From NCBI GenBank assembly GCA_902800525.1, contig CADCEV010000014.1, positions 1 to 64,000 of the forward strand: a stretch of 64,000 bases of DNA, read 5' to 3'. The translations under genes were made by a program, and so were the position numbers. Below the pieces are notes generated by a model. That model searched no databases, was not told the DNA's origin, and saw only the letters and a list, made by a program, of their open reading frames with translations. Each line of letters starts with the position of its first letter. Position 1 is the stretch's first letter. Positions 1 through 64,000 of this stretch are shown here, piece after piece. The stretch comes from an uncultured Bacteroidales bacterium. Lineage in GTDB: Bacteria; Bacteroidota; Bacteroidia; Bacteroidales; Paludibacteraceae.

Positions 1-323
1 TAAAGAACGGTCACTCCTGCGGAACGTATCTGACGGGTACTCACCGCACCGCTCCGACCTCCAATCCGACCTGTACGCGTCTGTACATCCGCGAGGCGGG
101 CTCCTACGACCGCACCACGCCGCTCGGAGCTGATGAGCTCAAGGCACGTGCCCGCTTCCAAACCGTAGCCGGTATGGTCAAGGCGCGTAAGAACGACCTG
201 AGCCACATGTCCGAGGACCAAGTCAACTTCGCTGCACAGAAGGATCTTGCCGGCGGCTGCCCCACCATGAAAAAGTACCTCTGGAAGATCTGTGGTGCTG
301 AATATGATCAGCAGCACGGGTAA
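1..323 (+). CDS. C-terminal part of an unrecognised protein
   Basis: An open frame runs from the window edge (codons in phase with position 3) to TAA at 321-323, giving about 106 residues. It is rich in Thr, Arg and Lys, contains three well-spaced Cys residues near the start of the visible part, and ends with the run LWKICGAEYDQQHG. I do not recognise the family and cannot see the N-terminus. It is called coding because the frame stays open with normal codon use and stops just before a good terminator hairpin. Function unknown. Confidence 0.6.
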   Translation, partial: KNGHSCGTYLTGTHRTAPTSNPTCTRLYIREAGSYDRTTPLGADELKARARFQTVAGMVKARKNDLSHMSEDQVNFAAQKDLAGGCPTMKKYLWKICGAEYDQQHG

Positions 324-336
324 AAAACAAAACAAG

Positions 337-364
337 CAAAAAGCGTCCTTTGGGGCGCTTTTTG
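337..364 (+). terminator. Rho-independent terminator
   Basis: A 12-bp stem (337-348 with 353-364, one G-T pair) closes a TTTG loop, with a T-rich 3' arm. It lies 13 bases after the stop of the first partial gene and should end that transcript. Confidence 0.75.
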
Positions 365-370
365 TTTTGG

Positions 371-400
371 TTTGACTTGGTTTGACTTTGTTTGACATCG
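371..400 (+). repeat. Three decamer repeats (TTTGACTTGG type)
   Basis: Three successive 10-bp units beginning TTTGAC (371-380, 381-390, 391-400). They lie between a terminator and the next promoter and resemble other short-unit tandem repeats in this window. No coding role is seen. Confidence 0.6.
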
Positions 401-478
401 TTAACCACTTCAAACCATTTTCCAACCTTCTCAAACATCCCCAATAATAGGGAATTCTTCCTGTAATTGGAGAGAAAA

Positions 479-510
479 TTTGCATATGTCAGTTTTTTTT
501 TGTACCTTTG
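479..510 (+). promoter_or_regulatory. Bacteroidetes-type promoter for the first TonB receptor
   Basis: TTTG at 479-482 and TACCTTTG at 503-510, separated by 20 bp, match the Bacteroidetes -33/-7 consensus. The -7 box overlaps the left arm of an inverted repeat, GTACCTT (502-508) with AAGGTAC (527-533), that could be an operator. Confidence 0.75.
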
Positions 511-541
511 CACCCGTTTTTGATTTAAGGTACATAATTCA

Positions 542-2872
542 ATGAAAAAGATAATTATACTCCTATTTATATTTGCGTCGGTGTGTGCGTATGCGCAAGT
601 GAGCGGCGTGGTGTTGGATGATCATGGCGAACCGCTGGTAGGCGCGAACGTCTATTGGGCGAATACAAGCACCGGTGTTGCGACAGATTTCGAGGGGCAG
701 TTTACGATCATGCCGGTGAAAGGCACGAACCGTCTGGTGGCATCTTTCGTGGGCTGCCATAACGATACGCTCACGGTGCTGAACCGTCAGCCGCTGACGA
801 TCGTGTTGGTGGATGAGACGGTGCTGGACGAGGTGACGATCACGGAACGCCGTATGGGGGTGCTCAAAAGTCGCACTTCCGCTTTTGACACGGAGACGAT
901 CGGTACGGAGGAGTTATGCCGTGCCGCATGCTGTAACCTCTCCGAGGCGTTTGAGACGAATGCGTCGGTGGATGTAGCTTATGCCGATGCGGCTACGGGC
1001 GCCAAACAGATCCGTCTGCTCGGTCTGAGCGGCACGTACGTGCAGTTGATCCAGGAGAACACACCGGCGGTGCGGGGACTGGCGCAGAACTTCGGTTTGG
1101 AGTATATACCCGGCTCATGGATGAGTTCGATACAGGTCAGCAAAGGAACGTCCTCGGTCATCAACGGCTATGAGGCTACCTCCGGTCAGATCAACGTGGA
1201 GCTGCTCAAACCGCAGACGCAAAACCCCTTCTCCTTGAACCTCATGGTCAATTCCGAGACCATGGCGGAGGCGAATATCATGGGCGGTTGGAAAATCCCG
1301 CTCAAGGACGATGAGGAGGAAGAAGAGCACGAGCATCATCACCATGAGGAGGGCGAACATTGTCATCACCAATCGCTCTATACCGGCATTATGGCGCATT
1401 ATACCGGCTCGTACCACGCGATGGACGAGAACCACGATACGTTTGCCGACATGCCGAAGATACAGAATGCTAACTTGGCGAACCGCTGGTTCTACAAACA
1501 CGGCGATTATACGTTTCAGGCTTTTGCCCGCGGGCTCTTTGACCGTCGCCGCGGAGGACAAATCACCCATCAGTCCACCCCCGTCACCAATCCGTACCTC
1601 ATCAACCTCAACACCTGGCGTGTGGAAGGGTTCATGAAGAACGGCTACGTCTTTGACGACGAGTCCGGCTCGTCGGTGGCGGTGATAGCGGCGGTCAGTT
1701 ACCACGACCTGGACAACACCTATGGTCTGCGGAACTGGAAAGCGAACCAGCTCAACGCGTACCTCAACGCGATCTGTCAGCTCAATTTCGAGGGCGGGGG
1801 ACTGATCGACAATGATCATCGTCTCTCTACCGGCCTCTCCGTCAATTACGACCGCTACAACGAGGATCTCTCAATTATCAATTCTCAATTATCAACTGTC
1901 AATTTTAACCGTCAGGAGCTAACGCCGGGTATCTTTGCCGAATACAGCTACACGTATGCCGAGACGCTGTCGTTGGTAGCCGGTGTCCGTGCGGATTATT
2001 CCACGCGGTACGGTTTCTTCGCTACGCCTCGGGCTAACGTGCGTTATTCGCCCTTTGAATGGTGGACGCTGCGCGCTTCTGCCGGTTTGGGTTATCGTTC
2101 GCCGAACGTCATTGCCGATAATGCGTTCATGCTGCCTTCGAGCCGCACGCTGCACCTGAACTCCGTGGCGCAGGAACGGGCGGCGAACACAGGTATCAGC
2201 ACGACCTTCTATATCCCCGTGGGCAGCAAGCAACTCCAACTCTCCGCGGAGTATTACTACACCCATTTCTTCAATTCCGTCATTGTCGATCTCGACCGCG
2301 ACAAACATGCGGTCTATATCTATAATCAGTCCGACATGCCGGGTGCCAAGTCGTTTGCCCACAGCGCGCAGGTGGAAGCATCGATGGAGGTGCTGAGGGG
2401 CTGGACATGGACGGCGGCTTTCCGTTGGACGGACGTGGAGCAGACCACTGTCGATGCCGAGGGCAATGCGCGGCTACGCATCAAACCGCTCACGAACCGC
2501 TTCAAAGGCGTGATCACCACGTCTTATCAGACGCCGCTCAAGAAATGGCAGTTTGACGTCACGGCGCAGTTTAACGGCATCAGCCGAATGCCGGACGGCT
2601 TTGTGCCCATGGCTGACATGGCAGGGGGCTTGAAGAACCCGCGCCCCGTGACCTGGTATCCGCAACTCATGGCGCAGGTGACCAAGTATTTCCGTACATG
2701 CAGCCTCTATCTCGGAGCAGAAAACATGACGAACTTCCGCCAGTTTAATCCCATCATCGGCGCGGATGCTCCTTTCGGTCCTGACTTCGACGCCTCCATG
2801 GCATGGGGTCCCACCGCCGGATGGAAAGTGTATCTCGGTTTCCGGTACGACCTCGAAAAGCCCGAAGAATGA
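542..2872 (+). CDS. TonB-dependent receptor with His-rich loop
   Basis: This is a 776-residue outer-membrane active-transport receptor. A signal peptide covers residues 1-18. A carboxypeptidase-regulatory-like beta domain follows (about 20-95), then a plug domain (about 105-215) and a long Tyr/Trp-rich beta-barrel ending near the C-terminus. Residues about 257-275 form an extreme acidic and His-rich stretch with about nine His, likely an extracellular or periplasmic loop that binds metal. No SusD partner follows, so it is not a glycan SusC system. Metal, metal-chelate or haem uptake is inferred only from the loop. Codons at 1871-1905 are made of heptamer repeats, giving residues about 444-455. 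It shares its leader sequence with the next receptor gene. Confidence 0.85.
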   Translation: MKKIIILLFIFASVCAYAQVSGVVLDDHGEPLVGANVYWANTSTGVATDFEGQFTIMPVKGTNRLVASFVGCHNDTLTVLNRQPLTIVLVDETVLDEVTITERRMGVLKSRTSAFDTETIGTEELCRAACCNLSEAFETNASVDVAYADAATGAKQIRLLGLSGTYVQLIQENTPAVRGLAQNFGLEYIPGSWMSSIQVSKGTSSVINGYEATSGQINVELLKPQTQNPFSLNLMVNSETMAEANIMGGWKIPLKDDEEEEEHEHHHHEEGEHCHHQSLYTGIMAHYTGSYHAMDENHDTFADMPKIQNANLANRWFYKHGDYTFQAFARGLFDRRRGGQITHQSTPVTNPYLINLNTWRVEGFMKNGYVFDDESGSSVAVIAAVSYHDLDNTYGLRNWKANQLNAYLNAICQLNFEGGGLIDNDHRLSTGLSVNYDRYNEDLSIINSQLSTVNFNRQELTPGIFAEYSYTYAETLSLVAGVRADYSTRYGFFATPRANVRYSPFEWWTLRASAGLGYRSPNVIADNAFMLPSSRTLHLNSVAQERAANTGISTTFYIPVGSKQLQLSAEYYYTHFFNSVIVDLDRDKHAVYIYNQSDMPGAKSFAHSAQVEASMEVLRGWTWTAAFRWTDVEQTTVDAEGNARLRIKPLTNRFKGVITTSYQTPLKKWQFDVTAQFNGISRMPDGFVPMADMAGGLKNPRPVTWYPQLMAQVTKYFRTCSLYLGAENMTNFRQFNPIIGADAPFGPDFDASMAWGPTAGWKVYLGFRYDLEKPEE
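1871..1905 (+). repeat. In-frame heptamer array in TonB receptor
   Basis: Five 7-bp units of the TCAATTA/TCAACTG type lie inside the coding sequence and are read as a Ser/Asn/Leu/Ile-rich insert in a barrel loop. Same family as the intergenic heptamer arrays. Confidence 0.75.
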
Positions 2873-2890
2873 TTTCTTTCGGGTTTTTTT
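2859..2890 (+). terminator. Terminator overlapping the receptor stop
   Basis: CCCGAAGAA pairs with TTCTTTCGGG (one bulge), followed by seven Ts. The hairpin begins inside the last codons of the first receptor gene, so the two receptor genes are probably separate transcripts. Confidence 0.65.
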
Positions 2891-2934
2891 ATCAAAAAGT
2901 GTCTTAAAAACTTGTGTATTTGCAAAAAAAGTTG

Positions 2935-2965
2935 TACCTTTGCACCTGTTTTTGATTTAAGGTAC
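2935..2965 (+). promoter_or_regulatory. Promoter -7 box and leader palindrome of second receptor
   Basis: TACCTTTG at 2935-2942 is the -7 element; the -33 region is weaker (cttg near 2911-2914). As before the first receptor, GTACCTT (2934-2940) faces AAGGTAC (2959-2965) across 18 bp, and the surrounding leader is almost identical to 502-545. Confidence 0.65.
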
Positions 2966-2973
2966 AAATTTCA

Positions 2974-5277
2974 ATGAAAAAAATACATTCTTTTTTAGTG
3001 TGCTTATGCGTCTTGCTCTCTGCTTTTACCATGGTGAATGCGGAGACATATAATTTTGATGCACACTTGACAGGTCACGTACTCGACGAGAAAACCGGCG
3101 ACCATATGCCGTATGTAACCGTCCAGTTAAAGGGCACGAATATAGGTACAGTAACGGACGAGAGCGGTCACTATTGGCTCAAAAACCTGCCTATCGGCAG
3201 GCAGATCATCGTCTTTTCCTATATGGGGTACGAGACCGTAGAATTACCGATCGTATTGGAAGAGGATAAGACCGTCGAACTCAAAGCGGTACTTCATGAG
3301 CAGTCGCAGATGTTGGAAAACGTAGTTGTTACAGCGAACCGTTACGCTACCAAACGTCAGGAGACCGCCACGATCGTCAATGTTCTCTCACCCAAACTTT
3401 TTGAGACCACCGCCGTGAGTTGTGTGGCGGACGCTCTCTCTTTCCAGCCCGGCTTGCGGGTGGATAACACCTGCTCCAACTGCGGTAAGACCGACCTCCG
3501 TATCAACGGTCTGCAAGGCCAATATACCCAGATCCTGATGGACAGCCGTCCTGTCTTCTCCTCCATGGCGTCCGTCTATGGTTTGGAGCAGGTACCGGCA
3601 GCGATGATCGACCGCATCGAGGTGATGCGAGGCGGCGGATCGGCGGTCTATGGCGCGAACGCCATCGGCGGCGTGGTGAACATCATTACCAAAGAGCCGG
3701 TGCGCAATTTCGTCAATATCTCCAATATCTCGAATATCAACGAACATGCCGGCTATGACATCAACACCGACCTCAATGCTTCGGTCATGAGCGAAAACCG
3801 CAAGATAGGTGCGTACATCTTTGCTACCCATCGTGCCCGCAGCGCCTACGACCGGGACTTGGACGGGTTCAGCGAAGTACCGCAACTGAGGGCTACTACC
3901 GCCGGTACACGCCTTTTCTTCAAGACCTCGGCATATAGCAAGATCACCGCCGAGTACCACCACACCACCGACTATCGCCGGGGAGGTAACAAACGCGATG
4001 AAGAGCCGCATAACGCGGACGTAGCGGAACAACTGCGCCATAACATAGACGCCGGTTCGCTCGCCTTCGATTGGTTTTCGGAGGATAACCGCCATTTCGT
4101 CTCCGCCTATTCGGCGATCCAGCATATAGGCCGCGAGAGCTATTTCGGTACGGGACAGGATCTCAATGCCTATGGTCGCAGCAAGGATCTGACTTCCAAC
4201 ACCGGTCTGCAATACCGTTTCTCGTACCCCTGCGGACCGATGAACGGCGACTTGACCGTGGGCGCTGAATACAACTACAACGGGCTGCATGACCGCATGC
4301 TGGGCTACAACCGCGATATTAACCAGAAGGTGCACGTGGTAGGAGCATACGCGCAGAACGAATGGAAAAACGAGGCATGGAGCGTGCTGGTCGGTGCGCG
4401 TGCGGAGAAGCACAACATGCTCCGGAACGTCGTGGTCAACCCTCGTGCAACCGTCCGTTATACCCCGATAGAGGGACTTGTCTTCCGCGCCGGTTACAGC
4501 AGCGGTTACCGTGCCCCACAGGCTTATGACGAGGACTTGCACGTAGCGGCTGTCGGCGGTGCGGTCTCGCTTATCACACTTGACCCGAACCTCAAACCCG
4601 AGTATTCGCATAGCGCTACTCTCAGTGCCGATTGGTATCGCCGTTTCGGGGGAGGGTGGGAGATAAACCTCACCGCAGAAGGATTCTACACCTATCTGCA
4701 AGACGTGTTCTTCCTCCGTGAGGACGGTCAGGACGCTGCCGGCAACATGCTCATTACGCGTACCAACGCCCCGGGAGCATGGGTCGGAGGACTGAACGTG
4801 GAGGGCAAGCTCGCGCTGCAATTATCCACCTTCAATTTCCAACTTTCCGCCGGTTATACCTACCAGCAGAGCCGTTATACGGTAGCCCAGCAATGGAGCC
4901 CGACCGTTGCCGCACAGACGCGTATGCTCCGCACCCCTGACAACTACGGCTATTTCCTCTTGGATATCAGTCCTCTGCACGATTTCACCATCTCCCTCAA
5001 CGGTAAAGCGACCGGCTCTATGCTCGTACCGCACTTTGCCGGATATATACCGCAGGATGAGGAAGTGAAAACCCCTTCTTTCTTTGATTTGGGACTCCGT
5101 CTGGCGTATGATATTCACCTCTATAAGCACTACTGCCTGGAGGTAAGTTGCGGCGTCAAAAACATCCTCGACCAATACCAGCGCGATATAGACAAAGGAA
5201 AAGACCGCGATGCCAATTACATCTACGGTCTTACCACTCCGCGTACGTATTTTGCGGGACTTAGGCTCAAATTATAA
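2974..5277 (+). CDS. TonB-dependent receptor
   Basis: A 767-residue outer-membrane receptor. It has a signal peptide (1-23), a carboxypeptidase-regulatory-like domain (about 30-110), then a classic plug whose end reads RIEVMRGGGSAVYGANAIGG, and a 22-strand-type barrel ending with a hydrophobic/aromatic C-terminus. A CxxC pair in the plug (residues about 167 and 170) sits at the position where related Bacteroidetes receptors of this type have a conserved CSNCG motif. There is no SusD gene after it. The shared leader with the upstream receptor suggests the pair is co-regulated. The substrate cannot be read from sequence; metal, siderophore or cobalamin-like ligands are possible. A weak heptamer-like stretch lies at 4819-4846. 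Confidence 0.85.
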   Translation: MKKIHSFLVCLCVLLSAFTMVNAETYNFDAHLTGHVLDEKTGDHMPYVTVQLKGTNIGTVTDESGHYWLKNLPIGRQIIVFSYMGYETVELPIVLEEDKTVELKAVLHEQSQMLENVVVTANRYATKRQETATIVNVLSPKLFETTAVSCVADALSFQPGLRVDNTCSNCGKTDLRINGLQGQYTQILMDSRPVFSSMASVYGLEQVPAAMIDRIEVMRGGGSAVYGANAIGGVVNIITKEPVRNFVNISNISNINEHAGYDINTDLNASVMSENRKIGAYIFATHRARSAYDRDLDGFSEVPQLRATTAGTRLFFKTSAYSKITAEYHHTTDYRRGGNKRDEEPHNADVAEQLRHNIDAGSLAFDWFSEDNRHFVSAYSAIQHIGRESYFGTGQDLNAYGRSKDLTSNTGLQYRFSYPCGPMNGDLTVGAEYNYNGLHDRMLGYNRDINQKVHVVGAYAQNEWKNEAWSVLVGARAEKHNMLRNVVVNPRATVRYTPIEGLVFRAGYSSGYRAPQAYDEDLHVAAVGGAVSLITLDPNLKPEYSHSATLSADWYRRFGGGWEINLTAEGFYTYLQDVFFLREDGQDAAGNMLITRTNAPGAWVGGLNVEGKLALQLSTFNFQLSAGYTYQQSRYTVAQQWSPTVAAQTRMLRTPDNYGYFLLDISPLHDFTISLNGKATGSMLVPHFAGYIPQDEEVKTPSFFDLGLRLAYDIHLYKHYCLEVSCGVKNILDQYQRDIDKGKDRDANYIYGLTTPRTYFAGLRLKL

Positions 5278-5283
5278 TAAGTT

Positions 5284-5320
<37 letters not shown>

Positions 5321-5360
5321 AAGTCTTCTAGTTGAAAGTCTTCTAGTATCAACTATCAAT

Positions 5361-5954
5361 TCACAATTTGCTGAATTCGCATCCGCAATATAGCTGGTTA
5401 TAGAAATTGTATTCTTTGAGCAAGGTGTTTCTTCGTTCCTGCAGTCCGTCTTTTCGCCAGTTCTGCGCCCAGAACTGCACCTTTGTCCCTTGTACATTGT
5501 CCCGTTGTACTTTCTCTTCCGCCGCTTTGCCGGCGGCATTGATCTGGTCTAAGTTCTTCCACCGCGAAGAAGCCAAGGTCGTGGCAAAAAACGGAATACC
5601 GGACTCCTGCGCTTTCTTCGCTGTCGCCAGCAGCCGGTGGTAGAAGCAGGCTTCGCATCGTCTGCCCCGTTCCGGCTCGTTCTCCAAGCCCGTTACAGCA
5701 CATAGCCAACTCTCGTGATTATAATCATCGTCTATCCAACGAATACCCAAACTCTCGGCATGCCGCTTGCTCTCGTTCTTGCGGATCTCATATTCCTCAC
5801 GCGGGTAGATATTGGGGTTAAAATAATAGATCGTCGGGGTGATCTCATGCGCCAAAAGCCATTCCACGATGGCACTCGAACATGGCGCACAACAGGCGTG
5901 CAATAACACGCGTGTACACCCCTCTGGAACTATAATTGCAGGTTGTTTACTCAT
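5361..5954 (-). CDS. queH: Epoxyqueuosine reductase QueH
   Basis: A 197-residue protein of the QueH (DUF208) family, which reduces epoxyqueuosine to queuosine in tRNA, the last step of Q modification. Visible family Cys motifs are HACCAPC (Cys21, 22, 25), RRCEACF (Cys100, 103) and a CGC near the C-terminus; these bind the iron-sulfur cluster and metal. Start: the frame is open further upstream to 6026, but that part overlaps the ffh promoter on the other strand, so ATG at 5954 (MSKQP) is chosen. The stop lies against a repeat-rich junction. It is transcribed divergently from ffh. Confidence 0.93.
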   Translation of the reverse strand: MSKQPAIIVPEGCTRVLLHACCAPCSSAIVEWLLAHEITPTIYYFNPNIYPREEYEIRKNESKRHAESLGIRWIDDDYNHESWLCAVTGLENEPERGRRCEACFYHRLLATAKKAQESGIPFFATTLASSRWKNLDQINAAGKAAEEKVQRDNVQGTKVQFWAQNWRKDGLQERRNTLLKEYNFYNQLYCGCEFSKL

Positions 5955-5980
5955 AATTCGACGCAAAATTACAAAAATAT

Positions 5981-6011
5981 TTTGATATATGCAAATTTTT
6001 TTGTACCTTTG
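5981..6011 (+). promoter_or_regulatory. Promoter of ffh operon
   Basis: TTTG at 5981-5984 and TACCTTTG at 6004-6011 with 19 bp between them, 47 bp before the ffh ATG. Confidence 0.75.
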
Positions 6012-6057
6012 CACCCAAATTGGCAAAATTGTAAATGATTAAATCATAAATGTCTTT

Positions 6058-7362
6058 ATGTTTGATAATTTAAGTGAACGATTAGAACGGTCTTTTAAGA
6101 TTTTAAAAGGTGAAGGCCGTATTACGGAAATTAACATCGCGGAGACCGTCAAAGACATCCGCAAAGCGCTGTTAGAGGCGGATGTAAACTACAAAACCGC
6201 AAAGCAGTTTACCGATCAGGTAAAAGAGAAAGCACTCGGACAGAACGTCATGACTTCCGTCCGTCCGGGGCAACTCATGGTGAAAATCACCCATGATGAG
6301 TTAGCAGCCCTCATGGGAGGCGAAGCGCAGGAAATCAACCTCAAAGGAAATCCGGCAATCATCCTCATGTCCGGTCTGCAAGGCTCCGGTAAAACGACTT
6401 TCGCGTCCAAATTGGCGAATTACCTCCAGACCAAGAAAGGCAAGAAAGTGATGCTGGTTGCCTGCGACGTCTATCGTCCTGCCGCAATAGAGCAGTTACG
6501 CGTTCTCGGTGAGCAGATCAACGCGAAAGTTTATACCGGCGAGAACGAATCGAACCCGGTGAAGAAAGCGCAGGACGCCATCGCCGAAGCCCGCAAGTTC
6601 GGCTACGACGTGGTGATCGTCGATACCGCCGGACGTCTTGCTGTGGATGAGCAAATGATGCAGGAAATAGCATCCATCAAGCAAGCTATTCAACCCACCG
6701 AGACCCTCTTTGTGGTCGATGCCATGACCGGTCAGGATGCAGTCAACACCGCTAAGGAGTTCAATGACCGCATTGACTTTGACGGCGTCGTACTGACCAA
6801 ACTCGACGGCGATGCACGAGGCGGTGCGGCACTCTCGATCCGTTCGGTGGTCGATAAACCGATCAAGTTCATCGGAACAGGCGAGAAAATGGAGGCGCTT
6901 GACGTCTTTCACCCTGCCCGTATGGCGGATCGTATTCTCGGTATGGGTGACGTCGTTTCGCTCGTTGAGCGCGCGCAAGAGCAGTATGACGAAGAGGAAG
7001 CACGGCGTATTTCCAAGAAGATCGCGAAGAACCAATTCGACTTCAACGACTTCATGGGGCAGCTTAATCAGATCAAGAAAATGGGTTCGATGAAAGACCT
7101 GATGGGAATGATCCCGGGTATGGACAAAGCCCTCAAAGGAGTCGAAGTGAGCGACGATGCGTTCAAACCCATCGAGGCGATGATCAACTCCATGACCCCG
7201 GCGGAGCGTGCGAACCCCTCGCTGCTTAACGGTAGCCGCAAAGCCCGTATCGTCAAAGGTGCCGGCGTGGATATTGTCACCCTCAACCGTTTCCTCAAGC
7301 AGTTCGACCAGACCTCCAAAATGATGCGTAAAGTGCAACAAATGACCGGCAAACGCAGATGA
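6058..7362 (+). CDS. ffh: Signal recognition particle protein Ffh
   Basis: The 434-residue SRP54 GTPase, which with 4.5S RNA targets nascent membrane proteins to FtsY and SecYEG. The N-domain starts MFDNLSERLERSFKIL. The G-domain has GLQGSGKTT (about 106-114), DTAGRL (about 192) and TKLDGDARGG (about 247). The Met-rich M-domain (about 325-430) includes the run MGSMKDLMGMIPGM. Length is normal. It begins an operon with folD, whose ATG overlaps the ffh stop by 4 bp. SRP RNA is not seen nearby. Confidence 0.97.
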   Translation: MFDNLSERLERSFKILKGEGRITEINIAETVKDIRKALLEADVNYKTAKQFTDQVKEKALGQNVMTSVRPGQLMVKITHDELAALMGGEAQEINLKGNPAIILMSGLQGSGKTTFASKLANYLQTKKGKKVMLVACDVYRPAAIEQLRVLGEQINAKVYTGENESNPVKKAQDAIAEARKFGYDVVIVDTAGRLAVDEQMMQEIASIKQAIQPTETLFVVDAMTGQDAVNTAKEFNDRIDFDGVVLTKLDGDARGGAALSIRSVVDKPIKFIGTGEKMEALDVFHPARMADRILGMGDVVSLVERAQEQYDEEEARRISKKIAKNQFDFNDFMGQLNQIKKMGSMKDLMGMIPGMDKALKGVEVSDDAFKPIEAMINSMTPAERANPSLLNGSRKARIVKGAGVDIVTLNRFLKQFDQTSKMMRKVQQMTGKRR

Positions 7363-8264
7363 TTCTTGATGGAAAACAAATAGCAGCGGATATTCGTGCG
7401 GAGTTAAAAGAGCAAGTCTCTGAACTTTTGGCACAAGGAAAACGTGCACCTAAACTCGCGGTGATTTTGGTGGGGCATAACCCCGCTTCGGAGACCTATG
7501 TGGCGAACAAAATCAAGGCGTGTCAGGAGGTCGGCATAGACGCAGAGAAAATTGCCTATGACGAAACGATCACCCAACAAACGCTTCTTACGGAGATCCA
7601 CCGGCTCAATAATGACCCTTCCATTGACGGCTTCATCGTCCAACTGCCGCTCCCGGAACACATCAATGAATCAGCCGTTCTTTCTGCGATTGATTTTCGC
7701 AAAGATGTGGACGGCTTGACGCCGGAGAATGTGGGACGCACGGTACAAGGATTGCCCTCGCTCGTTTCCGCAACGCCGAGAGGTATTCGCGAACTCTTGG
7801 CACGCTATAATATTGCTACGGAAGGCAAACACGTGGTGGTGATCGGTCGCTCGAACATCGTCGGCAAACCTATTGCGATGCTCCTGATGCAGCGTCCGTA
7901 TCTCTCCCTCCCCGGAATGAGTGCATCCTCCCTCGGAGACGCCACGGTCACGATCTGTCATTCCAAGACGCAGGATCTGGATGCAATCTGCCGTACAGCG
8001 GATATAATCATTGTAGCTGCAGGAAGTCCCAAACTGCTCACCGCGAACATGGTCAAAGAAGGTGTGGTAGTGATTGATGTCGGTATCAACAGGGTAGAGG
8101 ATCAGACCACGCCGCGCGGCTACAGGCTCGTCGGCGATGTGGATTTTGAGAACGTAGCGCCCAAAGCATCCTATATCACCCCTGTTCCCGGTGGCGTCGG
8201 ACCAATGACTATCGTCTCACTTCTGCAAAACACCCTCCAGGCTTACAAAGAAAATAATTTTTAA
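7359..8264 (+). CDS. folD: Methylenetetrahydrofolate dehydrogenase/cyclohydrolase FolD
   Basis: A 301-residue bifunctional enzyme that converts 5,10-methylene-THF to 10-formyl-THF for purine and formyl-Met synthesis. Diagnostic motifs are present: the YxxxK catalytic pair (Tyr47, Lys51), QLPLPEH, DVDGLTPENVG, the nucleotide-binding IGRSNIVGKP and the C-terminal PVPGGVGPMT. ATGA overlap with ffh indicates translational coupling. Heptamer AT-rich repeats fill the short gap to prfA. Confidence 0.97.
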   Translation: MILDGKQIAADIRAELKEQVSELLAQGKRAPKLAVILVGHNPASETYVANKIKACQEVGIDAEKIAYDETITQQTLLTEIHRLNNDPSIDGFIVQLPLPEHINESAVLSAIDFRKDVDGLTPENVGRTVQGLPSLVSATPRGIRELLARYNIATEGKHVVVIGRSNIVGKPIAMLLMQRPYLSLPGMSASSLGDATVTICHSKTQDLDAICRTADIIIVAAGSPKLLTANMVKEGVVVIDVGINRVEDQTTPRGYRLVGDVDFENVAPKASYITPVPGGVGPMTIVSLLQNTLQAYKENNF

Positions 8265-8288
8265 TTTTTAATTTATAATTTTTAATTT
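8255..8288 (+). repeat. Heptamer array (TAATTTT type)
   Basis: About five AT-rich 7-bp units span the folD stop and the gap to prfA. Same period as the CAATTAT and CAACTCT arrays. Confidence 0.6.
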
Positions 8289-8290
8289 CA

Positions 8291-9391
8291 TTGGACATTC
8301 TCGATAAAATAGACGGCCTTGAGGCCAAATTCCATGAGGTGTCGCTCCTCATTACCGATCCGTCGGTCATCGCCGATCAGGCGCGTTATGTGCGTCTTAA
8401 CCGCGACTATCACGACCTGGAGCGAGTGCTCGAATGTGCGCATCGCTATAAGAAAGCCGTTACCGACCTTCAGTCCGCCAAAGACCTCTTCTTCAATGAG
8501 TCCGACCCGGAGATGAAGGAGATGGCGAAGATGGAGATGGACGAACTGGAGCCGCAGATTCCTAAGCTCGAAGAAGAACTCAAACTGCAACTTCTGCCCC
8601 AAGATCCCGAGGACGGCAAGAATGTGGTCATGGAGATTCGTGGCGGAACAGGAGGAGACGAAGCGGCGATCTTTGCCGGAGATCTCTTCCGCATGTACAC
8701 CAAGTATTTTGAACTCAAAGGCTTCAAATATACCATTTCTTCTTTCACAGAAGGAGCGTCCGGCGGTTACAAAGAGATCATCTTCAACGTGACCGGACAG
8801 AACGTCTATGGTACGCTCAAATACGAATCCGGCGTACACCGCGTACAGCGTGTACCTGTCACCGAGACACAGGGACGTGTGCATACGTCCGCCGCAACGG
8901 TGGCTGTTCTGCCCGAGGCGGATGAGTTTGAAGTGCATATTAACGAGGGCGAGATCAAATGGGAGACCTTCCGTTCAGGAGGAGCCGGCGGACAGAATGT
9001 CAACAAAGTGGAGTCCGGTGTGCGTCTGCGCTACATGTGGAAGAACCCCAATACCGGCGAGACACAGGAGATCCTCATCGAGTGTACCGAGACGCGAGAT
9101 CAGCCAAAGAATAAGGAACGCGCGCTCTCGCGCCTGCGTACGCAGATATATGACAAGGAGCATCAGAAATACATCGATGACATAGCGGCACGCCGTAAGA
9201 CCATGGTCTCCACCGGTGACCGTTCCGCGAAGATCCGCACATATAACTACCCCCAAGGCCGCATCACAGACCACCGCATCGGCTACACGGTCTATAACCT
9301 CGCCGCCTTCATGGACGGAGACATTCAAGGTGTCATTGATGCGCTCCAAGTAGCGGAAAATGCCGAACGTCTCAAAGAATCGGAATTATAA
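8291..9391 (+). CDS. prfA: Peptide chain release factor 1
   Basis: A 366-residue RF1, which reads UAA/UAG and releases the nascent peptide. The anticodon-like PVT tripeptide (about 189-191), the GGQ motif (about 231-233, in GGAGGQNVNK) and the C-terminal TYNYPQGRITDHR are all present; PxT rather than SPF marks RF1, not RF2. The start is TTG at 8291: no in-frame ATG lies upstream, and the N-terminus (LDKIDGLEAKFHEVSLLITD) aligns with family starts. The weak start codon after an AT repeat is unusual for a core gene. It precedes rsmE. Confidence 0.95.
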   Translation: MDILDKIDGLEAKFHEVSLLITDPSVIADQARYVRLNRDYHDLERVLECAHRYKKAVTDLQSAKDLFFNESDPEMKEMAKMEMDELEPQIPKLEEELKLQLLPQDPEDGKNVVMEIRGGTGGDEAAIFAGDLFRMYTKYFELKGFKYTISSFTEGASGGYKEIIFNVTGQNVYGTLKYESGVHRVQRVPVTETQGRVHTSAATVAVLPEADEFEVHINEGEIKWETFRSGGAGGQNVNKVESGVRLRYMWKNPNTGETQEILIECTETRDQPKNKERALSRLRTQIYDKEHQKYIDDIAARRKTMVSTGDRSAKIRTYNYPQGRITDHRIGYTVYNLAAFMDGDIQGVIDALQVAENAERLKESEL

Positions 9392-9415
9392 TTTTTAATT
9401 TTTAATTCTTAATTT
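9387..9415 (+). repeat. Heptamer array between prfA and rsmE
   Basis: About four AT-rich 7-bp units (TTTTTAA-like) fill the 27-bp gap between the prfA stop and the GTG of rsmE. Confidence 0.55.
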
Positions 9416-9418
9416 CCC

Positions 9419-10123
9419 GTGTATTTATTCTACTGTCCTGATATAGAAACGTCACAGACGCTCTCGGAAGAGGAGAGTGCGCATTGTGTACGCGTCTTGC
9501 GGTACACCGCCGGAGATGAGATACTCATTACCGACGGTCGCGGCACGACCTATACTGCGCGAATCACCAATCCGCATCCGAAGCATTGCGATTTTGAGAT
9601 CATCAGCCGTGAGGCGCAAGAGGCTCTGCATGATTTTCATCTGCACATAGCGGTGGCTCCGACCAAGAACATCGAGCGGGTGGAGTGGTTAGTGGAGAAA
9701 TGTACGGAGATAGGTGCCGATGAGATCACAATGCTTCTCTGCCGTTTCTCCGAACGCAAGCAGATTCGCATGGATCGTCTGGAGAAGATCATGCTCTCTG
9801 CTGCCAAACAAAGCCTGAAACATTACCTTCCGAAACTCAATGACCTGCGGGATTTCAATACCTTTATCCGCGAGGAGGCACAGAAAGACCAGGATTGCTT
9901 CATCGCACATTGCTACAAGGAGGACAAACGCGAGCTGAAAAATGAACTCACCCCCGGACGCGATGTATTGGTGTTGATCGGTCCGGAAGGCGATTTCAGC
10001 GAAGAGGAAGTGAAAGAAGCACTCTCGCTCGGGTTTAAACCTGTGGGTTTAGGCAAAGCACGTCTCCGCACAGAGACCGCTGCTATCGTCGCCTGCCACA
10101 CTGCGGTGTTACTCAATGAGTAA
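9419..10123 (+). CDS. rsmE: 16S rRNA m3U1498 methyltransferase RsmE
   Basis: A 234-residue SPOUT-class enzyme that methylates U1498 of 16S rRNA using SAM. The N-terminal PUA-like domain carries HCVRVLRYTAGDEI. The trefoil-knot SAM site shows LIGPEGDFSEEE and GLGKARLRTETA. Length fits the family. The start is GTG at 9419, directly after the repeat-filled spacer; the N-terminus MYLFYCPDI matches family members. It is likely co-transcribed with prfA. Confidence 0.94.
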   Translation: MYLFYCPDIETSQTLSEEESAHCVRVLRYTAGDEILITDGRGTTYTARITNPHPKHCDFEIISREAQEALHDFHLHIAVAPTKNIERVEWLVEKCTEIGADEITMLLCRFSERKQIRMDRLEKIMLSAAKQSLKHYLPKLNDLRDFNTFIREEAQKDQDCFIAHCYKEDKRELKNELTPGRDVLVLIGPEGDFSEEEVKEALSLGFKPVGLGKARLRTETAAIVACHTAVLLNE

Positions 10124-10207
10124 ATCGTAAATTATTTAAATCGTCAATAAATCGTGCCCCGTAGGGGCTAAGAATAATCTTAAAATCGTCAATCGTCCAA
10201 TCGTCAA
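10124..10207 (+). repeat. Repeat-filled gap with small hairpin
   Basis: Heptamer-like AATCGTC/AATCGTA units (10124-10150 and 10184-10207) flank a GC hairpin, GCCCC-GTA-GGGGC, near 10156-10168. The same AATCGTC units recur at 63765-63809. Confidence 0.5.
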
Positions 10208-10780
10208 TTGAATTTTGATACCGAAATATTATATTGGATCAACGGTCATTCCTCCGAGTGTCTGGATACGTTCATGTGGACGGTCAGCCGTTCCAAAACA
10301 TGGATCGCGCTCTATGTGCTGCTCGTGGGGCTGATTGTCTATCGTTTCCGCTCCTGGAAAAGCGTCCTGTTGATCTTAATCGGCTTCGGTATCGCGGTGG
10401 GGCTTTCGGATTTCACGACCAGCGGCATCCTCAAACCTCTTGTCTGCCGCCTTAGACCGACACATGAGCCGTCTATCGATCCGATACGTATGGTATATCA
10501 ATACACGGGCGGTTTATATGGTTTTTGCAGCTCTCATGCCGCGAATACCATGGCGTGCGGACTCCTCTTTAGTCTGCTTTATAAAAACAAATATGCTACC
10601 GCAGGCCTGATGACTTGGGTAGCATTGAATTGTTATAGCCGGATGTACCTCGGGGTACACTATCCGAGCGATATTATGGTCGGTCTTCTGTTTGGGGCGC
10701 TATGGGCGGTGCTTGTTTGGCTTGCTTTAACCCGTTGGCTCCACGTGGACGACGCGGCTGTTCGGCAGGGTGGTTCATAA
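10208..10780 (+). CDS. PAP2-family membrane phosphatase
   Basis: A 190-residue integral membrane acid phosphatase of the PAP2 superfamily, possibly an undecaprenyl-diphosphate phosphatase or lipid phosphatase. The three signature motifs are visible: K-x6-RP (about 76-84, KPLVCRLRP), a SSH variant of PSGH (CSSHAANT) and SRMYLGVHYPSD with catalytic His. Several hydrophobic helices surround them. The start is TTG at 10208, since no ATG fits better. The last 107 bp overlap the 3' end of the convergent gene on the other strand. Confidence 0.85.
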   Translation: MNFDTEILYWINGHSSECLDTFMWTVSRSKTWIALYVLLVGLIVYRFRSWKSVLLILIGFGIAVGLSDFTTSGILKPLVCRLRPTHEPSIDPIRMVYQYTGGLYGFCSSHAANTMACGLLFSLLYKNKYATAGLMTWVALNCYSRMYLGVHYPSDIMVGLLFGALWAVLVWLALTRWLHVDDAAVRQGGS

Positions 10781-11090
10781 AACGCTCGAACTCCTCCGGG
10801 GTCAACAATGCCTTCAACTCATTGTAGATCGCTTGCATCCGCTCCATGTTCTCGCCGCGAGACAGACCCTTCTGGCGAAAACGGGCATACTTGAGATGCA
10901 TCTTATACAGCGTATCGATGCGAACGGAGTCCTTGATCCCTAATTCGCGAACTAACCGGGTAGTCTGCTTTTGCGCTTCCTCTTCCGGCGTACGTTGAGG
11001 ACGGGATTCAGCACTACTAACAGCCTCCTGGGCTATTACACTTCCTGCCATGAAGGCGGAGAAAACAATAAAGAATAAACGTTTAATCAT
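10674..11090 (-). CDS. Small secreted DUF4890-like protein
   Basis: A 138-residue exported protein. Signal peptide MIKRLFFIVFSAFMAGSVIA is followed by a charged helical region whose pattern (TPEEEAQKQTTRLVRELGI, then YKMHLKYARFRQ) resembles the Bacteroidetes DUF4890/Spy-like periplasmic proteins. The tail is Pro/Arg/Gln-rich. ATG at 11090 is chosen over 11111 because it begins the signal peptide. Function is unknown; a periplasmic stress or chaperone-like role is only a guess from the fold pattern. The 3' end overlaps the PAP2 gene antiparallel. Confidence 0.65.
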   Translation of the reverse strand: MIKRLFFIVFSAFMAGSVIAQEAVSSAESRPQRTPEEEAQKQTTRLVRELGIKDSVRIDTLYKMHLKYARFRQKGLSRGENMERMQAIYNELKALLTPEEFERFMNHPAEQPRRPRGANGLKQAKQAPPIAPQTEDRP

Positions 11091-11149
11091 ACAAGTTTGT
11101 AATGTCGTCATGACTTAATGACGTCATCACTTACAATACAACAAAAATC

Positions 11150-12418
11150 ATGCCAAACAACGAACTTAAAATAGCATTCCGGCTATATTATTCGAGCCAA
11201 GGTCAGGAACGCAACTCGCGTCCTGCTGTTCGTGTGGCATTGGCGGGTATGATCGTGGGCGTTATGGTAATGATCGTGACCATTTGTATCGTCATCGGTT
11301 TCAAGCAGACCGTTGCCCGCAAAGTGGCTGGTTTTGGCGCACATATACAGCTCGTTTCTTTTGAGAATAACAACACCTATGACCTTCAGCCTATCGAGGT
11401 CTCCGATTCGCTTTTGGCAAGTTTGAGGGCATATGAACATGTGCGGGCAGTAGCTCCCTTTGTTACCAAACCCGGCATGCTCAAGACCGATTCGGCTTTT
11501 CACGGCATGGTACTCAAAGGAACCGATTACTGGGATTTCTTTGCTGCCAACTTGGTGGAAGGTGCGCTGCCCGAACAAAACAATCAAGTGCTGATTTCTC
11601 GTCTGATGGCGAACGCTATGCAGCTTGGAGTAGGGCAGAACGTCTTGGCGTATTTTGTCGATGACACGGATATCCGTGCGCGGCGTTTCATCATTTCCGG
11701 CATTTACGACTCCGGTTTTGCACAATTGGATGATCTCTTCCTTATTTCGCCGCTATCAACGGCTGAGAGACTTATTAACTCTAAACGAGACGACTTCTCT
11801 CAACTCTCAACTCTCAACTCTCAACTATCCATAGTTTCCGGCGTTGAGATCCTATTGGATGATATTCGCTATTTGGAGGAGACAGCTGACCGTATTTATT
11901 TCGCGACGGTTAACCATTTGGACGAGGACGGCTATCATGCCTATTACGTCCAGACGCTCAAAGAACAAAACCCCGCGGTTTTTGCGTGGCTCGATCTGTT
12001 AGACATGAACGTCGTGGTGATTATTATCCTTATGCTTCTCGTAGCGGGCTTTAATATCGTTTCCGGGCTGATTATCATGATCTTGGACGGCGTCCAACTC
12101 ATCGGTACTCTCAAAGCCTTAGGTGCCGACAACCGCTTTGTGCGGCGAATCTTCATCTACCAGGCCGCACTCCTCATCGGAAAAGGTATTCTTTGGGGCA
12201 ATATATTCGGTTTAGGGCTTGCGGCGGTTCAGTATTTTACCCATCTTATCCCCCTCGAAGCAAGCACTTATTACGTCAGCTACGTGCCTGTTGAGTTCGC
12301 ATGGACTTGGATCATCGCTTTGAATATCCTGACGATCGTCATTTCCCTGCTGATCCTTTTGCTCCCGTCGCTCATTGTAACTAAAATCAGTCCTGCTAAA
12401 GTAATGCACTTCGAATAA
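11150..12418 (+). CDS. LolC/LolE-type ABC transporter permease
   Basis: A 422-residue inner-membrane permease of the FtsX/MacB superfamily, similar to the LolC/E subunits that release lipoproteins from the inner membrane. One N-terminal helix (about 28-52) is followed by a large periplasmic domain and three C-terminal helices (about 280-305, 330-360, 385-415) ending KISPAKVMHFE, the typical family terminus. Residues about 218-226 (QLSTLNSQL) come from an in-frame heptamer array. The ATPase subunit is not adjacent. The stop overlaps the next ATG by one base. Confidence 0.85.
   Translation: MPNNELKIAFRLYYSSQGQERNSRPAVRVALAGMIVGVMVMIVTICIVIGFKQTVARKVAGFGAHIQLVSFENNNTYDLQPIEVSDSLLASLRAYEHVRAVAPFVTKPGMLKTDSAFHGMVLKGTDYWDFFAANLVEGALPEQNNQVLISRLMANAMQLGVGQNVLAYFVDDTDIRARRFIISGIYDSGFAQLDDLFLISPLSTAERLINSKRDDFSQLSTLNSQLSIVSGVEILLDDIRYLEETADRIYFATVNHLDEDGYHAYYVQTLKEQNPAVFAWLDLLDMNVVVIIILMLLVAGFNIVSGLIIMILDGVQLIGTLKALGADNRFVRRIFIYQAALLIGKGILWGNIFGLGLAAVQYFTHLIPLEASTYYVSYVPVEFAWTWIIALNILTIVISLLILLLPSLIVTKISPAKVMHFE
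11800..11827 (+). repeat. In-frame heptamer array in permease gene
   Basis: Four TCAACT(C/A) units lie inside the coding frame, preceded by GACGACTTCT (11789-11798), a flank also seen beside the array at 54511-54538. Confidence 0.8.
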
Positions 12419-13257
12419 TGAAACTGCAAACGATAGTTGATATTAAGCCTTCCTGTTGGAAGATCGGATACGAGGATCACATTCTCCTGTTAGGTTCGTG
12501 TTTCTCGGATGAAATCGGTGCGCAGATGCAGCAACGCAACCTGCACGTCACCTGCAATCCTTTCGGCACGCTCTATAATCCGCTCTCTATTGCGCAGGCT
12601 CTCAATTCTCAATTATCAATTGTCAATTACCAATTCCACGAGGGTCTCTGGCACTCTATGGCGCATCATGGTTCTTTCTCGCGTCCTACACGGGAAGAGA
12701 CGGAACAAGCCGTGAATGCATCTATTGACATATTACAAACCGCTCTTCGCACCGCTTCGACCGTCATTATTACCTTTGGAACATCGTGGGTGTACGAGAT
12801 GGATTCTTTCATTGTGGGAAACTGTCATAAGCTCCCGGCGGAATGTTTTACGCGTCGTCGCTTATCGGTAGAAGAGATAGTGGCGGCATGGCAACCCATC
12901 ATTGATAGTTACCACGACAAGCATTGGATCTTTACCGTCTCGCCGATTCGTCACGTCAAAGACGGACTCCATGAGAACCAACTTAGCAAGGCAACATTAC
13001 TGATGGCGGTGGAACAACTCTCCTCCCAAGAGGAGAGGTCGGACAGGGTTTCTTATTTCCCCTCTTACGAAATCCTTCTGGACGAACTGCGCGATTATCG
13101 TTTCTTTGCGGATGATCTTGTGCATCCTTCATCCCTTGCGGTGCAATATATATGGGAGCGGTTTGTCGAGACCTTCTGCACACCGCAGACTCGCAATCAA
13201 ATGGCGATTGAATACAAACACTGGAAACAAACCCAACATAGACCCTTACACCCATAA
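12418..13257 (+). CDS. GSCFA domain protein
   Basis: A 279-residue protein of the GSCFA family, defined by its N-terminal motif, here LLGSCFSDEIG (about 24-34), which resembles the SGNH/GDSL-hydrolase block I. Other family features are NPFGTLYNP, a GLWHSMAHHGSF stretch and FADDLVHPSSLAV near the C-terminus with Asp and His suited to a hydrolase triad. The substrate is unknown. Two repeat-derived inserts lie in variable loops: a heptamer array (12602-12636) and a GC-rich hairpin element (13019-13050). It is translationally linked to the upstream permease by a one-base overlap. Confidence 0.88.
   Translation: MKLQTIVDIKPSCWKIGYEDHILLLGSCFSDEIGAQMQQRNLHVTCNPFGTLYNPLSIAQALNSQLSIVNYQFHEGLWHSMAHHGSFSRPTREETEQAVNASIDILQTALRTASTVIITFGTSWVYEMDSFIVGNCHKLPAECFTRRRLSVEEIVAAWQPIIDSYHDKHWIFTVSPIRHVKDGLHENQLSKATLLMAVEQLSSQEERSDRVSYFPSYEILLDELRDYRFFADDLVHPSSLAVQYIWERFVETFCTPQTRNQMAIEYKHWKQTQHRPLHP
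12602..12636 (+). repeat. In-frame heptamer array in GSCFA gene
   Basis: Five TCAATT(C/A/G) units encode the NSQLSIVNYQF stretch. They occupy a loop just before the conserved GLWHS segment. Confidence 0.8.
13019..13050 (+). repeat. In-frame hairpin element in GSCFA gene
   Basis: CTCTCCTC faces GAGGAGAG across a short loop, then GGTCGGACAGGG. It encodes LSSQEERSDRVSY. The layout resembles dispersed GC-rich palindromic repeats found in other bacteria. Confidence 0.55.
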
Positions 13258-13261
13258 CATT

Positions 13262-14404
13262 ATGAAACGTATATCTGTCCTCATCCTCTTGTGTCTTTCC
13301 ACGCTCGCTTCCTTGGCTTGCGAACGTGTGGGTAAGCGCGTGTTACTCTATCCGTCTGTGGATCAGTTCGGCGAACCCGTTACGCTTTCCGGCATGATCT
13401 CGTGGCCGCAGAAAAAACAACCAAAAGGTATTATCCTCCTGCCGCATTTTACTATTTTTGCGAACTCGGAGGCTCCTTCACAAAACGGAACAGGAGAAGA
13501 GAAAAACTTCCAAAAGGACTTTGTCCTTATCATGCCGGATTATATCGGCTACGGGGCAACGAGTGAGCGTGTTCATCCGTATCTGGACGGAGAACTGACC
13601 GCCCGGAACTGCATCGATATGGCGCTTCACGCGATGCCGATTTTGGATAGTTTGCAACTCCGCATTCCGAAAGACAGTATCTATATCGTCGGTTATTCGC
13701 AAGGAGGAGCAGCGGCTGTTTGGATCCTCAAAACAATCGAAGAACGTTATGCCGACCGCATCCACGTCAAGAAATGTTTCGCGGGTAGCGGTCCGCACGA
13801 CGTGGCGGCTACGTATGACGAGGGTGTTCAGAACAACCGAATCCTCATGCCGGTAACGATCCCTCTGTTGATCAAGGGAACGGACGCGGCTTATGCCCTC
13901 AATTTGTACGAAGAGCATTTCTTCACGCCGGAAATGCAGGAAATATATGAGCGTGAGATGGTGAAAAAAGAGAAAACTTTTGGTGAACTCTTTATTCAGA
14001 CAATCAATTTCGAACTCTCTCATTGGCTGACGGCGAAAGGCATGGATAAGAACGATCCGGAAACTCATCGCCTCTATCAGGGTTTCTTGCGTTCCAGCCT
14101 CGTTCATTACCCATTGGATACACTTGCTGACAATAAACCGGACTCATTGCTCCTTAATTTGGCAGAGGACAGAGTTATCCCCACATGGGAGCCGCGTACA
14201 CCGATGCTGGTTTTTCATTCCACGAATGACAATGTGGTCACTTTCCGTTGTGCGGAGAATCTTCATCGCCGCTATGCCGATAATCCGTACATCACATGGG
14301 ATTTCGGCGAGTATGGCGATCATCTTTCTTCCTCTAACCGCTTCTTCAAGCTTGTCCGCGAGCAACTCCTCGAATCTCACAAATCCCAAAAATCCCGCAA
14401 ATAA
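13262..14404 (+). CDS. Secreted alpha/beta hydrolase (lipase/esterase-like)
   Basis: A 380-residue exported hydrolase. Signal peptide is about residues 1-19; the Cys after LASLA does not fit a good lipobox, so lipid anchoring is doubtful. The nucleophile elbow GYSQGG contains the catalytic Ser, and Asp in FHSTNDNVV and His in YGDHLSS are likely triad partners. The N-terminal layout with PDYIGYGAT resembles secretory lipases and prolyl-peptidase-like hydrolases. Substrate is unknown. ATG at 13262 begins the signal peptide; the open frame upstream overlaps the GSCFA gene and is not used. Confidence 0.8.
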   Translation: MKRISVLILLCLSTLASLACERVGKRVLLYPSVDQFGEPVTLSGMISWPQKKQPKGIILLPHFTIFANSEAPSQNGTGEEKNFQKDFVLIMPDYIGYGATSERVHPYLDGELTARNCIDMALHAMPILDSLQLRIPKDSIYIVGYSQGGAAAVWILKTIEERYADRIHVKKCFAGSGPHDVAATYDEGVQNNRILMPVTIPLLIKGTDAAYALNLYEEHFFTPEMQEIYEREMVKKEKTFGELFIQTINFELSHWLTAKGMDKNDPETHRLYQGFLRSSLVHYPLDTLADNKPDSLLLNLAEDRVIPTWEPRTPMLVFHSTNDNVVTFRCAENLHRRYADNPYITWDFGEYGDHLSSSNRFFKLVREQLLESHKSQKSRK

Positions 14405-14410
14405 TCAAAC

Positions 14411-14443
14411 AAAAACGATTGCCGAGAAAGGCAATCGTTTTTT
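14411..14443. terminator. Bidirectional terminator
   Basis: A perfect 13-bp stem (14411-14423 with 14430-14442) with A-run and T-run flanks lies between the convergent hydrolase gene and valS and can serve both. Confidence 0.85.
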
Positions 14444-14462
14444 GATGAACGATATGTAGCCA

Positions 14463-17120
14463 TTACTTGCTCTTGAGGGCTTTGATGGCTTCTTCGATGG
14501 AGGCAATACGGGATTCTGCATCGGACTTCTTCTTCTGCTCGAGAGCCACGATCTCCGGTTTGGCGTTTTGTACGAAGCGCTCGTTGGAGAGTTTCGCCAT
14601 GACACCTTTGAGGAAACCTTGCTGGTGAGCGAGGTCGGCTTCGAGTTTCTTGAGCTCTTCCTCTACGTTGATGAACGCGTCCATCGGGATAGCATATTCG
14701 ACCGTTCCTACAAGGAATTTGGAGAGACCCCCCTCGTTCCCCCCTTGGATGGGGGAGGATACATCTACATTCGCGAGTTTTTGGAGGAGAGACGCGTATT
14801 GGTAAATATCTGCTCCTTCGAAATAGAGGGTCAGACGCTCCTTCTGCGGAATGTTCTTCGATGCACGGACATTGCGTACTCCGGAGACAATCTCTTTCAG
14901 CGTTTCGATAGCTGCAAGTACCGCGTCGTTTTCGTCTCGTTTTCGACTCGTTGTCGTCTCGTTTTCGTGTTGGGAAGCTATCATGATGCTTTCTCCCGGT
15001 TTGCGCTCATAGAGGTTTTGCCAGAGTTCCTCAGTGATGAACGGCATGAAGGGGTGGAGTAGTACGAGCAGGCGGTCGAAGAATGCGAGGGTGGCTTCGT
15101 ACGTAGCGCGGTCGATGGGTTGCTGGTATGCGGGTTTGATCATTTCGAGATACCAGCCGCTGAACTCGTCGCAGTAGAGTTTGTAAATCTCCATAAGCGC
15201 CTCGGAGAGACGGTATTTGGAGAAGAGGTCTGCTATCTCTGCGGCGGTCTTGTCCAGTTGCGCATCGAACCACTCGATGGCAAACTTGCTGGTCTCGGGC
15301 TGCGGGATATCTGCTATTTCAAGGCCTTTGACCATACGGAAACAGTTCCAGATCTTGTTGCAGAAGTTACGTCCCTGCTCGCAGAGGGAATCATCATAGA
15401 GGATATCGTTTCCTGCAGGCGCAGAAAGGAGAATACCCATACGCACACCGTCGGCGCCGAAACGCTCGATGAGGTCTAATGGGTCAGGACTGTTGCCGAG
15501 AGATTTGGACATTTTGCGTCCGAGTTTGTCACGTACAATACCTGTGAAATAGACGTGCTTGAACGGCATCTTGCCTTGGTATTCATAGCCCGCCATGATC
15601 ATACGTGCTACCCAGAAGAAGATAATATCCGGTCCCGTTACGAGGTCTGCGGTCGGGTAGTAATAGTTGATCTCTTTGTTGTCCGGGTGCTCAATACCAT
15701 CAAACAAGGAAATCGGCCATAACCAGCTGCTGAACCAAGTATCCAAAGCTCCTTCGTCCTGAACATAGTTGCCTTCCGGCGCGCTCTCTGAAACGATGAT
15801 CTTGTCGTCCGGGTAGTTCTCGAGGCCGGTTTCAGCCAACAGGTCTGCGTCGTAATATGCCGGGATGCGGTGTCCCCACCAGAGTTGGCGGGAAATACAC
15901 CAGTCTTTGATGTTCTCGAGCCAGTTGCGGTATGTGTTCTTGTATTTCGCAGGATAGAAAACGATGTCGTCGTTCATAACCGGCGGAAGTGCGATGTCTG
16001 CGAAATGCTGCATTTTCATGAACCATTGGAGGCTCAAACGCGGCTCGATAGGCACGTTCGTACGCTCGGAGTAACCGACTTTGTTGTCGTAGTCCTCGAT
16101 TTTCTCGACGAGGTTAAGCGCTTTGAGGTCTTCGATGATAGCTTTGCGGCAGTCGAAACGATCCATGCCGTGGTATTTGCGTACGTTAGCTTGGAGTTCC
16201 GGCTCCACTGTGTCCATGTTGAGGTGTGCGTCCGGCGTGAAGATGTCAATGGTTTTCAAATTATATTTCTGACCTAAAGCGTAGTCGTTGACGTCGTGCG
16301 CCGGGGTCACTTTGAGGCAGCCTGTTCCGAAACCGATCTCCACGTAACGGTCTTCGATAATAGGGATCACACGCCCAACGCCCGGCACGATGACGTGCTT
16401 GCCTTTGAGCCACTGGTTCTTCTCCTCTTTGGGGTTGATGCAGACTGCTATGTCGCCGAAAATGGTCTCCGGACGCGTGGTAGCCACGATGGCATATTTG
16501 CCCGGCTCTTCGGCAACTTCGTAGCGCAGGTAATAGAACTTGTTATGCTCGTCGTGGTAGATCACCTCCTCGTCTGAAAGGGCCGTCTGACGCTCCGGGT
16601 CCCAGTTGACCATACGCAGACCGCGGTAGATGAGGCCTTTTTTGTACAGGTCGCAGAATACTTTGATGACGGCTTTTGAACGGGTTTCGTCCATGGTGAA
16701 GGACGTGCGGTCCCAGTCGCAGGAACAGCCGAGTTTGCGGAGCTGCTTCAAGATGATGCCTCCGTGCTCGTCGGTCCACGCCCACGCATGTTTGAGGAAC
16801 TCCTCGCGGGTGAGGTCGGATTTATTGATGCCTTGCTCTTTGAGGCGTTTGATCACTTTTGCTTCGGTTGCGATAGACGCATGGTCGGTACCGGGCACCC
16901 AGCAAGCGTTCTTGCCTTCCAAGCGCGCACGGCGTACCAAAATGTCCTGAATCGTCTCGTTGAGAACGTGTCCCATGTGCAGCACGCCTGTTACGTTAGG
17001 CGGCGGAATAACGATAGTGAACGGATCGCGGCCGTCCGGCTCGCTATGAAAGAGTTTGTTGTCAAGCCAATACTGATACCAGCGGGCTTCGATGTCTGTC
17101 GGATTGTACTTAGATTCCAT
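14463..17120 (-). CDS. valS: Valyl-tRNA synthetase
   Basis: The 885-residue class I synthetase that charges tRNA-Val. HMGH (48-51) and [10 protein letters not shown] (about 533-542) form the ATP site; the editing domain lies between and the C-terminal coiled coil is present (about 805-885). ATG at 17120 ([11 protein letters not shown]) is chosen: the frame extends upstream only through heptamer repeats and over the promoter. Two repeat-derived inserts are in frame: an 11-bp array (14924-14967, residues about 718-732) and a GC-rich palindrome (14726-14762, about 786-799), both in the anticodon-binding/C-terminal part where length varies. The gene is convergent with the hydrolase and divergent from the BASS transporter. 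Confidence 0.96.
14726..14762. repeat. GC-rich palindromic element inside valS
   Basis: CCCCCC(T)...CCCCCCTT-GGAT-GGGGGAGG pattern, read in valS as [12 protein letters not shown]. The order of its blocks matches the element inside lysS (49684-49722) in the opposite orientation relative to the coding strand. Confidence 0.7.
14924..14967. repeat. Undecamer array inside valS
   Basis: Four 11-bp units of TCTCGTTTTCG type (reverse CGAAAACGAGA). The same 11-bp family forms the intergenic array at 51461-51515. Confidence 0.8.
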
Positions 17121-17130
17121 AGGAATATTT

Positions 17131-17158
17131 ATGATTTGATATTTGACATTTGATATTT
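17131..17158. repeat. Heptamer array upstream of valS
   Basis: Four GATATTT/GACATTT 7-bp units occupy the valS 5' leader between its promoter and ATG. Confidence 0.65.
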
Positions 17159-17174
17159 TCACAAAAATAGCGTG

Positions 17175-17206
17175 CAAAGTTACAACTTTTTTTTGATATA
17201 CGCAAG
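17175..17206 (-). promoter_or_regulatory. valS promoter
   Basis: On the minus strand TAACTTTG (17175-17182) is the -7 box, with CTTG (17203-17206) 20 bp upstream as a -33 box. Confidence 0.6.
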
Positions 17207-17231
17207 CGTGCGCGTATTTTTTTTGAAATTA

Positions 17232-17263
17232 TTTGCGTATGTCAAAAATTTTTTGTATTTTTG
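17232..17263 (+). promoter_or_regulatory. Promoter of BASS-type transporter
   Basis: TTTG (17232-17235) and TATTTTTG (17256-17263) with 20 bp between, 27 bp before the ATG. Confidence 0.7.
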
Positions 17264-17290
17264 CAGTCGGATAGTATGTGTTTTTAAGTA

Positions 17291-18154
17291 ATGAATGCGA
17301 TATTTATAGTATTACCTATTTTAACGTTGCTGATGTTTGATTTAGGTCTGACGCTCAAACCGCAAGATTTTCAATTGGTTGTGACGCGTCCGAAACCTAT
17401 TCTCATCGGCTTGTTGGGTCAAATCGTCCTTTTGCCTTTGATAGCTTGGATGATTATCCGGCTTTTCCCCTTTTCTGCAGCTCTTTCGCCTTTGTTCATC
17501 ATAGGAATCATGTTGGTGGCATGCAGCCCGGGCGGCAGTTCAAGCAATGTGTTCTCTATGTTGGCGAAAGGCGATGTGGCGCTTTCGGTAACGCTCACGG
17601 CTTGCAGCAGTATTATCACGCTTTTCACCCTGCCGCTTATCATGGCTTGGGTTACTTCCGAAGTGGGCGAGGCGGTGAATATCCATCTTCCTGTCGGCAA
17701 ACTGCTGATGCAGAATATCGTGCTGATGGTGGTTCCTGTGGCAGTCGGGTTTATCGTTAATCTCTTCCGTTCGCAGGCGGCTGAGAAGATTCACAATGTG
17801 CTCAAACGTATCGCGATGCCGGCGTTGGTACTATTGGTGACGATCTTCTTTTTCCAGCATAAAGAGACCATTGTGGCGGAGTTCACGTCCTTGGGAATGT
17901 TGATGTCGCTGCTCATTGTGGCTACCGCCGGTTGCGGCGCTTTGCTGGCTTTGCTTTTCCGTCTGTCCTCTAAAGAGCGGCGGACGTTGGTCATCGAAAT
18001 AGGCATGCAGAACGCCGCGCAGGCGATCACTATTGCTTGCAGTCCGCTCATTTTCAATAACGAGATCATCGCTATTCCGGCTATTATCTATGCGCTGATG
18101 ATGAATCTTATCCTGCTCGCTTATGTGGGCTTGACCAAGTTTGTTAAATCCTAA
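17291..18154 (+). CDS. Bile acid:sodium symporter family protein
   Basis: A 287-residue inner-membrane transporter of the BASS/SBF family with about nine to ten hydrophobic helices. The run VACSPGGSSSNVFSMLAKGD (about 78-97) is the hallmark of the family, and ACSSIITLFTLPL and GMQNAAQAITIA fit the crossing helices that bind Na+ and substrate. Bacterial members carry organic anions such as pantoate or bile acids; the substrate here is not readable. The short spacing to the following nitroreductase gene suggests one transcript. Confidence 0.9.
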   Translation: MNAIFIVLPILTLLMFDLGLTLKPQDFQLVVTRPKPILIGLLGQIVLLPLIAWMIIRLFPFSAALSPLFIIGIMLVACSPGGSSSNVFSMLAKGDVALSVTLTACSSIITLFTLPLIMAWVTSEVGEAVNIHLPVGKLLMQNIVLMVVPVAVGFIVNLFRSQAAEKIHNVLKRIAMPALVLLVTIFFFQHKETIVAEFTSLGMLMSLLIVATAGCGALLALLFRLSSKERRTLVIEIGMQNAAQAITIACSPLIFNNEIIAIPAIIYALMMNLILLAYVGLTKFVKS

Positions 18155-18167
18155 AATATATACAATA

Positions 18168-18749
18168 ATGAAAAAGTTTTTCCTTTTTGCCTGTGTAGCG
18201 GCTATGTTCGCTGCGTGCGCTCCGAAGAATGACCAGAAGTCGAACACGTTTATGGATTTGGCGCGTGCCCGTTTTGCGGTACGTGAGTACTCCCAACAGC
18301 CCGTAGAGCAGGCTAAAATCGATTCTATCCTCGAAGCCGGACGTCTTGCTCCGACGGCAAAGAACGTGCAGCCACAACACATTTATGTGTTGCAAAGCCC
18401 GGAGGCGATTGCGAAGATAAACGAGCTCACCCGTTGTGCGTACCATTCGCCGGTTGTGTTCCTCGTTTGCTACGATACAGAATTGGCATGGACCAAAGAC
18501 GGCGAGAGTTCGGGAAACATGGATTGCTCAATTGTGGGTACGCATATGATGATGGAGGCTACGGAACTGGGTCTCGGAACATGCTGGGTGAAGTGGTTTG
18601 ACCCGGCGGAAGTAGCTGCGGCTTTTGAGTTGCCGGCTAATCATAAACCGTCCTTCCTCATGCCTTGCGGCTATCCTGCCGAGGGCGCTAAACCGTCTGA
18701 CCACCATTTCGACCGCAAGCCGCTGAGCGAAACCGTTTCTTATAAATAA
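18168..18749 (+). CDS. Lipoprotein nitroreductase-family protein
   Basis: A 193-residue flavin oxidoreductase of the nitroreductase fold. The FMN-binding pattern RARFAVREYSQQPV and LEAGRLAPTAKNVQP, then ELGLGTCWVKWFD, is clear. Unusually, it carries a type II signal peptide with lipobox FAAC (Cys at about 17), so it should be an exported lipoprotein, whereas most family members are cytoplasmic. An exported FMN enzyme needs flavin outside the cytoplasm or folded export; this is unexplained. ATG at 18168 is used; the longer frame starts inside the upstream gene. Confidence 0.85.
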   Translation: MKKFFLFACVAAMFAACAPKNDQKSNTFMDLARARFAVREYSQQPVEQAKIDSILEAGRLAPTAKNVQPQHIYVLQSPEAIAKINELTRCAYHSPVVFLVCYDTELAWTKDGESSGNMDCSIVGTHMMMEATELGLGTCWVKWFDPAEVAAAFELPANHKPSFLMPCGYPAEGAKPSDHHFDRKPLSETVSYK

Positions 18750-18752
18750 GGT

Positions 18753-20096
18753 ATGAATTTCTCCGACATCAAAAACAGCGTTATACGTTTTCTGCGCAGG
18801 CAACTCAGTCTGGCGGATTATATAGACGTGCAGGCGGCGGACGCGAATATCCGCAGTAACATCCCTTTCCGCGGACCGAATATCTACATTCTGTTCGTGG
18901 CGATTATCATTGCTTCTGTGGGCTTGAACGTCAACTCCATTCCGGTGATCATCGGCGCGATGTTGATTTCGCCGCTTATGAGCCCGATCATCGGTTTTGG
19001 CATGGGCCTCGGCACGAACGATACCGACTTGCTGTTGCATTCGCTCAAGAACCTCGGTATCATGTTTGTTATCAGTCTTTTGGCGTCCACGCTCTATTTC
19101 CTCGTGACGCCTCTGGAGACCGATAATCCCACCGAGTTGTTAGCCCGTACGAATCCGTCCATTTACGATGTGCTGATTGCTTTCTTCGGCGGTATAGCCG
19201 GTATCTTGGAGCTCTCGCGCAAGGATAAAGGAACGGTGATGTCCGGCGTGGCGATTGCTACCGCGCTTATGCCACCTCTTTGTACGGTGGGCTACGGTAT
19301 CGCCAAATGGAACTGGGAGTATGCGGGAGGCGCGCTTTACCTCTTCTTTATCAACTGCATGTTCATCGCGCTGGCTACCTATCTGGCGGTTAAATTCCTG
19401 CCTTTTCCGGCGAAAGTGCATGTCAAATCATACCGGACGATCATCTCGTCCGCGCTGCTCATCCTGGTGGTATTGGTGCCCAGTTGCTTTAGTGCGTATA
19501 ACATCGTTTTGGAGAACCGTTTTGCGAACGATGCGCGCCATTTTGTAAAAGAGAACAAGTCTATCGGCGGCACGTATATCTTCGATTATTCGACGGACAT
19601 GACCACCAAGCCTTATACGCTCACGCTGCGTCTGGCAGGCGAACAGCTGACCAACGATGCGCGTGCGCAACTGTATGCCGAAGCGGAGAAGAAAGGTATT
19701 ATGCACTCGCAGCTGCACTTTGTGGAGGATGCTACAATCGAAGTGCGCCGTCTTAATGAAACGGAGATCATGCGCGATTGGCTCGCTTCCACGGAGGCGC
19801 AACTGCGTCAGCGCGACGATTCGATCCGTTCGCTCGCGGCTCAATTGGCGAATTATGAAGCGCGAACTCTGCCGTTCGGGCAAATTGCGAAGGAGATACA
19901 AGCCCAGTGGCCGGCGGTGGAGAATGTAGTCTTAGCGCAAGCGGACAGCACGGTGTACCTGCTTGTTTCCGCGCAAACACCCACGCACAAAAATCCCTCT
20001 ATCCAGGAGCCGGACCTCGCGCGCATGGAGCAGTGGCTCTCTATCCGGCTCCAAACGCCGGCTGTCAAAGTATATTTGTTACCTGCAAAAAAATAA
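18753..20096 (+). CDS. DUF389 (TIGR00341-like) membrane protein
   Basis: A 447-residue membrane protein. The DUF389 core has about six helices (about 45-230), with the family runs SIPVIIGAMLISPLMSPIIG and FGGIAGILELSRKDKGTVMSG. After a seventh helix (about 235-255) comes a soluble C-terminal domain of about 190 residues with repeated alpha/beta pattern and a coiled segment (ASTEAQLRQRDDSIRSLAAQ). Biochemical function of the family is not established. It starts 3 bp after the nitroreductase stop, so it is probably in the same operon. Confidence 0.88.
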   Translation: MNFSDIKNSVIRFLRRQLSLADYIDVQAADANIRSNIPFRGPNIYILFVAIIIASVGLNVNSIPVIIGAMLISPLMSPIIGFGMGLGTNDTDLLLHSLKNLGIMFVISLLASTLYFLVTPLETDNPTELLARTNPSIYDVLIAFFGGIAGILELSRKDKGTVMSGVAIATALMPPLCTVGYGIAKWNWEYAGGALYLFFINCMFIALATYLAVKFLPFPAKVHVKSYRTIISSALLILVVLVPSCFSAYNIVLENRFANDARHFVKENKSIGGTYIFDYSTDMTTKPYTLTLRLAGEQLTNDARAQLYAEAEKKGIMHSQLHFVEDATIEVRRLNETEIMRDWLASTEAQLRQRDDSIRSLAAQLANYEARTLPFGQIAKEIQAQWPAVENVVLAQADSTVYLLVSAQTPTHKNPSIQEPDLARMEQWLSIRLQTPAVKVYLLPAKK

Positions 20097-20100
20097 TAAT

Positions 20101-20772
20101 ATGAAAATCATTTTAACCGGAGCTACCGGCTATGTGGGCGAAGGAGTGATGTTGGAATTGTTGCGCACGCCCCAAGTGGAGAAAGTGCTTTCTGTCGGAA
20201 GGCGCTCCGTGTCGATCAACCGATACGATTCGCTGACCGCTGAAGAAAAAGCCAAATTGGAAGAATACCTTGTGCCGGACATGATGGCGTTGAAAGCCGG
20301 CGATCCGCATTTCGTGGGCTATGACGCGGTCTATTTCATCGCCGGCATCTCGTCTATCGGAGCGTCCGAAGAGGTCTATCGCCGCATCTCCTATGACATC
20401 CCTGCGCATTTCGCGGATATCATGCCCGATAAGGGGAAGATGACTTATATCTACCTATCCGGAGCAGGCACAGACCCGAACGGCAAACAGTGGTGGATGC
20501 CTATTAAAGGTGCAACCGAGAACTATATCACCACGCTCGGTTTCAAGCACGCATTTGCTTATCGTCCGGCTTTGATGCGTTGGGCGAAAGGGCAGGTGAG
20601 AATGCAAAAGATGCAGTATGCGTTCTTTGTGTTCTATCCGCTGATGCGCCTGTGCGGTCTGGCGAACAACATGACTGAAGTGGCTCGCTCCATGCTCGCT
20701 TGTACCCGCGACGGCTATGCGCGGTTCGCTATCAATCCGCGCGACATAACGCGCTTGGCTAAATTGTTTTGA
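20101..20772 (+). CDS. NAD(P)-binding epimerase-like protein
   Basis: A 223-residue short atypical Rossmann protein. It begins MKIILTGATGYVGEGVMLEL, with the GxxGxxG nucleotide site, and keeps YIYLSGAGTD where extended SDRs carry the catalytic Ser. The YxxxK pair is not obvious, so an oxidoreductase activity is uncertain. Similar small proteins in Bacteroidetes are annotated as epimerases. ATG at 20101 follows the DUF389 stop by 4 bp; the longer frame is an overlap artefact. Confidence 0.75.
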   Translation: MKIILTGATGYVGEGVMLELLRTPQVEKVLSVGRRSVSINRYDSLTAEEKAKLEEYLVPDMMALKAGDPHFVGYDAVYFIAGISSIGASEEVYRRISYDIPAHFADIMPDKGKMTYIYLSGAGTDPNGKQWWMPIKGATENYITTLGFKHAFAYRPALMRWAKGQVRMQKMQYAFFVFYPLMRLCGLANNMTEVARSMLACTRDGYARFAINPRDITRLAKLF

Positions 20773-20778
20773 TGAATA

Positions 20779-22584
20779 ATGGAGACGTTTCAATTTTTAG
20801 GATTTAATTTGCATGCGTGGATCACGATCATTACCATTTTGGTAATGTTCTCCGTCCTTCTTTTTACCAAACTGCGCTCGGATATCGTGTTCCTCGGGGC
20901 AATAGGAGTTCTTTTTGTCACCGGCGTGTTGGATTCCAAAGAGGCTCTTTCGGGTTTCAGTTCTGCTTCGGTGGCAGTGGTCGGAGTGCTGTTTGTGGTC
21001 ATCGCCGGACTGACGCATACCGGGGTCTTGCAGTGGATCGTAAAGAACCTGCTCGGCGTTCCCGATTCGTTCTCTAAAGCCATTTTGCGTCTGATGCTTC
21101 CGGTAGCGGCTCTGAGCTCTTTTCTGAGTAACACCACCGTTGTGGCGCTCTTTGTGAATATCGTGAAGATGTGGTCGAAGAAACTCGGTATTTCGCCTTC
21201 CAAACTGCTTATTCCGCTTAGTTACGCGTCCGGCATGGGAGGTGTCTGTACGTTGATCGGTACGCCGCCGAACCTGATTATCAGCTGTTTATACGAAGAG
21301 AAAACAGGCGAAGCGATGAATATTCTGGCTACCACTATTCCCGGTCTTTTCTGTCTGGCGGTCGGCGTTTTGTCTATTATCGCCATGCGCCGTTTGTTGC
21401 CAAACCGCAAAGCTCCGGAAGAGGCCTTCGAATCGACAGGCGATTATACGGTGGAGATGTTAGTTCCTTCGGATAACAAGCATATTGGTATGACCGTTGG
21501 CGAACTGAAACTCAATAATGTTCCCGGGGGAAGTCTGGTGGAATTGCGCCGTTTCGATGGAGAGAAAGTGCTGTCGCCTGTTCCCGATGACGAACCGCTC
21601 ATGGGAGGCGATAGGCTTGTTTATGCCGGTGAGATAGACGAACTGCTGGAACTGGAGCGTTCACACGGCTTGGTCAATGCGCCTCACCATGTGTTCCATT
21701 ACAAAGACGCGAATCGGAAAAAACGCCGCTTGCAAACAGCCTATATCACATTCGGCAGTTCGCTTATCGGTACAACCATGGGAGAGAACGGTTTCGAGAA
21801 AGAGCACCATGTTACTCTGGTTGCGGTGAGCCGCAGAGGCAGTCGTATAGAGGAATCGCCCAGAAGCGTGGTTTTGCAGGCCGGTGATACACTACTTATG
21901 TCATGCAGCGAATTGAGGTCTGATACCAGCCATATGACATCTGACCTGCATTTCTTTGAGTCTGAAGAGATTCCGAATATCAGCAAACGCACGTTCATCT
22001 CCACGTTTATCATGTTGACGATGGTGGCGCTTTCTGCATTTGGTGTGTTGCCGCTTTTGCAATGCGCGATACTTGCGGTCTTTGCGATGCTGATCTTCCG
22101 TTGCTGCACGCCCGAACAGGCGATGCGATCTATCAATTGGGATATATTGATGGTCTTTGCGGGAAGTGCGGTCTTGGGCTTGGCTATTCAGAATACGGGC
22201 ATTGCCGAGCGGTTTGCAACCGGTATTCTGGATATCTGCGGTACGAACCCGATCGTGGTAATGACCGCCATCTGTTTTGTCGGTACGTTTATCACGGAGT
22301 TCATCTCCAACACGGCGGCAGGGGCGATGTTCTTCCCGATCATGTACGAAGCGGCGGAGAAACTCGGCTATGAGCCTTACCCCTTCCTGATTGCTTTGAT
22401 GATTGCCGTCAGCAGCAGTTTTGCTACGCCGATTGGTTCGCCGACGCACATGCTCGTCTATGGCCCGGGAGGTTACCGGTTCAGCGATTTCCTGCGAATA
22501 GGACTGCTGATGAACCTCATCATCCTGGCGGCTAATATACTCATTGTGAATTTAGTATATCCTCTCACGCCCTTAAATCCGTAA
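20779..22584 (+). CDS. SLC13-family carrier with RCK C-terminal (TrkA-C) domains
   Basis: A 601-residue inner-membrane carrier of the divalent anion:Na+ symporter/ArsB-like superfamily. N-terminal helices (about 10-200) contain SNTTVVALFVNI, the first hairpin signature, and the C-terminal half repeats it as SNTAAGAMFFPIMYEAAEKL followed by ATPIGSPTHMLVYGPGGYR. Between them two RCK_C-like soluble domains (about 220-295 and 305-390) could regulate transport. Substrate may be sulfate, dicarboxylate or another anion. It starts 6 bp after the upstream gene. Confidence 0.88.
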   Translation: METFQFLGFNLHAWITIITILVMFSVLLFTKLRSDIVFLGAIGVLFVTGVLDSKEALSGFSSASVAVVGVLFVVIAGLTHTGVLQWIVKNLLGVPDSFSKAILRLMLPVAALSSFLSNTTVVALFVNIVKMWSKKLGISPSKLLIPLSYASGMGGVCTLIGTPPNLIISCLYEEKTGEAMNILATTIPGLFCLAVGVLSIIAMRRLLPNRKAPEEAFESTGDYTVEMLVPSDNKHIGMTVGELKLNNVPGGSLVELRRFDGEKVLSPVPDDEPLMGGDRLVYAGEIDELLELERSHGLVNAPHHVFHYKDANRKKRRLQTAYITFGSSLIGTTMGENGFEKEHHVTLVAVSRRGSRIEESPRSVVLQAGDTLLMSCSELRSDTSHMTSDLHFFESEEIPNISKRTFISTFIMLTMVALSAFGVLPLLQCAILAVFAMLIFRCCTPEQAMRSINWDILMVFAGSAVLGLAIQNTGIAERFATGILDICGTNPIVVMTAICFVGTFITEFISNTAAGAMFFPIMYEAAEKLGYEPYPFLIALMIAVSSSFATPIGSPTHMLVYGPGGYRFSDFLRIGLLMNLIILAANILIVNLVYPLTPLNP

Positions 22585-22589
22585 ATAAT

Positions 22590-23369
22590 ATGAATACAGT
22601 TGTTATAACAGGCGGTTCGTCCGGTATCGGTAAGGCTACGGCGGAGTTATTCGCCCAAAAAGGCTGGCGTGTGTTTGAGTTGTCGCGTAGCGGTCAGTCC
22701 ACCGATGCGATCACGCATATATCATGCGACGTCACCAAGCCCGAAGAGACCAAGGCGGCTGTCCGGCAAGTGATTGATCAGGCGGGGCAGATAGATGTTT
22801 TCATCTCCAATGCCGGCTATGGCATCAGCGGAGCGATCGAGTTCACCACTTCGGAAGACGCGCATCGCCAGATGGAAGTCAATTTCTTCGGTGCGCTCAA
22901 CAGCGTACAAGCCGTTCTGCCGTATATGCGGGAACGCAAAGCCGGACGCATCATCTTCACCAGCAGCGTCGCGGCGATTCTCAGTATTCCTTACCAGAGT
23001 TTCTATAGTGCCTCCAAGGCGGCTATTAACGCTTTGGCTCTTGCATTGCAGAACGAAGTGCGGGCGTTCGGCATCCATGTCAGTGTCCTCATGCCCGGAG
23101 ATGTGGCTACCGGCTTCACCGCCGCGCGAAAGAAATCCGAAGAGGGCAGCAATGCCTATGGCAATATCCACAAGGCGGTTGAGGCGATGGAAAAAGATGA
23201 ACAGGGAGGAATGAGCCCTCTTCAGATGGCTAAGTGCTTGTATTCCATTGCTACCAGCTCGTGTCCTGCTCCACAATACATCGGCGGCGCGCAATACAAA
23301 TTATTCTGCTTCCTCGACCGACTGCTACCAAAACGCTTCGTCAATTGGGTCGTCGGATTATTATACTGA
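22590..23369 (+). CDS. Short-chain dehydrogenase/reductase
   Basis: A 259-residue classical SDR. TGGSSGIGKAT (about 7-17) binds the cofactor, NAGYG (about 75-79) stabilises it, and Ser (FTSSVA) with YSASK (Tyr/Lys) form the catalytic set. After the catalytic region PGDVATGF is seen. Substrate unknown. The gene starts 5 bp after the SLC13-type gene and is followed within 5 bp by the phosphatase gene, so 18168-25069 may be one long operon. Confidence 0.9.
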   Translation: MNTVVITGGSSGIGKATAELFAQKGWRVFELSRSGQSTDAITHISCDVTKPEETKAAVRQVIDQAGQIDVFISNAGYGISGAIEFTTSEDAHRQMEVNFFGALNSVQAVLPYMRERKAGRIIFTSSVAAILSIPYQSFYSASKAAINALALALQNEVRAFGIHVSVLMPGDVATGFTAARKKSEEGSNAYGNIHKAVEAMEKDEQGGMSPLQMAKCLYSIATSSCPAPQYIGGAQYKLFCFLDRLLPKRFVNWVVGLLY

Positions 23370-23374
23370 TCCAT

Positions 23375-25069
23375 ATGAATACATCGGAAAATCCCATAAA
23401 GAATTGGTTTGCAAACTCTTCCCGCGCTGGTCTGTGGGTGGTGATAGTGGCGGTTATTACGCTGGAGGCGACCAACATCATCCAATTTGTTTTTGCGCGC
23501 GAGGGAATTCGCAAAGAGGCGGAGCAGCGCGCCCAAAGTGTACTTACCAGCGCAGGTAACCAGATCATGGACATTGTGGACCAAACTGAAGTGGCGGTGA
23601 CTAACAGTATCTGGATCGCCGAGTGGTGTCTGCTTAATCCGGATAGTTTGGTCCGAGTGCCGCAACGTATTGTGGGGCTTAACCCGGTGGTCGTCGGTTC
23701 GACAATCGCCTTGGTGCCGGGCTATAGCCGCAAGTATCCGCTTTATTCGCCTTATGTGACCCAGCGTCCGGGGACGAATGAGTTGGAAGTGCTCTCGCTC
23801 GCTACCGAGGAGTACGATTATCCCTCGCAGGAGTGGTTCACACGGCCCTTGCAAACCGGCAAGCCCTACTGGTCCGAGCCGTATTTCGATGAAGGAGGCG
23901 GAGATATACTGATGACTACGTTCTCTGTTCCGATTAAGGGTAAAAACGGTCAGACAGCGGCTATTCTTACTGCGGACATTTCCCTCGATTGGTTGACCGA
24001 ACTGATGAAGGAAGCCGAGCCTTACCCGCACGCGTTCAGTAAGGTTACCAGCCGCACAGGACATCTCATGGTGTGTACCAATAACCAGCTCCCGTCGCTT
24101 GACGAAAAACTCTTGAATTATTCGATTCCTGTAGAGCGGACTGGATGGACACTCTCGGTACACATCCCCGAAGGAGACCTTTTTGTGGGCGTGCGGAAAA
24201 TAGCGTTGGTCGTCCTGTTCCTGCAAATCGTCGGTATTATCATGATCATACTCATTCTGCGCTATATTGCAAAAAGGCAGCGTGAGTTCAACCTCCTGGA
24301 TAACCAGAAAGCCGCCATCGAGCGCGACCTGCAAGTAGCCAGCGGCATACAGATGGGCATGTTGCCTGATAAGTTCATCGAAAAAGGCGACCGCGACGAT
24401 GTTATGTTATATGCCTCTATCACACCCGCCAAGGATGTGGGAGGAGACCTCTTTGATTTCTATTTCCGCGATAATAAGCTCTTCTTCTGTATCGGCGACG
24501 TCTCCGGAAAAGGAGTGCCGGCTTCGCTCGTCATGGCGTGTACGCGTACGACGTTCCACACCATTTCCGCGCACGAGCACAGGCCGGATTGTATCATGAA
24601 CTCCATGAACAAGACCCTCTCGGACATGAATAAAACGAATATGTTCGTCACGCTTTTTGTCGGAGTGCTGGATCTATCTGACGGGCATCTCACGTATTGC
24701 AACGCGGGTCATGACGCGCCGATGCTCATCGGAGACGGGGTGGGGCACCTGGTGTGCGATGCCAATATACCCGCAGGGGTCATGCCCGAATGGCAATATA
24801 CGTTGCAAGAAACGGAGATTTATCCCGGCACAACGATTTTCCTCTATACGGACGGACTTACCGAAGCGGAGAACAGGATCCACGAGCAGTTCCGCATGGA
24901 GCGCGTGAATGAGGTGGCTACCCTTGCGCTGGCGGAGCGTCAGCAACAACCGAGGCCGCTCATCGAGCGGATGTTGGCCGCCGTGCATGCCTTTGTGGGC
25001 GATGCAGAACAAAGCGATGACCTGACGATGATGGCAATTAATTTTATGAAGCCCAATAAGACAAATTGA
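23375..25069 (+). CDS. Membrane sensor with SpoIIE/PP2C serine phosphatase domain
   Basis: A 564-residue signalling protein. A helix at about 20-40 and another at about 270-295 enclose an extracytoplasmic sensor that looks like a dCache/PAS-type domain (with WFTRPLQTGKPYWSEPYFD). A coiled segment (DNQKAAIERDLQVASGIQ) leads to the PP2C-type phosphatase: DVGGDLFDFY, GDVSGKGVPA, CNAGHDAP, YTDGLTEAEN and SDDLTMM supply the metal-binding Asp residues. Such proteins dephosphorylate anti-anti-sigma factors (RsbU-like), but no partner is seen nearby. ATG at 23375 is chosen; the longer frame overlaps the SDR gene. Confidence 0.9.
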   Translation: MNTSENPIKNWFANSSRAGLWVVIVAVITLEATNIIQFVFAREGIRKEAEQRAQSVLTSAGNQIMDIVDQTEVAVTNSIWIAEWCLLNPDSLVRVPQRIVGLNPVVVGSTIALVPGYSRKYPLYSPYVTQRPGTNELEVLSLATEEYDYPSQEWFTRPLQTGKPYWSEPYFDEGGGDILMTTFSVPIKGKNGQTAAILTADISLDWLTELMKEAEPYPHAFSKVTSRTGHLMVCTNNQLPSLDEKLLNYSIPVERTGWTLSVHIPEGDLFVGVRKIALVVLFLQIVGIIMIILILRYIAKRQREFNLLDNQKAAIERDLQVASGIQMGMLPDKFIEKGDRDDVMLYASITPAKDVGGDLFDFYFRDNKLFFCIGDVSGKGVPASLVMACTRTTFHTISAHEHRPDCIMNSMNKTLSDMNKTNMFVTLFVGVLDLSDGHLTYCNAGHDAPMLIGDGVGHLVCDANIPAGVMPEWQYTLQETEIYPGTTIFLYTDGLTEAENRIHEQFRMERVNEVATLALAERQQQPRPLIERMLAAVHAFVGDAEQSDDLTMMAINFMKPNKTN

Positions 25070-25109
25070 TATATGTCTTAAATTATTAACAACACAAAAT
25101 TCAACAATT

Positions 25110-25703
25110 ATGAAAACCAGTACTAAAATCTGGATGTGTCTTGCGGGTGTAGCACTCGTAGCACTCGGCGTAATGTGTATCCTCTACCCGGGAACCACAT
25201 TGTTAAGCCTCGCTTGGGTATTTGGCGTGATGTTCTTCCTCGGCGGTTGCACGGAGATGGCGGCATGGTCGGCTACACGCGGATTTATCCCCATGAGCGG
25301 ACTTATGTTCCTCTCTGCTTTGCTGCAAATCATCCTCGGTGCTATCATGGTCTTCCATCCGGCTCCATTGATGGTCGCGCTGCCGTTCATCTTTGCTTTC
25401 TGGCTCTTGTTCGAGGGTATCAACCTCGCTGTCAGCTCCTTTGATTTCAAGCGCGTCGGTTTCCGCCGTTGGTGGATCGTTTGCTGCTTTGGTATACTGG
25501 CGGCATGCTTCGGCGTGTACTGCCTCGTGAACCCGAATGTCAGCGCTGAGACGATCGCTTGGATTGTAGGACTTGGTATCATCCTTGATGGTATCGGAAA
25601 CTGGGTTAAAGTGGCGGTTGTCAACAAAGTGGAGAAGCGTTTCGTCAAACTGCATGACCGTCTCCGTGAAGTAACCGACATTGATTGGGAAGACGTTAAA
25701 TAA
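25110..25703 (+). CDS. HdeD-family (DUF308) membrane protein
   Basis: A 197-residue protein with six hydrophobic helices in three repeat pairs, as in the HdeD/DUF308 family of acid-resistance-related membrane proteins. Typical features are WVFGVMFFLGG, a small helix-breaking Gly pattern and LWLLFEG-type segments (FWLLFEGINLAVSSFD). Function in Bacteroidetes is unknown. It follows the phosphatase by 40 bp and ends before a good terminator. Confidence 0.85.
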   Translation: MKTSTKIWMCLAGVALVALGVMCILYPGTTLLSLAWVFGVMFFLGGCTEMAAWSATRGFIPMSGLMFLSALLQIILGAIMVFHPAPLMVALPFIFAFWLLFEGINLAVSSFDFKRVGFRRWWIVCCFGILAACFGVYCLVNPNVSAETIAWIVGLGIILDGIGNWVKVAVVNKVEKRFVKLHDRLREVTDIDWEDVK

Positions 25704-25730
25704 AAGCCTGACAACTTACCAATTCATCAA

Positions 25731-25764
25731 GAGGGTGTGTCAAAACGAATTGGCACACTCTCTT
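25731..25764 (+). terminator. Rho-independent terminator
   Basis: GAGGGTGTGTCAA pairs with TTGGCACACTCTC (two G-T pairs) and is followed by a T-rich tract. It separates the HdeD-like gene from clpS. Confidence 0.7.
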
Positions 25765-25829
25765 TCTTTGTCTCTCTGTCCTCTTCGTCCATTGCCCGGC
25801 ATTAAAATACCATAAAAATGCGAATTGCT

Positions 25830-25861
25830 CTTGCATATATCGAAAAAAAGTTGTACCTTTG
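25830..25861 (+). promoter_or_regulatory. clpS-clpA-aat promoter
   Basis: CTTG (25830-25833) and TACCTTTG (25854-25861) with a 20-bp spacer, 33 bp before the clpS ATG. Confidence 0.65.
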
Positions 25862-25893
25862 CACGCAATTTTGCGTAATAAAAAATAGAAATT

Positions 25894-26217
25894 ATGGCAC
25901 AAAATAGATTTCAATTGGATAGACAGACCAAGACGCGTCTCGAAAAACCCAAACGATATAATGTGATCATGCACAACGACGACGTGACCACCATGGATTT
26001 TGTGGTACATGTGCTGCGGGTCGTTTTCTTCAAATCGCCCGAAGCGGCTACGCAGATCATGTTGGACGTGCATAAGGCCGGATCGGCGAATGTGGGTGTT
26101 TACCCGTACGACATCGCCGTGAGCAAAGTGACCAAAGCCATGCAACTGGCGAAAGACGAAGGATTTCCGCTGCGGCTGACAATCGCTCCTTTCGAGCCGG
26201 AGGATTTACCTTTCTAA
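25894..26217 (+). CDS. clpS: ClpS N-degron adaptor
   Basis: A 107-residue adaptor that recognises Leu/Phe/Tyr/Trp N-termini and hands them to ClpA. The core motif RYNVIMHNDDVTTMDFVV contains the Asn-Asp-Asp residues that bind the substrate alpha-amino group; the His in VVHVL completes the pocket. The flexible N-terminal extension of about 20 residues is typical. It starts an operon with clpA (29 bp downstream) and aat. Confidence 0.95.
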   Translation: MAQNRFQLDRQTKTRLEKPKRYNVIMHNDDVTTMDFVVHVLRVVFFKSPEAATQIMLDVHKAGSANVGVYPYDIAVSKVTKAMQLAKDEGFPLRLTIAPFEPEDLPF

Positions 26218-26245
26218 GGGCACTTAACGAAAAAAAAGATGGAAG

Positions 26246-28507
26246 ATGGAAAATAGCAAACGATTATCAGAAGCCCTTCATTTCGCGGAGTCATTCGCGG
26301 TTACCAGCCGTGTGGAGTTCCTGACGCCGGAACTGCTACTCGTCGGTATCTGCTGCCGAAATAACGAGTTCATGGCGTTGTGCGACAGTTACCATGTGGA
26401 CTACCAGAAGGAACTCAAAGAACCCATCTACGGCGATATGCAGTATAACTCTGTTCCGGATGAAGTGGGCGAATACGAGATCCTGCCGTCTATGCAGTAC
26501 GTGCAGATGATGACGATTGCAGAGAGTAACGCTGTGAATGCCGGCAAAGAGGAGATAGACACGACGCATGTACTGCACGCGATGTTGCAGTTGGAGGAGT
26601 CGCTCGCGAATTATATCCTGCGTAGTCAGTTCACGGAAAACGAGACCGAACTCCTGCGTTCGATCATCGATGCCTATGAAGGACGCGCCTTGCCTGACCA
26701 CCTCCCGGATTTTGATGACATAGAAGACGATAGCGATGAGATGGATTCGCTCTTTGGCTTTGAACGCAAACAGAAATGGACGGAGTTGGTGACATGCGTC
26801 AATGACCTTCTTGCGAACCATAACCCGCTCATCGGTCGTGAAACCGAACTGGATCGTACGATCCAAGTCCTTTGCCGACGCGATAAGAACAACCCGCTGC
26901 ATGTGGGCGAACCCGGTGTCGGCAAGACCGCACTCATCTATGGCTTGGCGCAACGGATAGAAGAAGGCAACGTGCCCGAACGACTCAAAGGAGCCAAGAT
27001 CTACCAGATGGATATGGGTACGATGATTGCCGGAACACAATATCGCGGTGAGTTCGAGGACCGTATCAAACGCGTCATGAAAGGTGTCTCCAAACTGAAG
27101 AATGCCATCGTCTATATCGACGAGATACACACGCTCATCGGTTCCGGTGCTTCGGGCGGCGACAGTCTGGACGGCTCGAACATCCTCAAACCCTATCTCG
27201 AAGCCGGAGACATCCGTTTCATCGGCGCAACGACCTACAAAGAGTACAACAAGTACATGCAGAAATCGCAAGGTATCGTCCGGCGGTTCCAGAAGATCGA
27301 TGTGCCGGAACCCTCGCAAGAGGAAGCAGTCCGCATCCTCGAAGGACTACAATCTCGGTACGAGCAGTTCCACCACGTGCAATATGCCGAAGGAATGATG
27401 TCGTACGCCGTGGAACTGAGTGCCAAATACATAGCCGACCGTTTCCTTCCCGACAAAGCGATAGATCTCATTGACGAAGCCGGAGCATACCGCGAGTTAC
27501 ATCCCTTGCGCAAGAAAACACAAGTGGTGGACAAAGCGCTCATCGAAGCGACGGTCAAGAAGATCTGCAAGATCTCTGACGATATGTTTGCCGCTTCATA
27601 TGGCGAGAACAAACAGTTAGCCACCCTGTACGAGCATATTACTGCGCAGTTATTCGGACAGGACGAAGCGGTAAAGCAAGTCGTAGAAGCAGTGCAGATG
27701 GCGAAAGCCGGACTCAACGAACCTGACAAACCGCTTGCCAGTTTGCTCTTCGTTGGACCGACAGGTGTCGGAAAAACCGAATTATGCAAAGTCCTTTCCT
27801 CCGAATTGGGTGTGGAGTTAGTGCGCTTCGACATGTCCGAATACACGGAGAAACATGCCGTAGCCAAACTCATCGGTTCGCCGGCGGGCTATGTCGGTTA
27901 CGACGACGGCGGTTTGCTGACCGATGCGATTTGCAAATCGCCCAACTGCGTGCTCTTGCTTGACGAGATAGAGAAAGCACACCAAGATATTTACAACATC
28001 CTGCTCCAAGTGATGGACTACGCACGGCTGACCGACAACAAAGGCAACAAAGCCGATTTCAAGAACATCATTCTGATCATGACCAGCAACGCCGGAGCGC
28101 AGTTTGCGTCCATGGGAACGGTCGGTTTCAGCAACACCAAGACCCGTGGCGATGCGATGCTTGAAACCGTCAAGAAGACTTTTAAACCGGAGTTCATCAA
28201 CCGTCTGTCCGGCATGGTGGTCTTCAACGACATGTCGCGTGAAATGGCGGCGCAAGTGTTCGATAAGAAACTAAGCATCCTCCAAGAGCGTCTCCAAGCA
28301 AAGAAAGTCACTCTCAAACTGTCCGACGCGGCGCGCGATTTCCTCATCCGAAAAGGCTATTCCGAGAAATACGGCGCACGGGAAATGGATCGCGTCATCC
28401 GCAAGTATCTCAGTTCGATGCTCATGAAAGAGATCCTCTTCGGCAAACTGCAAAACGGTGGCAAAGTGCGTGTGGACATAAAAGACGAAGAACTGATCTT
28501 GAAATAA
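26246..28507 (+). CDS. clpA: ClpA unfoldase
   Basis: The 753-residue two-AAA+ unfoldase that feeds substrates to ClpP. The N-domain (about 1-150) is the ClpS docking site. AAA-1 has GEPGVGKT (about 221-228) and [13 protein letters not shown]-2 has GPTGVGKT (about 504-511) and [10 protein letters not shown]. There is no ClpB/ClpC-type middle coiled coil, which supports ClpA. The ClpP loop reads VGF (in GTVGFS) instead of the E. coli IGL. ATG at 26246; the ATG 7 bases earlier runs into a stop. clpP is not in this window. Confidence 0.94.
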
Positions 28508-29194
28508 ATGGTATTCCGGCTGGACGACAATATTATCGGTTTTCCTGACCCGCATTTGGCGAACAAAAGCGGGCTCTTTGCCGTTGGTGGCGATCTCACG
28601 CCCGAATGGCTACTCTTGGCGTACAGCCATGGTATTTTCCCGTGGTTTGACTACCGGAGCGATCAGATCTTATGGCATTGCCCGCAAGACCGTTTCGTCA
28701 TTTTCCCAAAAGACATCCACATCAGTCATTCCATGCGCACGCTCATGAATCAGGACAAGTACCATGTCACGTTCAACAAGGCATTTGACCAAGTCATCGA
28801 GAATTGCGGCAAAGCGCAAGGGCGTGATCAGGAAGTGGGCGCATGGCTTGGCGGACGGATGATCCCGGCGTATAAGAAACTGCACGAATTGAACTTCGCT
28901 ATGAGTGTCGAAGTCTGGCAGGAGGACGAACTCGTCGGCGGTTTGTATGGCGTGACCATAGGACGCAATTTCTTTGGCGAGAGCATGTTCTCCCTGGCGC
29001 CAAGTGCCTCCAAAATGGCACTCATCTATCTCGCGTTCATGGTCGGTAGAGTGGGGGGCATCATTGATTGTCAGTTCGAAACGTCTCACCTCAAATCTAT
29101 GGGCGGCACGCACATCCCCTATGACGAGTACATGCAATACATCAACCCCGAAAATACCGGCCCAGCGTTTCCCCTTACTGCGAAAGATAACTAA
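28508..29194 (+). CDS. aat: Leucyl/phenylalanyl-tRNA-protein transferase
   Basis: A 228-residue transferase that adds Leu or Phe from aminoacyl-tRNA to N-terminal Arg/Lys, creating degrons for ClpS/ClpAP. The family motifs GLFAVGGDLTPEWLLLAY, GIFPWF, the central GGLYGVTIG and FFGESMFS, and CQFETSHLKSMGG are intact. It begins on the base after the clpA stop, so the three genes encode a full recognition route. Length is normal. Confidence 0.95.
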   Translation: MVFRLDDNIIGFPDPHLANKSGLFAVGGDLTPEWLLLAYSHGIFPWFDYRSDQILWHCPQDRFVIFPKDIHISHSMRTLMNQDKYHVTFNKAFDQVIENCGKAQGRDQEVGAWLGGRMIPAYKKLHELNFAMSVEVWQEDELVGGLYGVTIGRNFFGESMFSLAPSASKMALIYLAFMVGRVGGIIDCQFETSHLKSMGGTHIPYDEYMQYINPENTGPAFPLTAKDN

Positions 29195-29280
29195 TCATCA
29201 GCACTTTGTACTTTTTATAGGCTCTGTTTGTTCGTAAAAGTGCAGATTTTTTTGTCTCAGCCCGAAAAAAGAGAGATTTA

Positions 29281-29312
29281 TTTGCATAATTCAGAAAAAA
29301 GTTGTAACTTTG
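29281..29312 (+). promoter_or_regulatory. Promoter of DUF3791-like pair
   Basis: TTTG (29281-29284) and TAACTTTG (29305-29312), 20-bp spacer, 29 bp before the ATG. Confidence 0.7.
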
Positions 29313-29341
29313 CAGCCGAAAAGTTGCAAAGAGTTAGTTAT

Positions 29342-29557
29342 ATGGATTTTAAAATCTTAAATTTTACGATTTTTTGCGTCAATAATGTGGCTTCGTATCT
29401 GAACAAAAGCGCAAGGGACGTGTATCATGCTATGCAAAACGCAGGTATGATAGATGGTTATATTGTGCCATGTTACGATGTTTTGCACTCATTCTCAAAG
29501 GAATACATAGTGGATGATTTAGTGTCGCTTATGCGGCAGAAAGGAGTTCAGCTATGA
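29342..29557 (+). CDS. Small DUF3791-like protein
   Basis: A 71-residue soluble protein. The pattern MDFKILNFTIFCVNNVASYL, followed by YHAMQNAGMIDGYI and YDVLHSFSKEYIVDDL, fits DUF3791 small proteins. In other Bacteroidetes these often sit next to DUF3990 (ART-like) genes in what look like toxin-antitoxin modules; here no DUF3990 gene is present. ATG at 29342 is used because the frame upstream crosses the promoter. Function is unknown. Confidence 0.6.
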   Translation: MDFKILNFTIFCVNNVASYLNKSARDVYHAMQNAGMIDGYIVPCYDVLHSFSKEYIVDDLVSLMRQKGVQL

Positions 29558-29566
29558 TTCTTTATC

Positions 29567-29779
29567 ATGCAAGCTAATCCAACCATATTACAAATGAAAT
29601 ATGCTCGCATTGTGAAACTCTTTGCAGAGCAAGCGGGACTTTCGTACGAGGAGGCATTGGGCAAGTTCTATGATTCTACGACGTACGACTTAATCAGTAA
29701 CGGAGTAGCCGACATGCATTGTTTCAGCGATGAATACCTTGCCGATGAACTATTATTAGAATTCGGCTACAAGAAATAA
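29567..29779 (+). CDS. Second small DUF3791-like protein
   Basis: A 70-residue protein starting 9 bp after the previous stop. It contains YARIVKLFAEQAGLSYEEAL, then FYDSTTYDLISNGVADMHC and DEYLADELLLEFGY, a pattern common in small Bacteroidetes proteins that pair with DUF3791/DUF3990 loci. Its position suggests joint translation with the upstream gene. Function is unknown; an antitoxin-like or regulatory role is speculation. Confidence 0.6.
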   Translation: MQANPTILQMKYARIVKLFAEQAGLSYEEALGKFYDSTTYDLISNGVADMHCFSDEYLADELLLEFGYKK

Positions 29780-29862
29780 AATCCCGTCCCCTTTCCGAGA
29801 CGTTAAACCGGAGACGCTGAGATCGGCAGCGTAAAAAGCAGTAAAAAAGAAGAGTCGAACAA

Positions 29863-30027
29863 ATGAAATACATTGTAGTCATAGAGGAGATTTTGCGAAA
29901 AGAGGTATCTGTTGAGGCAAAAGACGCAGAAGAAGCAGAAGAGGTCGTTGAAGCACTTTATCGCAAAGGGGAGATTGTTCTGGACGCAGGTGATTTCATT
30001 GGAGAACCGACCATAACATGTAAGTAG
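29863..30027 (+). CDS. DpnD/PcfM-like small protein
   Basis: A 54-residue ORF. The sequence MKYIVVIEEILRKEVSVEAK, an EEAEEVVEALY helix and KGEIVLDAGDF match the DpnD/PcfM family, named after DpnD of the pneumococcal DpnI cassette and PcfM of an enterococcal plasmid. It lies 280 bp upstream of a DpnII-type restriction-modification set, which strengthens the call. Molecular function of the family is not known. ATG at 29863; codon use is even and the stop is TAG. Confidence 0.75.
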   Translation: MKYIVVIEEILRKEVSVEAKDAEEAEEVVEALYRKGEIVLDAGDFIGEPTITCK

Positions 30028-30109
30028 AATAGAGATACAAATTTGACATAAAAACATCCGCAGCGGCGGAGTAAACATATTTATTAATTAGCGTTTGCTA
30101 TTTGTCTAT

Positions 30110-30282
30110 TCGCACTGAAACGTAGGAAATTTCAAGAATAAGCAAATTAGAAAGGACATAAGCAAACCCGCAGTTTTTGCGGGCGACTTGTCTTTCTATT
30201 GGTGCTATTCCTACGACCACAGTGCGAGCAAGTTTGCCCGCATTTTGTATTTATACAGGTCGTAGAAGCAGAATAGGAAAGG
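30110..30282 (+). other. Nested inverted-repeat element (possible structured RNA)
   Basis: In the gap before the methylase gene four nested stems are visible: 30110-30117 with 30220-30227 (8 bp), 30121-30128 with 30208-30215 (8 bp), 30148-30154 with 30192-30198 (7 bp), and the apical hairpin 30167-30172 with 30178-30183. In addition 30211-30218 can pair instead with 30258-30265 (8 bp) and 30205-30210 with 30271-30276, so two structures exclude each other. It could be a regulatory leader RNA or a mobile palindromic element. Confidence 0.6.
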
Positions 30283-30306
30283 TAGCAGACAGTAAAATGC
30301 TATCTA

Positions 30307-31218
30307 ATGAAAATCACCGAATCGGTCGCCAAACCATTTATAAAGTGGGTTGGCGGAAAAACACAGCTCATTGAGCAATTAGAAGCTTTGCTTCCGGCTG
30401 ATTTTGATGAATGGAAAGAGGTGACGTACATTGAGCCTTTTGTGGGCGGAGGAGCGATGCTCTTCTATATGTTACGTACACACGCCAATATCCAAACAGC
30501 CGTTATTAACGACATCAATTCGGATCTGACGACGTGCTACAAGGTGGTGCGCAATCATCCGTCGGAATTGGTGGAGTCTCTGCAACAGATCCAAGACGAG
30601 TATTATGCACTCACGTCCGAAGATGAGCGCAAGGCTTTCTATATGCAGCGGCGTGACGAGTTTAATACCAAGTCGTTAGACCCGCTCCGTAACACCACGT
30701 TATTCTTTTTTCTGAACCGTACTTGCTTTAACGGCCTTTATCGCGTCAATAAAGCAGGACTTTTCAACGTGCCTTTCGGTCGCTATGATCATCCGCAGAT
30801 ATGCGACGCCAAGACGATTTATGTGGATAGTGCGTTATTGCAAAAGGTAGAGATATTTACCGTGGATTACCAGCAAGTTTTTCCTTTTGCTCAAGGAAAG
30901 ACGCTCTTTTATTTCGATCCGCCTTACCGTCCTTTGAACAATACCAGCAGTTTTAACGATTATGCGAAAGAGCCTTTTAATGACCTCGCGCAAGTTCGTT
31001 TGAAAGAATTTTGCGACACGGTTGACGCGTCCGGCTATCATTTCATGCTGAGCAATTCGGATTGTCAGGATGGTTTCTTTGATGATCTCTATTCTCCATA
31101 CATCATTGAGCGTGTTTTTGCATCGCGTAGTATAAATGCGAACCCCAGCAAACGCGGCAAACTGACCGAGATCCTGGTGCATAATTATAAAGAAGTCAAA
31201 CAAAACCAATTATTCTAA
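30307..31218 (+). CDS. DNA adenine methylase, D12 class (DpnM-like)
   Basis: A 303-residue N6-adenine methyltransferase, alpha class (Dam/DpnM type). The SAM motif FIKWVGGKTQLI (about 11-22, a variant of FxGGK) and the catalytic DPPY (about 203-206, in YFDPPYRPLNNTSSFNDY) are in the expected order, and FFLNRTCFNGLYR is a conserved family segment. Next to a DpnII-like nuclease it is expected to methylate the A of GATC and protect host DNA. The nuclease gene starts 4 bp after the stop. Confidence 0.94.
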   Translation: MKITESVAKPFIKWVGGKTQLIEQLEALLPADFDEWKEVTYIEPFVGGGAMLFYMLRTHANIQTAVINDINSDLTTCYKVVRNHPSELVESLQQIQDEYYALTSEDERKAFYMQRRDEFNTKSLDPLRNTTLFFFLNRTCFNGLYRVNKAGLFNVPFGRYDHPQICDAKTIYVDSALLQKVEIFTVDYQQVFPFAQGKTLFYFDPPYRPLNNTSSFNDYAKEPFNDLAQVRLKEFCDTVDASGYHFMLSNSDCQDGFFDDLYSPYIIERVFASRSINANPSKRGKLTEILVHNYKEVKQNQLF

Positions 31219-31221
31219 ACT

Positions 31222-32055
31222 ATGGCAGCACATACTACAGCACAATTCGATTTGTTCATGTCTCAGTTACGCGAGACGAACGCAACACTTGATTTCTATT
31301 GTGACTTCCCGAAAATTGCACGGAATGTTGCGGACATCGAGATAAGTCTTAACACTCTCAACTATCTTATCGGAAAAGAAAATCTCCGTGAGGCAGTAGA
31401 GGCACTTTGGAATCGGGACAAACGCGTATTCGAAGTAATGGACATCCTCATAGCGACGCGAAAGAAAGACGATAAGAAATACATTGACTACGATGGTTCT
31501 ATGCACTCTATTCACTCGCTTTTTCATTCGGTAGATGGAGTAATGAAATTTATCGAGGGAACAGGTCTTGATAAGGTTTTCAAAAACAAAGAGGTGAAAG
31601 ATTTGGTGGATTACGTCTTTGGTGTAGAAACAGGACTTGATACGAACGCGCGCAAGAATAGAAGCGGAGAGATTACAGAGACGCTTGTGGCTCGTATCTT
31701 AAAAAATGCGGGAGTTAAGTACCGCGAACAAGTGTCGTCCAAAGAATTCCAGGCTATTTCGGCTGTGCTTGGAGCAGACCAGAAAGTTTTTGATTTTGCG
31801 GTTTCTGCTAATGGAAAAACCTATCTCATAGAGGTGAATTTCTACTCAGGAGGTGGTTCTAAACTCAATGAAGTTGCTCGCTCCTATACGGATGTCGCGC
31901 CGAAAGTAAACGGAGTGCCTGGCTTTGAGTTTGTGTGGATTACCGATGGTATCGGTTGGAACTCTGCCCGCAATAAATTGGAAGAAGCGTTTGCGGCTAT
32001 ACCAAGTATCTACAATCTAACGACCATTAGCGAGTTTATCGAACGTGTCAAATAA
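31222..32055 (+). CDS. DpnII/MboI-family type II restriction endonuclease
   Basis: A 277-residue endonuclease like R.DpnII (about 288 residues), which cuts unmethylated GATC. The catalytic stretch is visible toward the C-terminus: FDFAVSANGKTYLIEVNFYS (Asp...Glu-x-Asn; the PD-(D/E)XK variant of this family) followed by GGGSKLNEVARSY, a signature of DpnII/MboI proteins. Position between two methylases matches known systems. The stop overlaps the GTG of the next gene by 11 bp. Confidence 0.92.
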   Translation: MAAHTTAQFDLFMSQLRETNATLDFYCDFPKIARNVADIEISLNTLNYLIGKENLREAVEALWNRDKRVFEVMDILIATRKKDDKKYIDYDGSMHSIHSLFHSVDGVMKFIEGTGLDKVFKNKEVKDLVDYVFGVETGLDTNARKNRSGEITETLVARILKNAGVKYREQVSSKEFQAISAVLGADQKVFDFAVSANGKTYLIEVNFYSGGGSKLNEVARSYTDVAPKVNGVPGFEFVWITDGIGWNSARNKLEEAFAAIPSIYNLTTISEFIERVK

Positions 32056-33229
32056 CGCAACATATCCCGATTTCCGCATCCTGCAAGGCGATTGTATGGA
32101 GCGATTGAACGAGATAGAGGATAACTCTATCGACGCTATCTTTGCTGATCCGCCGTACTTCTTGAGTAATGGAGGAATAAGTGTGCAAAGCGGCAAGCAA
32201 GTGTGCGTGGACAAAGGCGATTGGGACAAAGGCGGCACGCCTGAATACATCTATGAGTTTAACCGTAAATGGCTTGGTCTATGTCGCTCCAAACTGAAAG
32301 AAAATGGAACGATTTGGATTAGTGGCACACACCATAATATCCATGTGGTTATGCGCTGTTTGCAAGAGCTCGGCTACAAAGTGCTCAATACGATTACTTG
32401 GCAGAAAACAGACCCGCCACCCAATTTGTCGTGCAAGTATTTTAATTTCTCTACCGAACTCATCATTTGGGCGCGCAAGTCGGAAAAGAAAACGCACAAG
32501 TTCAACTACGAGACCATGAAACAACTGAACGGCGGTACGCAGATGACCGATGTGTGGCGTATTCCGGCGGTGGGTTCATGGGAGAAAGTGCAAGGCAAAC
32601 ACCCGACACAAAAGACCTTGCGTCTATTGTATCGAATCATCCTTGCTTCCACCAATGAAGGCGACACCATCCTTGACCCGTTCAGCGGTTCAGGCACAAC
32701 AGGTATTGCTGCTAATCTGCTCGGACGCAAGTACATCGGCATTGAGCAAGATCCTTCTTTTGTGGACTTATCTTTGCGTCGCCGCGAAGCCTTAGAGGAC
32801 GAACCGACACGCAAGAAACTCGTTGACAAAATGCGTGAGAACGGGCAAGAGGCAACGGTTCTGGTGAATCACATGCGCGAGAAAGACCGTGAACTGGCGA
32901 TGCGGTTAGGCATAACGTACACGCGTGCCGGAGATAGTAAAGGTTCGTTGCTTGTGAAAGAAGGCTTTGAGCGTTTGGGCTATATTTGCCTGCATACCAA
33001 CGGAGAGAATCCGCAACTATTCAAGCAGACCAACAAAGGCTTTCGGATATATACCGCGAAAGACTTACAGAATATGGGATTTTCTGCCGAGAACGCACCA
33101 TATTATGCTGTATTCCTCTTTGACCCGAACAAACCCATTTCCTTCGACCAAGAGATAGACCTCCACAAGAAGAAATACACCCAAGTGGCACACATAGAAC
33201 CACTTAGGTATTTTATCGCCATCAAATAG
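32045..33229 (+). CDS. Second adenine methylase, beta class (DpnA-like)
   Basis: A 394-residue methyltransferase whose motif order (DPPY at 35-38, then DPFSGSGTTG near 211-220) marks the beta class, like DpnA (M2.DpnII). DpnA can act on single-stranded DNA, which protects incoming DNA during transformation or transfer. Residues about 265-394 form an extra C-terminal region, longer than the usual DpnA length, with a charged helix, a KGSLLVKEGFERLGY stretch and a basic, aromatic end. Start GTG at 32045 gives the expected N-terminus (FRILQGDCMERLNEI). Confidence 0.9.
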   Translation: MSNNATYPDFRILQGDCMERLNEIEDNSIDAIFADPPYFLSNGGISVQSGKQVCVDKGDWDKGGTPEYIYEFNRKWLGLCRSKLKENGTIWISGTHHNIHVVMRCLQELGYKVLNTITWQKTDPPPNLSCKYFNFSTELIIWARKSEKKTHKFNYETMKQLNGGTQMTDVWRIPAVGSWEKVQGKHPTQKTLRLLYRIILASTNEGDTILDPFSGSGTTGIAANLLGRKYIGIEQDPSFVDLSLRRREALEDEPTRKKLVDKMRENGQEATVLVNHMREKDRELAMRLGITYTRAGDSKGSLLVKEGFERLGYICLHTNGENPQLFKQTNKGFRIYTAKDLQNMGFSAENAPYYAVFLFDPNKPISFDQEIDLHKKKYTQVAHIEPLRYFIAIK

Positions 33230-33329
33230 TTTTAGCTTCGTCCATTTTGCCGAAATAATTGTGCCTTGGGCTAAGTTATTATTCGGTTTGAATCCTCGTC
33301 CATAGTCTTGACCTTATCCCATCTCTCTT

Positions 33330-33360
33330 CCGCTTGGCAAATGATGCCAAGCGGTTTTTC
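33330..33360 (+). terminator. Terminator after the DpnII-like set
   Basis: A perfect 10-bp stem (33330-33339 with 33345-33354) with a five-base loop, followed by TTTTTC. Confidence 0.75.
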
Positions 33361-33470
33361 TTTTTTGGTAGTTCCGCGGGATTGAATCCCGCCCTTCAAT
33401 GTGCATGTCCAAATTTGCCCTCTATAAAAATTTGCATGATATAGTTGATATTCTTGATACACTTCCCCAA

Positions 33471-33497
33471 AACTGTCTCAACTATCTCAACTGTCTC
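33471..33497 (+). repeat. Nonamer array (AACTGTCTC x3)
   Basis: Three 9-bp units followed by ACATCATTTTTT, the same tail that follows the array's relative near 33680. Confidence 0.75.
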
Positions 33498-33512
33498 ACA
33501 TCATTTTTTGTA

Positions 33513-33567
33513 TTGACCGTATTGACCGTTTTGACCATATTAGGATGAAACGGTCAAAACGGTCAAT
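33513..33567 (+). repeat. Nonamer array with long inverted repeat (TTGACCGTA)
   Basis: Three 9-bp TTGACCgta-like units (33513-33539). ATTGACCGTTTTGACC (33521-33536) is exactly inverted at 33552-33567, forming a 16-bp stem with a 15-base loop. Confidence 0.8.
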
Positions 33568-33616
33568 ATGGTCATGTACTTTTTTATCGCTCATTACCAA
33601 ACATTAAAATTTGCAC

Positions 33617-33683
33617 TGGCATAAATGGCATAAGTGGCATAAATTTCCCGATTTTATGCCGTTTCTTCCACTTATGCCACATC
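33617..33683 (+). repeat. Nonamer array with inverted copy (TGGCATAAA)
   Basis: Three TGGCATAA(A/G) units (33617-33643) are faced by inverted TTTATGCC and CCACTTATGCCA further right (about 33652-33680), followed by ACATCATTTTTTT. Confidence 0.75.
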
Positions 33684-33719
33684 ATTTTTTTAATGAATCA
33701 ACCAAGTTTGGAACCTTCT

Positions 33720-33871
33720 GGGGACCCCGAAAATTTTAATTTTTGCGGGTGAAGAAGTGCCTCGGATGGCACTTCGAGTGTTGCAAGCAACACATAGAAC
33801 TTTCGGAGGCGATGGTCGCACCTGCCATTAAGCGGAGCGGTATGGCTTTTGCGATCCATTTGCCGAACGCG
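33720..33871 (+). repeat. Copy A of an inverted dispersed element
   Basis: Shares four ordered blocks, inverted, with 44212-44312: a 26-bp block GGGGACCCC plus AAAATTTT-rich run (33720-33745), CGGAGGC (33804-33810), AGCGGAGCGGTAT (33831-33843) and TTGCCGAACGCG (33860-33871). It also has two extra small hairpins (AGTGCC/GGCACT and GTGTTGC/GCAACAC) between the first two blocks. Confidence 0.75.
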
Positions 33872-34038
33872 ACTGTTAGTCATTCTTGTATATTCTTAGT
33901 CATTCGTTAAAGAGAATTTACCCGATTCTTAATAATAGTACATTTTACTATACTGCGAAAATTATCAGTATGCCAAAATTTGCTCATGTCCGAAAAAAGC
34001 AGTAATTATCCTTCTCAAGCAAAAAAATCCCACAAAAA

Positions 34039-34070
34039 CTTGCACATGTGGGATATTTTTTGTAATTTTG
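34039..34070 (+). promoter_or_regulatory. Promoter in front of a broken gene
   Basis: CTTG (34039-34042) and TAATTTTG (34063-34070), 20-bp spacer; leads into the truncated frame at 34123. Confidence 0.6.
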
Positions 34071-34122
34071 CAGGCGAATTAGTGTATTGCTGAGATAAAT
34101 AACGTTCTATACCCACAAATAT

Positions 34123-34309
34123 ATGACAAAGCATTTTATACCGGCACTTGCTTGCGCCACGGCATATCATGGCGGTAGCCGGGCAGAGCAAAGCCTATCA
34201 ACAGCGTCTGGCTGAAGCCGGTGTGACCGTGGAATGGGTACCCTTGGAGAGCCTTATTGATGGCTACGGAGCTGCCCATTGTATGACGCAAGTGCTCAAA
34301 CGTTTTTAA
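34123..34309 (+). pseudogene. Remnant of an amidinotransferase-family gene
   Basis: An ATG at 34123 starts MTKHFIPALACATAYHGG and meets a stop after about 30 codons. In another frame 34169-34309 encodes a C-terminal piece with GVTVEWVPLESLIDGYGAAH and CMTQVLKRF, which looks like the end of an arginine deiminase/DDAH-type protein, where HCMT carries the catalytic Cys. The bulk of the gene between is deleted. The family assignment rests on about 45 residues and is moderate. Confidence 0.5.
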
Positions 34310-34323
34310 AAGAAATAAAAGAT

Positions 34324-35868
34324 ATGAAGAAAATTACTAATCTTTTGTTGATGACCTGTCTGGCATTCAGTACATGCCTGACCAGTTGTGTTAATGACAA
34401 AGAAGTGGTAGATCCCAAAGACAAAGACCCGAACTCCAAGTATATTATTGTGATGAGCGACATCCACGTAATGGCTCCTGAACTGCTGGAAAAAAGAGGT
34501 TCCGCCTTTGATGATTATCTGAGTCAGGATCCCAAGCTGTTGGAATATAGCGACGAGGTGTTGGAAAATCTGGTAGGCGAGACGCTGGAGCGCAAGCCTG
34601 ACCTGGTCATCATTCCGGGCGATCTGACGAAAGACGGAGAATTAGTGAGTCATCAGTTGGTGGTGAATATTCTCACAAGACTGCGTAATGCCGGCATACC
34701 GGTCATTGTATTGCCGGGCAATCACGACATTGACAATCCGGAGGGCTATTACTTTGACGGCGACCACACGCGCCCGGCAACGCGCACATCGCCGGAGCAG
34801 TTTGCGTCGCTATATGCTGATTTCGGTTACAACCAGGCTTATGCCAAAGACCCCGCCTCGCTGTCGTACGTCTGCGAACCGCTGAAAGGATTGGTATTGC
34901 TGTGCATCGACACCGATAAGTATGAGGAAAATCGCTCCATAGATAAGGGCGACACGATAAACTATAACCAAACTTCGGGCCGTATCCGTCCGGCTACGCT
35001 GAGTTGGATGTTAGATGAGGCAGATAAAGCCCGCGCTATAGGAAAACAGGTTGTGCTGGTACAACACCATAACATCGTACAGCATTATGATGCCCAAGGA
35101 ACGCTCCAAGGCGCTTATCTCATTGATGACTACGAGAATGTAAGCCGGCAGCTGATGGAGCATGGCATACACATGGCATTGACCGGACATTCGCATCTGC
35201 AGGATATAGCTCAGTATCGCATCATAACAGACGATGCCCGGATTGACAGCCTGATTGACGTGGCTACAGGATCAGTTATCTCTTACCCTAACCCGTGGCG
35301 CACAATCAAGGTGAATAGTGATTTCACGGAGTGGCAGATCAGTACTGAATACGTGAAGACTATACCCTCGCTGAGCAACGTGAAAGAGACGTGCTACAAA
35401 AGCCTTTATGACAATTTCATGGGAGGACTTGGGTGGCACATCAAAGATGGATGGAGCAGCATCAATCAATTACGCTATCAGCTGGAAGGTATGGGCTTAC
35501 CACCGGAATTCCTGCCTCAAACACCCGAAGAAATGACACAGATGCTGACAACATACCTCGGCGATCAGTTAACCGGAATCTTCATGATTTATAACGAGGG
35601 CAACGAATGGAAGAATCCGCAAGCATCCATACTGGAAAGCCAGTTGAAGAGCAATATGGAGCAAATGTTGCGTGACAGAGCGGCAACGGTCGGCTTGGAT
35701 GAAACGCAGACCGAAGGGATCGTCTATACTTTCAATGACATGTACAACATGTATATGGAGCCGGGAGTAAAGAGTATGATAACAGATATCAACCAGTATA
35801 TCGCTCCTGATAATAGATTGACAAGCAGAACGGACGATCTCAACCTTGTGTTGCGTTTAGCCCGATAA
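34324..35868 (+). CDS. Calcineurin-like metallophosphoesterase lipoprotein
   Basis: A 514-residue exported lipoprotein (lipobox LTSC, Cys22). The metallophosphoesterase core has all five metal-site blocks: MSDIHV, IIPGDLTKDGE, LPGNHDID, VQHHNI and TGHSHLQD. The C-terminal 200 residues are a helical domain without recognised motifs. It may hydrolyse phosphoesters outside the cytoplasm; the substrate is unknown. ATG at 34324 is chosen because it begins the signal peptide; upstream frame overlaps the remnant gene. Confidence 0.88.
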   Translation: MKKITNLLLMTCLAFSTCLTSCVNDKEVVDPKDKDPNSKYIIVMSDIHVMAPELLEKRGSAFDDYLSQDPKLLEYSDEVLENLVGETLERKPDLVIIPGDLTKDGELVSHQLVVNILTRLRNAGIPVIVLPGNHDIDNPEGYYFDGDHTRPATRTSPEQFASLYADFGYNQAYAKDPASLSYVCEPLKGLVLLCIDTDKYEENRSIDKGDTINYNQTSGRIRPATLSWMLDEADKARAIGKQVVLVQHHNIVQHYDAQGTLQGAYLIDDYENVSRQLMEHGIHMALTGHSHLQDIAQYRIITDDARIDSLIDVATGSVISYPNPWRTIKVNSDFTEWQISTEYVKTIPSLSNVKETCYKSLYDNFMGGLGWHIKDGWSSINQLRYQLEGMGLPPEFLPQTPEEMTQMLTTYLGDQLTGIFMIYNEGNEWKNPQASILESQLKSNMEQMLRDRAATVGLDETQTEGIVYTFNDMYNMYMEPGVKSMITDINQYIAPDNRLTSRTDDLNLVLRLAR

Positions 35869-35877
35869 TTCTGGGTG

Positions 35878-36018
35878 TTACGTCGCCTTCTGCTTAAGAA
35901 AGGTATTGAACTGGCATATGGCCATAAGGTCAGCATGCCTGTGCGCAACAGGCTTTCCGTACGAACGGTCAAGATGTTCGCAAAGAACGTCAATACCGCC
36001 ATCCACAAATCAAACTGA
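35878..36018 (+). pseudogene. Internal fragment of a flavodoxin/EFR1-like gene
   Basis: An open stretch without start encodes LRRLLLKKGIELAYGHKVSM and further residues to a TGA at 36016-36018. The pattern LKKKGxxLAYGxxVxMP is typical of flavodoxin-ferredoxin fusion (EFR1) proteins. It is a decayed fragment directly after the phosphoesterase gene. Confidence 0.5.
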
Positions 36019-36044
36019 AAGACCTGCTGCTAAGATAAACTAAC

Positions 36045-36140
36045 ATGATATATTATTTCTCAGCTACAGGCAACAGCCAGCATGTGGCAACCCGTATCGC
36101 CGAAGCCATCGGCACGCAAGCGCAGTCCATTGGACATTAA
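36045..36140 (+). pseudogene. N-terminal fragment of a flavodoxin/EFR1-like gene
   Basis: A 31-codon frame starts MIYYFSATGNSQHVATRIAE, the FMN phosphate-binding loop (SATGNS) of flavodoxin-like proteins, and stops at 36138. With the fragment at 35878-36018 it indicates a lost flavodoxin-type gene, in scrambled order. Confidence 0.6.
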
Positions 36141-36173
36141 AAGAAAATATTAACCAACAAAAATTATATTCTT

Positions 36174-36344
36174 ATGAAAGAGCAAGTATTGAATGCCATG
36201 CGCGAAGCAGGCAAGCCGGTATCGGCAGGTGAAGTAGCCAAGTCTTTGAATGCGGACCGCAAAGAGGTGGACAAAGCCTTTGCAGACCTCAAGAAAGAAG
36301 GTGCCATCGTGTCGCCTGTTCGTTGCAAATGGACCGTAGCATGA
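36174..36344 (+). CDS. Small winged-helix protein
   Basis: A 56-residue protein, MKEQVLNAMREAGKPVSAGE followed by VAKSLNADRKEVDKAFADLK and KEGAIVSPVRCKW. It reads as a single winged-helix DNA-binding unit (recognition helix at about 27-40), like small transcription-regulator proteins found across Bacteroidales. Target genes are unknown. A hairpin ACCGAT/ATCGGT at 36356-36371 follows. Confidence 0.65.
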   Translation: MKEQVLNAMREAGKPVSAGEVAKSLNADRKEVDKAFADLKKEGAIVSPVRCKWTVA

Positions 36345-36420
36345 CAAACACCCAAACCGATACACATCGGTCGGTTGTGGGTGGCAATCCTATTAAAGTA
36401 ATAAAGATGATTGAACATAA

Positions 36421-37392
36421 ATGAAAATAAGAAGTTTATTCGTTGTTATATGCACTGCCTTTTTGCTCTCTTCGTGCGGCAGGCAGGAACCCGAAAAACC
36501 GGTTCGTATAGGCATAGCCTGGCGTGGAGATAGTACAGCGGTAACTTATACTTCCACTCTGCTAAGTGTGCGGGAGGCAGGTGCTATTCCTGTTCCGCTG
36601 CCTTTATTCAAGTCTCCGCAGATGGAGTATGACGGCGACCGGTTAAAGGAGCAGTATTTGGACAGCCATGGCATCCTGTTGCAGGAGTATGCCGACGCGG
36701 TCAAATCCAATCCTCTTCATGGCCAAAATCTCTCCGATATACTGAATGGTTTGGATGCGCTCATTTTTACCGGCGGTTCAGATATCAGTCCCACACTATA
36801 CAAAATACCCGAACCTTGGCATGGAATTGAAAGCGAAGGCATGTATGACGGACGCCGCGATGTGTCGGATTATATCCTTATGTCCTGGTGTCTGGAGCGT
36901 GAAGAAACGTTGCCCGTGTTGTGCATCTGCCGTGGTATGCAGATGTTAGGAGTGGTGTCCGGGGCAAGTATGATTCAAGATCTACGGACTTTCTTCGATG
37001 AGTTGGAACTTGCATATCATGACGACCATCGCGTGGAACCCTCTGATGAACACGGGCGTAACTTCGCTTCTCATTCTGTACATATTACGGACGCCACGTC
37101 GCTAATCCGGCAAATCGCAGGAACCGATAGTATAGCGCGAGTTCCATCTTGGCATCACCAAGCTATCCGAAGCGTAGAAAGAACCGCTCTGAAAGTGACC
37201 GCCGTTACGTCCACGAACGGAGTGAACATCATTGAGGCAGTGGAGCGTACGGACAAACCTTTCTTTGTGGGTGTCCAGTTTCATCCCGAGGTGGCGGTTA
37301 GCAAGCACGTGAATAAAGACCCTGAAGCATCTCGATTTATGTCTTATGATGAGGCAATGCGTTACTTCCGGGCTTTGGTGAAAGTAAGATGA
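36421..37392 (+). CDS. Class I glutamine amidotransferase-like (peptidase C26) lipoprotein
   Basis: A 323-residue protein related to gamma-glutamyl-GABA hydrolase (PuuD). Signal peptide with lipobox LSSC (Cys19) predicts an exported lipoprotein. The nucleophile is in LPVLCICRGMQ (about 165-175) and the catalytic His in VGVQFHPE (about 283-290); the TGGSDISP oxyanion-side motif is present. Likely hydrolyses gamma-glutamyl amide or peptide bonds outside the cytoplasm. PuuD relatives are usually cytoplasmic, so export is notable. Confidence 0.87.
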   Translation: MKIRSLFVVICTAFLLSSCGRQEPEKPVRIGIAWRGDSTAVTYTSTLLSVREAGAIPVPLPLFKSPQMEYDGDRLKEQYLDSHGILLQEYADAVKSNPLHGQNLSDILNGLDALIFTGGSDISPTLYKIPEPWHGIESEGMYDGRRDVSDYILMSWCLEREETLPVLCICRGMQMLGVVSGASMIQDLRTFFDELELAYHDDHRVEPSDEHGRNFASHSVHITDATSLIRQIAGTDSIARVPSWHHQAIRSVERTALKVTAVTSTNGVNIIEAVERTDKPFFVGVQFHPEVAVSKHVNKDPEASRFMSYDEAMRYFRALVKVR

Positions 37393-37500
37393 TAGAATCA
37401 AGGCTAATGTAACGCCTCTATAGTACCCTTGCATAATGGACAAATTGGCACAAAAGATGGACAATTTTTTCAAAGAAAAAACTAATTTAGCAGAATTATT

Positions 37501-37887
37501 ATGACACTACATGTAACACCGGAGTATATCACTTCTCTGAAGCCGAACGAGATCTTTGTGTTCGGCAGTAATCTTGCGGGCATGCATGGCGGCGGAGCGG
37601 CGCACATTGCGCACAAACTCTTTGGAGCAGAGTGGGGTGTGGGAGTCGGTCCGACAGGGCAATGTTATGCCATTCCGACCATGCAAGGCGGCGTGGAGAC
37701 CATCCGTCCGTATGTGGATGAGTTTATTGACTACGCGAAGCAACATCCGGAACTGCTGTTTCGCGTGACGCGCATCGGTTGTGGTATAGCCGGTTTTACG
37801 AACGAAGAGATAGCTCCGCTTTTCAAAGCCGCCGTGGCAATGGAGAATGTCTCGCTGCCGAATGGCTGGAGAGAGATGATTGGATAA
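37501..37887 (+). CDS. Macro-domain-like small protein
   Basis: A 128-residue soluble protein. FVFGSNLAGMHGGGAAHIA (about 19-37) and VGVGPTGQCYAIPTMQGG resemble the GSNxxGxHGxGaA motif of a phage and bacterial family related to macro/ADP-ribose-binding domains; RVTRIGCGIAGF supports a ligand-binding fold. Function is unknown. It opens a run of tightly packed small genes (37.5-38.8 kb). Confidence 0.6.
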   Translation: MTLHVTPEYITSLKPNEIFVFGSNLAGMHGGGAAHIAHKLFGAEWGVGVGPTGQCYAIPTMQGGVETIRPYVDEFIDYAKQHPELLFRVTRIGCGIAGFTNEEIAPLFKAAVAMENVSLPNGWREMIG

Positions 37888-37894
37888 CTTTGTT

Positions 37895-38008
37895 ATGACT
37901 TACGACGAGTACATAGCGCAACAGCAGCAAGCGATTGATGAGGAACAGCCGGATGACACTTGCTTCATGGAGTACCAGCCTGAAGGACAGTTTGTAAGAG
38001 GGCACTAA
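37895..38008 (+). CDS. Small ORF, MTYDEYIAQQQQ family
   Basis: A 37-codon ORF seven bases after the macro-like gene and 5 bp before the acetyltransferase gene. It encodes MTYDEYIAQQQQAIDEEQPD and an acidic tail. The first 12 residues recur in a truncated copy at 38798-38848, with conservative changes, which argues that it is or was a real gene. Function unknown. Confidence 0.45.
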   Translation: MTYDEYIAQQQQAIDEEQPDDTCFMEYQPEGQFVRGH

Positions 38009-38013
38009 TAGAA

Positions 38014-38574
38014 ATGAATATGACAGAATACGAAAAAATGCTTCATAACATGCCGTATGATTATACGGACAAGGAAGTTCAGGCGAATATCCTGCGGGCG
38101 TATTATGCCATGCGGGATCTCAATCAATGCGGCGCATGGGATATGGACGAGTTGCACCGTTGTATCAAAGCTCTCATTCCCGATGCGCATCCCTCGGTAA
38201 TCATTTGTCCGCCATTCCATTGCGACCACGGTAACCGAATCAGCATAGGCGAAGGTTCGTTTATCAATTTTAATGGGGTCTTCTTGGATGGCGGAGGTAT
38301 CACTATCGGCGCTCACACGCTCATCGGGCCTAACTGCCAACTGCTGACGCCTGATCATCCGCATGATTATCTGGAGCGGCGTCAGACCATAGAAACAGGT
38401 CTGCCGATACGCATCGGCGATGACTGCTGGCTGGGCGGCGGAGTGATTGTTTGTCCGGGTGTCACCATCGGTAACCGTGTGATTGTTGGAGCCGGTTCGG
38501 TCGTCACGCATGACATCCCAGATGATGTCGTCGTTGCCGGCAATCCCGCCAGGATTATAAACACGAAGAAATGA
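38014..38574 (+). CDS. Sugar O-acetyltransferase (Maa/LacA type)
   Basis: A 186-residue left-handed beta-helix acetyltransferase. The N-terminal Maa segment (MTEYEKMLHNMPYDYTDKEV) and the hexapeptide repeats ending IGDDCWLGGGVIVCPGVTIG, GAGSVVTHDIPDDVVVAGNP and ARII are intact; His in LLTPDHPHD is the catalytic base. It acetylates a sugar with acetyl-CoA. Overlaps the next ATG by 4 bp. Confidence 0.93.
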   Translation: MNMTEYEKMLHNMPYDYTDKEVQANILRAYYAMRDLNQCGAWDMDELHRCIKALIPDAHPSVIICPPFHCDHGNRISIGEGSFINFNGVFLDGGGITIGAHTLIGPNCQLLTPDHPHDYLERRQTIETGLPIRIGDDCWLGGGVIVCPGVTIGNRVIVGAGSVVTHDIPDDVVVAGNPARIINTKK

Positions 38575-38801
38575 AATTGATAGACACCACTAATATGTGC
38601 TCGCACTTGCAGCGGAAGTTATTCACCGAGAACGGCGAGTACTGCGCTATCCGTGAGCAGATAGAGACCGACTCGACGCTGACAGCTGTTGTCCGTTCTC
38701 GGCAGTTACATATCTATCGCGACGGAAAGAAAATCCTTGTCCTTGCAGGCAAGAGTGCGCCGAAGATCATTCGGGAAGATAAATTGACAAAATTATTATG
38801 A
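38571..38801 (+). CDS. Small hypothetical protein
   Basis: A 76-residue protein, MKLIDTTNMCSHLQRKLFTE, with a central beta-rich part (AVVRSRQLHIYRDGKKILVL) and a basic end. No family recognised. It overlaps the acetyltransferase stop (ATGA) and its own stop overlaps the ATG at 38798, so it was probably translated as part of a chain. Confidence 0.5.
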   Translation: MKLIDTTNMCSHLQRKLFTENGEYCAIREQIETDSTLTAVVRSRQLHIYRDGKKILVLAGKSAPKIIREDKLTKLL

Positions 38802-38848
38802 CATACGAAGAATACATAGCCCAACAGCAGCAAACTTTGCATATTTGA
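38798..38848 (+). pseudogene. Truncated copy of the MTYDEYIAQQQQ ORF
   Basis: A 16-codon frame MTYEEYIAQQQQTLHI then stop. It matches 37895-37930 up to CAGCAGCAAA and then breaks off where the WYL-operon promoter begins (TTTG at 38836). It may mark the left edge of an inserted cassette. Confidence 0.55.
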
Positions 38849-38866
38849 AAAAAATCTATATATTTG
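38836..38866 (+). promoter_or_regulatory. Promoter of the WYL operon
   Basis: TTTG (38836-38839) and TATATTTG (38859-38866), 19-bp spacer. A second -7-like TAATTTTG is at 38900-38907. The leader of about 50 bp before the ATG could hold a WYL-regulator operator. Confidence 0.6.
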
Positions 38867-38928
38867 CACACTCTTTTAGTTTGTGGGAGTATGAAGCAGT
38901 AATTTTGCAGCCGAAAAATTTAACGCAC

Positions 38929-39870
38929 ATGGAAACGAAAACAAATCAGAAGTCATCAAGGCCGTATCTCTTTAAGAGCTATATTTGGCTGGTAAATACT
39001 ATCGCTCGCGGTCCTATATCACGAGCCGCGATAGACGAGAAATGGGCGCACGCTTCTGCTAATTCATATAAGCAGGATTGTATCCCTGAAAGTAATTTCC
39101 ACCGTTGGAAAAGCACTATTGAAGAACTTTTCGGTATCAAAATCAAGTGTAACGGGAATAACGAGTACTACATCGAGGAGGCTGCCGACTTACGCGGCGG
39201 CGATCTGCGTATGCGCGCTCTAAACCTTATGTCCGCAAACAACCTGCTTAAAGACAGCGAGGAGCTATCCGACCGAATTCTGTTTGAGCCTGTTCCTTCT
39301 GGAGAAAAGTTTTTGACTCCTATCATTGAAGCTATGCGTGATATGACCGCCATCAACATGAAGTATCAAGGTTTCACGCGTCAAAAACCGGCTACTTTCA
39401 GCGTTGAGCCATATTGCCTCAAGGTGTTCAAGCAACGCTGGTATATGCTTGCGTATTCTCCCGGTCTTGATAAGACGATGATCTACTCTCTCGATCGTGT
39501 TCACGCAGTTGAACCGACCAAGCAGAAATATAAGTTGCCGAAGGGCTTCAATGCAGAAGAGTACTTTAAAAATACGTACGGTGTTACAGGCATGGATGAA
39601 GAGCCGGAGGATATCGAGATATGTATCGATGCTATGCAGGCAAATTACTTACGTACACTGCCTCTCCATTCAACGCAAGAGGAGATTGAGCGCAATGATG
39701 ACTATTCCATCTTCCGTTTTCACATGGTTCCTTCCTTTGAGTTTATGCAGGAACTACGGAAGTATGGTTCGAATGTGCAGGTTATTTCTCCGGAATCTTT
39801 ACGTTCTGAATTTGCTGCTGATGCAGAAAGTTTAAATGACATTTATACAGGAAAGGCTCCTTGGATATGA
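38929..39870 (+). CDS. WYL-domain regulator
   Basis: A 313-residue protein with an N-terminal helix-turn-helix-like region (about 15-100) and a WYL domain (about 130-225) including QRWYMLAYSPGLDK and MIYSLDRVHAVEP. WYL regulators such as BrxR and CapW commonly control phage-defence operons and bind nucleic-acid-type ligands. The C-terminal region (about 240-313) fits the WCX extension. ATG at 38929 lies just after the promoter; upstream in-frame ATG at 38845 would overlap it. The stop overlaps the exonuclease ATG by 4 bp. Confidence 0.88.
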   Translation: METKTNQKSSRPYLFKSYIWLVNTIARGPISRAAIDEKWAHASANSYKQDCIPESNFHRWKSTIEELFGIKIKCNGNNEYYIEEAADLRGGDLRMRALNLMSANNLLKDSEELSDRILFEPVPSGEKFLTPIIEAMRDMTAINMKYQGFTRQKPATFSVEPYCLKVFKQRWYMLAYSPGLDKTMIYSLDRVHAVEPTKQKYKLPKGFNAEEYFKNTYGVTGMDEEPEDIEICIDAMQANYLRTLPLHSTQEEIERNDDYSIFRFHMVPSFEFMQELRKYGSNVQVISPESLRSEFAADAESLNDIYTGKAPWI

Positions 39871-40388
39871 AAGATTTTGTAGCTATAGATTTTGAGACCG
39901 CTAATGGTAAGCGTAGCAGTATTTGTTCTGTGGGAGCGGTTGTCGTGAAGGACGGAGAAATCGTTGATTCCTTTTATTCCTTAGTAAAGCCCACGCCCAA
40001 CTACTATGCATGGTTCTGCCAGGAGGTGCACGGTTTGGACTACTGCGACACAGATGATGCTGACTTCTTTCCGGAAGTGTGGGCACGCTTACAGAAAAAG
40101 GTGCACGAGTATTTCCCGTTCATCGAAGATGGAGAAGTGCCCTTTGTTGCGCACAACGCACGCTTTGATGAAGGTTGCCTGCGTGCTGCATTTGCCACCT
40201 TTGATTTGGCTTTGCCAAACTACGAGTTTATGGACACCCTTGCAGCATCGCGCAATTATTTTGGCTCTGCGCTCCTGAACCACCAATTACACACGGTCGC
40301 AGCTGCTTGTGGCTACGATCTGCAGAACCACCACCATGCCCTCGCCGACGCCGAAGCCTGCGCATGGATAGCAAGAGAAATTGTTTAA
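39867..40388 (+). CDS. DEDDh 3'-5' exonuclease (DnaQ-like)
   Basis: A 173-residue stand-alone exonuclease of the DnaQ/epsilon superfamily. All catalytic blocks are visible: DFET (Asp8, Glu10) in ExoI, AHNARFD in ExoII, and HHALADAEA (about 156-164) in ExoIII with His and Asp. No polymerase or DnaE-binding part is attached. Coupled to the WYL gene by ATGA overlap. In defence systems such exonucleases often degrade foreign DNA or RNA; here the role is inferred from context. Confidence 0.9.
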   Translation: MKDFVAIDFETANGKRSSICSVGAVVVKDGEIVDSFYSLVKPTPNYYAWFCQEVHGLDYCDTDDADFFPEVWARLQKKVHEYFPFIEDGEVPFVAHNARFDEGCLRAAFATFDLALPNYEFMDTLAASRNYFGSALLNHQLHTVAAACGYDLQNHHHALADAEACAWIAREIV

Positions 40389-40407
40389 TTATATAATTTG
40401 AATGATT

Positions 40408-40995
40408 ATGAATACGTCAGGACACAAAAGTATTGATCCTATTCTATGGGATGTTGCACAATTTGTCAATAATAACGGTAATGAAGCTTTTGGTTATATC
40501 CAGAGCGCATTTGGTATTGATAAAGAAAGAGCTAATGCTCTTATTGACTACCTATGTATTGCTGGAATTGTCACTATGACAACATTTGGTCCCCGAGCAA
40601 ATTATTTTGACAGGGATGGCTTAGTGGATAGATGTAGCTTACTTGATTTTATGTATGACAATCGTATGGAATTAAAGGCTATTTCACCGAAAATAAAAGT
40701 TCTTGATGAAGGTTTGATTATAAGCACAAATGCCAAAATAGATGGTTACAAATGCATGTTGTTGATGTACATTGTCGAGAATGATTTAATCGCCATTTTG
40801 CGCGCAGATTCTGCAAACACAATCATAGATGAGCATTTTGTTTCTCAATTTATAAAAGACAATTTTATGAACTATTTTGAATATGAAGAGCCTCATGCAT
40901 TGATGAAATATTTCCCTATAGACTTTTATGATTGTGCTTATGATTGGTACAAGAAAGTGCTGGCTAAATTCTTAGAATTTAACGAAGAAAACTAA
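40408..40995 (+). CDS. FtsK-gamma-like winged-helix protein
   Basis: A 195-residue protein. Residues about 8-55 (DPILWDVAQFVNNNG, then YIQSAFGIDKERANALIDYL and CIAGIVTM) follow the FtsK gamma-domain pattern, a winged helix that reads short DNA sites such as KOPS. The remaining 140 residues are alpha/beta with no known motif. GC content is clearly lower than in core genes. ATG at 40408 is preferred, ATG at 40402 is also possible. It is the least recognised member of the operon. Confidence 0.6.
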   Translation: MNTSGHKSIDPILWDVAQFVNNNGNEAFGYIQSAFGIDKERANALIDYLCIAGIVTMTTFGPRANYFDRDGLVDRCSLLDFMYDNRMELKAISPKIKVLDEGLIISTNAKIDGYKCMLLMYIVENDLIAILRADSANTIIDEHFVSQFIKDNFMNYFEYEEPHALMKYFPIDFYDCAYDWYKKVLAKFLEFNEEN

Positions 40996-40999
40996 TATT

Positions 41000-42175
41000 A
41001 TGGAAGCAGATAAATTATGTTCATTGCTTAAAGAAATTGAGCAATTGAGAGTGAAAATAGATAACGTTCAATGTGAGTATCCATACCGTTTAAATGTGAT
41101 TGACGAATTGCATATAAACGAAAATGGGCATAGCCGAATATTATCGAAACTTCTTCAATACCGTTCGGAGATTGGTCAATATGTATATTTAGAATCTCTC
41201 TTAAATTATATTAATACTCATAAGAGTGTTAATTTTCCGACTCGTGTGCATCCTAATCCTAATATTACGCAGGAGGAAGAAAGAATCGACTTGTGGGTGA
41301 GGGATAAAGACTTTGCTTTGATTTTTGAAAACAAAGCATGTGGAGCTTACGATCAAGATACACAATTGTTTAGATATATTCAACGGACTAAGAACCATGG
41401 TTATTTGGATAATCAGATATACGTGATTTATCTTCCTCCTACTAATGATAGCGCCCCTTCTGATTATTCATGGAATGGACTTGAAAGTGAATTTGCAGAA
41501 AGGTTCGTCCAATTATCTTTTAGAGATGATATCGTTGAATGGATGCAAAATGAGGTCATTCCGCAAATCAATCCTAAAGACAAACTGCTGGGTACTGCAA
41601 TGTTCCAGTATTGCGATTATTTAAAAGAAATGTTTAACTTAAATGGCGATAATATGGAAAGTCATATTTGGAAAGTGTTAGATGAGGAGTTTAATCTACC
41701 TCAAGATATTGAAGAAAAGAATATCGCGTTATTTGATGCATCTAACAAATATCAAGAAGTACTTAATGAAATTTCAAGGTACAGGGATAGTGTAAATACT
41801 GAACTGAATGAAAGAATAAAGGCATTCTTACATTCTGATGAGGTAAAAAAGATAGCTTCTAATTTGAAATATATTGACGAAAATAGAGGTGGGTATCAAT
41901 TTGTATGTGAAGGAAAGACAATAGATTTCGTTATAGGGCTTGGAGGCGTACGTTGGTATGTGCAAATGCAGTGGAATGACGCAACTCCTTATAACGATAG
42001 AAACTATCCCGATATCCTTAAAACTGACAAGGATATCTTTGAGGTTGGAGGTAAATATACTCTGAATGAACTTTCCAGTTGGAAATTTATATATCGCTAC
42101 TGTCAAAATTTGAATGAGACCTTCGATGTTTACATGCACGTTTTGAAACGTATCGTAGAAATCTGTGATAAATAA
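41000..42175 (+). CDS. PD-(D/E)XK nuclease superfamily protein
   Basis: A 391-residue protein of the PDDEXK_4-like group. The core is at about 80-130: ERIDLWV with Asp about 97, IFENKACGAYDQDTQLFRYI with the Glu-x-Lys catalytic pair and a downstream Gln. HSRILSKLLQY precedes it, as in this family. The C-terminal half is mostly helical with a coiled stretch (about 235-290). AT-rich codons suggest recent acquisition. It starts 4 bp after the previous stop and closes the operon. Related proteins are found in defence islands. Confidence 0.8.
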   Translation: MEADKLCSLLKEIEQLRVKIDNVQCEYPYRLNVIDELHINENGHSRILSKLLQYRSEIGQYVYLESLLNYINTHKSVNFPTRVHPNPNITQEEERIDLWVRDKDFALIFENKACGAYDQDTQLFRYIQRTKNHGYLDNQIYVIYLPPTNDSAPSDYSWNGLESEFAERFVQLSFRDDIVEWMQNEVIPQINPKDKLLGTAMFQYCDYLKEMFNLNGDNMESHIWKVLDEEFNLPQDIEEKNIALFDASNKYQEVLNEISRYRDSVNTELNERIKAFLHSDEVKKIASNLKYIDENRGGYQFVCEGKTIDFVIGLGGVRWYVQMQWNDATPYNDRNYPDILKTDKDIFEVGGKYTLNELSSWKFIYRYCQNLNETFDVYMHVLKRIVEICDK

Positions 42176-42223
42176 TTTTTCATAAAAATTCACCCTCTCC
42201 CATTTTATAAAAGAGTGGTGTTG

Positions 42224-42256
42224 TAATTTTGCAGCGTGATTCGAAAGAGTCGCGCT
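42224..42256 (+). promoter_or_regulatory. Promoter -7 box and leader hairpin
   Basis: TAATTTTG (42224-42231) is followed by a hairpin, CAGCGTGATTC with GAGTCGCGCTG (42233-42257, GAAA loop). No -33 box is clear. Precedes the genes at 42270-43752. Confidence 0.5.
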
Positions 42257-42269
42257 GTAATTTTATAGT

Positions 42270-42581
42270 ATGAGCAAGAAAAGCTACACAGAAAAAGAGT
42301 TTTGGAGTCATAGCCATGACTTCCCTATCGAAGAAATCTGGAACACGGAAATCACGATTGCCGCCTTCGTTGCACCACGGCTAAAAGCATTTAAGAGCTT
42401 AAAGAAACATGGCTTCCCTTCGGAGATGAATAATGAGCGACAATGGGATAGCACTATCCAAAAGATGATAGACGCCTTTGAGATATTAAGTCGCCCATAT
42501 ACTCCGACAGACGAAGAATATCCAATTGTAGAGGAGGGGCTTGACCTTTTCCGCAAATACTATCGCAATCTTTGGGACTAA
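42270..42581 (+). CDS. Small hypothetical protein (SHSHDFP type)
   Basis: A 103-residue protein, with FWSHSHDFPIEEIWNTEITI and AAFVAPRLKAFKSLK, then MIDAFEILSRPYTP and EEGLDLFRKYYRNLWD. The pattern of an AFxAPRLxxF segment and a C-terminal GLDLFxxYxxxLW is shared by small proteins of unknown function in Bacteroidales and their phages. Function unknown. First of four short genes. Confidence 0.6.
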   Translation: MSKKSYTEKEFWSHSHDFPIEEIWNTEITIAAFVAPRLKAFKSLKKHGFPSEMNNERQWDSTIQKMIDAFEILSRPYTPTDEEYPIVEEGLDLFRKYYRNLWD

Positions 42582-42598
42582 TATAAATTTTAATAGTT

Positions 42599-42853
42599 AT
42601 GGACACGCAATCTATTGATGACCAGCTGGAATTGCTGCGTCTTAAGGAATTATTTATGTCGGATATTAAGATCCGAAGTAAAATGGCTATGCTTATCTGC
42701 GAAGAAGACTCCTCACACAAGGAATTTTGCGAACTTACGCATTGCACACCGGACATAGCGAAAATGTTTGCAGAACAATTGTTAATAGATGTTTTTCTTA
42801 CTCCGGAAGAAATTGCAGCAGAGCGTGAACGTTTAGAAAGGATGAAACTATAA
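42599..42853 (+). CDS. Hypothetical protein
   Basis: An 84-residue acidic, helical protein (MDTQSIDDQLELLRLKELFM, then CEEDSSHKEFCELTHC and a charged end). No recognised family. Four Cys residues lie in the middle third. It sits 17 bp after the previous gene and 12 bp before the next, so it is likely co-transcribed. Confidence 0.5.
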   Translation: MDTQSIDDQLELLRLKELFMSDIKIRSKMAMLICEEDSSHKEFCELTHCTPDIAKMFAEQLLIDVFLTPEEIAAERERLERMKL

Positions 42854-42865
42854 TTCTATTTTACT

Positions 42866-43501
42866 ATGATACAATATGACGAACAGACCCTTCAACTTAT
42901 TGAAGAAGAAATAACCTACATTTATCAATCCGATGTAACAGGCTATCCGCAAAGTGAATTTTTGCTTGACTTACGGAAAAGTATCTTGAACGAGCAAGCA
43001 TTAACGCGTGAAGCTCAAGAAGAACTTCTGCCCGACATAATTGCCTTTAATGACGCCTTGCATGACGCGCTTAAACGTATGTATGACCGCGCGCATGAGC
43101 TCTATCGTCAGATGTCAGCTATTCAACCAGATATTCAGTTAATCGCCAAATGTTATCTTGCATATGACTATCCTGCTTTGCATCCCTACCAAAAAGAAGA
43201 CAGACAAGATTTGTTTGATGTTATATGCGATTTCGGTTGGAATAGACTATATGCAGATGGAGTTACTTTTTCACTGGAATTGCCACGCGATATAGACATC
43301 CCTTTCGACACTATCAGAGGCATGGACTGCAAACCGTTTAACTGGAATGAAGGTCTTGACCCCGAACTTACGAAAGATCTCCATATCAATCGTGCCTTCC
43401 ACAATCTTTTTGACCATACCAACTTTGCACTAACAGATTTTATCTTCTGCCGAGATTTTGTCTTTGAGTATAGCACTATTATACAAGAACAAACCAACTA
43501 A
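42866..43501 (+). CDS. Hypothetical protein
   Basis: A 211-residue acidic protein rich in Asp, Glu, Leu and Tyr, for example MIQYDEQTLQLIEEEITYIY and FNDALHDALKRMYDRAHELY, with aromatic-rich C-terminal part. No signal peptide or membrane segment and no known motif. Codon use is like its AT-rich neighbours. Function unknown. Confidence 0.55.
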   Translation: MIQYDEQTLQLIEEEITYIYQSDVTGYPQSEFLLDLRKSILNEQALTREAQEELLPDIIAFNDALHDALKRMYDRAHELYRQMSAIQPDIQLIAKCYLAYDYPALHPYQKEDRQDLFDVICDFGWNRLYADGVTFSLELPRDIDIPFDTIRGMDCKPFNWNEGLDPELTKDLHINRAFHNLFDHTNFALTDFIFCRDFVFEYSTIIQEQTN

Positions 43502-43515
43502 TTTAATTAACAAGC

Positions 43516-43752
43516 ATGAAAACATTTGTAAGAAAACACTTCAAAGATGAGTATGGAGTAGAATTCTCCACTTGTGCTGACATTACCACACTCACACGTA
43601 TGCCATCGGGCATAAAGGGAGAATATCGAATTCCGGACTTTGTGACTGACATCGGCGCATATGCCATAAATGGATGCAATGAGTTGACAGCACTAGTCAT
43701 TCCTAAGACTGTATCGGTGATAGGGAAGAATAATTTTGAGTTGTGTGAGTAA
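43516..43752 (+). CDS. Truncated BspA-like leucine-rich repeat protein
   Basis: A 78-residue protein with one to one-and-a-half LRR_5 (BspA-type) repeats: YRIPDFVTDIGAYAINGCNE followed by LTALVIPKTVSVIG. Full BspA-like proteins carry many repeats and a signal peptide; this one has neither and stops soon after the first repeat, so it may be a fragment. The stop lies at the start of a repeat-rich noncoding stretch. Confidence 0.5.
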   Translation: MKTFVRKHFKDEYGVEFSTCADITTLTRMPSGIKGEYRIPDFVTDIGAYAINGCNELTALVIPKTVSVIGKNNFELCE

Positions 43753-44012
43753 AAAAGGGTGTCACCCTGTCACCCCGTCACCCTGAATGCCGATTGGCAA
43801 TCGGCGGAACTATCAAGAAGGGATAGCCGGATAAGATCCGGCACTAATGGAGAAGAGGAAAGGAAGAAAGAGACGAAAGAGACGTGACGTAGACGTCCGT
43901 AATGGTCGCGAGATGGTCGCGGGATTGACCCGTAAGGGGAGGGTAATTGGAGGGTAATCGATACGATTTGGAGAGGAAGCCTCCGGATAATTGATAAAAA
44001 ATGCAACATCCG

Positions 44013-44037
44013 TTTAGAGCCACTTCCCGGACTCGAA
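44013..44037 (-). repeat. Duplicate of tRNA-Thr 3' end (possible att site)
   Basis: 25 bp identical to 44132-44156, which covers the T-arm/acceptor end of tRNA-Thr and 5 bp beyond it. Such copies are left by integrases that use a tRNA 3' end as attachment site. Confidence 0.7.
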
Positions 44038-44106
44038 AATTGCACATGTGTGCAATAATCGTACCCTTTAGGGTTAAGACCCCCCGGATTCGAGGCCTTG
44101 GAAGTG

Positions 44107-44134
44107 AAAGAAACGCCCCGAAGGACGTTTCTTT
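44107..44134 (-). terminator. Terminator-like hairpin after tRNA-Thr
   Basis: AAAGAAACG (44107-44115) pairs perfectly with CGTTTCTTT (44126-44134), just beyond the tRNA 3' end on the minus strand. The U-run is short, so it may also be a processing signal. Confidence 0.6.
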
Positions 44135-44136
44135 AG

Positions 44137-44209
<73 letters not shown>

Positions 44210-44211
44210 AG

Positions 44212-44312
44212 CGCGTTCGGCAACAGGGTTGCAAAGGTTTATACCGCTCCGCTAAATAAACGGGCAACCTGTGCCTCCGCTTTCCCCAAAAATTAAAATT
44301 TTCGGGGACCCC
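44212..44312 (-). repeat. Copy B of the inverted dispersed element (tRNA leader)
   Basis: Contains, inverted, the four blocks of 33720-33871: CGCGTTCGGCAA (44212-44223), ATACCGCTCCGCT (44241-44253), GCCTCCG (44273-44279) and the 26-bp block (44287-44312). It forms the 5' leader of tRNA-Thr. Confidence 0.75.
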
Positions 44313-44340
44313 GAGGATTCTAATTTTTGAAAAGCGGGTG

Positions 44341-44372
44341 CAAAGGTACTACATTTTTTTGAAATATGCAAA
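44341..44372 (-). promoter_or_regulatory. tRNA-Thr promoter
   Basis: On the minus strand TTTG (44369-44372) and TACCTTTG (44341-44348) with 20-bp spacer. Confidence 0.7.
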
Positions 44373-44397
44373 TTTTTTTGCAAATATTTTGTATTTT

Positions 44398-44429
44398 TTT
44401 GCATATGTGGTATATTTTTTGTAACTTTG
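44398..44429 (+). promoter_or_regulatory. Promoter of the DUF5103 gene
   Basis: TTTG (44398-44401) and TAACTTTG (44422-44429), 20-bp spacer, 41 bp before the ATG. Confidence 0.75.
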
Positions 44430-44470
44430 CACCCGAAAACAGATAAAACTCGTATCTTTTTGAGGTAAAG

Positions 44471-45742
44471 ATGAAAAAAACAGCACTCATATGGATTCTT
44501 TTAGTGCTCGGTTTTTGTACACATGCACAGACGCATGTGCACGTATATAATGAACAGATACGCACGTTACGCGTGGAGCGTGTGTTCCTTGCGCTGACAA
44601 ACGGAATAGTAGATGGAACAGACGCAAGCAACACGCTGCATATATCGTTCGACGAGATGAGCCACGACGTGAAAATGTACACCTACCGGGTGCAAATGAT
44701 GGAATGGTCCACATCGCCTCAGGAAGGCATGCTGAAACCCAACGAAAGTCTGACGTCCGGCGAGTATCTGAGAGGTTTCACCACCCGGGACATAACCGAT
44801 TACGAGCATTCATTCAATACCAGCCGCGAATATACGCATTATTGGTTTGATTTTCCGAATGAAGACATGCAACTCACCAAGAGCGGCAATTACCGTTTGA
44901 CGGTCTATGAAGACGGCAATCCCGATAACAAAGTGGCGGACGTGGATTTCTGTGTGGTAGAGCCGCTGGTGAAGATGGCGACCAAAGTGCGCGCCAACAC
45001 GGATATAGAGTTCAACGGGCGGTATCAGCAGGTGGATATAGAATTGGGGTTGCAGGAGTTTACAAGCCGCTATCAGCCGTCTGAGTTCCGGCTGTTAGTG
45101 ACGCAAAATAACCGTTTGGACAATTGTGTGACGCTGACACAGCCGACGTATATCGAGCCGAACAGGTTGCGGTACATCAACAATAAAGCACTCATTTTTG
45201 AAGGCGGAAACGAGTATCACCATTTTGATGCATTCTCGCGTTTCTACGCCGGAACAGGAATCGACCGCGTGTTCCACGAGATGGGCGATTACCATGCTCC
45301 GCTTTTTGCGGACGAACTGACGACGGGCATTTATATCCATCGATTTGATGCCAACGGCCGCTATCTGGTGAATGCCGAGCGCACGAATGATCCGGACACA
45401 GAGGCGGAGTACATGTGGATCTATTGGAGTTTGCCGGCAGAGAAACCATGGTTTGACGGCGCGCTGTATGTGGGCGGCGAGTTGTTTCATAACGAGTTGG
45501 GACTTCGCAACCGAATGCAATATGACAACGAAACCAAGTGTTATTGGCTGACAGCTCTGGTGAAGCAGGGCGGGTATGACTACCAGTACTGGTTTGTGCC
45601 TAAGAACGGCGCTACTACTATGCAGCGTGTGGACGGCAGTTACTGGCAGACTGAAAATGAATACGCTGTCTATGTCTATTGGCGTCCTTTCGGCGAACGT
45701 TATGACCGTTTGGTCGGTGTTCAAGTTATCAAATCCAATTAG
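44471..45742 (+). CDS. DUF5103 secreted protein
   Basis: A 423-residue exported protein. Signal peptide MKKTALIWILLVLGFCTHAQ, then an all-beta N-terminal half with IRTLRVERVFLALTNGIVD and a C-terminal half with YWFVPKNGATTMQRVDGSYW and TENEYAVYVYWRPFGERYDR, which fit the Bacteroidetes DUF5103 family. The family is common in species with type IX secretion, but a role is not established. It stands alone behind its own promoter. Confidence 0.85.
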   Translation: MKKTALIWILLVLGFCTHAQTHVHVYNEQIRTLRVERVFLALTNGIVDGTDASNTLHISFDEMSHDVKMYTYRVQMMEWSTSPQEGMLKPNESLTSGEYLRGFTTRDITDYEHSFNTSREYTHYWFDFPNEDMQLTKSGNYRLTVYEDGNPDNKVADVDFCVVEPLVKMATKVRANTDIEFNGRYQQVDIELGLQEFTSRYQPSEFRLLVTQNNRLDNCVTLTQPTYIEPNRLRYINNKALIFEGGNEYHHFDAFSRFYAGTGIDRVFHEMGDYHAPLFADELTTGIYIHRFDANGRYLVNAERTNDPDTEAEYMWIYWSLPAEKPWFDGALYVGGELFHNELGLRNRMQYDNETKCYWLTALVKQGGYDYQYWFVPKNGATTMQRVDGSYWQTENEYAVYVYWRPFGERYDRLVGVQVIKSN

Positions 45743-45774
45743 AACGACATTACAACTCTAAATTAAATACCATT

Positions 45775-45840
45775 ATGCAAGTAGATCAGATTTTTAAAAA
45801 TGCGAAGATCTTCACGTCAGACAAGAAAAAAATGAAATAA
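45775..45840 (+). pseudogene. N-terminal remnant of an amidohydrolase
   Basis: A 21-codon frame, MQVDQIFKNAKIFTSDKKKM then stop. The QIFxNAKIFTSD pattern is the usual beginning of YtcJ-type amidohydrolases; the rest of the gene is missing. It lies directly before a terminator. Confidence 0.5.
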
Positions 45841-45856
45841 TAGCATTGTTCATCAA

Positions 45857-45895
45857 TAAAAAAGGTGTGCCAAATCATTGACACACCTTTTTTAT
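45857..45895. terminator. Bidirectional terminator
   Basis: AAAAAAGGTGTGCCAA faces TTGACACACCTTTTTT (one mismatch), with A- and T-runs on both sides, between the convergent DUF5103-side transcript and pgi. Confidence 0.85.
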
Positions 45896-45909
45896 TAAAC
45901 GAATAGTTC

Positions 45910-47253
45910 TTACTTTGCCAAGCGAGCTTTGATAGCTTTGCTTTCTTCTTCGTAACCCGGTTTGTCGAGGAGGGCGAACATGTTCTTCTTGTACGCCTCT
46001 ACACCCGGTTGGTTGAACGGATTGACGTCCAGCACATAACCGGAAATACCGCAACCGCGCTCGAAGAAATAGATGAACTGACCGATGTTGTACTCGTCAA
46101 TCTTCTCAAACGAGATATGGATATTGGGCACACCGCCGTCCACGTGAGCAAGTTGTGTACCGAGTTCCGCCATCTTATTCACCTCATCTACGCGTTTGCC
46201 GGCGAGGAAATTGAGTCCGTCGAGGTTCTCTTCGTCGGTCGGAACAAGCACGGTCTTGTTGGCTTTCTCAATGGAGATTACGGTCTCGAAAATCGTACGC
46301 TCGCCGTCTTGGATCCATTGACCCATGGAGTGCAGATCGGTTGTGAAGTCCACAGAAGCCGGGAAAATAGCTTTGTGATCCTTACCCTCGGACTCGCCGT
46401 AGAGTTGTTTCCACCACTCGCTGAAATAGTGCAGTTTCGGGTTGAAGTTCACGAGGATCTCGATCTTCTTACCGCTCTGATAGAGGGCATTACGGATAGC
46501 TGCGTATTGGCAAGCGGGGTTCTCAGCGTACGGCACTTTGACGTCCGTTGCTTTCTCCATATCCTGTGCTCCCTTAACCAGCGCTTTTATGTCGCCACCT
46601 GCCACAGCAATCGGCAGCAAGCCCACCGGCGTCAGCACAGAGAAACGTCCGCCGACATTGTCTGGGATAACAAAAGTCTTGTAACCCTCTTTGGTAGCAA
46701 GCGAACGCAGCGCACCTTTCGCACGGTCGGTAACCGCTACAATACGATGTTTCGCCTCCTCTTTGCCGACTTGTTTCTCGAGCATGGTTTTCAAGAGACG
46801 GAAAGCCAGCGCGGTCTCGGTTGTCGTACCGGACTTGGAGATATTGATGATACCGAACTGCTTGTCAGCCAGGAATTCCATGAGTTCCGCCAGATAATCC
46901 TCACCGATGTTATTGCCGGCATAAACCACATAGGGGTTCTTGCGATCCTTGGCTACAAAAGCATCAAAAGCCGAGCTAAGTGCCTCATTCACAGCGCGTG
47001 CACCGAGATACGAACCGCCGATTCCGGCTACGATCACTACTTCGCAACGTTTGCGCAACTCGTCAGCCGAAGCTTGCACTTCTGCGAGGAACTCATCCGT
47101 GATAGAGGAGGGCAGATGAACCCAGCCGATGTAATCGTTTCCTGCTCCCTGACCGTTCTCCAAAAGGAGATTAGCGGCTTCGGTTTGCGACTCTAATTTC
47201 TTCAAAGCCTCTGCTTCCACAAAGCAAGCGGCGTTTTTAAGACATAATTTCAT
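45910..47253 (-). CDS. pgi: Glucose-6-phosphate isomerase
   Basis: A 447-residue isomerase of glycolysis and gluconeogenesis. Conserved segments include [36 protein letters not shown] (sugar-phosphate binding), [20 protein letters not shown] and a late [20 protein letters not shown] with VEAYKKN. Length fits the shorter bacterial type. It is last in the lysS-gpsA-pgi operon; its ATG is 4 bp after the gpsA stop. Confidence 0.97.
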
Positions 47254-47257
47254 AATA

Positions 47258-48247
47258 TTATTGTAATTTAGAAGTTAAAGACTTGATAATAGGTTTGGCT
47301 TTTTGCCGGTTGTAGAGGATTTCGTACATGGCGTCAACGATCGGCAGCGCTACTTTCATCCGTTGGTTCGCCTCATAAATGGCTTTGGTGCCATAATAGC
47401 CTTCGGCTACCATCTCCATCTCCATTTGCGCCGCTTTGACCGAATAGCCGAGTCCGAGCATCTGTCCGAACTGCCTGTTACGGCTGAACTGCGAATAACC
47501 GGTAACGAGCACGTCGCCCAAATAACCGCTCATGGTGATGTCGCGCGGCACATTGCTCATCGCGGTTGCAAATCGCTGGATCTCCTGAATAGCGTTGCTC
47601 AGCAATACGGCTTGGAAGTTATCGCCGTAGTGAAGTGCCTGACACATACCTGCCGCGATGGCGTAGATGTTTTTCATCACCGAACTGTACTCCAAGCCGA
47701 TGACATCGGAGGAAACAGCGGTTTGCACGTACGGCGTCTGGAACAATTTCGCCCACACTTCCGCGTTCGGCCGGTTCTCGCAACCGATGGTGAGGTAACT
47801 GAGGCGCTCCAACGCAATCTCCTCCGCGTGACACGGACCGGCGATGACGCCTAATTGGTCAAACGGAATGCGGAAACGGTTGTGCAGATAATCGGTGATG
47901 ATCACGTTTTCATCGGGGATCATACCTTTCACGGCGGAGATGACCACTTTATGGGTCATGTCACGGCGGATTTTTGTCAATGTCTGCTTGACATATGGCG
48001 ATGGAATCGCAAGAATCAGCACGTCGGATTGCGCTACCGTTTGGTTGATATCCGACGAGAAATGAATCCGTCCGACGTCGAAACTGGCGGCTCCAAGATA
48101 GGTCGGGTTCTTGCCGGTTGCGATGAACTCATCGATCACCTCTTGCCGGCGGATGAACCAGTTGATCTCGCCTTGGTTCTGCATGACGATTTTTGCCAAC
48201 GCCGTCGCCCATGACCCGGAACCGAGAATAGCTACTTTTCTATACAT
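47258..48247 (-). CDS. gpsA: Glycerol-3-phosphate dehydrogenase (NAD(P)+)
   Basis: A 329-residue GpsA that makes sn-glycerol-3-phosphate for phospholipid synthesis. N-terminal Rossmann motif [12 protein letters not shown], then [16 protein letters not shown] and [12 protein letters not shown] (with the catalytic Lys) are intact. ATG at 48247 (MYRKVAILG) is chosen over 48256. The upstream gap to lysS holds a heptamer array. Confidence 0.95.
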
Positions 48248-48252
48248 AATTA

Positions 48253-48280
48253 TCAATTATCAATTGTCAATTATCCATTG
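48253..48280. repeat. Heptamer array between lysS and gpsA
   Basis: Four TCAATT(A/G) units; the last overlaps the lysS stop region, so the lysS C-terminus ends in repeat sequence. Confidence 0.75.
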
Positions 48281-49860
48281 ACTTCCGGTTTCATAGTGGG
48301 GAAGAGTAGTACCTCTTGGATTGTCGGCTGTCCGGTCATGAGGATTGCCAGACGGTCGATACCGATACCGATACCGGATGTCGGCGGCATACCATATTCC
48401 AGCGCGCGCATAAAGTCGTGGTCGATCACCATTGCCTCATCGTCACCTTTATCCGCCAGTTTCATCTGCTCCACGAAACGGTTGTACTGGTCGATCGGGT
48501 CGTTGAGCTCCGAGTATGCGTTTGCCAGCTCTTTGCCGTTCACCATCAGCTCAAAACGCTCGGTAAGACCGGGTTTCGAACGGTGCATCTTCGTCAGCGG
48601 AGACATCTCAACAGGGTAGTCGGTGATGAACGTCGGCTGAATGAAAGTGCCCTCGCAGGTCTCGCCGAAAATCTCGTCAATCAGCTTGCCTTTGCCCATA
48701 TGCTCGGTATCTTCCACGCCGAGTTTCTTTGCCTCCACGCGGATCTCGTCCTCGCTCATCGAAGCCAAATCCAAACCTGTCTTTTCCTTGATAGCATCGA
48801 GGATCGGCAATCTTCTGTAAGGAGCCTTGAAATCGATCTCGTTTTCGCCCACTTTCACTTTCGTCGTACCGTTTACAGCAATCGCAATCTTCTCCAACAG
48901 TTGCTCCGTGAAGCCCATCATCCAGTTGTAATCCTTGTATTGCACATACAGCTCCATGCAGGTGAACTCCGGGTTGTGACTGCGGTCCATGCCCTCGTTG
49001 CGGAAGTTACGGCCGATCTCATACACACCCTCAAAACCGCCGACAATCAGTCGTTTCAGATAAAGTTCGGTGGCGATACGCAGGTACATATCTACGTCCA
49101 GCGAGTTATGATGCGTAATGAACGGACGCGCACTTGCGCCGCCGGCAATCTGCTGCAAAATCGGGGTCTCTACCTCGGTATAACCTGCCTCGTCAAACAC
49201 CTGACGCATCGTGCGCAGAATGGTAGCGCGTTTGAGGAATGTGTCCTTAACGCCCTCATTTACAACCAAATCCACATATCGCTGGCGGTAACGTTGCTCC
49301 GGATCATTAAATCCGTCATAAGCCACACCGTCTTTGTATTTTACAATCGGCAGCGGTTTCAAACTCTTTGCCAGCACGGTCAGTTTCTTTGCATGTACGC
49401 TGATCTCGCCCATTTGTGTGCGGAAAACGAATCCCTCAATGCCGATGAAATCGCCGATATCGAGCAGTTTCTTGAATACCACATTGTACATCTGTTGCTC
49501 TACGGTCGTAACTTGTTCGCCCTCAGCAACGGGCTCTTGTATATCATCTCTCGACACATACACCTGAATACGTCCTTTCGAGTCTTGAATCTCAATGAAA
49601 GAAGCCTTGCCCATGATGCGTTTGGACATCAGACGACCTGCAATACGCACCGTGTCTCCTGTGTGCCATTCCTTCACGGATTCATTCTCCCCCTTTTGAG
49701 AAGGGGGCAGGGGGGATGTCTCATCTACAAACCCGGCTTTGATCTCGGTTGAATAACCGGTTACTTCATACTCGGCGGCAGGATACGGATCTATGCCCAT
49801 GTCGCGCATCGTCTGCAAACTCTGTCGCCGTACTAATTCTTGTTCGCTTAAATTTTCCAT
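48271..49860 (-). CDS. lysS: Lysyl-tRNA synthetase, class II
   Basis: A 529-residue LysRS. The OB-fold anticodon domain (about 65-180) includes [20 protein letters not shown]; class II motif 2 is [20 protein letters not shown] and motif 3 is [20 protein letters not shown], with LLFPTMKPE at the end. Residues about 47-59 ([14 protein letters not shown]) are encoded by a GC-rich palindromic element inserted in frame just before the OB fold. It heads the operon with gpsA and pgi. Confidence 0.96.
49684..49722. repeat. GC-rich palindromic element inside lysS
   Basis: CCCCCTT-TTGAG-AAGGGGG hairpin next to CAGGGGGGATGTCTC. The valS element (14726-14762) has the same block order in opposite orientation; both are in frame. 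Confidence 0.75.
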
Positions 49861-49907
49861 ATATCGTTTATTTTATTCCCTATTTGACCTAATTTACAAT
49901 TTGGGTG

Positions 49908-49939
49908 CAAAGTTACAATAATTTTTTCATATATGCAAA
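49908..49939 (-). promoter_or_regulatory. lysS operon promoter
   Basis: Minus strand TTTG (49936-49939) and TAACTTTG (49908-49915) with 20 bp between, 48 bp before the lysS ATG. Confidence 0.75.
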
Positions 49940-49964
49940 TTTTTTTATAAAAAATGTTCGCGCG

Positions 49965-49996
49965 CTTGCGTATATCAATTTTTTTTTGTAATTTTG
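49965..49996 (+). promoter_or_regulatory. gdhA promoter
   Basis: CTTG (49965-49968) and TAATTTTG (49989-49996), 20-bp spacer; divergent from the lysS promoter. Confidence 0.65.
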
Positions 49997-50056
49997 CACC
50001 CGAATTGTAATTTGCCTAAAAAGGTGAAAATTGATAAATTAACTGTAAATTGTTTT

Positions 50057-51433
50057 ATGGATAAACAAACGCAAGCTTATGTGGACGCTTTCATGGCGGA
50101 CCTTATTAAGAAAAACCCCGGTGAGAATGAGTTTCACCAAGCTGTCAAAGAAGTAGTGGAATCGGTTGCTCCGATGATCATGGCATACCCGTATCTGCGC
50201 GAGCAGAAAGTGATGGAACGCATCGTTGAACCGGAACGTGTGATCATGTTCCGTGTGCCTTGGATGGATGATCAGGGCGAAGTGCAGATCAACCGCGGTT
50301 TCCGCGTGCAGATGAACTCTGCCATCGGTCCGTACAAAGGCGGTATCCGTTTCCATGCGTCTGTTAACCTCTCCATCATGAAGTTCTTAGCGTTCGAGCA
50401 GACCTTCAAAAACGCACTCACAACCCTGCCGATGGGCGGAGCAAAAGGCGGATCGGACTTCTCGCCGCGCGGCAAATCGGACGCCGAAGTGATGCGGTTC
50501 TGTCAATCTTTCATGACCGAACTCCAGCGTCATATCGGAGCGGACACGGATGTGCCGGCCGGTGACATCGGCGTCGGCGGACGCGAGATCGGCTATATGT
50601 TTGGTCAGTACAAGCGTCTCCGCGATGAGTTCACGGGCACGCTGACCGGAAAAGGTCAGATGTGGGGCGGTTCGCTCATGCGTCCTGAAGCTACCGGTTA
50701 CGGTGCTTGCTATTTCGCAGAGGCCATGTTGGCTACCCGCGGATTGTCCTTCGAAGGCAAAAAAGTCTGCATCTCCGGAGCAGGAAACGTAGCGCAGTTT
50801 GCCGCACAAAAAGCAACCCGTCTTGGCGCGAAAGTGCTCACTATGTCCGATTCCAACGGGTTTATTTACGACGAAGAAGGACTCAACGAAGAGAAACTCG
50901 CGTATATCTTTGAACTCAAAAACGTCCGTCGCGGACGCATCAAAGAGTACGTCACCAAATACCCGCAGGCTAAATATTTTGAGAACGAGCGTCCTTGGTC
51001 TATCCCCTGTGACATCGCGATGCCGTGTGCTACCCAGAACGAGATCGAGAAAGCCGATGCTGAGAAACTGATGGCGAACGGCTGTTTCTGTGTCTGCGAG
51101 GGTGCGAACATGCCTTCCACGCCGGAAGCTATCGCTATCTTCCAGGCCGCTAAGATCCTCTATAGCCCGGGCAAAGCATCCAATGCCGGCGGTGTAGCTA
51201 CATCCGGCCTTGAAATGACCCAGAACTCAATGCGTCTCAAATGGACTGCCGAAGAAGTGGATCAGCGTCTCCGCACAATCATGGCGGACATACACGCAGC
51301 CTGCCTCAAATACGGAACTGAAGAGAACAACCTCGGACCGGACGGCAAACCATACATCAACTATGTCAAAGGTGCCAACATTGCAGGTTTCATGAAAGTA
51401 GCCAACGCGATGGTCGAGCAGGGTTTAGTCTGA
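50057..51433 (+). CDS. gdhA: NADP-type glutamate dehydrogenase
   Basis: A 458-residue enzyme that links 2-oxoglutarate and ammonia to glutamate. GPYKGGIRFHASVNLSIMKF contains the substrate-binding Lys region, and TTLPMGGAKGGSDFSPRGKS the catalytic Lys; CISGAGNVAQFAAQKA is the Rossmann site. ATG at 50057 (MDKQTQAYVD) matches family starts; the longer frame reaches into the promoter. Followed by an 11-bp repeat array. Confidence 0.95.
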   Translation: MDKQTQAYVDAFMADLIKKNPGENEFHQAVKEVVESVAPMIMAYPYLREQKVMERIVEPERVIMFRVPWMDDQGEVQINRGFRVQMNSAIGPYKGGIRFHASVNLSIMKFLAFEQTFKNALTTLPMGGAKGGSDFSPRGKSDAEVMRFCQSFMTELQRHIGADTDVPAGDIGVGGREIGYMFGQYKRLRDEFTGTLTGKGQMWGGSLMRPEATGYGACYFAEAMLATRGLSFEGKKVCISGAGNVAQFAAQKATRLGAKVLTMSDSNGFIYDEEGLNEEKLAYIFELKNVRRGRIKEYVTKYPQAKYFENERPWSIPCDIAMPCATQNEIEKADAEKLMANGCFCVCEGANMPSTPEAIAIFQAAKILYSPGKASNAGGVATSGLEMTQNSMRLKWTAEEVDQRLRTIMADIHAACLKYGTEENNLGPDGKPYINYVKGANIAGFMKVANAMVEQGLV

Positions 51434-51460
51434 TAAACAGCAGGTATTTCGCTGTTGAAC

Positions 51461-51515
51461 ACGTAAACGAGACGTAAACGAGACGTAAACGAGTCGAAAA
51501 CGAGACGTAAACGAG
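51461..51515 (+). repeat. Undecamer array (ACGTAAACGAG x5)
   Basis: Five 11-bp units (four identical, one TCGAAAACGAG) between gdhA and the next gene. The variant unit matches the units inside valS (14924-14967). Confidence 0.9.
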
Positions 51516-51536
51516 TAGGTGGAAAATCGGAAGAAT

Positions 51537-54488
51537 ATGCAGGTGAATAACTACACATCCTTAATGGAGAAGCGCGTCAAGCGAATACTCCTTGTGTGCA
51601 ACAACTACGATAGTTTTGCACTCGAGGAGGACGGTCGTATTGACGTGCAGATCGCGCAGGAATACGCCGAACTGAACCTCTCTAATCCGCCGTCTATCAC
51701 GCGTGCAGAAACGACCAGAGAAGCGCTTTCCATCATTGAGGAACGCAAAGCGGCAAAGAAACTGCCGTTTGACCTCATCCTCACCATGTACAGCGTGGGC
51801 GAACTCGATGTCTTTGATTTTGCCAAAGAGGCAAAAAGCCGAATGACCGAATGTCCGATTGTCTTGCTTTCGTCGTTCAGCAAGGAGATTTATAACCGCA
51901 TCGAGCAACACGACCGCTCGGACATCGATTATTTCTTCAACTGGAATAACTCCACGGACCTTATCATCGCCATCATCAAACTGATAGAAGACCGCCTCAA
52001 TGCGGAACACGATATCCTCGTTGAGGGTGTCCGCGCGATTATGCTGGTCGAAGACTCCGTGCGTTATTACTCTACGTACCTGCCGCTTCTCTACAAACTG
52101 GTTCTTCACCAAAACGCCATTGCTATCCGCGATGCGCTCAACGAGAAACAGCAGTTGCTCCGTAAACGGGCAAGACCCAAAGTGCTCATGGCTACCTGTT
52201 ACGACGAGGCGGTGGAACTGTACAACCGTTTCGGCTCGAACATGATAGGCGTCATCTCCGATGTGGGATTTGTGATCCATAAAGGCGAACCCTCCTCTAT
52301 GGAAAAATTGGACGCCGGCGTTGATTTATGCCGGTTAATCCGGGAAAATAACCCCACAATGCCGTTCCTTATGCAATCTTCACAGGAGTCTATGCGCTCT
52401 ACGGCGCGCAAACTGAATGTCGGCTTTGTGGTCAAGAAATCCAAAACCCTCTCGCAAGATGTGAGCGATTACATTGAGCAGGAGTTTGGTTTCGGCGATT
52501 TCATCGCCCGTGATCCGAGGACCGGCAAAGAGATAGCCCGCGCTTCCGACCTCGAAGGCTTCGAACGTATTATTTCTTCGATTTCATCGGCTGCTTTCAG
52601 GCGCCTGAGTGATAATAACTACCTCTCCAAATGGCTTTTTGCCCGCGGTCTCTTCTCGGTCGGAAGACCTGTGAGCGCACTCAAGATACAAGACGAAGCG
52701 GACATCGAAAATATCCGTCAGACCAATATCCGTCTCATTCACGACTACCGCATCAACCAGGCACTCGGCGTGGTTGCCAAATACGCGCCGGAAACGTATA
52801 ACAATACGATTTGGTTCTCGCGTTGCGGGAATGGAGCTATGGGCGGAAAGGGTAGAGGACTCGCTTTCCTCAACCATATGTTGCAGAAACATGACCTCTA
52901 CGATCATTGGCAGGACTTGCGTGTCTTAGTGCCGCGCACGATGGTTATTACTACCGATTATTTCGACCAATTCATCCATGACAATGGACTTCAATACGTC
53001 ATCAATTCGGACTTGACCGACGAAGAACTGCTCTCGGAATTTGTGGCGGCGATGTTACCGATGGAGTTGCGCGACGCTTTGCGCCATTTCATCCGTGTCA
53101 CCAACAGACCGTTAGCTATACGTTCGTCCTCCAAACTGGAAGATTCATATTATCAGCCCTTTGCAGGAGTTTATAGCACGTATATGATCCCGCACACGGA
53201 GAATGAAGACCAGCAACTCAGAATGCTCTCCAAGGCAATCAAATCCGTTTATGCTTCCGTCTATTTTGCGGCTTCACGTGGTTACATCATCTCCACAGGC
53301 AATGTGCCTTCCGAAGAAAAAATGGCAATCGTTCTCCAGGAAGTATGCGGTGAAACCGAAGGAAATTACTATTTCCCTGTCATCTCCGGCGTAGCACGAA
53401 GCATCAATTTCTACCCGGTGGGCAAAGAGAAACCCGAAGATGGCATCGTCAAGATCGCTTATGGTCTCGGCAAAGCCGTGGTGGATGGCGAACAAGTGCT
53501 CCGTTTCTCGCCCAAATACCCGAAGAACGTCATGCAGACTTCTACGGTCGATCTGGCGATGCGCGAAACACAGCAATCCATGTTAGCTCTCTCCCTCAGT
53601 CCTGAGAAATTCAAGACATCCATTGACGATGCCGTCAATTTGGAACGCATTCCGATTCATGAGTGCGGGCAGTTTGAATCCCTCAAACTCATCGCTTCCA
53701 CGTACGACCGCGAGAATATGCGCATCGTGGACTCATGTTATCCCGATGGACCGCGTATCGTCACCTTTGCCCCGCAACTGAAGTTCAACACGTTCCCCTT
53801 GGCGGATATTATCCAACACCTATTAGACATCGCGCGCGAGGAGATTAAAACGCCCGTGGAGATAGAATTCGCCGTGAACTTGGAGCACGAACCGCAAATC
53901 TTCCATGTTTTGCAGATTCGTCCCATTTCAGCAGACAGTTTGACCGCAAAGGTGGAATGGGAAAAAGTCGATGAAACCGGAGCTTTCTTGCGTTCCGGCA
54001 ATGCACTCGGCGTCGGTAAAACGGAAGATGTAACCGACATCATCTATCTCCGCAAAGAAGCCTTCAACGTCCTGCGGACACAGGAAATGGCGGCTACCTT
54101 GCGCGAATGGAACAACAAAATGCGTCAGGAAGGACGCCAATACCTCTTGATCGGTTACGGCCGTTGGGGATCACAGATTCCGACACTCGGTGTGCCGGTT
54201 CAATGGGGAGACATCAGTGAGGCAAAAGCTATCGCCGAATGCTCCTTGCCCGATTTCCGCATCGAACCATCACAAGGCTCGCATTTCTTCCAGAATATGA
54301 CCTCTTTCAACGTCGGTTACATAAACGTGGATCCCTGGGCGCGTCCTCTGACCGACGAATACGATCAAACCATCCTCGATGCCCTTCCGGCAATCGGAGA
54401 AACAGAACTAATCCGCCATGTGCGCCTTTCCAAACCCTTGGAAATGTACATCGACGGCTTTGCTAACAAAGCACTCATAAAACTATAA
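51537..54488 (+). CDS. Receiver-like/PEP-synthase ATP-grasp fusion protein
   Basis: A 983-residue protein. Two receiver-like domains come first (about 10-150, starting [11 protein letters not shown]; and about 170-330, with [13 protein letters not shown]). Then from about 415 follows the ATP-grasp (nucleotide-binding) domain of PEP synthase/[38 protein letters not shown] and EIEFAVN...[10 protein letters not shown]. The swivelling phospho-His and PEP-binding domains are absent. So it may phosphorylate or sense something other than pyruvate. ATG at 51537 is used; GTG at 51519 is possible. Confidence 0.8.
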
Positions 54489-54493
54489 ACTCA

Positions 54494-54538
54494 CAACTAG
54501 ACGACTTCTATCAACTATCAACTATCAACTATTAACTA
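54494..54538 (+). repeat. Heptamer array with composite flank
   Basis: CAACTAGACGACTTCT (54494-54509) followed by four (T)CAACTA-type heptamers (54511-54538). The 16-bp flank is 15/16 identical to the reverse complement of 5319-5334. Confidence 0.85.
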
Positions 54539-54540
54539 TA

Positions 54541-56118
54541 ATGACAAACACCTCAAAAAAGAAAATCGCACTCATTGCCGGAGCGGGACCTGCTGGTCTG
54601 ACGGCGGCATATGAATTACTCAAACAAGCGGATGTCATGCCAATTGTGTGTGAGAAAACAGATGCCATCGGTGGCATCTCTCAAACGGTGCAATATCATG
54701 GCAACCGAATGGATATAGGAGGACATCGTTTCTTCTCCAAGAGCGACCGGGTAATGAACTGGTGGCAGGAGGTGATGCCGCTTCAAGCCAAACCGTCCAA
54801 AGATGATATTTTGCTCAACGAGACGGAGAAAGCCTTTGCACCTCAAGGACCCGATCCAGAGAAAGAAGACCGTACGATGTTGCTCCGCAGAAGAGTAAGC
54901 CGCATTTTCTTTCTCCGCAAGTTCTTCGATTACCCTATCTCAATGAAGAAAGAGACCTTCCTCAATATGGGATTCGTGCGAATGATGCGTGCAGGATTCG
55001 GCTATTTATGGGCGTGTGTGCATAAACTGCCGGAGACTTCGCTGGAGAATTTCTATATCAACCGCTTCGGAAGACCTCTGTATGAGATGTTCTTCGAGGA
55101 TTATACCACCAAAGTGTGGGGCGTGCATCCTTCCAAATTAGGAGCGGACTGGGGTAGCCAGCGTGTCAAAGGGCTCTCTATTCTGGCTGTCCTCAAAGAT
55201 ATGTGGCGTAAGAATTTCGGCAAACAGGACAGCAAAGAGGTCGAGACTTCGCTCATTGAGCAGTTCATCTATCCCAAATACGGACCCGGACAGTTGTGGG
55301 AGATCGTAGCGAAAGAGGTAGAGCAAATGGGCGGACAAGTGTTGATGCAAACGTCCGTTAGCGGAGTGAATATAAAAGACGGTAAAGTGGTCAGCGTAAC
55401 TGTCACTAAATCAGATGGTACAACCGAAGAGATTGCTTGCGATTATTTCCTCTCTACGATGCCGATTAAGGATTTGATCCCGGCGCTTAAAGGCATTGAA
55501 GTACCGGCTAACGTGTCTAAAATTGCCGCCGAATTGCCTTATCGCGATTTCATTACCGTGGGGCTGCTCGTCAATAAGATGAAGATCAAGAACGAGACCA
55601 AACTCCGTACATATGCAGAACGAGTGCCCGATACATGGATCTATATCCAGGAGCGCGATGTCAAAATCGGTCGTTTGCAGGTCTTCAATAACTGGTCTCC
55701 CTATCTCGTCAAGGACTACGAGAACACGATGTGGATCGGTTTGGAGTATTTCTGCACGGAAGGCGACGAGTTATGGAATATGCCGTCCGATGAGTTTATT
55801 AAGATGGCGAAAAGTGAATTGGCTAAGATTGACATCATTGACGAAGACGCGGTGCTTGATGCCTGCCATGTGAAGATTCAGAAAGCGTACCCGGCTTATT
55901 TCGGCACGTATTATCAATTGGACGAGGTCAAAAACTTCCTCAACACGGTTTCCAACCTCTTCTGTTTGGGACGTAACGGACAACACCGCTATAATAATAT
56001 GGACCACTCAATGATGACCGCTTTTGAAACGGTGGATCTCATCAAACGCGGTGCAATCAATGATAAATCAACGATTTGGAATGTAAACACGGAGACCGAA
56101 TATCATGAAAGCAAATAA
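54541..56118 (+). CDS. FAD-dependent oxidoreductase (amine-oxidase/UGM-like)
   Basis: A 525-residue flavoprotein. The FAD motif [14 protein letters not shown] (Gly14, 16, 19) is followed by [15 protein letters not shown] and [11 protein letters not shown], and C-terminal [20 protein letters not shown] closes the flavin site. It resembles protoporphyrinogen-oxidase/UDP-galactopyranose-mutase-like enzymes found beside polysaccharide or lipid-sugar genes. With the glycosyltransferase and GtrA genes it forms one operon (14- and 4-bp overlaps), so a role in a surface-sugar pathway is likely. Confidence 0.8.
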
Positions 56119-57682
56119 AACGATCATTGCCGTTTGCTGCGGCGTATTGGCAATCATTTGGGGTATATTGGCGGCAAAGACCTTTAACCCCAAACCGGAT
56201 CTGAACGGAGATAATATCAATTATTACATCTATGCCACCTCTCTGGCAACAGGTCATGGCTATAGCGACTTATCTACTCCGGATATAAAACCGACTACGA
56301 ATTTCCCTCCGGGTTATCCTTTGTTGATGACGCCGTTGCGGATGATTACGGATAGCATCAAAGCGCAAAAATGGCTCAATGAGATTTTTGTACTTGCCGG
56401 TATAATACTCATTTTCTTTACATTACTGCAACTTGGCTTCCGCTGGGACGTCAGTTTCGTTGCTTCCGCCGCGGGATTATTTGCTCCCCGCTTATGGCAT
56501 TTCTCCACGATGATGATGAGCGAAGCGTCGTTCTTCCTGACTTCGGCTTTCGTCTTTTACGCGCTCGCGCGTTATTTTGATAAGGAGCAGGAAAACTCTC
56601 CGTGGTACGCAGACTTGAAACAGCCCTGGTTATGGGCAATGATTGCTGTCTTGGTACTCAATTATCATATTCGTACGCAAGGCTTGGCGTTAGTGGCAGG
56701 TGTGGGATTGCTGCTCCTCTTCAAAACCCGTTGGACGGCACTCGGAATGACCGTGGTGGGCTTTATTACTGGATGTCTGCCGTACATGTTGCGAAATCGG
56801 CTCTTGGGCTTGAATGGTAACCGGTATATGGATACAATCATGCTCAAAAATCCTTTCCAACCCGATGCCGGTTCGTTGACGCTTGTAGAAGTAATCGAGC
56901 GCTTCTTCGAAACCCTCAAAATGCTGATCTTCAATGCAATACCAAATACGATCTTCCCGTATCTGAACGTGAATTGTGATCAGCCGGAGTTCGGTTTCTG
57001 GATTTATGTTATCGGAGCTTTAGTCTTAGCGGCTATCCTAATCGGTTACTGGTCTATGGGCTCGCTCAGATGGGGACTAATCGGCTACTTGGCGGCGACA
57101 TTAGGACTGATTTCAATCTTCTCAACACCCAGCGGAAACAGATATATTACATCCGTTCTGCCTTTGTTCTATGCCGGATTGATATGCGGTATTTGGCAGA
57201 TTGCCGAGTGGATTTTAGCCAAACACTCCAAATGGCTTTTCACCGGCTGTGCGCTCGTCCTTTGCTTGCTCTTTATTCCGGCAAAAGCAGGAATACAGGA
57301 AGAAATAACTATTTCCAAACAAAAATATCCCCTGCCTTATACCCAGTTCTTCTCTATGAGTAAGCAACTCAAAAAGAAAGTGCCGGCAGGAACGGTTGTT
57401 TGTAGTCGTAAACCGCAGCTCTTCTGGTTGGAGAGCGGTTTGCCGGGGGTGAACTATAAATATACGAAAGACGCACGGGAACTGATTGCCGGGCTTGTGC
57501 AGAATAGGGTAGATTATGTAGTCTTGGACGCGCTGGGATACGGCTCTACGCCGATGTACCTCTATCCCGCTATACAACAGTTCCCGCATCTCTTCCCCCA
57601 AGTGGTCATGTATTATGAAAACACGCACATGTATCTCTTGTATTTTGATAGAGAGCGTGCTGCAACGGAATTGGAATTATGA
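56105..57682 (+). CDS. Integral-membrane glycosyltransferase (GT39/ArnT-like)
   Basis: A 525-residue polytopic protein with about 10-12 helices and a large C-terminal extracytoplasmic part. The first extracytoplasmic loop carries Asp and Asn residues ([13 protein letters not shown]) and PPGYPLL, as in GT-C enzymes that use polyprenyl-phosphate sugars. Sequence at 57275-57294 encodes IPAKAGIQ, a peptide typical of an inserted palindromic repeat. Substrate unknown. Overlaps the FAD gene by 14 bp. Confidence 0.75.
57275..57294 (+). repeat. Palindromic repeat inside glycosyltransferase gene
   Basis: ATTCCGGC-AAAA-GCAGGAAT (one mismatch) encodes IPAKAGI in the gene frame, the well-known readout of dispersed palindromes in other bacteria. 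Confidence 0.6.
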
Positions 57683-58107
57683 TTAAGAAATGGATCCATA
57701 CACTCTTTGTTGCGCCCACATCTAACTGGATGCTTCAACTCTTCCGTTACGGATTTGTAGGCGGAGCGGCTTTTGTGGTCGATTATGGCACTCTGTTCGC
57801 GTTGACCCATTATGCCGGCGTACCGTACTTGTGGTCCGCGGCTGTCGCGTTCATTCTGGGATTGGTAACAAACTACCTCATCAGTATCAGTTGGGTTTTT
57901 CAGCACAACGGCAAGATGCGCGTGTGGCAGGAGTTCCTCTTTTTTGCCATTATTGGTATTGTCGGATTACTCCTCAACGAACTGATTATGTATGTCGGAA
58001 CAGACCTCTGTCATCTCCATTACATGGTCTCCAAACTGGTATCTACGGCAATCGTGTTCTTTTGGAATTTCTTTGCCCGTAAATTCCTTATCTTCTCGAA
58101 ATCATAG
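57679..58107 (+). CDS. GtrA-family membrane protein
   Basis: A 142-residue protein with four transmembrane helices. FRYGFVGGAAFVVDYGTLFA and NYLISISWVFQ are typical of GtrA, thought to flip or support polyprenyl-linked sugars. It overlaps the glycosyltransferase stop by 4 bp (ATGA), which supports a three-gene sugar-transfer operon. Confidence 0.92.
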   Translation: MIKKWIHTLFVAPTSNWMLQLFRYGFVGGAAFVVDYGTLFALTHYAGVPYLWSAAVAFILGLVTNYLISISWVFQHNGKMRVWQEFLFFAIIGIVGLLLNELIMYVGTDLCHLHYMVSKLVSTAIVFFWNFFARKFLIFSKS

Positions 58108-58109
58108 AA

Positions 58110-58144
58110 TAATTTTTAATTTATAATTTTTAATTTATAATTGC
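58110..58144 (+). repeat. Heptamer array (TAATTTT/TAATTTA)
   Basis: Five AT-rich 7-bp units fill the gap between the GtrA gene and the next ATG. Confidence 0.7.
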
Positions 58145-58145
58145 T

Positions 58146-59852
58146 ATGCAATTAGCTTTACAAATCATTACACTCATCGGTTCCGTAGCGATGCTCATGT
58201 ACGGAATGAAAGTGATGAGTGAAGGCCTGCAAAAGATGGCAGGTAGTAAGTTGAGTAACGTGCTCGGCACGATGACCACAAATCGTGTTTCCGGTGTGTT
58301 AACAGGTGCTTTCATTACCGCCGCAGTTCAATCATCTACGGCTACCACGGTCATGACCGTGAGCTTCGTTTCGGCGGGTATTCTATCCCTGGCGCAAGCG
58401 ATCTCGGTTATTATGGGTGCGAACATCGGTACAACGTTCACGGCCTGGATCATGGTATTGGGCGGCGGTTCGTTCGATCTCCGTCTCGTGGTGTATGCTA
58501 CTATCGTCTTGGCGGTCGCTTTGATCTACACCAAGAAGAACGCGAACCTCGGTGATTTCCTCATCGGTCTCTCGCTGATGCTTCTTGGTCTTACTACCTT
58601 GAAGATCAATGCAACCGAGATGCACCTTGACCAAATGACCCCGGTGCGCAACTTCTTCATCGCTACCTCTTCTTGGGGCTATGGCAGTTATTTCCTCTAC
58701 TTGCTCGTCGGTGGTATTCTGACCTTCGCGGTTCAATCGTCCGCGGCGATTATGGCTATCACCATGACCCTTTGTTCAACCCACGTCTTACCGATCGATA
58801 TGGGTATCTCGCTCGTCTTGGGTGAGAACATCGGTACGACCATCACCTCGAATATCGTAGCTCTCTCGGCGTCGGTGCAAGCACGCCGTGCGGCGATGGC
58901 GCACTTGGTGTTCAACCTCTTCGGTGTCGTTTGGGTGCTTTGCGTCTTCCGTTGGTTTGTGGGAGGCGTGTGCGAAATCTGGGGCGTGGAATTCGAACCG
59001 GGTGTTCCTTCGGAGGTCTCGCCGGATAAACTGAACGCTGTCCTGGCTACTTTCCACACTACCTTCAACGTGACGAATACCCTGATTCTCATTTGGTTCG
59101 TTCCGCTCTTGGAGAAACTGGTGACGCTTATCATTCCTTCCAAACCCGAGCAGAAAGATACGGATAGCCAGCTGCGTTTCATCTCCGGTGGTCTTATGTC
59201 CACATCTGAGCTTTCTATCTTACAGGCTTGGAAAGAGGTTCACGTCTTTGCTATCCGTACGCAGCGAATGGTGGGTATGATCCATGACCTCTATCACGAA
59301 GAAGATGATACCCAGTTCACAAAAATCTTCTCGCGTGTGGAAAAATATGAAGGTATATGCGACCGGATGGAATACGAAATAGCCCAATACCTCAATCAGG
59401 TAGCCGATGGTCGTCTTTCGGATCAATCCAAACACGAGGTACACAAGATGCTCCGTATCGTCAGTGAGTTGGAGTCGGTCGGCGATGCCAACTTCAATCT
59501 CTCGCGCTACATCCGTCATAAGCACGATTCGCACATTCAATATACAGAGTATCAGGATAAGAATGTGGAGATGATGATGTACCTCCTCAACGGAGCAGAA
59601 GCAAAAATGGTTCAAGCCCTCGAGAAAGTGAATATCACCGAAGATGAGTTCATGGAAATGACCAATATGGAGAATGAAATCAATAACTTCCGCGATGAAC
59701 TCAAAACCAAGAACATGCAGCATATAACCGACAAGGAGTACGACTACACCACCGGTGTCAACTACATGGATATCATCCTTGAACTCGAGAAGATGGGCGA
59801 CTACATCATCAATGTCGAAGAAGCGGTTTATGAGCATAAACATGACAAATAA
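58146..59852 (+). CDS. Na/Pi cotransporter with PhoU-like domain
   Basis: A 568-residue inner-membrane protein of the NptA/PNaS family. The two inverted half-repeats each carry the QSS signature: AAVQSSTATTVMTVSFVSAG and FAVQSSAAIMAITMTLCSTH; GANIGTTFTAW and GENIGTTITSNIVALS follow. A cytoplasmic PhoU-like helical domain (about 355-560) is fused at the C-terminus and may regulate phosphate uptake. The start lies right after a heptamer array. Confidence 0.93.
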   Translation: MQLALQIITLIGSVAMLMYGMKVMSEGLQKMAGSKLSNVLGTMTTNRVSGVLTGAFITAAVQSSTATTVMTVSFVSAGILSLAQAISVIMGANIGTTFTAWIMVLGGGSFDLRLVVYATIVLAVALIYTKKNANLGDFLIGLSLMLLGLTTLKINATEMHLDQMTPVRNFFIATSSWGYGSYFLYLLVGGILTFAVQSSAAIMAITMTLCSTHVLPIDMGISLVLGENIGTTITSNIVALSASVQARRAAMAHLVFNLFGVVWVLCVFRWFVGGVCEIWGVEFEPGVPSEVSPDKLNAVLATFHTTFNVTNTLILIWFVPLLEKLVTLIIPSKPEQKDTDSQLRFISGGLMSTSELSILQAWKEVHVFAIRTQRMVGMIHDLYHEEDDTQFTKIFSRVEKYEGICDRMEYEIAQYLNQVADGRLSDQSKHEVHKMLRIVSELESVGDANFNLSRYIRHKHDSHIQYTEYQDKNVEMMMYLLNGAEAKMVQALEKVNITEDEFMEMTNMENEINNFRDELKTKNMQHITDKEYDYTTGVNYMDIILELEKMGDYIINVEEAVYEHKHDK

Positions 59853-59877
59853 TTAATCAACCAAAAACAACCAAAAA

Positions 59878-60567
59878 ATGAAAAATAACATTTTAGCGGG
59901 CGCATTGGTTGCGCTCGGACTGAGCCTCGCTGGCTTATTTATCTATTGTGGTATCAGCAAGTTTGCTGACAAGGATCGTGCCGTTACTGTCAAAGGTCTC
60001 AGCACGCGTGAAGTGGAAGCCGATTATGCCGTCTGGCCCCTCTCGTTTGGCTGGAATGGTAATGATCTGCCATCCTTGTATCAAACGCTCGGAACGGTTT
60101 CCGATAAGGTCAAACAACATCTGCTTGCCCTTGGTTTTGAGGAAGCGGATTTGCGTCAGGGACCTATCTCGGTGGATAATAACTGGGATAACTACTATGG
60201 AGAACGTCGTCCGGAGTATAAATACACGCTCCGTACATCCATCATCGTTTCTACCGACAAAGTCAAACTCGTCATTGCAAGCCAAGGCAAAGAGGCGGAT
60301 CTTCTCAAGCAGGGAATTATCGTCAATTCCAATAAGTGGGATCTCGATTATCAGTACAACGGTCTGCCGGAACTCAAGCCTGCTATGATTGAAGAGGCTA
60401 CTCGTAACGCGCGTGCAGTAGCGCAGAAGTTCGCAGATGATGCACAATGCTCACTCGGGTCTATCCGTCGTGCGAGCCAAGGTCAGTTCTCTGTGGAGAA
60501 CGACGAGTACCAGCCGTGGATCAAACACGTCCGTGTTGTAACCACCGTTGATTACTATCTTGACTAA
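59878..60567 (+). CDS. SIMPL-domain (DUF541) protein
   Basis: A 229-residue membrane-anchored or secreted protein. An N-terminal hydrophobic segment (about 5-28) precedes the SIMPL domain with AVTVKGLSTREVEADYAVWP, repeated beta-alpha units and a C-terminal HVRVVTTVDYYLD. The function of SIMPL proteins is poorly known; some bind interleukin-receptor-associated kinase partners in eukaryotes, and bacterial ones are envelope proteins. Convergent, 4-bp overlap with the SDR gene. Confidence 0.85.
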   Translation: MKNNILAGALVALGLSLAGLFIYCGISKFADKDRAVTVKGLSTREVEADYAVWPLSFGWNGNDLPSLYQTLGTVSDKVKQHLLALGFEEADLRQGPISVDNNWDNYYGERRPEYKYTLRTSIIVSTDKVKLVIASQGKEADLLKQGIIVNSNKWDLDYQYNGLPELKPAMIEEATRNARAVAQKFADDAQCSLGSIRRASQGQFSVENDEYQPWIKHVRVVTTVDYYLD

Positions 60568-61358
60568 AACCATCCTAACCTGCGTATTAACCTTAACACG
60601 CAAGTCGGAATAAGCATAATGATAAAGCACAATACCTGCCAGAATACGGTGGGTATTGTTGTTTTGCTTCGACCGTGGAAGAGTGCGCGAAGAGCGCGAC
60701 GCGACAACATCTCCGGCGAAGCGATGATACCCAGACACTTACCGGCTTTTGTCACCCATTGGGGGATTGAGAATAACCCGGTATCTACTGCTCCCGGGCT
60801 GACATCCGTCACATATACCCCGTAAGGCTTCAGCTCGATATGAAGCGATTTCGTGAATGCGGCAAGGAAGGATTTCGTGCTGGCGTACGTCCCTAATCGT
60901 TGAGCCACAATGCGGCTCGTCACGGAGCAGATATTCATAATATAGCCTTTCCGCCGGGCGCGCATTTCTTGCCCGAACAAATAACAAAGCATCGCCGGCG
61001 TGTACATATGCAGATTCATGATTAACCCTGTAAAAGCCTCGCTGTCGTCTAAAATATCCTTGTCGTGATAAACGCCGGCATTGTTCACCAACACTTCGAT
61101 CTCTATTTCTTCGAGTTTCGTGTACTCGTATAGCTCGCGCGCAGATCCCTGTTGGCCTAAATCCATCACAAGAGCGATAACTTCAATGCTACCTTCTTTC
61201 GACTTTTGACCTTCTTCTTTCAGCTCTTCTATACGTTCATGTATGGCCTCTACGTTACTTACAATCAGCAAGTTATAGCCCCTTTGAGCCAAACCTTTCG
61301 CTATCGCCAGACCTATTCCCGACGATGCTCCTGTAACTAAAGCAAAATGTTCTTTCAT
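60564..61358 (-). CDS. Short-chain dehydrogenase/reductase
   Basis: A 264-residue SDR. TGASSGIGLAIAKGLAQRG is the cofactor site, VNNAGVY follows, and Ser in ICSVTSRI with YASTK form the catalytic set. A hydrophobic C-terminal helix (VLCFIIMLIPTCVL) suggests membrane association, as in 3-ketoacyl or sterol-type reductases. Substrate unknown. Upstream the gap to the Y-family polymerase gene contains heptamer arrays. Confidence 0.88.
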   Translation of the reverse strand: MKEHFALVTGASSGIGLAIAKGLAQRGYNLLIVSNVEAIHERIEELKEEGQKSKEGSIEVIALVMDLGQQGSARELYEYTKLEEIEIEVLVNNAGVYHDKDILDDSEAFTGLIMNLHMYTPAMLCYLFGQEMRARRKGYIMNICSVTSRIVAQRLGTYASTKSFLAAFTKSLHIELKPYGVYVTDVSPGAVDTGLFSIPQWVTKAGKCLGIIASPEMLSRRALRALFHGRSKTTIPTVFWQVLCFIIMLIPTCVLRLIRRLGWF

Positions 61359-61366
61359 ATCTATCT

Positions 61367-61434
61367 TTCAACTCTTAACTTTCAACTAGAGGCTCTGTCC
61401 CGTTCTCTCACTCTCAACTTTCAACTCTCAACTA
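61367..61434. repeat. Two heptamer arrays
   Basis: TTCAACT-type units at 61367-61387 and TCAACT(T/C/A) units at 61414-61434. The second array overlaps the stop codon of the Y-family polymerase gene. Between them is an unrelated GGCTCTGTCCCG stretch. Confidence 0.75.
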
Positions 61435-62688
61435 TTCCCCCACTTTCTTCGCCCTCATAAAACCTGCCGGCTGTTCCGAGGTGTCCGCCTCCGATCCTTG
61501 TATCGCGAAATGAATCTGGTTCTTTCCGAACTTCTTGTTGATCCCGTCGATGGTCTGCATGAGCCGTTTCTTTTTCGCCTGATCTTCTACTTGATTTGGC
61601 GCAAACAGATCCAGTTGCACACTCTCATTGTGCTCCAATTGTCCCACAATCAAGCCGGCCTGTTTGTATTGGTAGTTCTCGCGGTAAAGCCTGTCTAAAA
61701 GCACGGTCACCGCCTCTATGATCACCATCGAATCATCGGTCGGGGTGTGCAGCTTGAGTGTGTCATCCGCATGGTATTGCGCTAAATCCATCCGATGCCG
61801 GTTTGTGGCGAGAAACAGCGTCACACTCTTGCATCGCGCTTTCTGTTCACGCAACTTGCGCGCCACGGATGAAGCATAATTGCTCAACTCCCGCAGTAAG
61901 ACCGTCTTGCTGCTCGTCATGTGCGCAAAAGTACGGCTGTACATGATCGATTTCTGTTTCTCGTGCGACACAATAGTGATTGCCGGAATGCCGTTCAGCT
62001 CTTTCCACGTGCGCACGCCCGTTATATTAAACAGACGGTTTACCCACATCTCCGGCTTCTTCGCAAAATCCAACGCGGTCTTCACGCCGGCTTGTTCCAC
62101 TTTCTTGATACTCCGCCACCCGATGCCCCAAATATCCCGTATAGGCACTTGCGCTAAAGCCCGCTCGCGCTTCTCTGCCGGCATGATACAAATACCTTGG
62201 TAAGCAGGGTAGTGTTTCGCAAAAAAGGTTGCCGTTTTGGCTAATGTATAACTCTCGCCGGCTCCACAACTGACCGGGATGTCGGTTGCGCGAAGTATAA
62301 GTTCTCTCAGTTCTGACAGATATTCGCGTAATAAAACAGGATCATCCTCCGGCATAAAACCGAAAAACTCATCCACGCTGTATTGGATGAAACCAAGTAC
62401 CATTTCGGTCTTGCGGACCTCTTCCATAATATGGCTTGAGATCTCGTGATACAGATGATGGTGAACATCAATCACGGTCACTTTGTGCGCCTCAATGGTC
62501 TTCGTCACTTGGAAAATCGGATTGCCCCGTTTCAAACCGACGTTCTTGGCTTCTTGATTGAGTGCAAGAATGATACCGCCGTTGTTGTCGTTGTTGTTAG
62601 CAACGACTACTGGCGTGCCGCGTAATTCGGGGCGTGAGACCAACTCACAACTCACGAAAAAATTATTGCAATCAATGTGAATATACAT
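61432..62688 (-). CDS. Y-family DNA polymerase (UmuC/DinB-like)
   Basis: A 418-residue translesion polymerase. MYIHIDCNNFFVSCE has the first catalytic Asp; YSVDEFF (about 103-107) has the Asp-Glu pair; the thumb HhH segment WGIGWRSIKKVEQAG and a little-finger domain follow. Residues resemble UmuC more than DinB. No umuD is adjacent. ATG at 62688 is chosen: the frame further upstream crosses the promoter. Confidence 0.93.
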   Translation of the reverse strand: MYIHIDCNNFFVSCELVSRPELRGTPVVVANNNDNNGGIILALNQEAKNVGLKRGNPIFQVTKTIEAHKVTVIDVHHHLYHEISSHIMEEVRKTEMVLGFIQYSVDEFFGFMPEDDPVLLREYLSELRELILRATDIPVSCGAGESYTLAKTATFFAKHYPAYQGICIMPAEKRERALAQVPIRDIWGIGWRSIKKVEQAGVKTALDFAKKPEMWVNRLFNITGVRTWKELNGIPAITIVSHEKQKSIMYSRTFAHMTSSKTVLLRELSNYASSVARKLREQKARCKSVTLFLATNRHRMDLAQYHADDTLKLHTPTDDSMVIIEAVTVLLDRLYRENYQYKQAGLIVGQLEHNESVQLDLFAPNQVEDQAKKKRLMQTIDGINKKFGKNQIHFAIQGSEADTSEQPAGFMRAKKVGE

Positions 62689-62708
62689 CCTTTTTTCAAA
62701 ATCGGCCA

Positions 62709-62740
62709 CAAAGATACGAAAATATTTGCATATATGCAAT
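62709..62740 (-). promoter_or_regulatory. Promoter of the Y-family polymerase gene
   Basis: Minus strand TATCTTTG (62709-62716) with ATTG 20 bp upstream (62737-62740). It overlaps the divergent promoter. Confidence 0.55.
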
Positions 62741-62756
62741 TTTTGTTGTAATTTTG
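62725..62756 (+). promoter_or_regulatory. Promoter of the pectate-lyase-like gene
   Basis: TTTG (62725-62728) and TAATTTTG (62749-62756), 20-bp spacer. Confidence 0.7.
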
Positions 62757-62800
62757 CAGAAAATTTTAGGAAACTAACAAATTTATTTACTTTCTTGGCT

Positions 62801-63760
62801 TTGAATAATAAAAATATAGCAGTTTTGATCCTCTGTTTGTCGTTCTTCACGCAGACAGCCTATTCAGCGCTCGCGATCCGTTCAAACGGAGCGGACATGT
62901 CGGACTCGTTGCTCTCTGCAATACGCGCGAATGACACCCTTGTCTTGGATGGAGTTAACGGCGATTTCATCTTGTCTCGCACTATTGTCCTGAAGCATTT
63001 GAGCAGCAAAACCATTTTGGGCATCAACAATGCCTGTCTCCGTACGCGTTTTCGTTTGTCGGACGATCTGCGCGCCATGTTGGATAGTGCGCAGGTCATG
63101 AGCCTCTCTACTTCGGGAGACGGTGGACTTCTTTCCAATGGAGCCTCTGTGCGCGAGCAGCGCGAGTGGAAAACGCGCCAACTGCTCATTGACCGGCTTG
63201 ACGATCAGGAAGAGACTTTCCGGTCTGCCGGGTGTATGCAACTCTCGCATTGCTCCCATATAACCCTTCGGGGCTTGCATTTTCAAGGACCCGGAGCGGT
63301 GGATGTAAGCGGAAATGACCTGCTCGGAATGGATCATTCTACCCATATTACGGTCGATAGTTGTGTCTTCAAGGACGGAATGGATGGCAATTTGGACATC
63401 ACCTCGCAATCCGATTCCATCACAATCACCCATTGTTATTTCGGCTATTCTGCGTTGAGTTACGACCACATGAATTCAAACCTGATCGGCGCTACGGATA
63501 GAGCGGTTGCGGATAGAGGCAAACTGCATGTCACTTATGCGTATTGCACATGGGGAGAAGGCTGTCGTCAGAGAATGCCCATGGTTCGTTTTGGTACAAT
63601 CCTCTTGGATCATTGCCGCTGGACGTGTACCACCAAACATCCGGCGGTAGATGCCAGACGCGAATCCACGGTGATTATCATCTCTCCCTTTTTCTCCTCC
63701 GGTGTCCAAATCCCTTACCGTTCCGATCCCTCCGCTCACTTAAAAATTACCCCTCAATAA
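62801..63760 (+). CDS. Secreted pectate-lyase-like beta-helix protein
   Basis: About 319 residues. A signal peptide (NNKNIAVLILCLSFFTQTAY) precedes a right-handed parallel beta-helix: CMQLSHCSHITLRGLHFQGP, HSTHITVDSCVFKDGMDGNL and SITITHCYFGY match the pectate lyase (PL1/PL9-like) Amb_all pattern. A polysaccharide lyase role is likely but catalytic residues cannot be fixed. The frame has no ATG after the promoter; TTG at 62801 is the best start and remains uncertain. Confidence 0.75.
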   Translation: MNNKNIAVLILCLSFFTQTAYSALAIRSNGADMSDSLLSAIRANDTLVLDGVNGDFILSRTIVLKHLSSKTILGINNACLRTRFRLSDDLRAMLDSAQVMSLSTSGDGGLLSNGASVREQREWKTRQLLIDRLDDQEETFRSAGCMQLSHCSHITLRGLHFQGPGAVDVSGNDLLGMDHSTHITVDSCVFKDGMDGNLDITSQSDSITITHCYFGYSALSYDHMNSNLIGATDRAVADRGKLHVTYAYCTWGEGCRQRMPMVRFGTILLDHCRWTCTTKHPAVDARRESTVIIISPFFSSGVQIPYRSDPSAHLKITPQ

Positions 63761-63764
63761 ATCA

Positions 63765-63809
63765 TCAAATCGTCAATCGTCAAATTGTCAATCGTAAATC
63801 GTAAATCAT
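63765..63809 (+). repeat. Heptamer-like array (AATCGTC/AATCGTA)
   Basis: Six AATCGT(C/A)-type units, one with an extra base, just before the ATG at 63810. Same units as at 10124-10207. Confidence 0.65.
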
Positions 63810-64000
63810 ATGAAGTGTTCTTATTCCAAATGGCCCAGCATTGCACTTATCGCTGCCATTTATCTTTTTGCCGCACTAATAGGCGTTGCTGTCTATTTCG
63901 CTGTTGATTCGCTGATGATCCCAGACTTTACCGCCACTAATCAGCCACTCTTAGGCTTGTTTGCCGCGGACGTAGTGGCAACTATCGTCGTCTGGGCGTT
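63810..64000 (+). CDS. Start of a DUF1295-like membrane protein (partial)
   Basis: The first 63 codons of a gene cut by the window end. It begins MKCSYSKWPSIALIAAIYLF with a hydrophobic helix, and a second helix contains LFAADVVATIVVW, which resembles DUF1295/steroid-reductase-like membrane proteins of Bacteroidetes. Assignment rests on a short stretch. Confidence 0.5.
   Translation, partial: MKCSYSKWPSIALIAAIYLFAALIGVAVYFAVDSLMIPDFTATNQPLLGLFAADVVATIVVWA

Follow-up and report, generated by a model that had tools for sequence, protein, structure and literature searches.

A two-unit, WYL-headed gene cassette with exchangeable effectors, probably defensive, in gut Bacteroidales

Introduction

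WYL regulators placed ahead of defence genes are already known. WYL repressors of defence operons such as BrxR reportedly bind inverted repeats (PMC9122601), and CapW is reported as another WYL repressor at defence loci (PMC9122588). The locus described here lies in a 64,000-nucleotide stretch of Bacteroidales DNA (the window) and resembles both in that the WYL protein is encoded at the operon head, with a putative inverted-repeat operator, imperfect in the window, at its own promoter; it also resembles BrxR, for which the same report describes a second set of repeats ahead of the defence genes (PMC9122601). It differs from both by having a second promoter that carries a conserved hairpin, by effectors that are swapped within one genus and by BREX or CBASS genes not being seen; the BREX core genes PglX, PglZ and BrxC were not noticed when the window locus was annotated with Pfam and PADLOC. 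The CapK/CapS systems reportedly likewise have one regulator type heading many different immune operons (PMC13373217), but the regulator is described as a kinase plus a repressor whereas here it is a WYL protein. No description of the present layout was found in titles and abstract openings of the open PMC literature. Here, a bacterial lineage keeps a regulator and a second, hairpin-bearing promoter and swaps the DNA-attacking enzyme. The cassette is probably one version of a two-unit, WYL-controlled, modular system, whose most likely role would be defence against foreign DNA, a reading supported by the precedent of WYL repressors that bind inverted repeats at defence operons.

Genes of the first unit

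The first transcription unit comprises the following features.

38871..38889, + strand: proposed operator of the WYL protein, an imperfect palindrome CTCTTTTAGTTTGTGGGAG overlying the -33 element and centred as in relatives
38900..38907, + strand: -7 box TAATTTTG, Bacteroidota type, belonging to the WYL promoter; the related locus L135 shares the DNA from 38836
38929..39870, + strand: WYL/WCX transcription regulator, 313 aa, ATG start (Pfam; WYL proteins in the PDB match)
39867..40388, + strand: EXO, stand-alone DEDDh exonuclease, 173 aa (Pfam RNase_T; alignment with the PolC exonuclease 2p1j)
40408..40995, + strand: G3, FtsK-gamma-like winged helix plus C-terminal domain, 195 aa (Pfam, profile search, Foldseek)
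41000..42175, + strand: PDDEXK_4 nuclease, 391 aa (Pfam 2.1e-15; PADLOC PDC-S26 1.1e-26; alignment)

All four genes read by the initial annotation are present (ORF list, Pfam) and as tightly packed as it stated, with a 4-bp overlap between the WYL gene and EXO, a 19-bp gap before G3 and a 4-bp gap before the nuclease gene. Two further observations of that annotation were reproduced: GC content falls from 0.43–0.47 in the WYL gene and EXO to 0.33–0.34 in the last two genes (500-base windows), and an upstream restriction set (a Dam-type methyltransferase, a type II nuclease and a second methyltransferase, 30307–33229) ends 5.6 kb before 38836.

The WYL gene product exceeds the curated cut-offs of both Pfam WYL (8e-12) and WCX (8e-10). 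EXO belongs to the DEDDh exonuclease family by fold match (Pfam RNase_T 4e-16 and Rv2179c-like 9e-19; 2p1j aligned at 4e-11) and by its DEDDh residues, which were read by eye; its activity is predicted. Similarly, family match and a D...ExK motif (D...ENK, read by eye in the alignment) make the window nuclease a member of PDDEXK_4 and of PDC-S26, a PADLOC candidate family whose models cover most of its length and for which no paper was found in the open PMC literature. Values of dN/dS were 0.04–0.05 for EXO (against two relatives), 0.165 for G3 (against its sole full-length relative) and 0.04–0.30 over all pairs where the ratio was computable; the low values of EXO and G3 indicate that the observed cassette exceeds chance, and the ratios as a whole favour the modular defence reading.

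Second promoter and second unit

The initial annotation had ended the locus at 42175 and given it a single promoter. The WYL promoter stands, but a second promoter with a similar palindrome follows the nuclease gene at 42195–42258, and conserved genes run on to about 43.5 kb.

42195..42215, + strand: operator-like palindrome at the second promoter
42224..42231, + strand: -7 box TAATTTTG of the second promoter
42231..42258, + strand: HP, hairpin (12-bp stem, GAAA loop) with which the second transcript begins (RNA fold)
42270..42581, + strand: 103-aa protein, first gene of unit 2 (ORF)
42599..42853, + strand: F84, 84 aa, encoded in the second unit of 15 of 34 loci
42866..43501, + strand: F211, 211 aa, encoded in the second unit of 18 of 34 loci
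43516..43752, + strand: 78-aa frame that matches the beginning of a leucine-rich (BspA-like) protein, about 280 aa in other loci; its link to the cassette is uncertain

HP folds at -20.1 kcal/mol (z -5.8). Of 101 genus genomes, 24 contain its pattern, at 32 sites in all, 27 of which have a WYL gene upstream (26 by gene map and one by coordinates only). Two putative viral IMG/VR contigs (L266 and L267) also carry HP, and their maps display the same kind of locus. The palindromes of WYL promoters and second promoters share their centre position; the former is clear in many relatives and imperfect in the window. Covariation of the palindrome at second promoters was greater than in all 2000 shuffles, and the palindromes within one locus resemble each other more than permuted pairs do (42 of 10,000). 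The likeness of the promoter palindromes and the presence of WYL upstream of most HP sites support a modular defence system. On the other hand, that reading is weakened by the weaker covariation at WYL promoters, which was reached by 83 of 2000 shuffles with some promoters mis-picked, and by the window's two palindromes, which are only 50% identical to each other.

Among the genes of the second unit, the 103-aa protein gave no Pfam match, F84 shares 94% identity with its version in locus L142 (dN/dS 0.056), and F211 has a predicted model with a pLDDT of 81.7, yet no confident fold match.

Exchange of effectors among relatives

The window cassette sits in a genus of gut Bacteroidales whose named relatives are Paludibacteraceae, related bacteria coming from ruminants. 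Recurrence of the neighbourhood in other genomes, which the initial proposal of a nuclease-based anti-phage system implied, was found; the four genes as a conserved set were not. Two of the 178 genus genomes carry full-length G3, and of 393 order genomes the window's own is the one that does. A PDDEXK_4 match was obtained in 4 of 61 relatives, namely the window's own protein, one of full length (55% identity) and two partial. Together these counts rule out a fixed four-gene system. The WYL gene and the second promoter are the constants. With or without EXO, the WYL gene heads loci in which the effector is exchanged: across 29 WYL-headed loci EXO is present in 11, and the first unit holds PDDEXK_4 in six, GmrSD in two and a UDG-like protein (by our own clusters) in 18, unit 2 having been counted in 34 loci. 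The exchange is clearest between the window and L135, which are 89% identical through the end of EXO, carry unrelated cargo and are 90% identical afterwards. Such exchange of cargo between conserved flanks, at 97% EXO identity, supports the modular defence reading, and searching genomes for the hairpin promoter would reveal new effectors directly.

In support of the first interpretation, the genes that take the place of PDDEXK_4 include GmrSD, a known DNA-attacking type. The GmrSD family of type IV restriction enzymes, to which BrxU belongs (PMC12409352), supplies the effector in some related loci, whereas the window has PDDEXK_4 in their place, with neither GmrSD nor McrBC among its four genes (Pfam, PADLOC). 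PADLOC labels the GmrSD proteins HEC-06, again a candidate, and the occurrence of PDC-S26 and HEC-06 among the effectors supports a defensive role. For L142, the PDDEXK_4-type protein was identified by eye and drew no match from PADLOC, a point against the defence reading.

The commonest effector group consists of proteins tentatively classed as UDG-like. One cluster matches Pfam UDG at 0.007 (under the cut-off) and the solved UDG 4zbx at 0.0033; profile comparison ties in three further clusters (UDG5-UDG1 74%, UDG5-UDG2 91%, UDG2-UDG4 99%), the UDG2-type profile found no UDG among solved structures, and UDG3 was assigned by eye alone. Of eight UDG-like proteins, seven drew nothing from PADLOC and that of L255 gave a weak SIR2 match (0.015); PADLOC has no defence model for the group. 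The role proposed for these effectors is that of Brig1 and Brig3, anti-phage DNA glycosylases (PMC11078745, PMC13160076) and UDG-superfamily attackers of phage DNA; the differences are the weak UDG assignment, the lack of a UDG-superfamily protein in the window's cassette (Pfam) and a WYL gene, which the available portions of the Brig reports do not mention. That the largest effector group is weakly assigned weakens the defence interpretation, as do the occurrence of EXO outside WYL loci, in housekeeping-like surroundings, and the scarcity of phage or plasmid relatives. In the EXO tree, the labels 'none' and 'WYL+cargo' were clustered (0 of 500 shuffles as low); neither 'WYL' alone (70 of 500) nor 'cargo' alone (500 of 500) was. 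Carriage on known plasmids or phages was rejected: few such relatives of the parts were found, and PDDEXK_4 has none but distant plasmid matches, in seven records that align over at most 65% of the query at about 31% identity.

Proposed mechanism and alternatives

By analogy with BrxR and CapW, the WYL protein would bind two similar palindromes, one overlying the -33 element at its own promoter, the other at the second promoter behind the effector gene, so that both units would be kept low. An infection or DNA-damage signal, sensed by the WYL domain, would lift repression. The first unit would then deliver the DNA-attacking enzyme, which in the window is the PDDEXK_4 nuclease; in this version EXO might degrade DNA ends and G3 might dock on DNA through its winged helix. 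The second unit (the 103-aa protein, F84 and F211; elsewhere also FtsK-, DnaB- or MreB-like proteins) may tune or guard the response. The nuclease activity, this division of labour and the anti-phage role are all putative.

A mobile-element maintenance or toxin-antitoxin module, with the nuclease as toxin and the small partners or unit 2 as antidote, would agree with the small partner genes that adjoin the enzymes (G3, SM137, F181, DUF6140) and with locus surroundings that vary among relatives. It appears unlikely: the same enzyme family is accompanied by different partners in different loci, integrase, transposase and relaxase genes were not noticed when the gene maps were read, and ARAGORN tRNA genes occur in only 2 of 44 related loci, a count that also led to rejection of a tRNA-borne island.

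Marginally less probable is a DNA-damage or stress operon, in which the WYL protein would act like PafBC or SiwR, and EXO and PDDEXK_4 would process damaged host DNA. Among PDB entries the WYL protein matches PafBC best (1e-7), EXO is similar to replication and repair exonucleases, and WYL regulators of DNA damage are known (PMC10693628, PMC11804915); however, the enzyme is swapped for unrelated ones, GmrSD included, between conserved flanks, and it is patchily distributed among species of one genus. A recombination hotspot without joint function, with WYL-EXO and the second promoter as mere flanks of unrelated swapped genes, would account for homology that breaks abruptly after EXO and returns at the second promoter, but it is the least probable explanation, given a non-random cargo, related palindromes at both promoters and purifying selection on the measured cargo pairs.

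FtsK-like proteins of the cassette

The winged helix that the initial annotation had seen in G3 is confirmed as an FtsK-gamma homologue. Pfam FtsK_gamma matches G3 at 5.8e-4 (20 bits, under the curated cut-off of 30.6), and the G3 profile finds a match in 167 of 178 genus genomes, in nearly every case at the end of a long frame of FtsK size (E about 1e-4 to 1e-7). Foldseek matches include FtsK gamma structures (probability up to 0.91, E above 0.3), and the host FtsK stretch GYNRAGKL corresponds by eye to DKERANAL in G3, a difference that bears on whether G3 would read KOPS-type DNA. The C-terminal domain has no confident fold match (best E-values to EGOC chains, TM-score 0.23), and G3 had no match in the phage records searched. 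Overall, recurrence, an operator-like palindrome, DNA-attacking replacements and FtsK-gamma homology uphold the first interpretation of the locus in part; its fixed gene set is not supported, and its coordinates miss the second unit.

Additionally, extra FtsK-, DnaB- or MreB-like genes occur in the second units of 13 of 34 loci, and several of their products lack Walker A or the N-terminal half. A speculative and rather doubtful extension of the modular defence reading is that these host-like copies are inactive or truncated and, with the FtsK-gamma domain of G3, serve as decoys or sentinels for phage proteins that attack the corresponding host machines, in a polymorphic, WYL-switched immune cassette with one exchangeable DNA-attacking enzyme. 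If true, this would give bacteria their own counterpart to decoy immunity and would indicate which host machines are targeted by phages of gut Bacteroidales. FtsK-type proteins near nucleases are also a trait of the HerA/FtsK capture and BREX-related capture systems (PMC12839542), but here the FtsK-like proteins of 4 of 7 loci lack Walker A and the window has the gamma-type domain only. The FtsK-like protein of L142 matches the PADLOC models SspH (1.6e-9) and mad8 (3.5e-5).

A recurring cassette headed by a WYL regulator

The cassette is a real, recurring and modular locus headed by a WYL regulator, and it is most probably a defence locus. The four genes of the initial annotation are present as described in the window, the WYL gene starting at an ATG (38929), with a 4-bp overlap followed by gaps of 19 bp and 4 bp, and a lower GC content in the last two genes (G3 and PDDEXK_4); the proposal of a candidate defence cassette holds as a WYL-headed recurring locus, probably defensive, but its extent does not, as only the first unit was covered. 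Pfam finds WYL and WCX, RNase_T, FtsK_gamma (sub-threshold) and PDDEXK_4 in this unit, the nuclease matches the PADLOC candidate family PDC-S26, and the exonuclease (EXO) aligns with that of PolC, its DEDDh residues lying in the expected positions as read by eye. By analogy, the cassette would work like BrxR- or CapW-controlled defence, from which it differs by adding a second unit; searches of open-access papers returned no description of such a second unit.

The closest named relatives of EXO belong to Paludibacteraceae MAGs of sheep, yak, cattle, goat and deer. Of 101 genus genomes sampled, 38 have an EXO match (in some cases a fragment) and 74 have WYL relatives, and 80 of 393 order genomes have an EXO match at E 1e-30 or better. 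Of 39 EXO genes in the mapped genus loci (window excluded), 16 have a co-directional WYL gene no more than 2.2 kb upstream (one being a 107-aa WYL fragment), and in 10 of those 16 the distance is at most 100 bp. Several other EXO genes sit amid housekeeping-like genes, and in the EXO tree (126 rows, the window's label assigned by hand, row L210 a long-branch misfit) 13 rows that have neither WYL nor cargo group together in a single supported clade. Beyond the family, two Salinivirgaceae MAGs (L163, L169) have WYL-EXO with a PLD-type gene after it.

Around the cassette, a 76–77-aa protein is encoded directly 5' (38571–38801) and also directly 5' of a WYL-less EXO gene (L085, 5693–5926); this gene may mark an old insertion site. 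A tRNA-Thr gene (44136–44209, minus strand) lies shortly past the second-unit gene F211, and the relatives' loci give no sign of the cassette targeting tRNA genes. A type II restriction set at 30307–33229 comprises a Dam-family methyltransferase, a restriction nuclease and a second adenine methyltransferase, which we take to be reminiscent of DpnII-type sets.

Exchanged cargo of the first unit

The cargo 3' of WYL-EXO consists of PDDEXK_4, GmrSD (paired or single) and PLD-type nucleases and small partner proteins. EXO is 97% identical at the residue level between the window and locus L135 (one contig with L066), and their DNA is 89% identical over 38836 to 40415; L135 then carries the small protein F181 and a UDG-like gene (a weak UDG assignment) in place of G3 and PDDEXK_4, and the similarity resumes at 42200. 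PDDEXK_4 is retained with different partners in L138, L067 and L083 (54–67% identity). In L142, whose proteins are the same as those of genome G563, the order is WYL-EXO-SM137-G3 and next a protein of 327 aa in which a PD-(D/E)XK-like motif was recognised by eye; PADLOC gave no match for this protein.

Loci with the hairpin of the second transcript (HP, see below) number 34 after removal of the duplicates L135 and L146 (30 from the genus HP-site search and four from named EXO relatives; the G409:C19 site lies outside the fetched stretches), 29 of them with a WYL gene before HP. By author-made clusters and profiles built on members of the same locus set, the effectors of these 29 first units are UDG-like in 18 (seven in two better-supported clusters), PDDEXK_4 in six and GmrSD in two, L078, L142 and L245 having none assigned; the other genes are EXO (11), DUF6140 (10), SM137 (6), F181 (5), PLD (4) and G3 (2). 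By the same clusters and profiles, the 34 second units carry F211 (18), F84 (15) and F195 (8).

Across the genus, long FtsK-sized frames have tails that match residues 6–56 of G3; the G3 profile has matches in 167 of 178 genus genomes and, among the matches listed, almost all are FtsK-frame tails. The window genome (assembly of 2.39 Mb) has its own FtsK within an 868-aa frame. The G3 model (mean pLDDT 73; winged-helix part 61–68) matches the FtsK gamma structures 2ve8/2ve9 with a probability of 0.75–0.91 but E above 0.3. The C-terminal domain of G3 is also found fused to F84 (L249, L269).

The second promoter, its hairpin and operator-like palindromes

The stretch resuming at 42200 is a promoter with a palindrome over its -33 element and the -7 element TAATTTTG, directly followed by HP with its 12-bp stem. 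T-G pairs are retained in the stem, which in our reading fits a hairpin formed by RNA more than a palindrome acting as DNA. Among 101 genus genomes, 24 carry the pattern, at 32 sites in total (the reversed pattern has none); two of 393 order genomes carry it, and both belong to this genus. According to the gene maps, 26 of the 32 sites have a co-directional WYL gene upstream, and one further site lies about 7 kb downstream of a WYL gene (coordinates only); among the remaining five, L262, L263 and L264 are close to a contig end (about 350 bp or less), L069 and L261 are not. The HP promoter and related genes were also seen on two IMG/VR contigs (L266, L267), which may be viruses or host DNA. The window's own genome holds a second locus of the same kind:

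L260, G000:C21:1-9000: WYL, UDG-like 218-aa protein, HP promoter, F211-like protein

Complementarity in the 40 bp upstream of each -7 box peaks at the same centre in both promoter types, at 0.557 (median over centres 0.257) for 35 second promoters and 0.439 (0.262) for 31 WYL promoters. Palindrome covariation exceeds all 2000 shuffles at the second promoters and is matched by 83 of 2000 at the WYL promoters, where some mis-picked promoters (e.g., L245, L256) were kept, and palindromes within a locus resemble each other more than permuted pairs (25 loci; 0.622 vs 0.565; 42/10,000), kinship among loci inflating both tests. The window's two palindromes are only 50% identical.

Host-like genes in the second unit

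FtsK-like (7), DnaB-like (3), MreB-like (4) and SprT-like (4) genes occur in the 34 second units, and FtsK, DnaB or MreB is present in 13. Pfam supports FtsK in L246, L142 and L081 (below cut-off in L083), DnaB_C in L246 and L258 and MreB in L250, L251 and L253, the other assignments of these three types coming from our own profiles. Walker A is lacking in four FtsK-like proteins (L142, L136, L263, L083) and in both DnaB-like proteins inspected, and in L250, L251 and L256 the MreB-like protein corresponds to the later half of MreB only. The host-like proteins are extra copies where a host MreB (G478, G409, G425), a host-sized DnaB (G466, G418, G458) or a long FtsK frame (G418, G563, G416, G430) lies elsewhere in the genome; in G444 (assembly 66% complete) the cassette MreB is the only one found. 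The Walker-less FtsK pair L142/L263 has a dN/dS of 0.23 and the MreB-like pair L250/L256 one of 0.30, so these pairs look unlike plain decay. That the copies are extra, Walker-less or truncated and seemingly not plainly decaying underlies a bold, low-probability reading in which they would act as decoys or sentinels for phage proteins attacking those machines. However, Walker A is kept in three of the seven FtsK-like proteins (L246, L081, L152), one MreB (L253) is full length, the L142 FtsK-like protein also matches the defence translocases SspH and mad8 in PADLOC, and all three types are absent from 21 of 34 loci.

The SprT/YgjP-like metallopeptidase genes lie in L066 (7445–8230), L083, L249 and L254. 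The second unit of L078 holds a PDDEXK_4 relative without the ENK motif (by eye). In L246, L248 and L253, leucine-rich proteins (about 257 aa) located in or at the second unit start with a stretch similar to F84 (hhalign probability 23%, E 9e-4); F84 is possibly an exchangeable N-terminal domain. A 3277-aa reading frame lies 3' of the L078 cassette (4672–14505).
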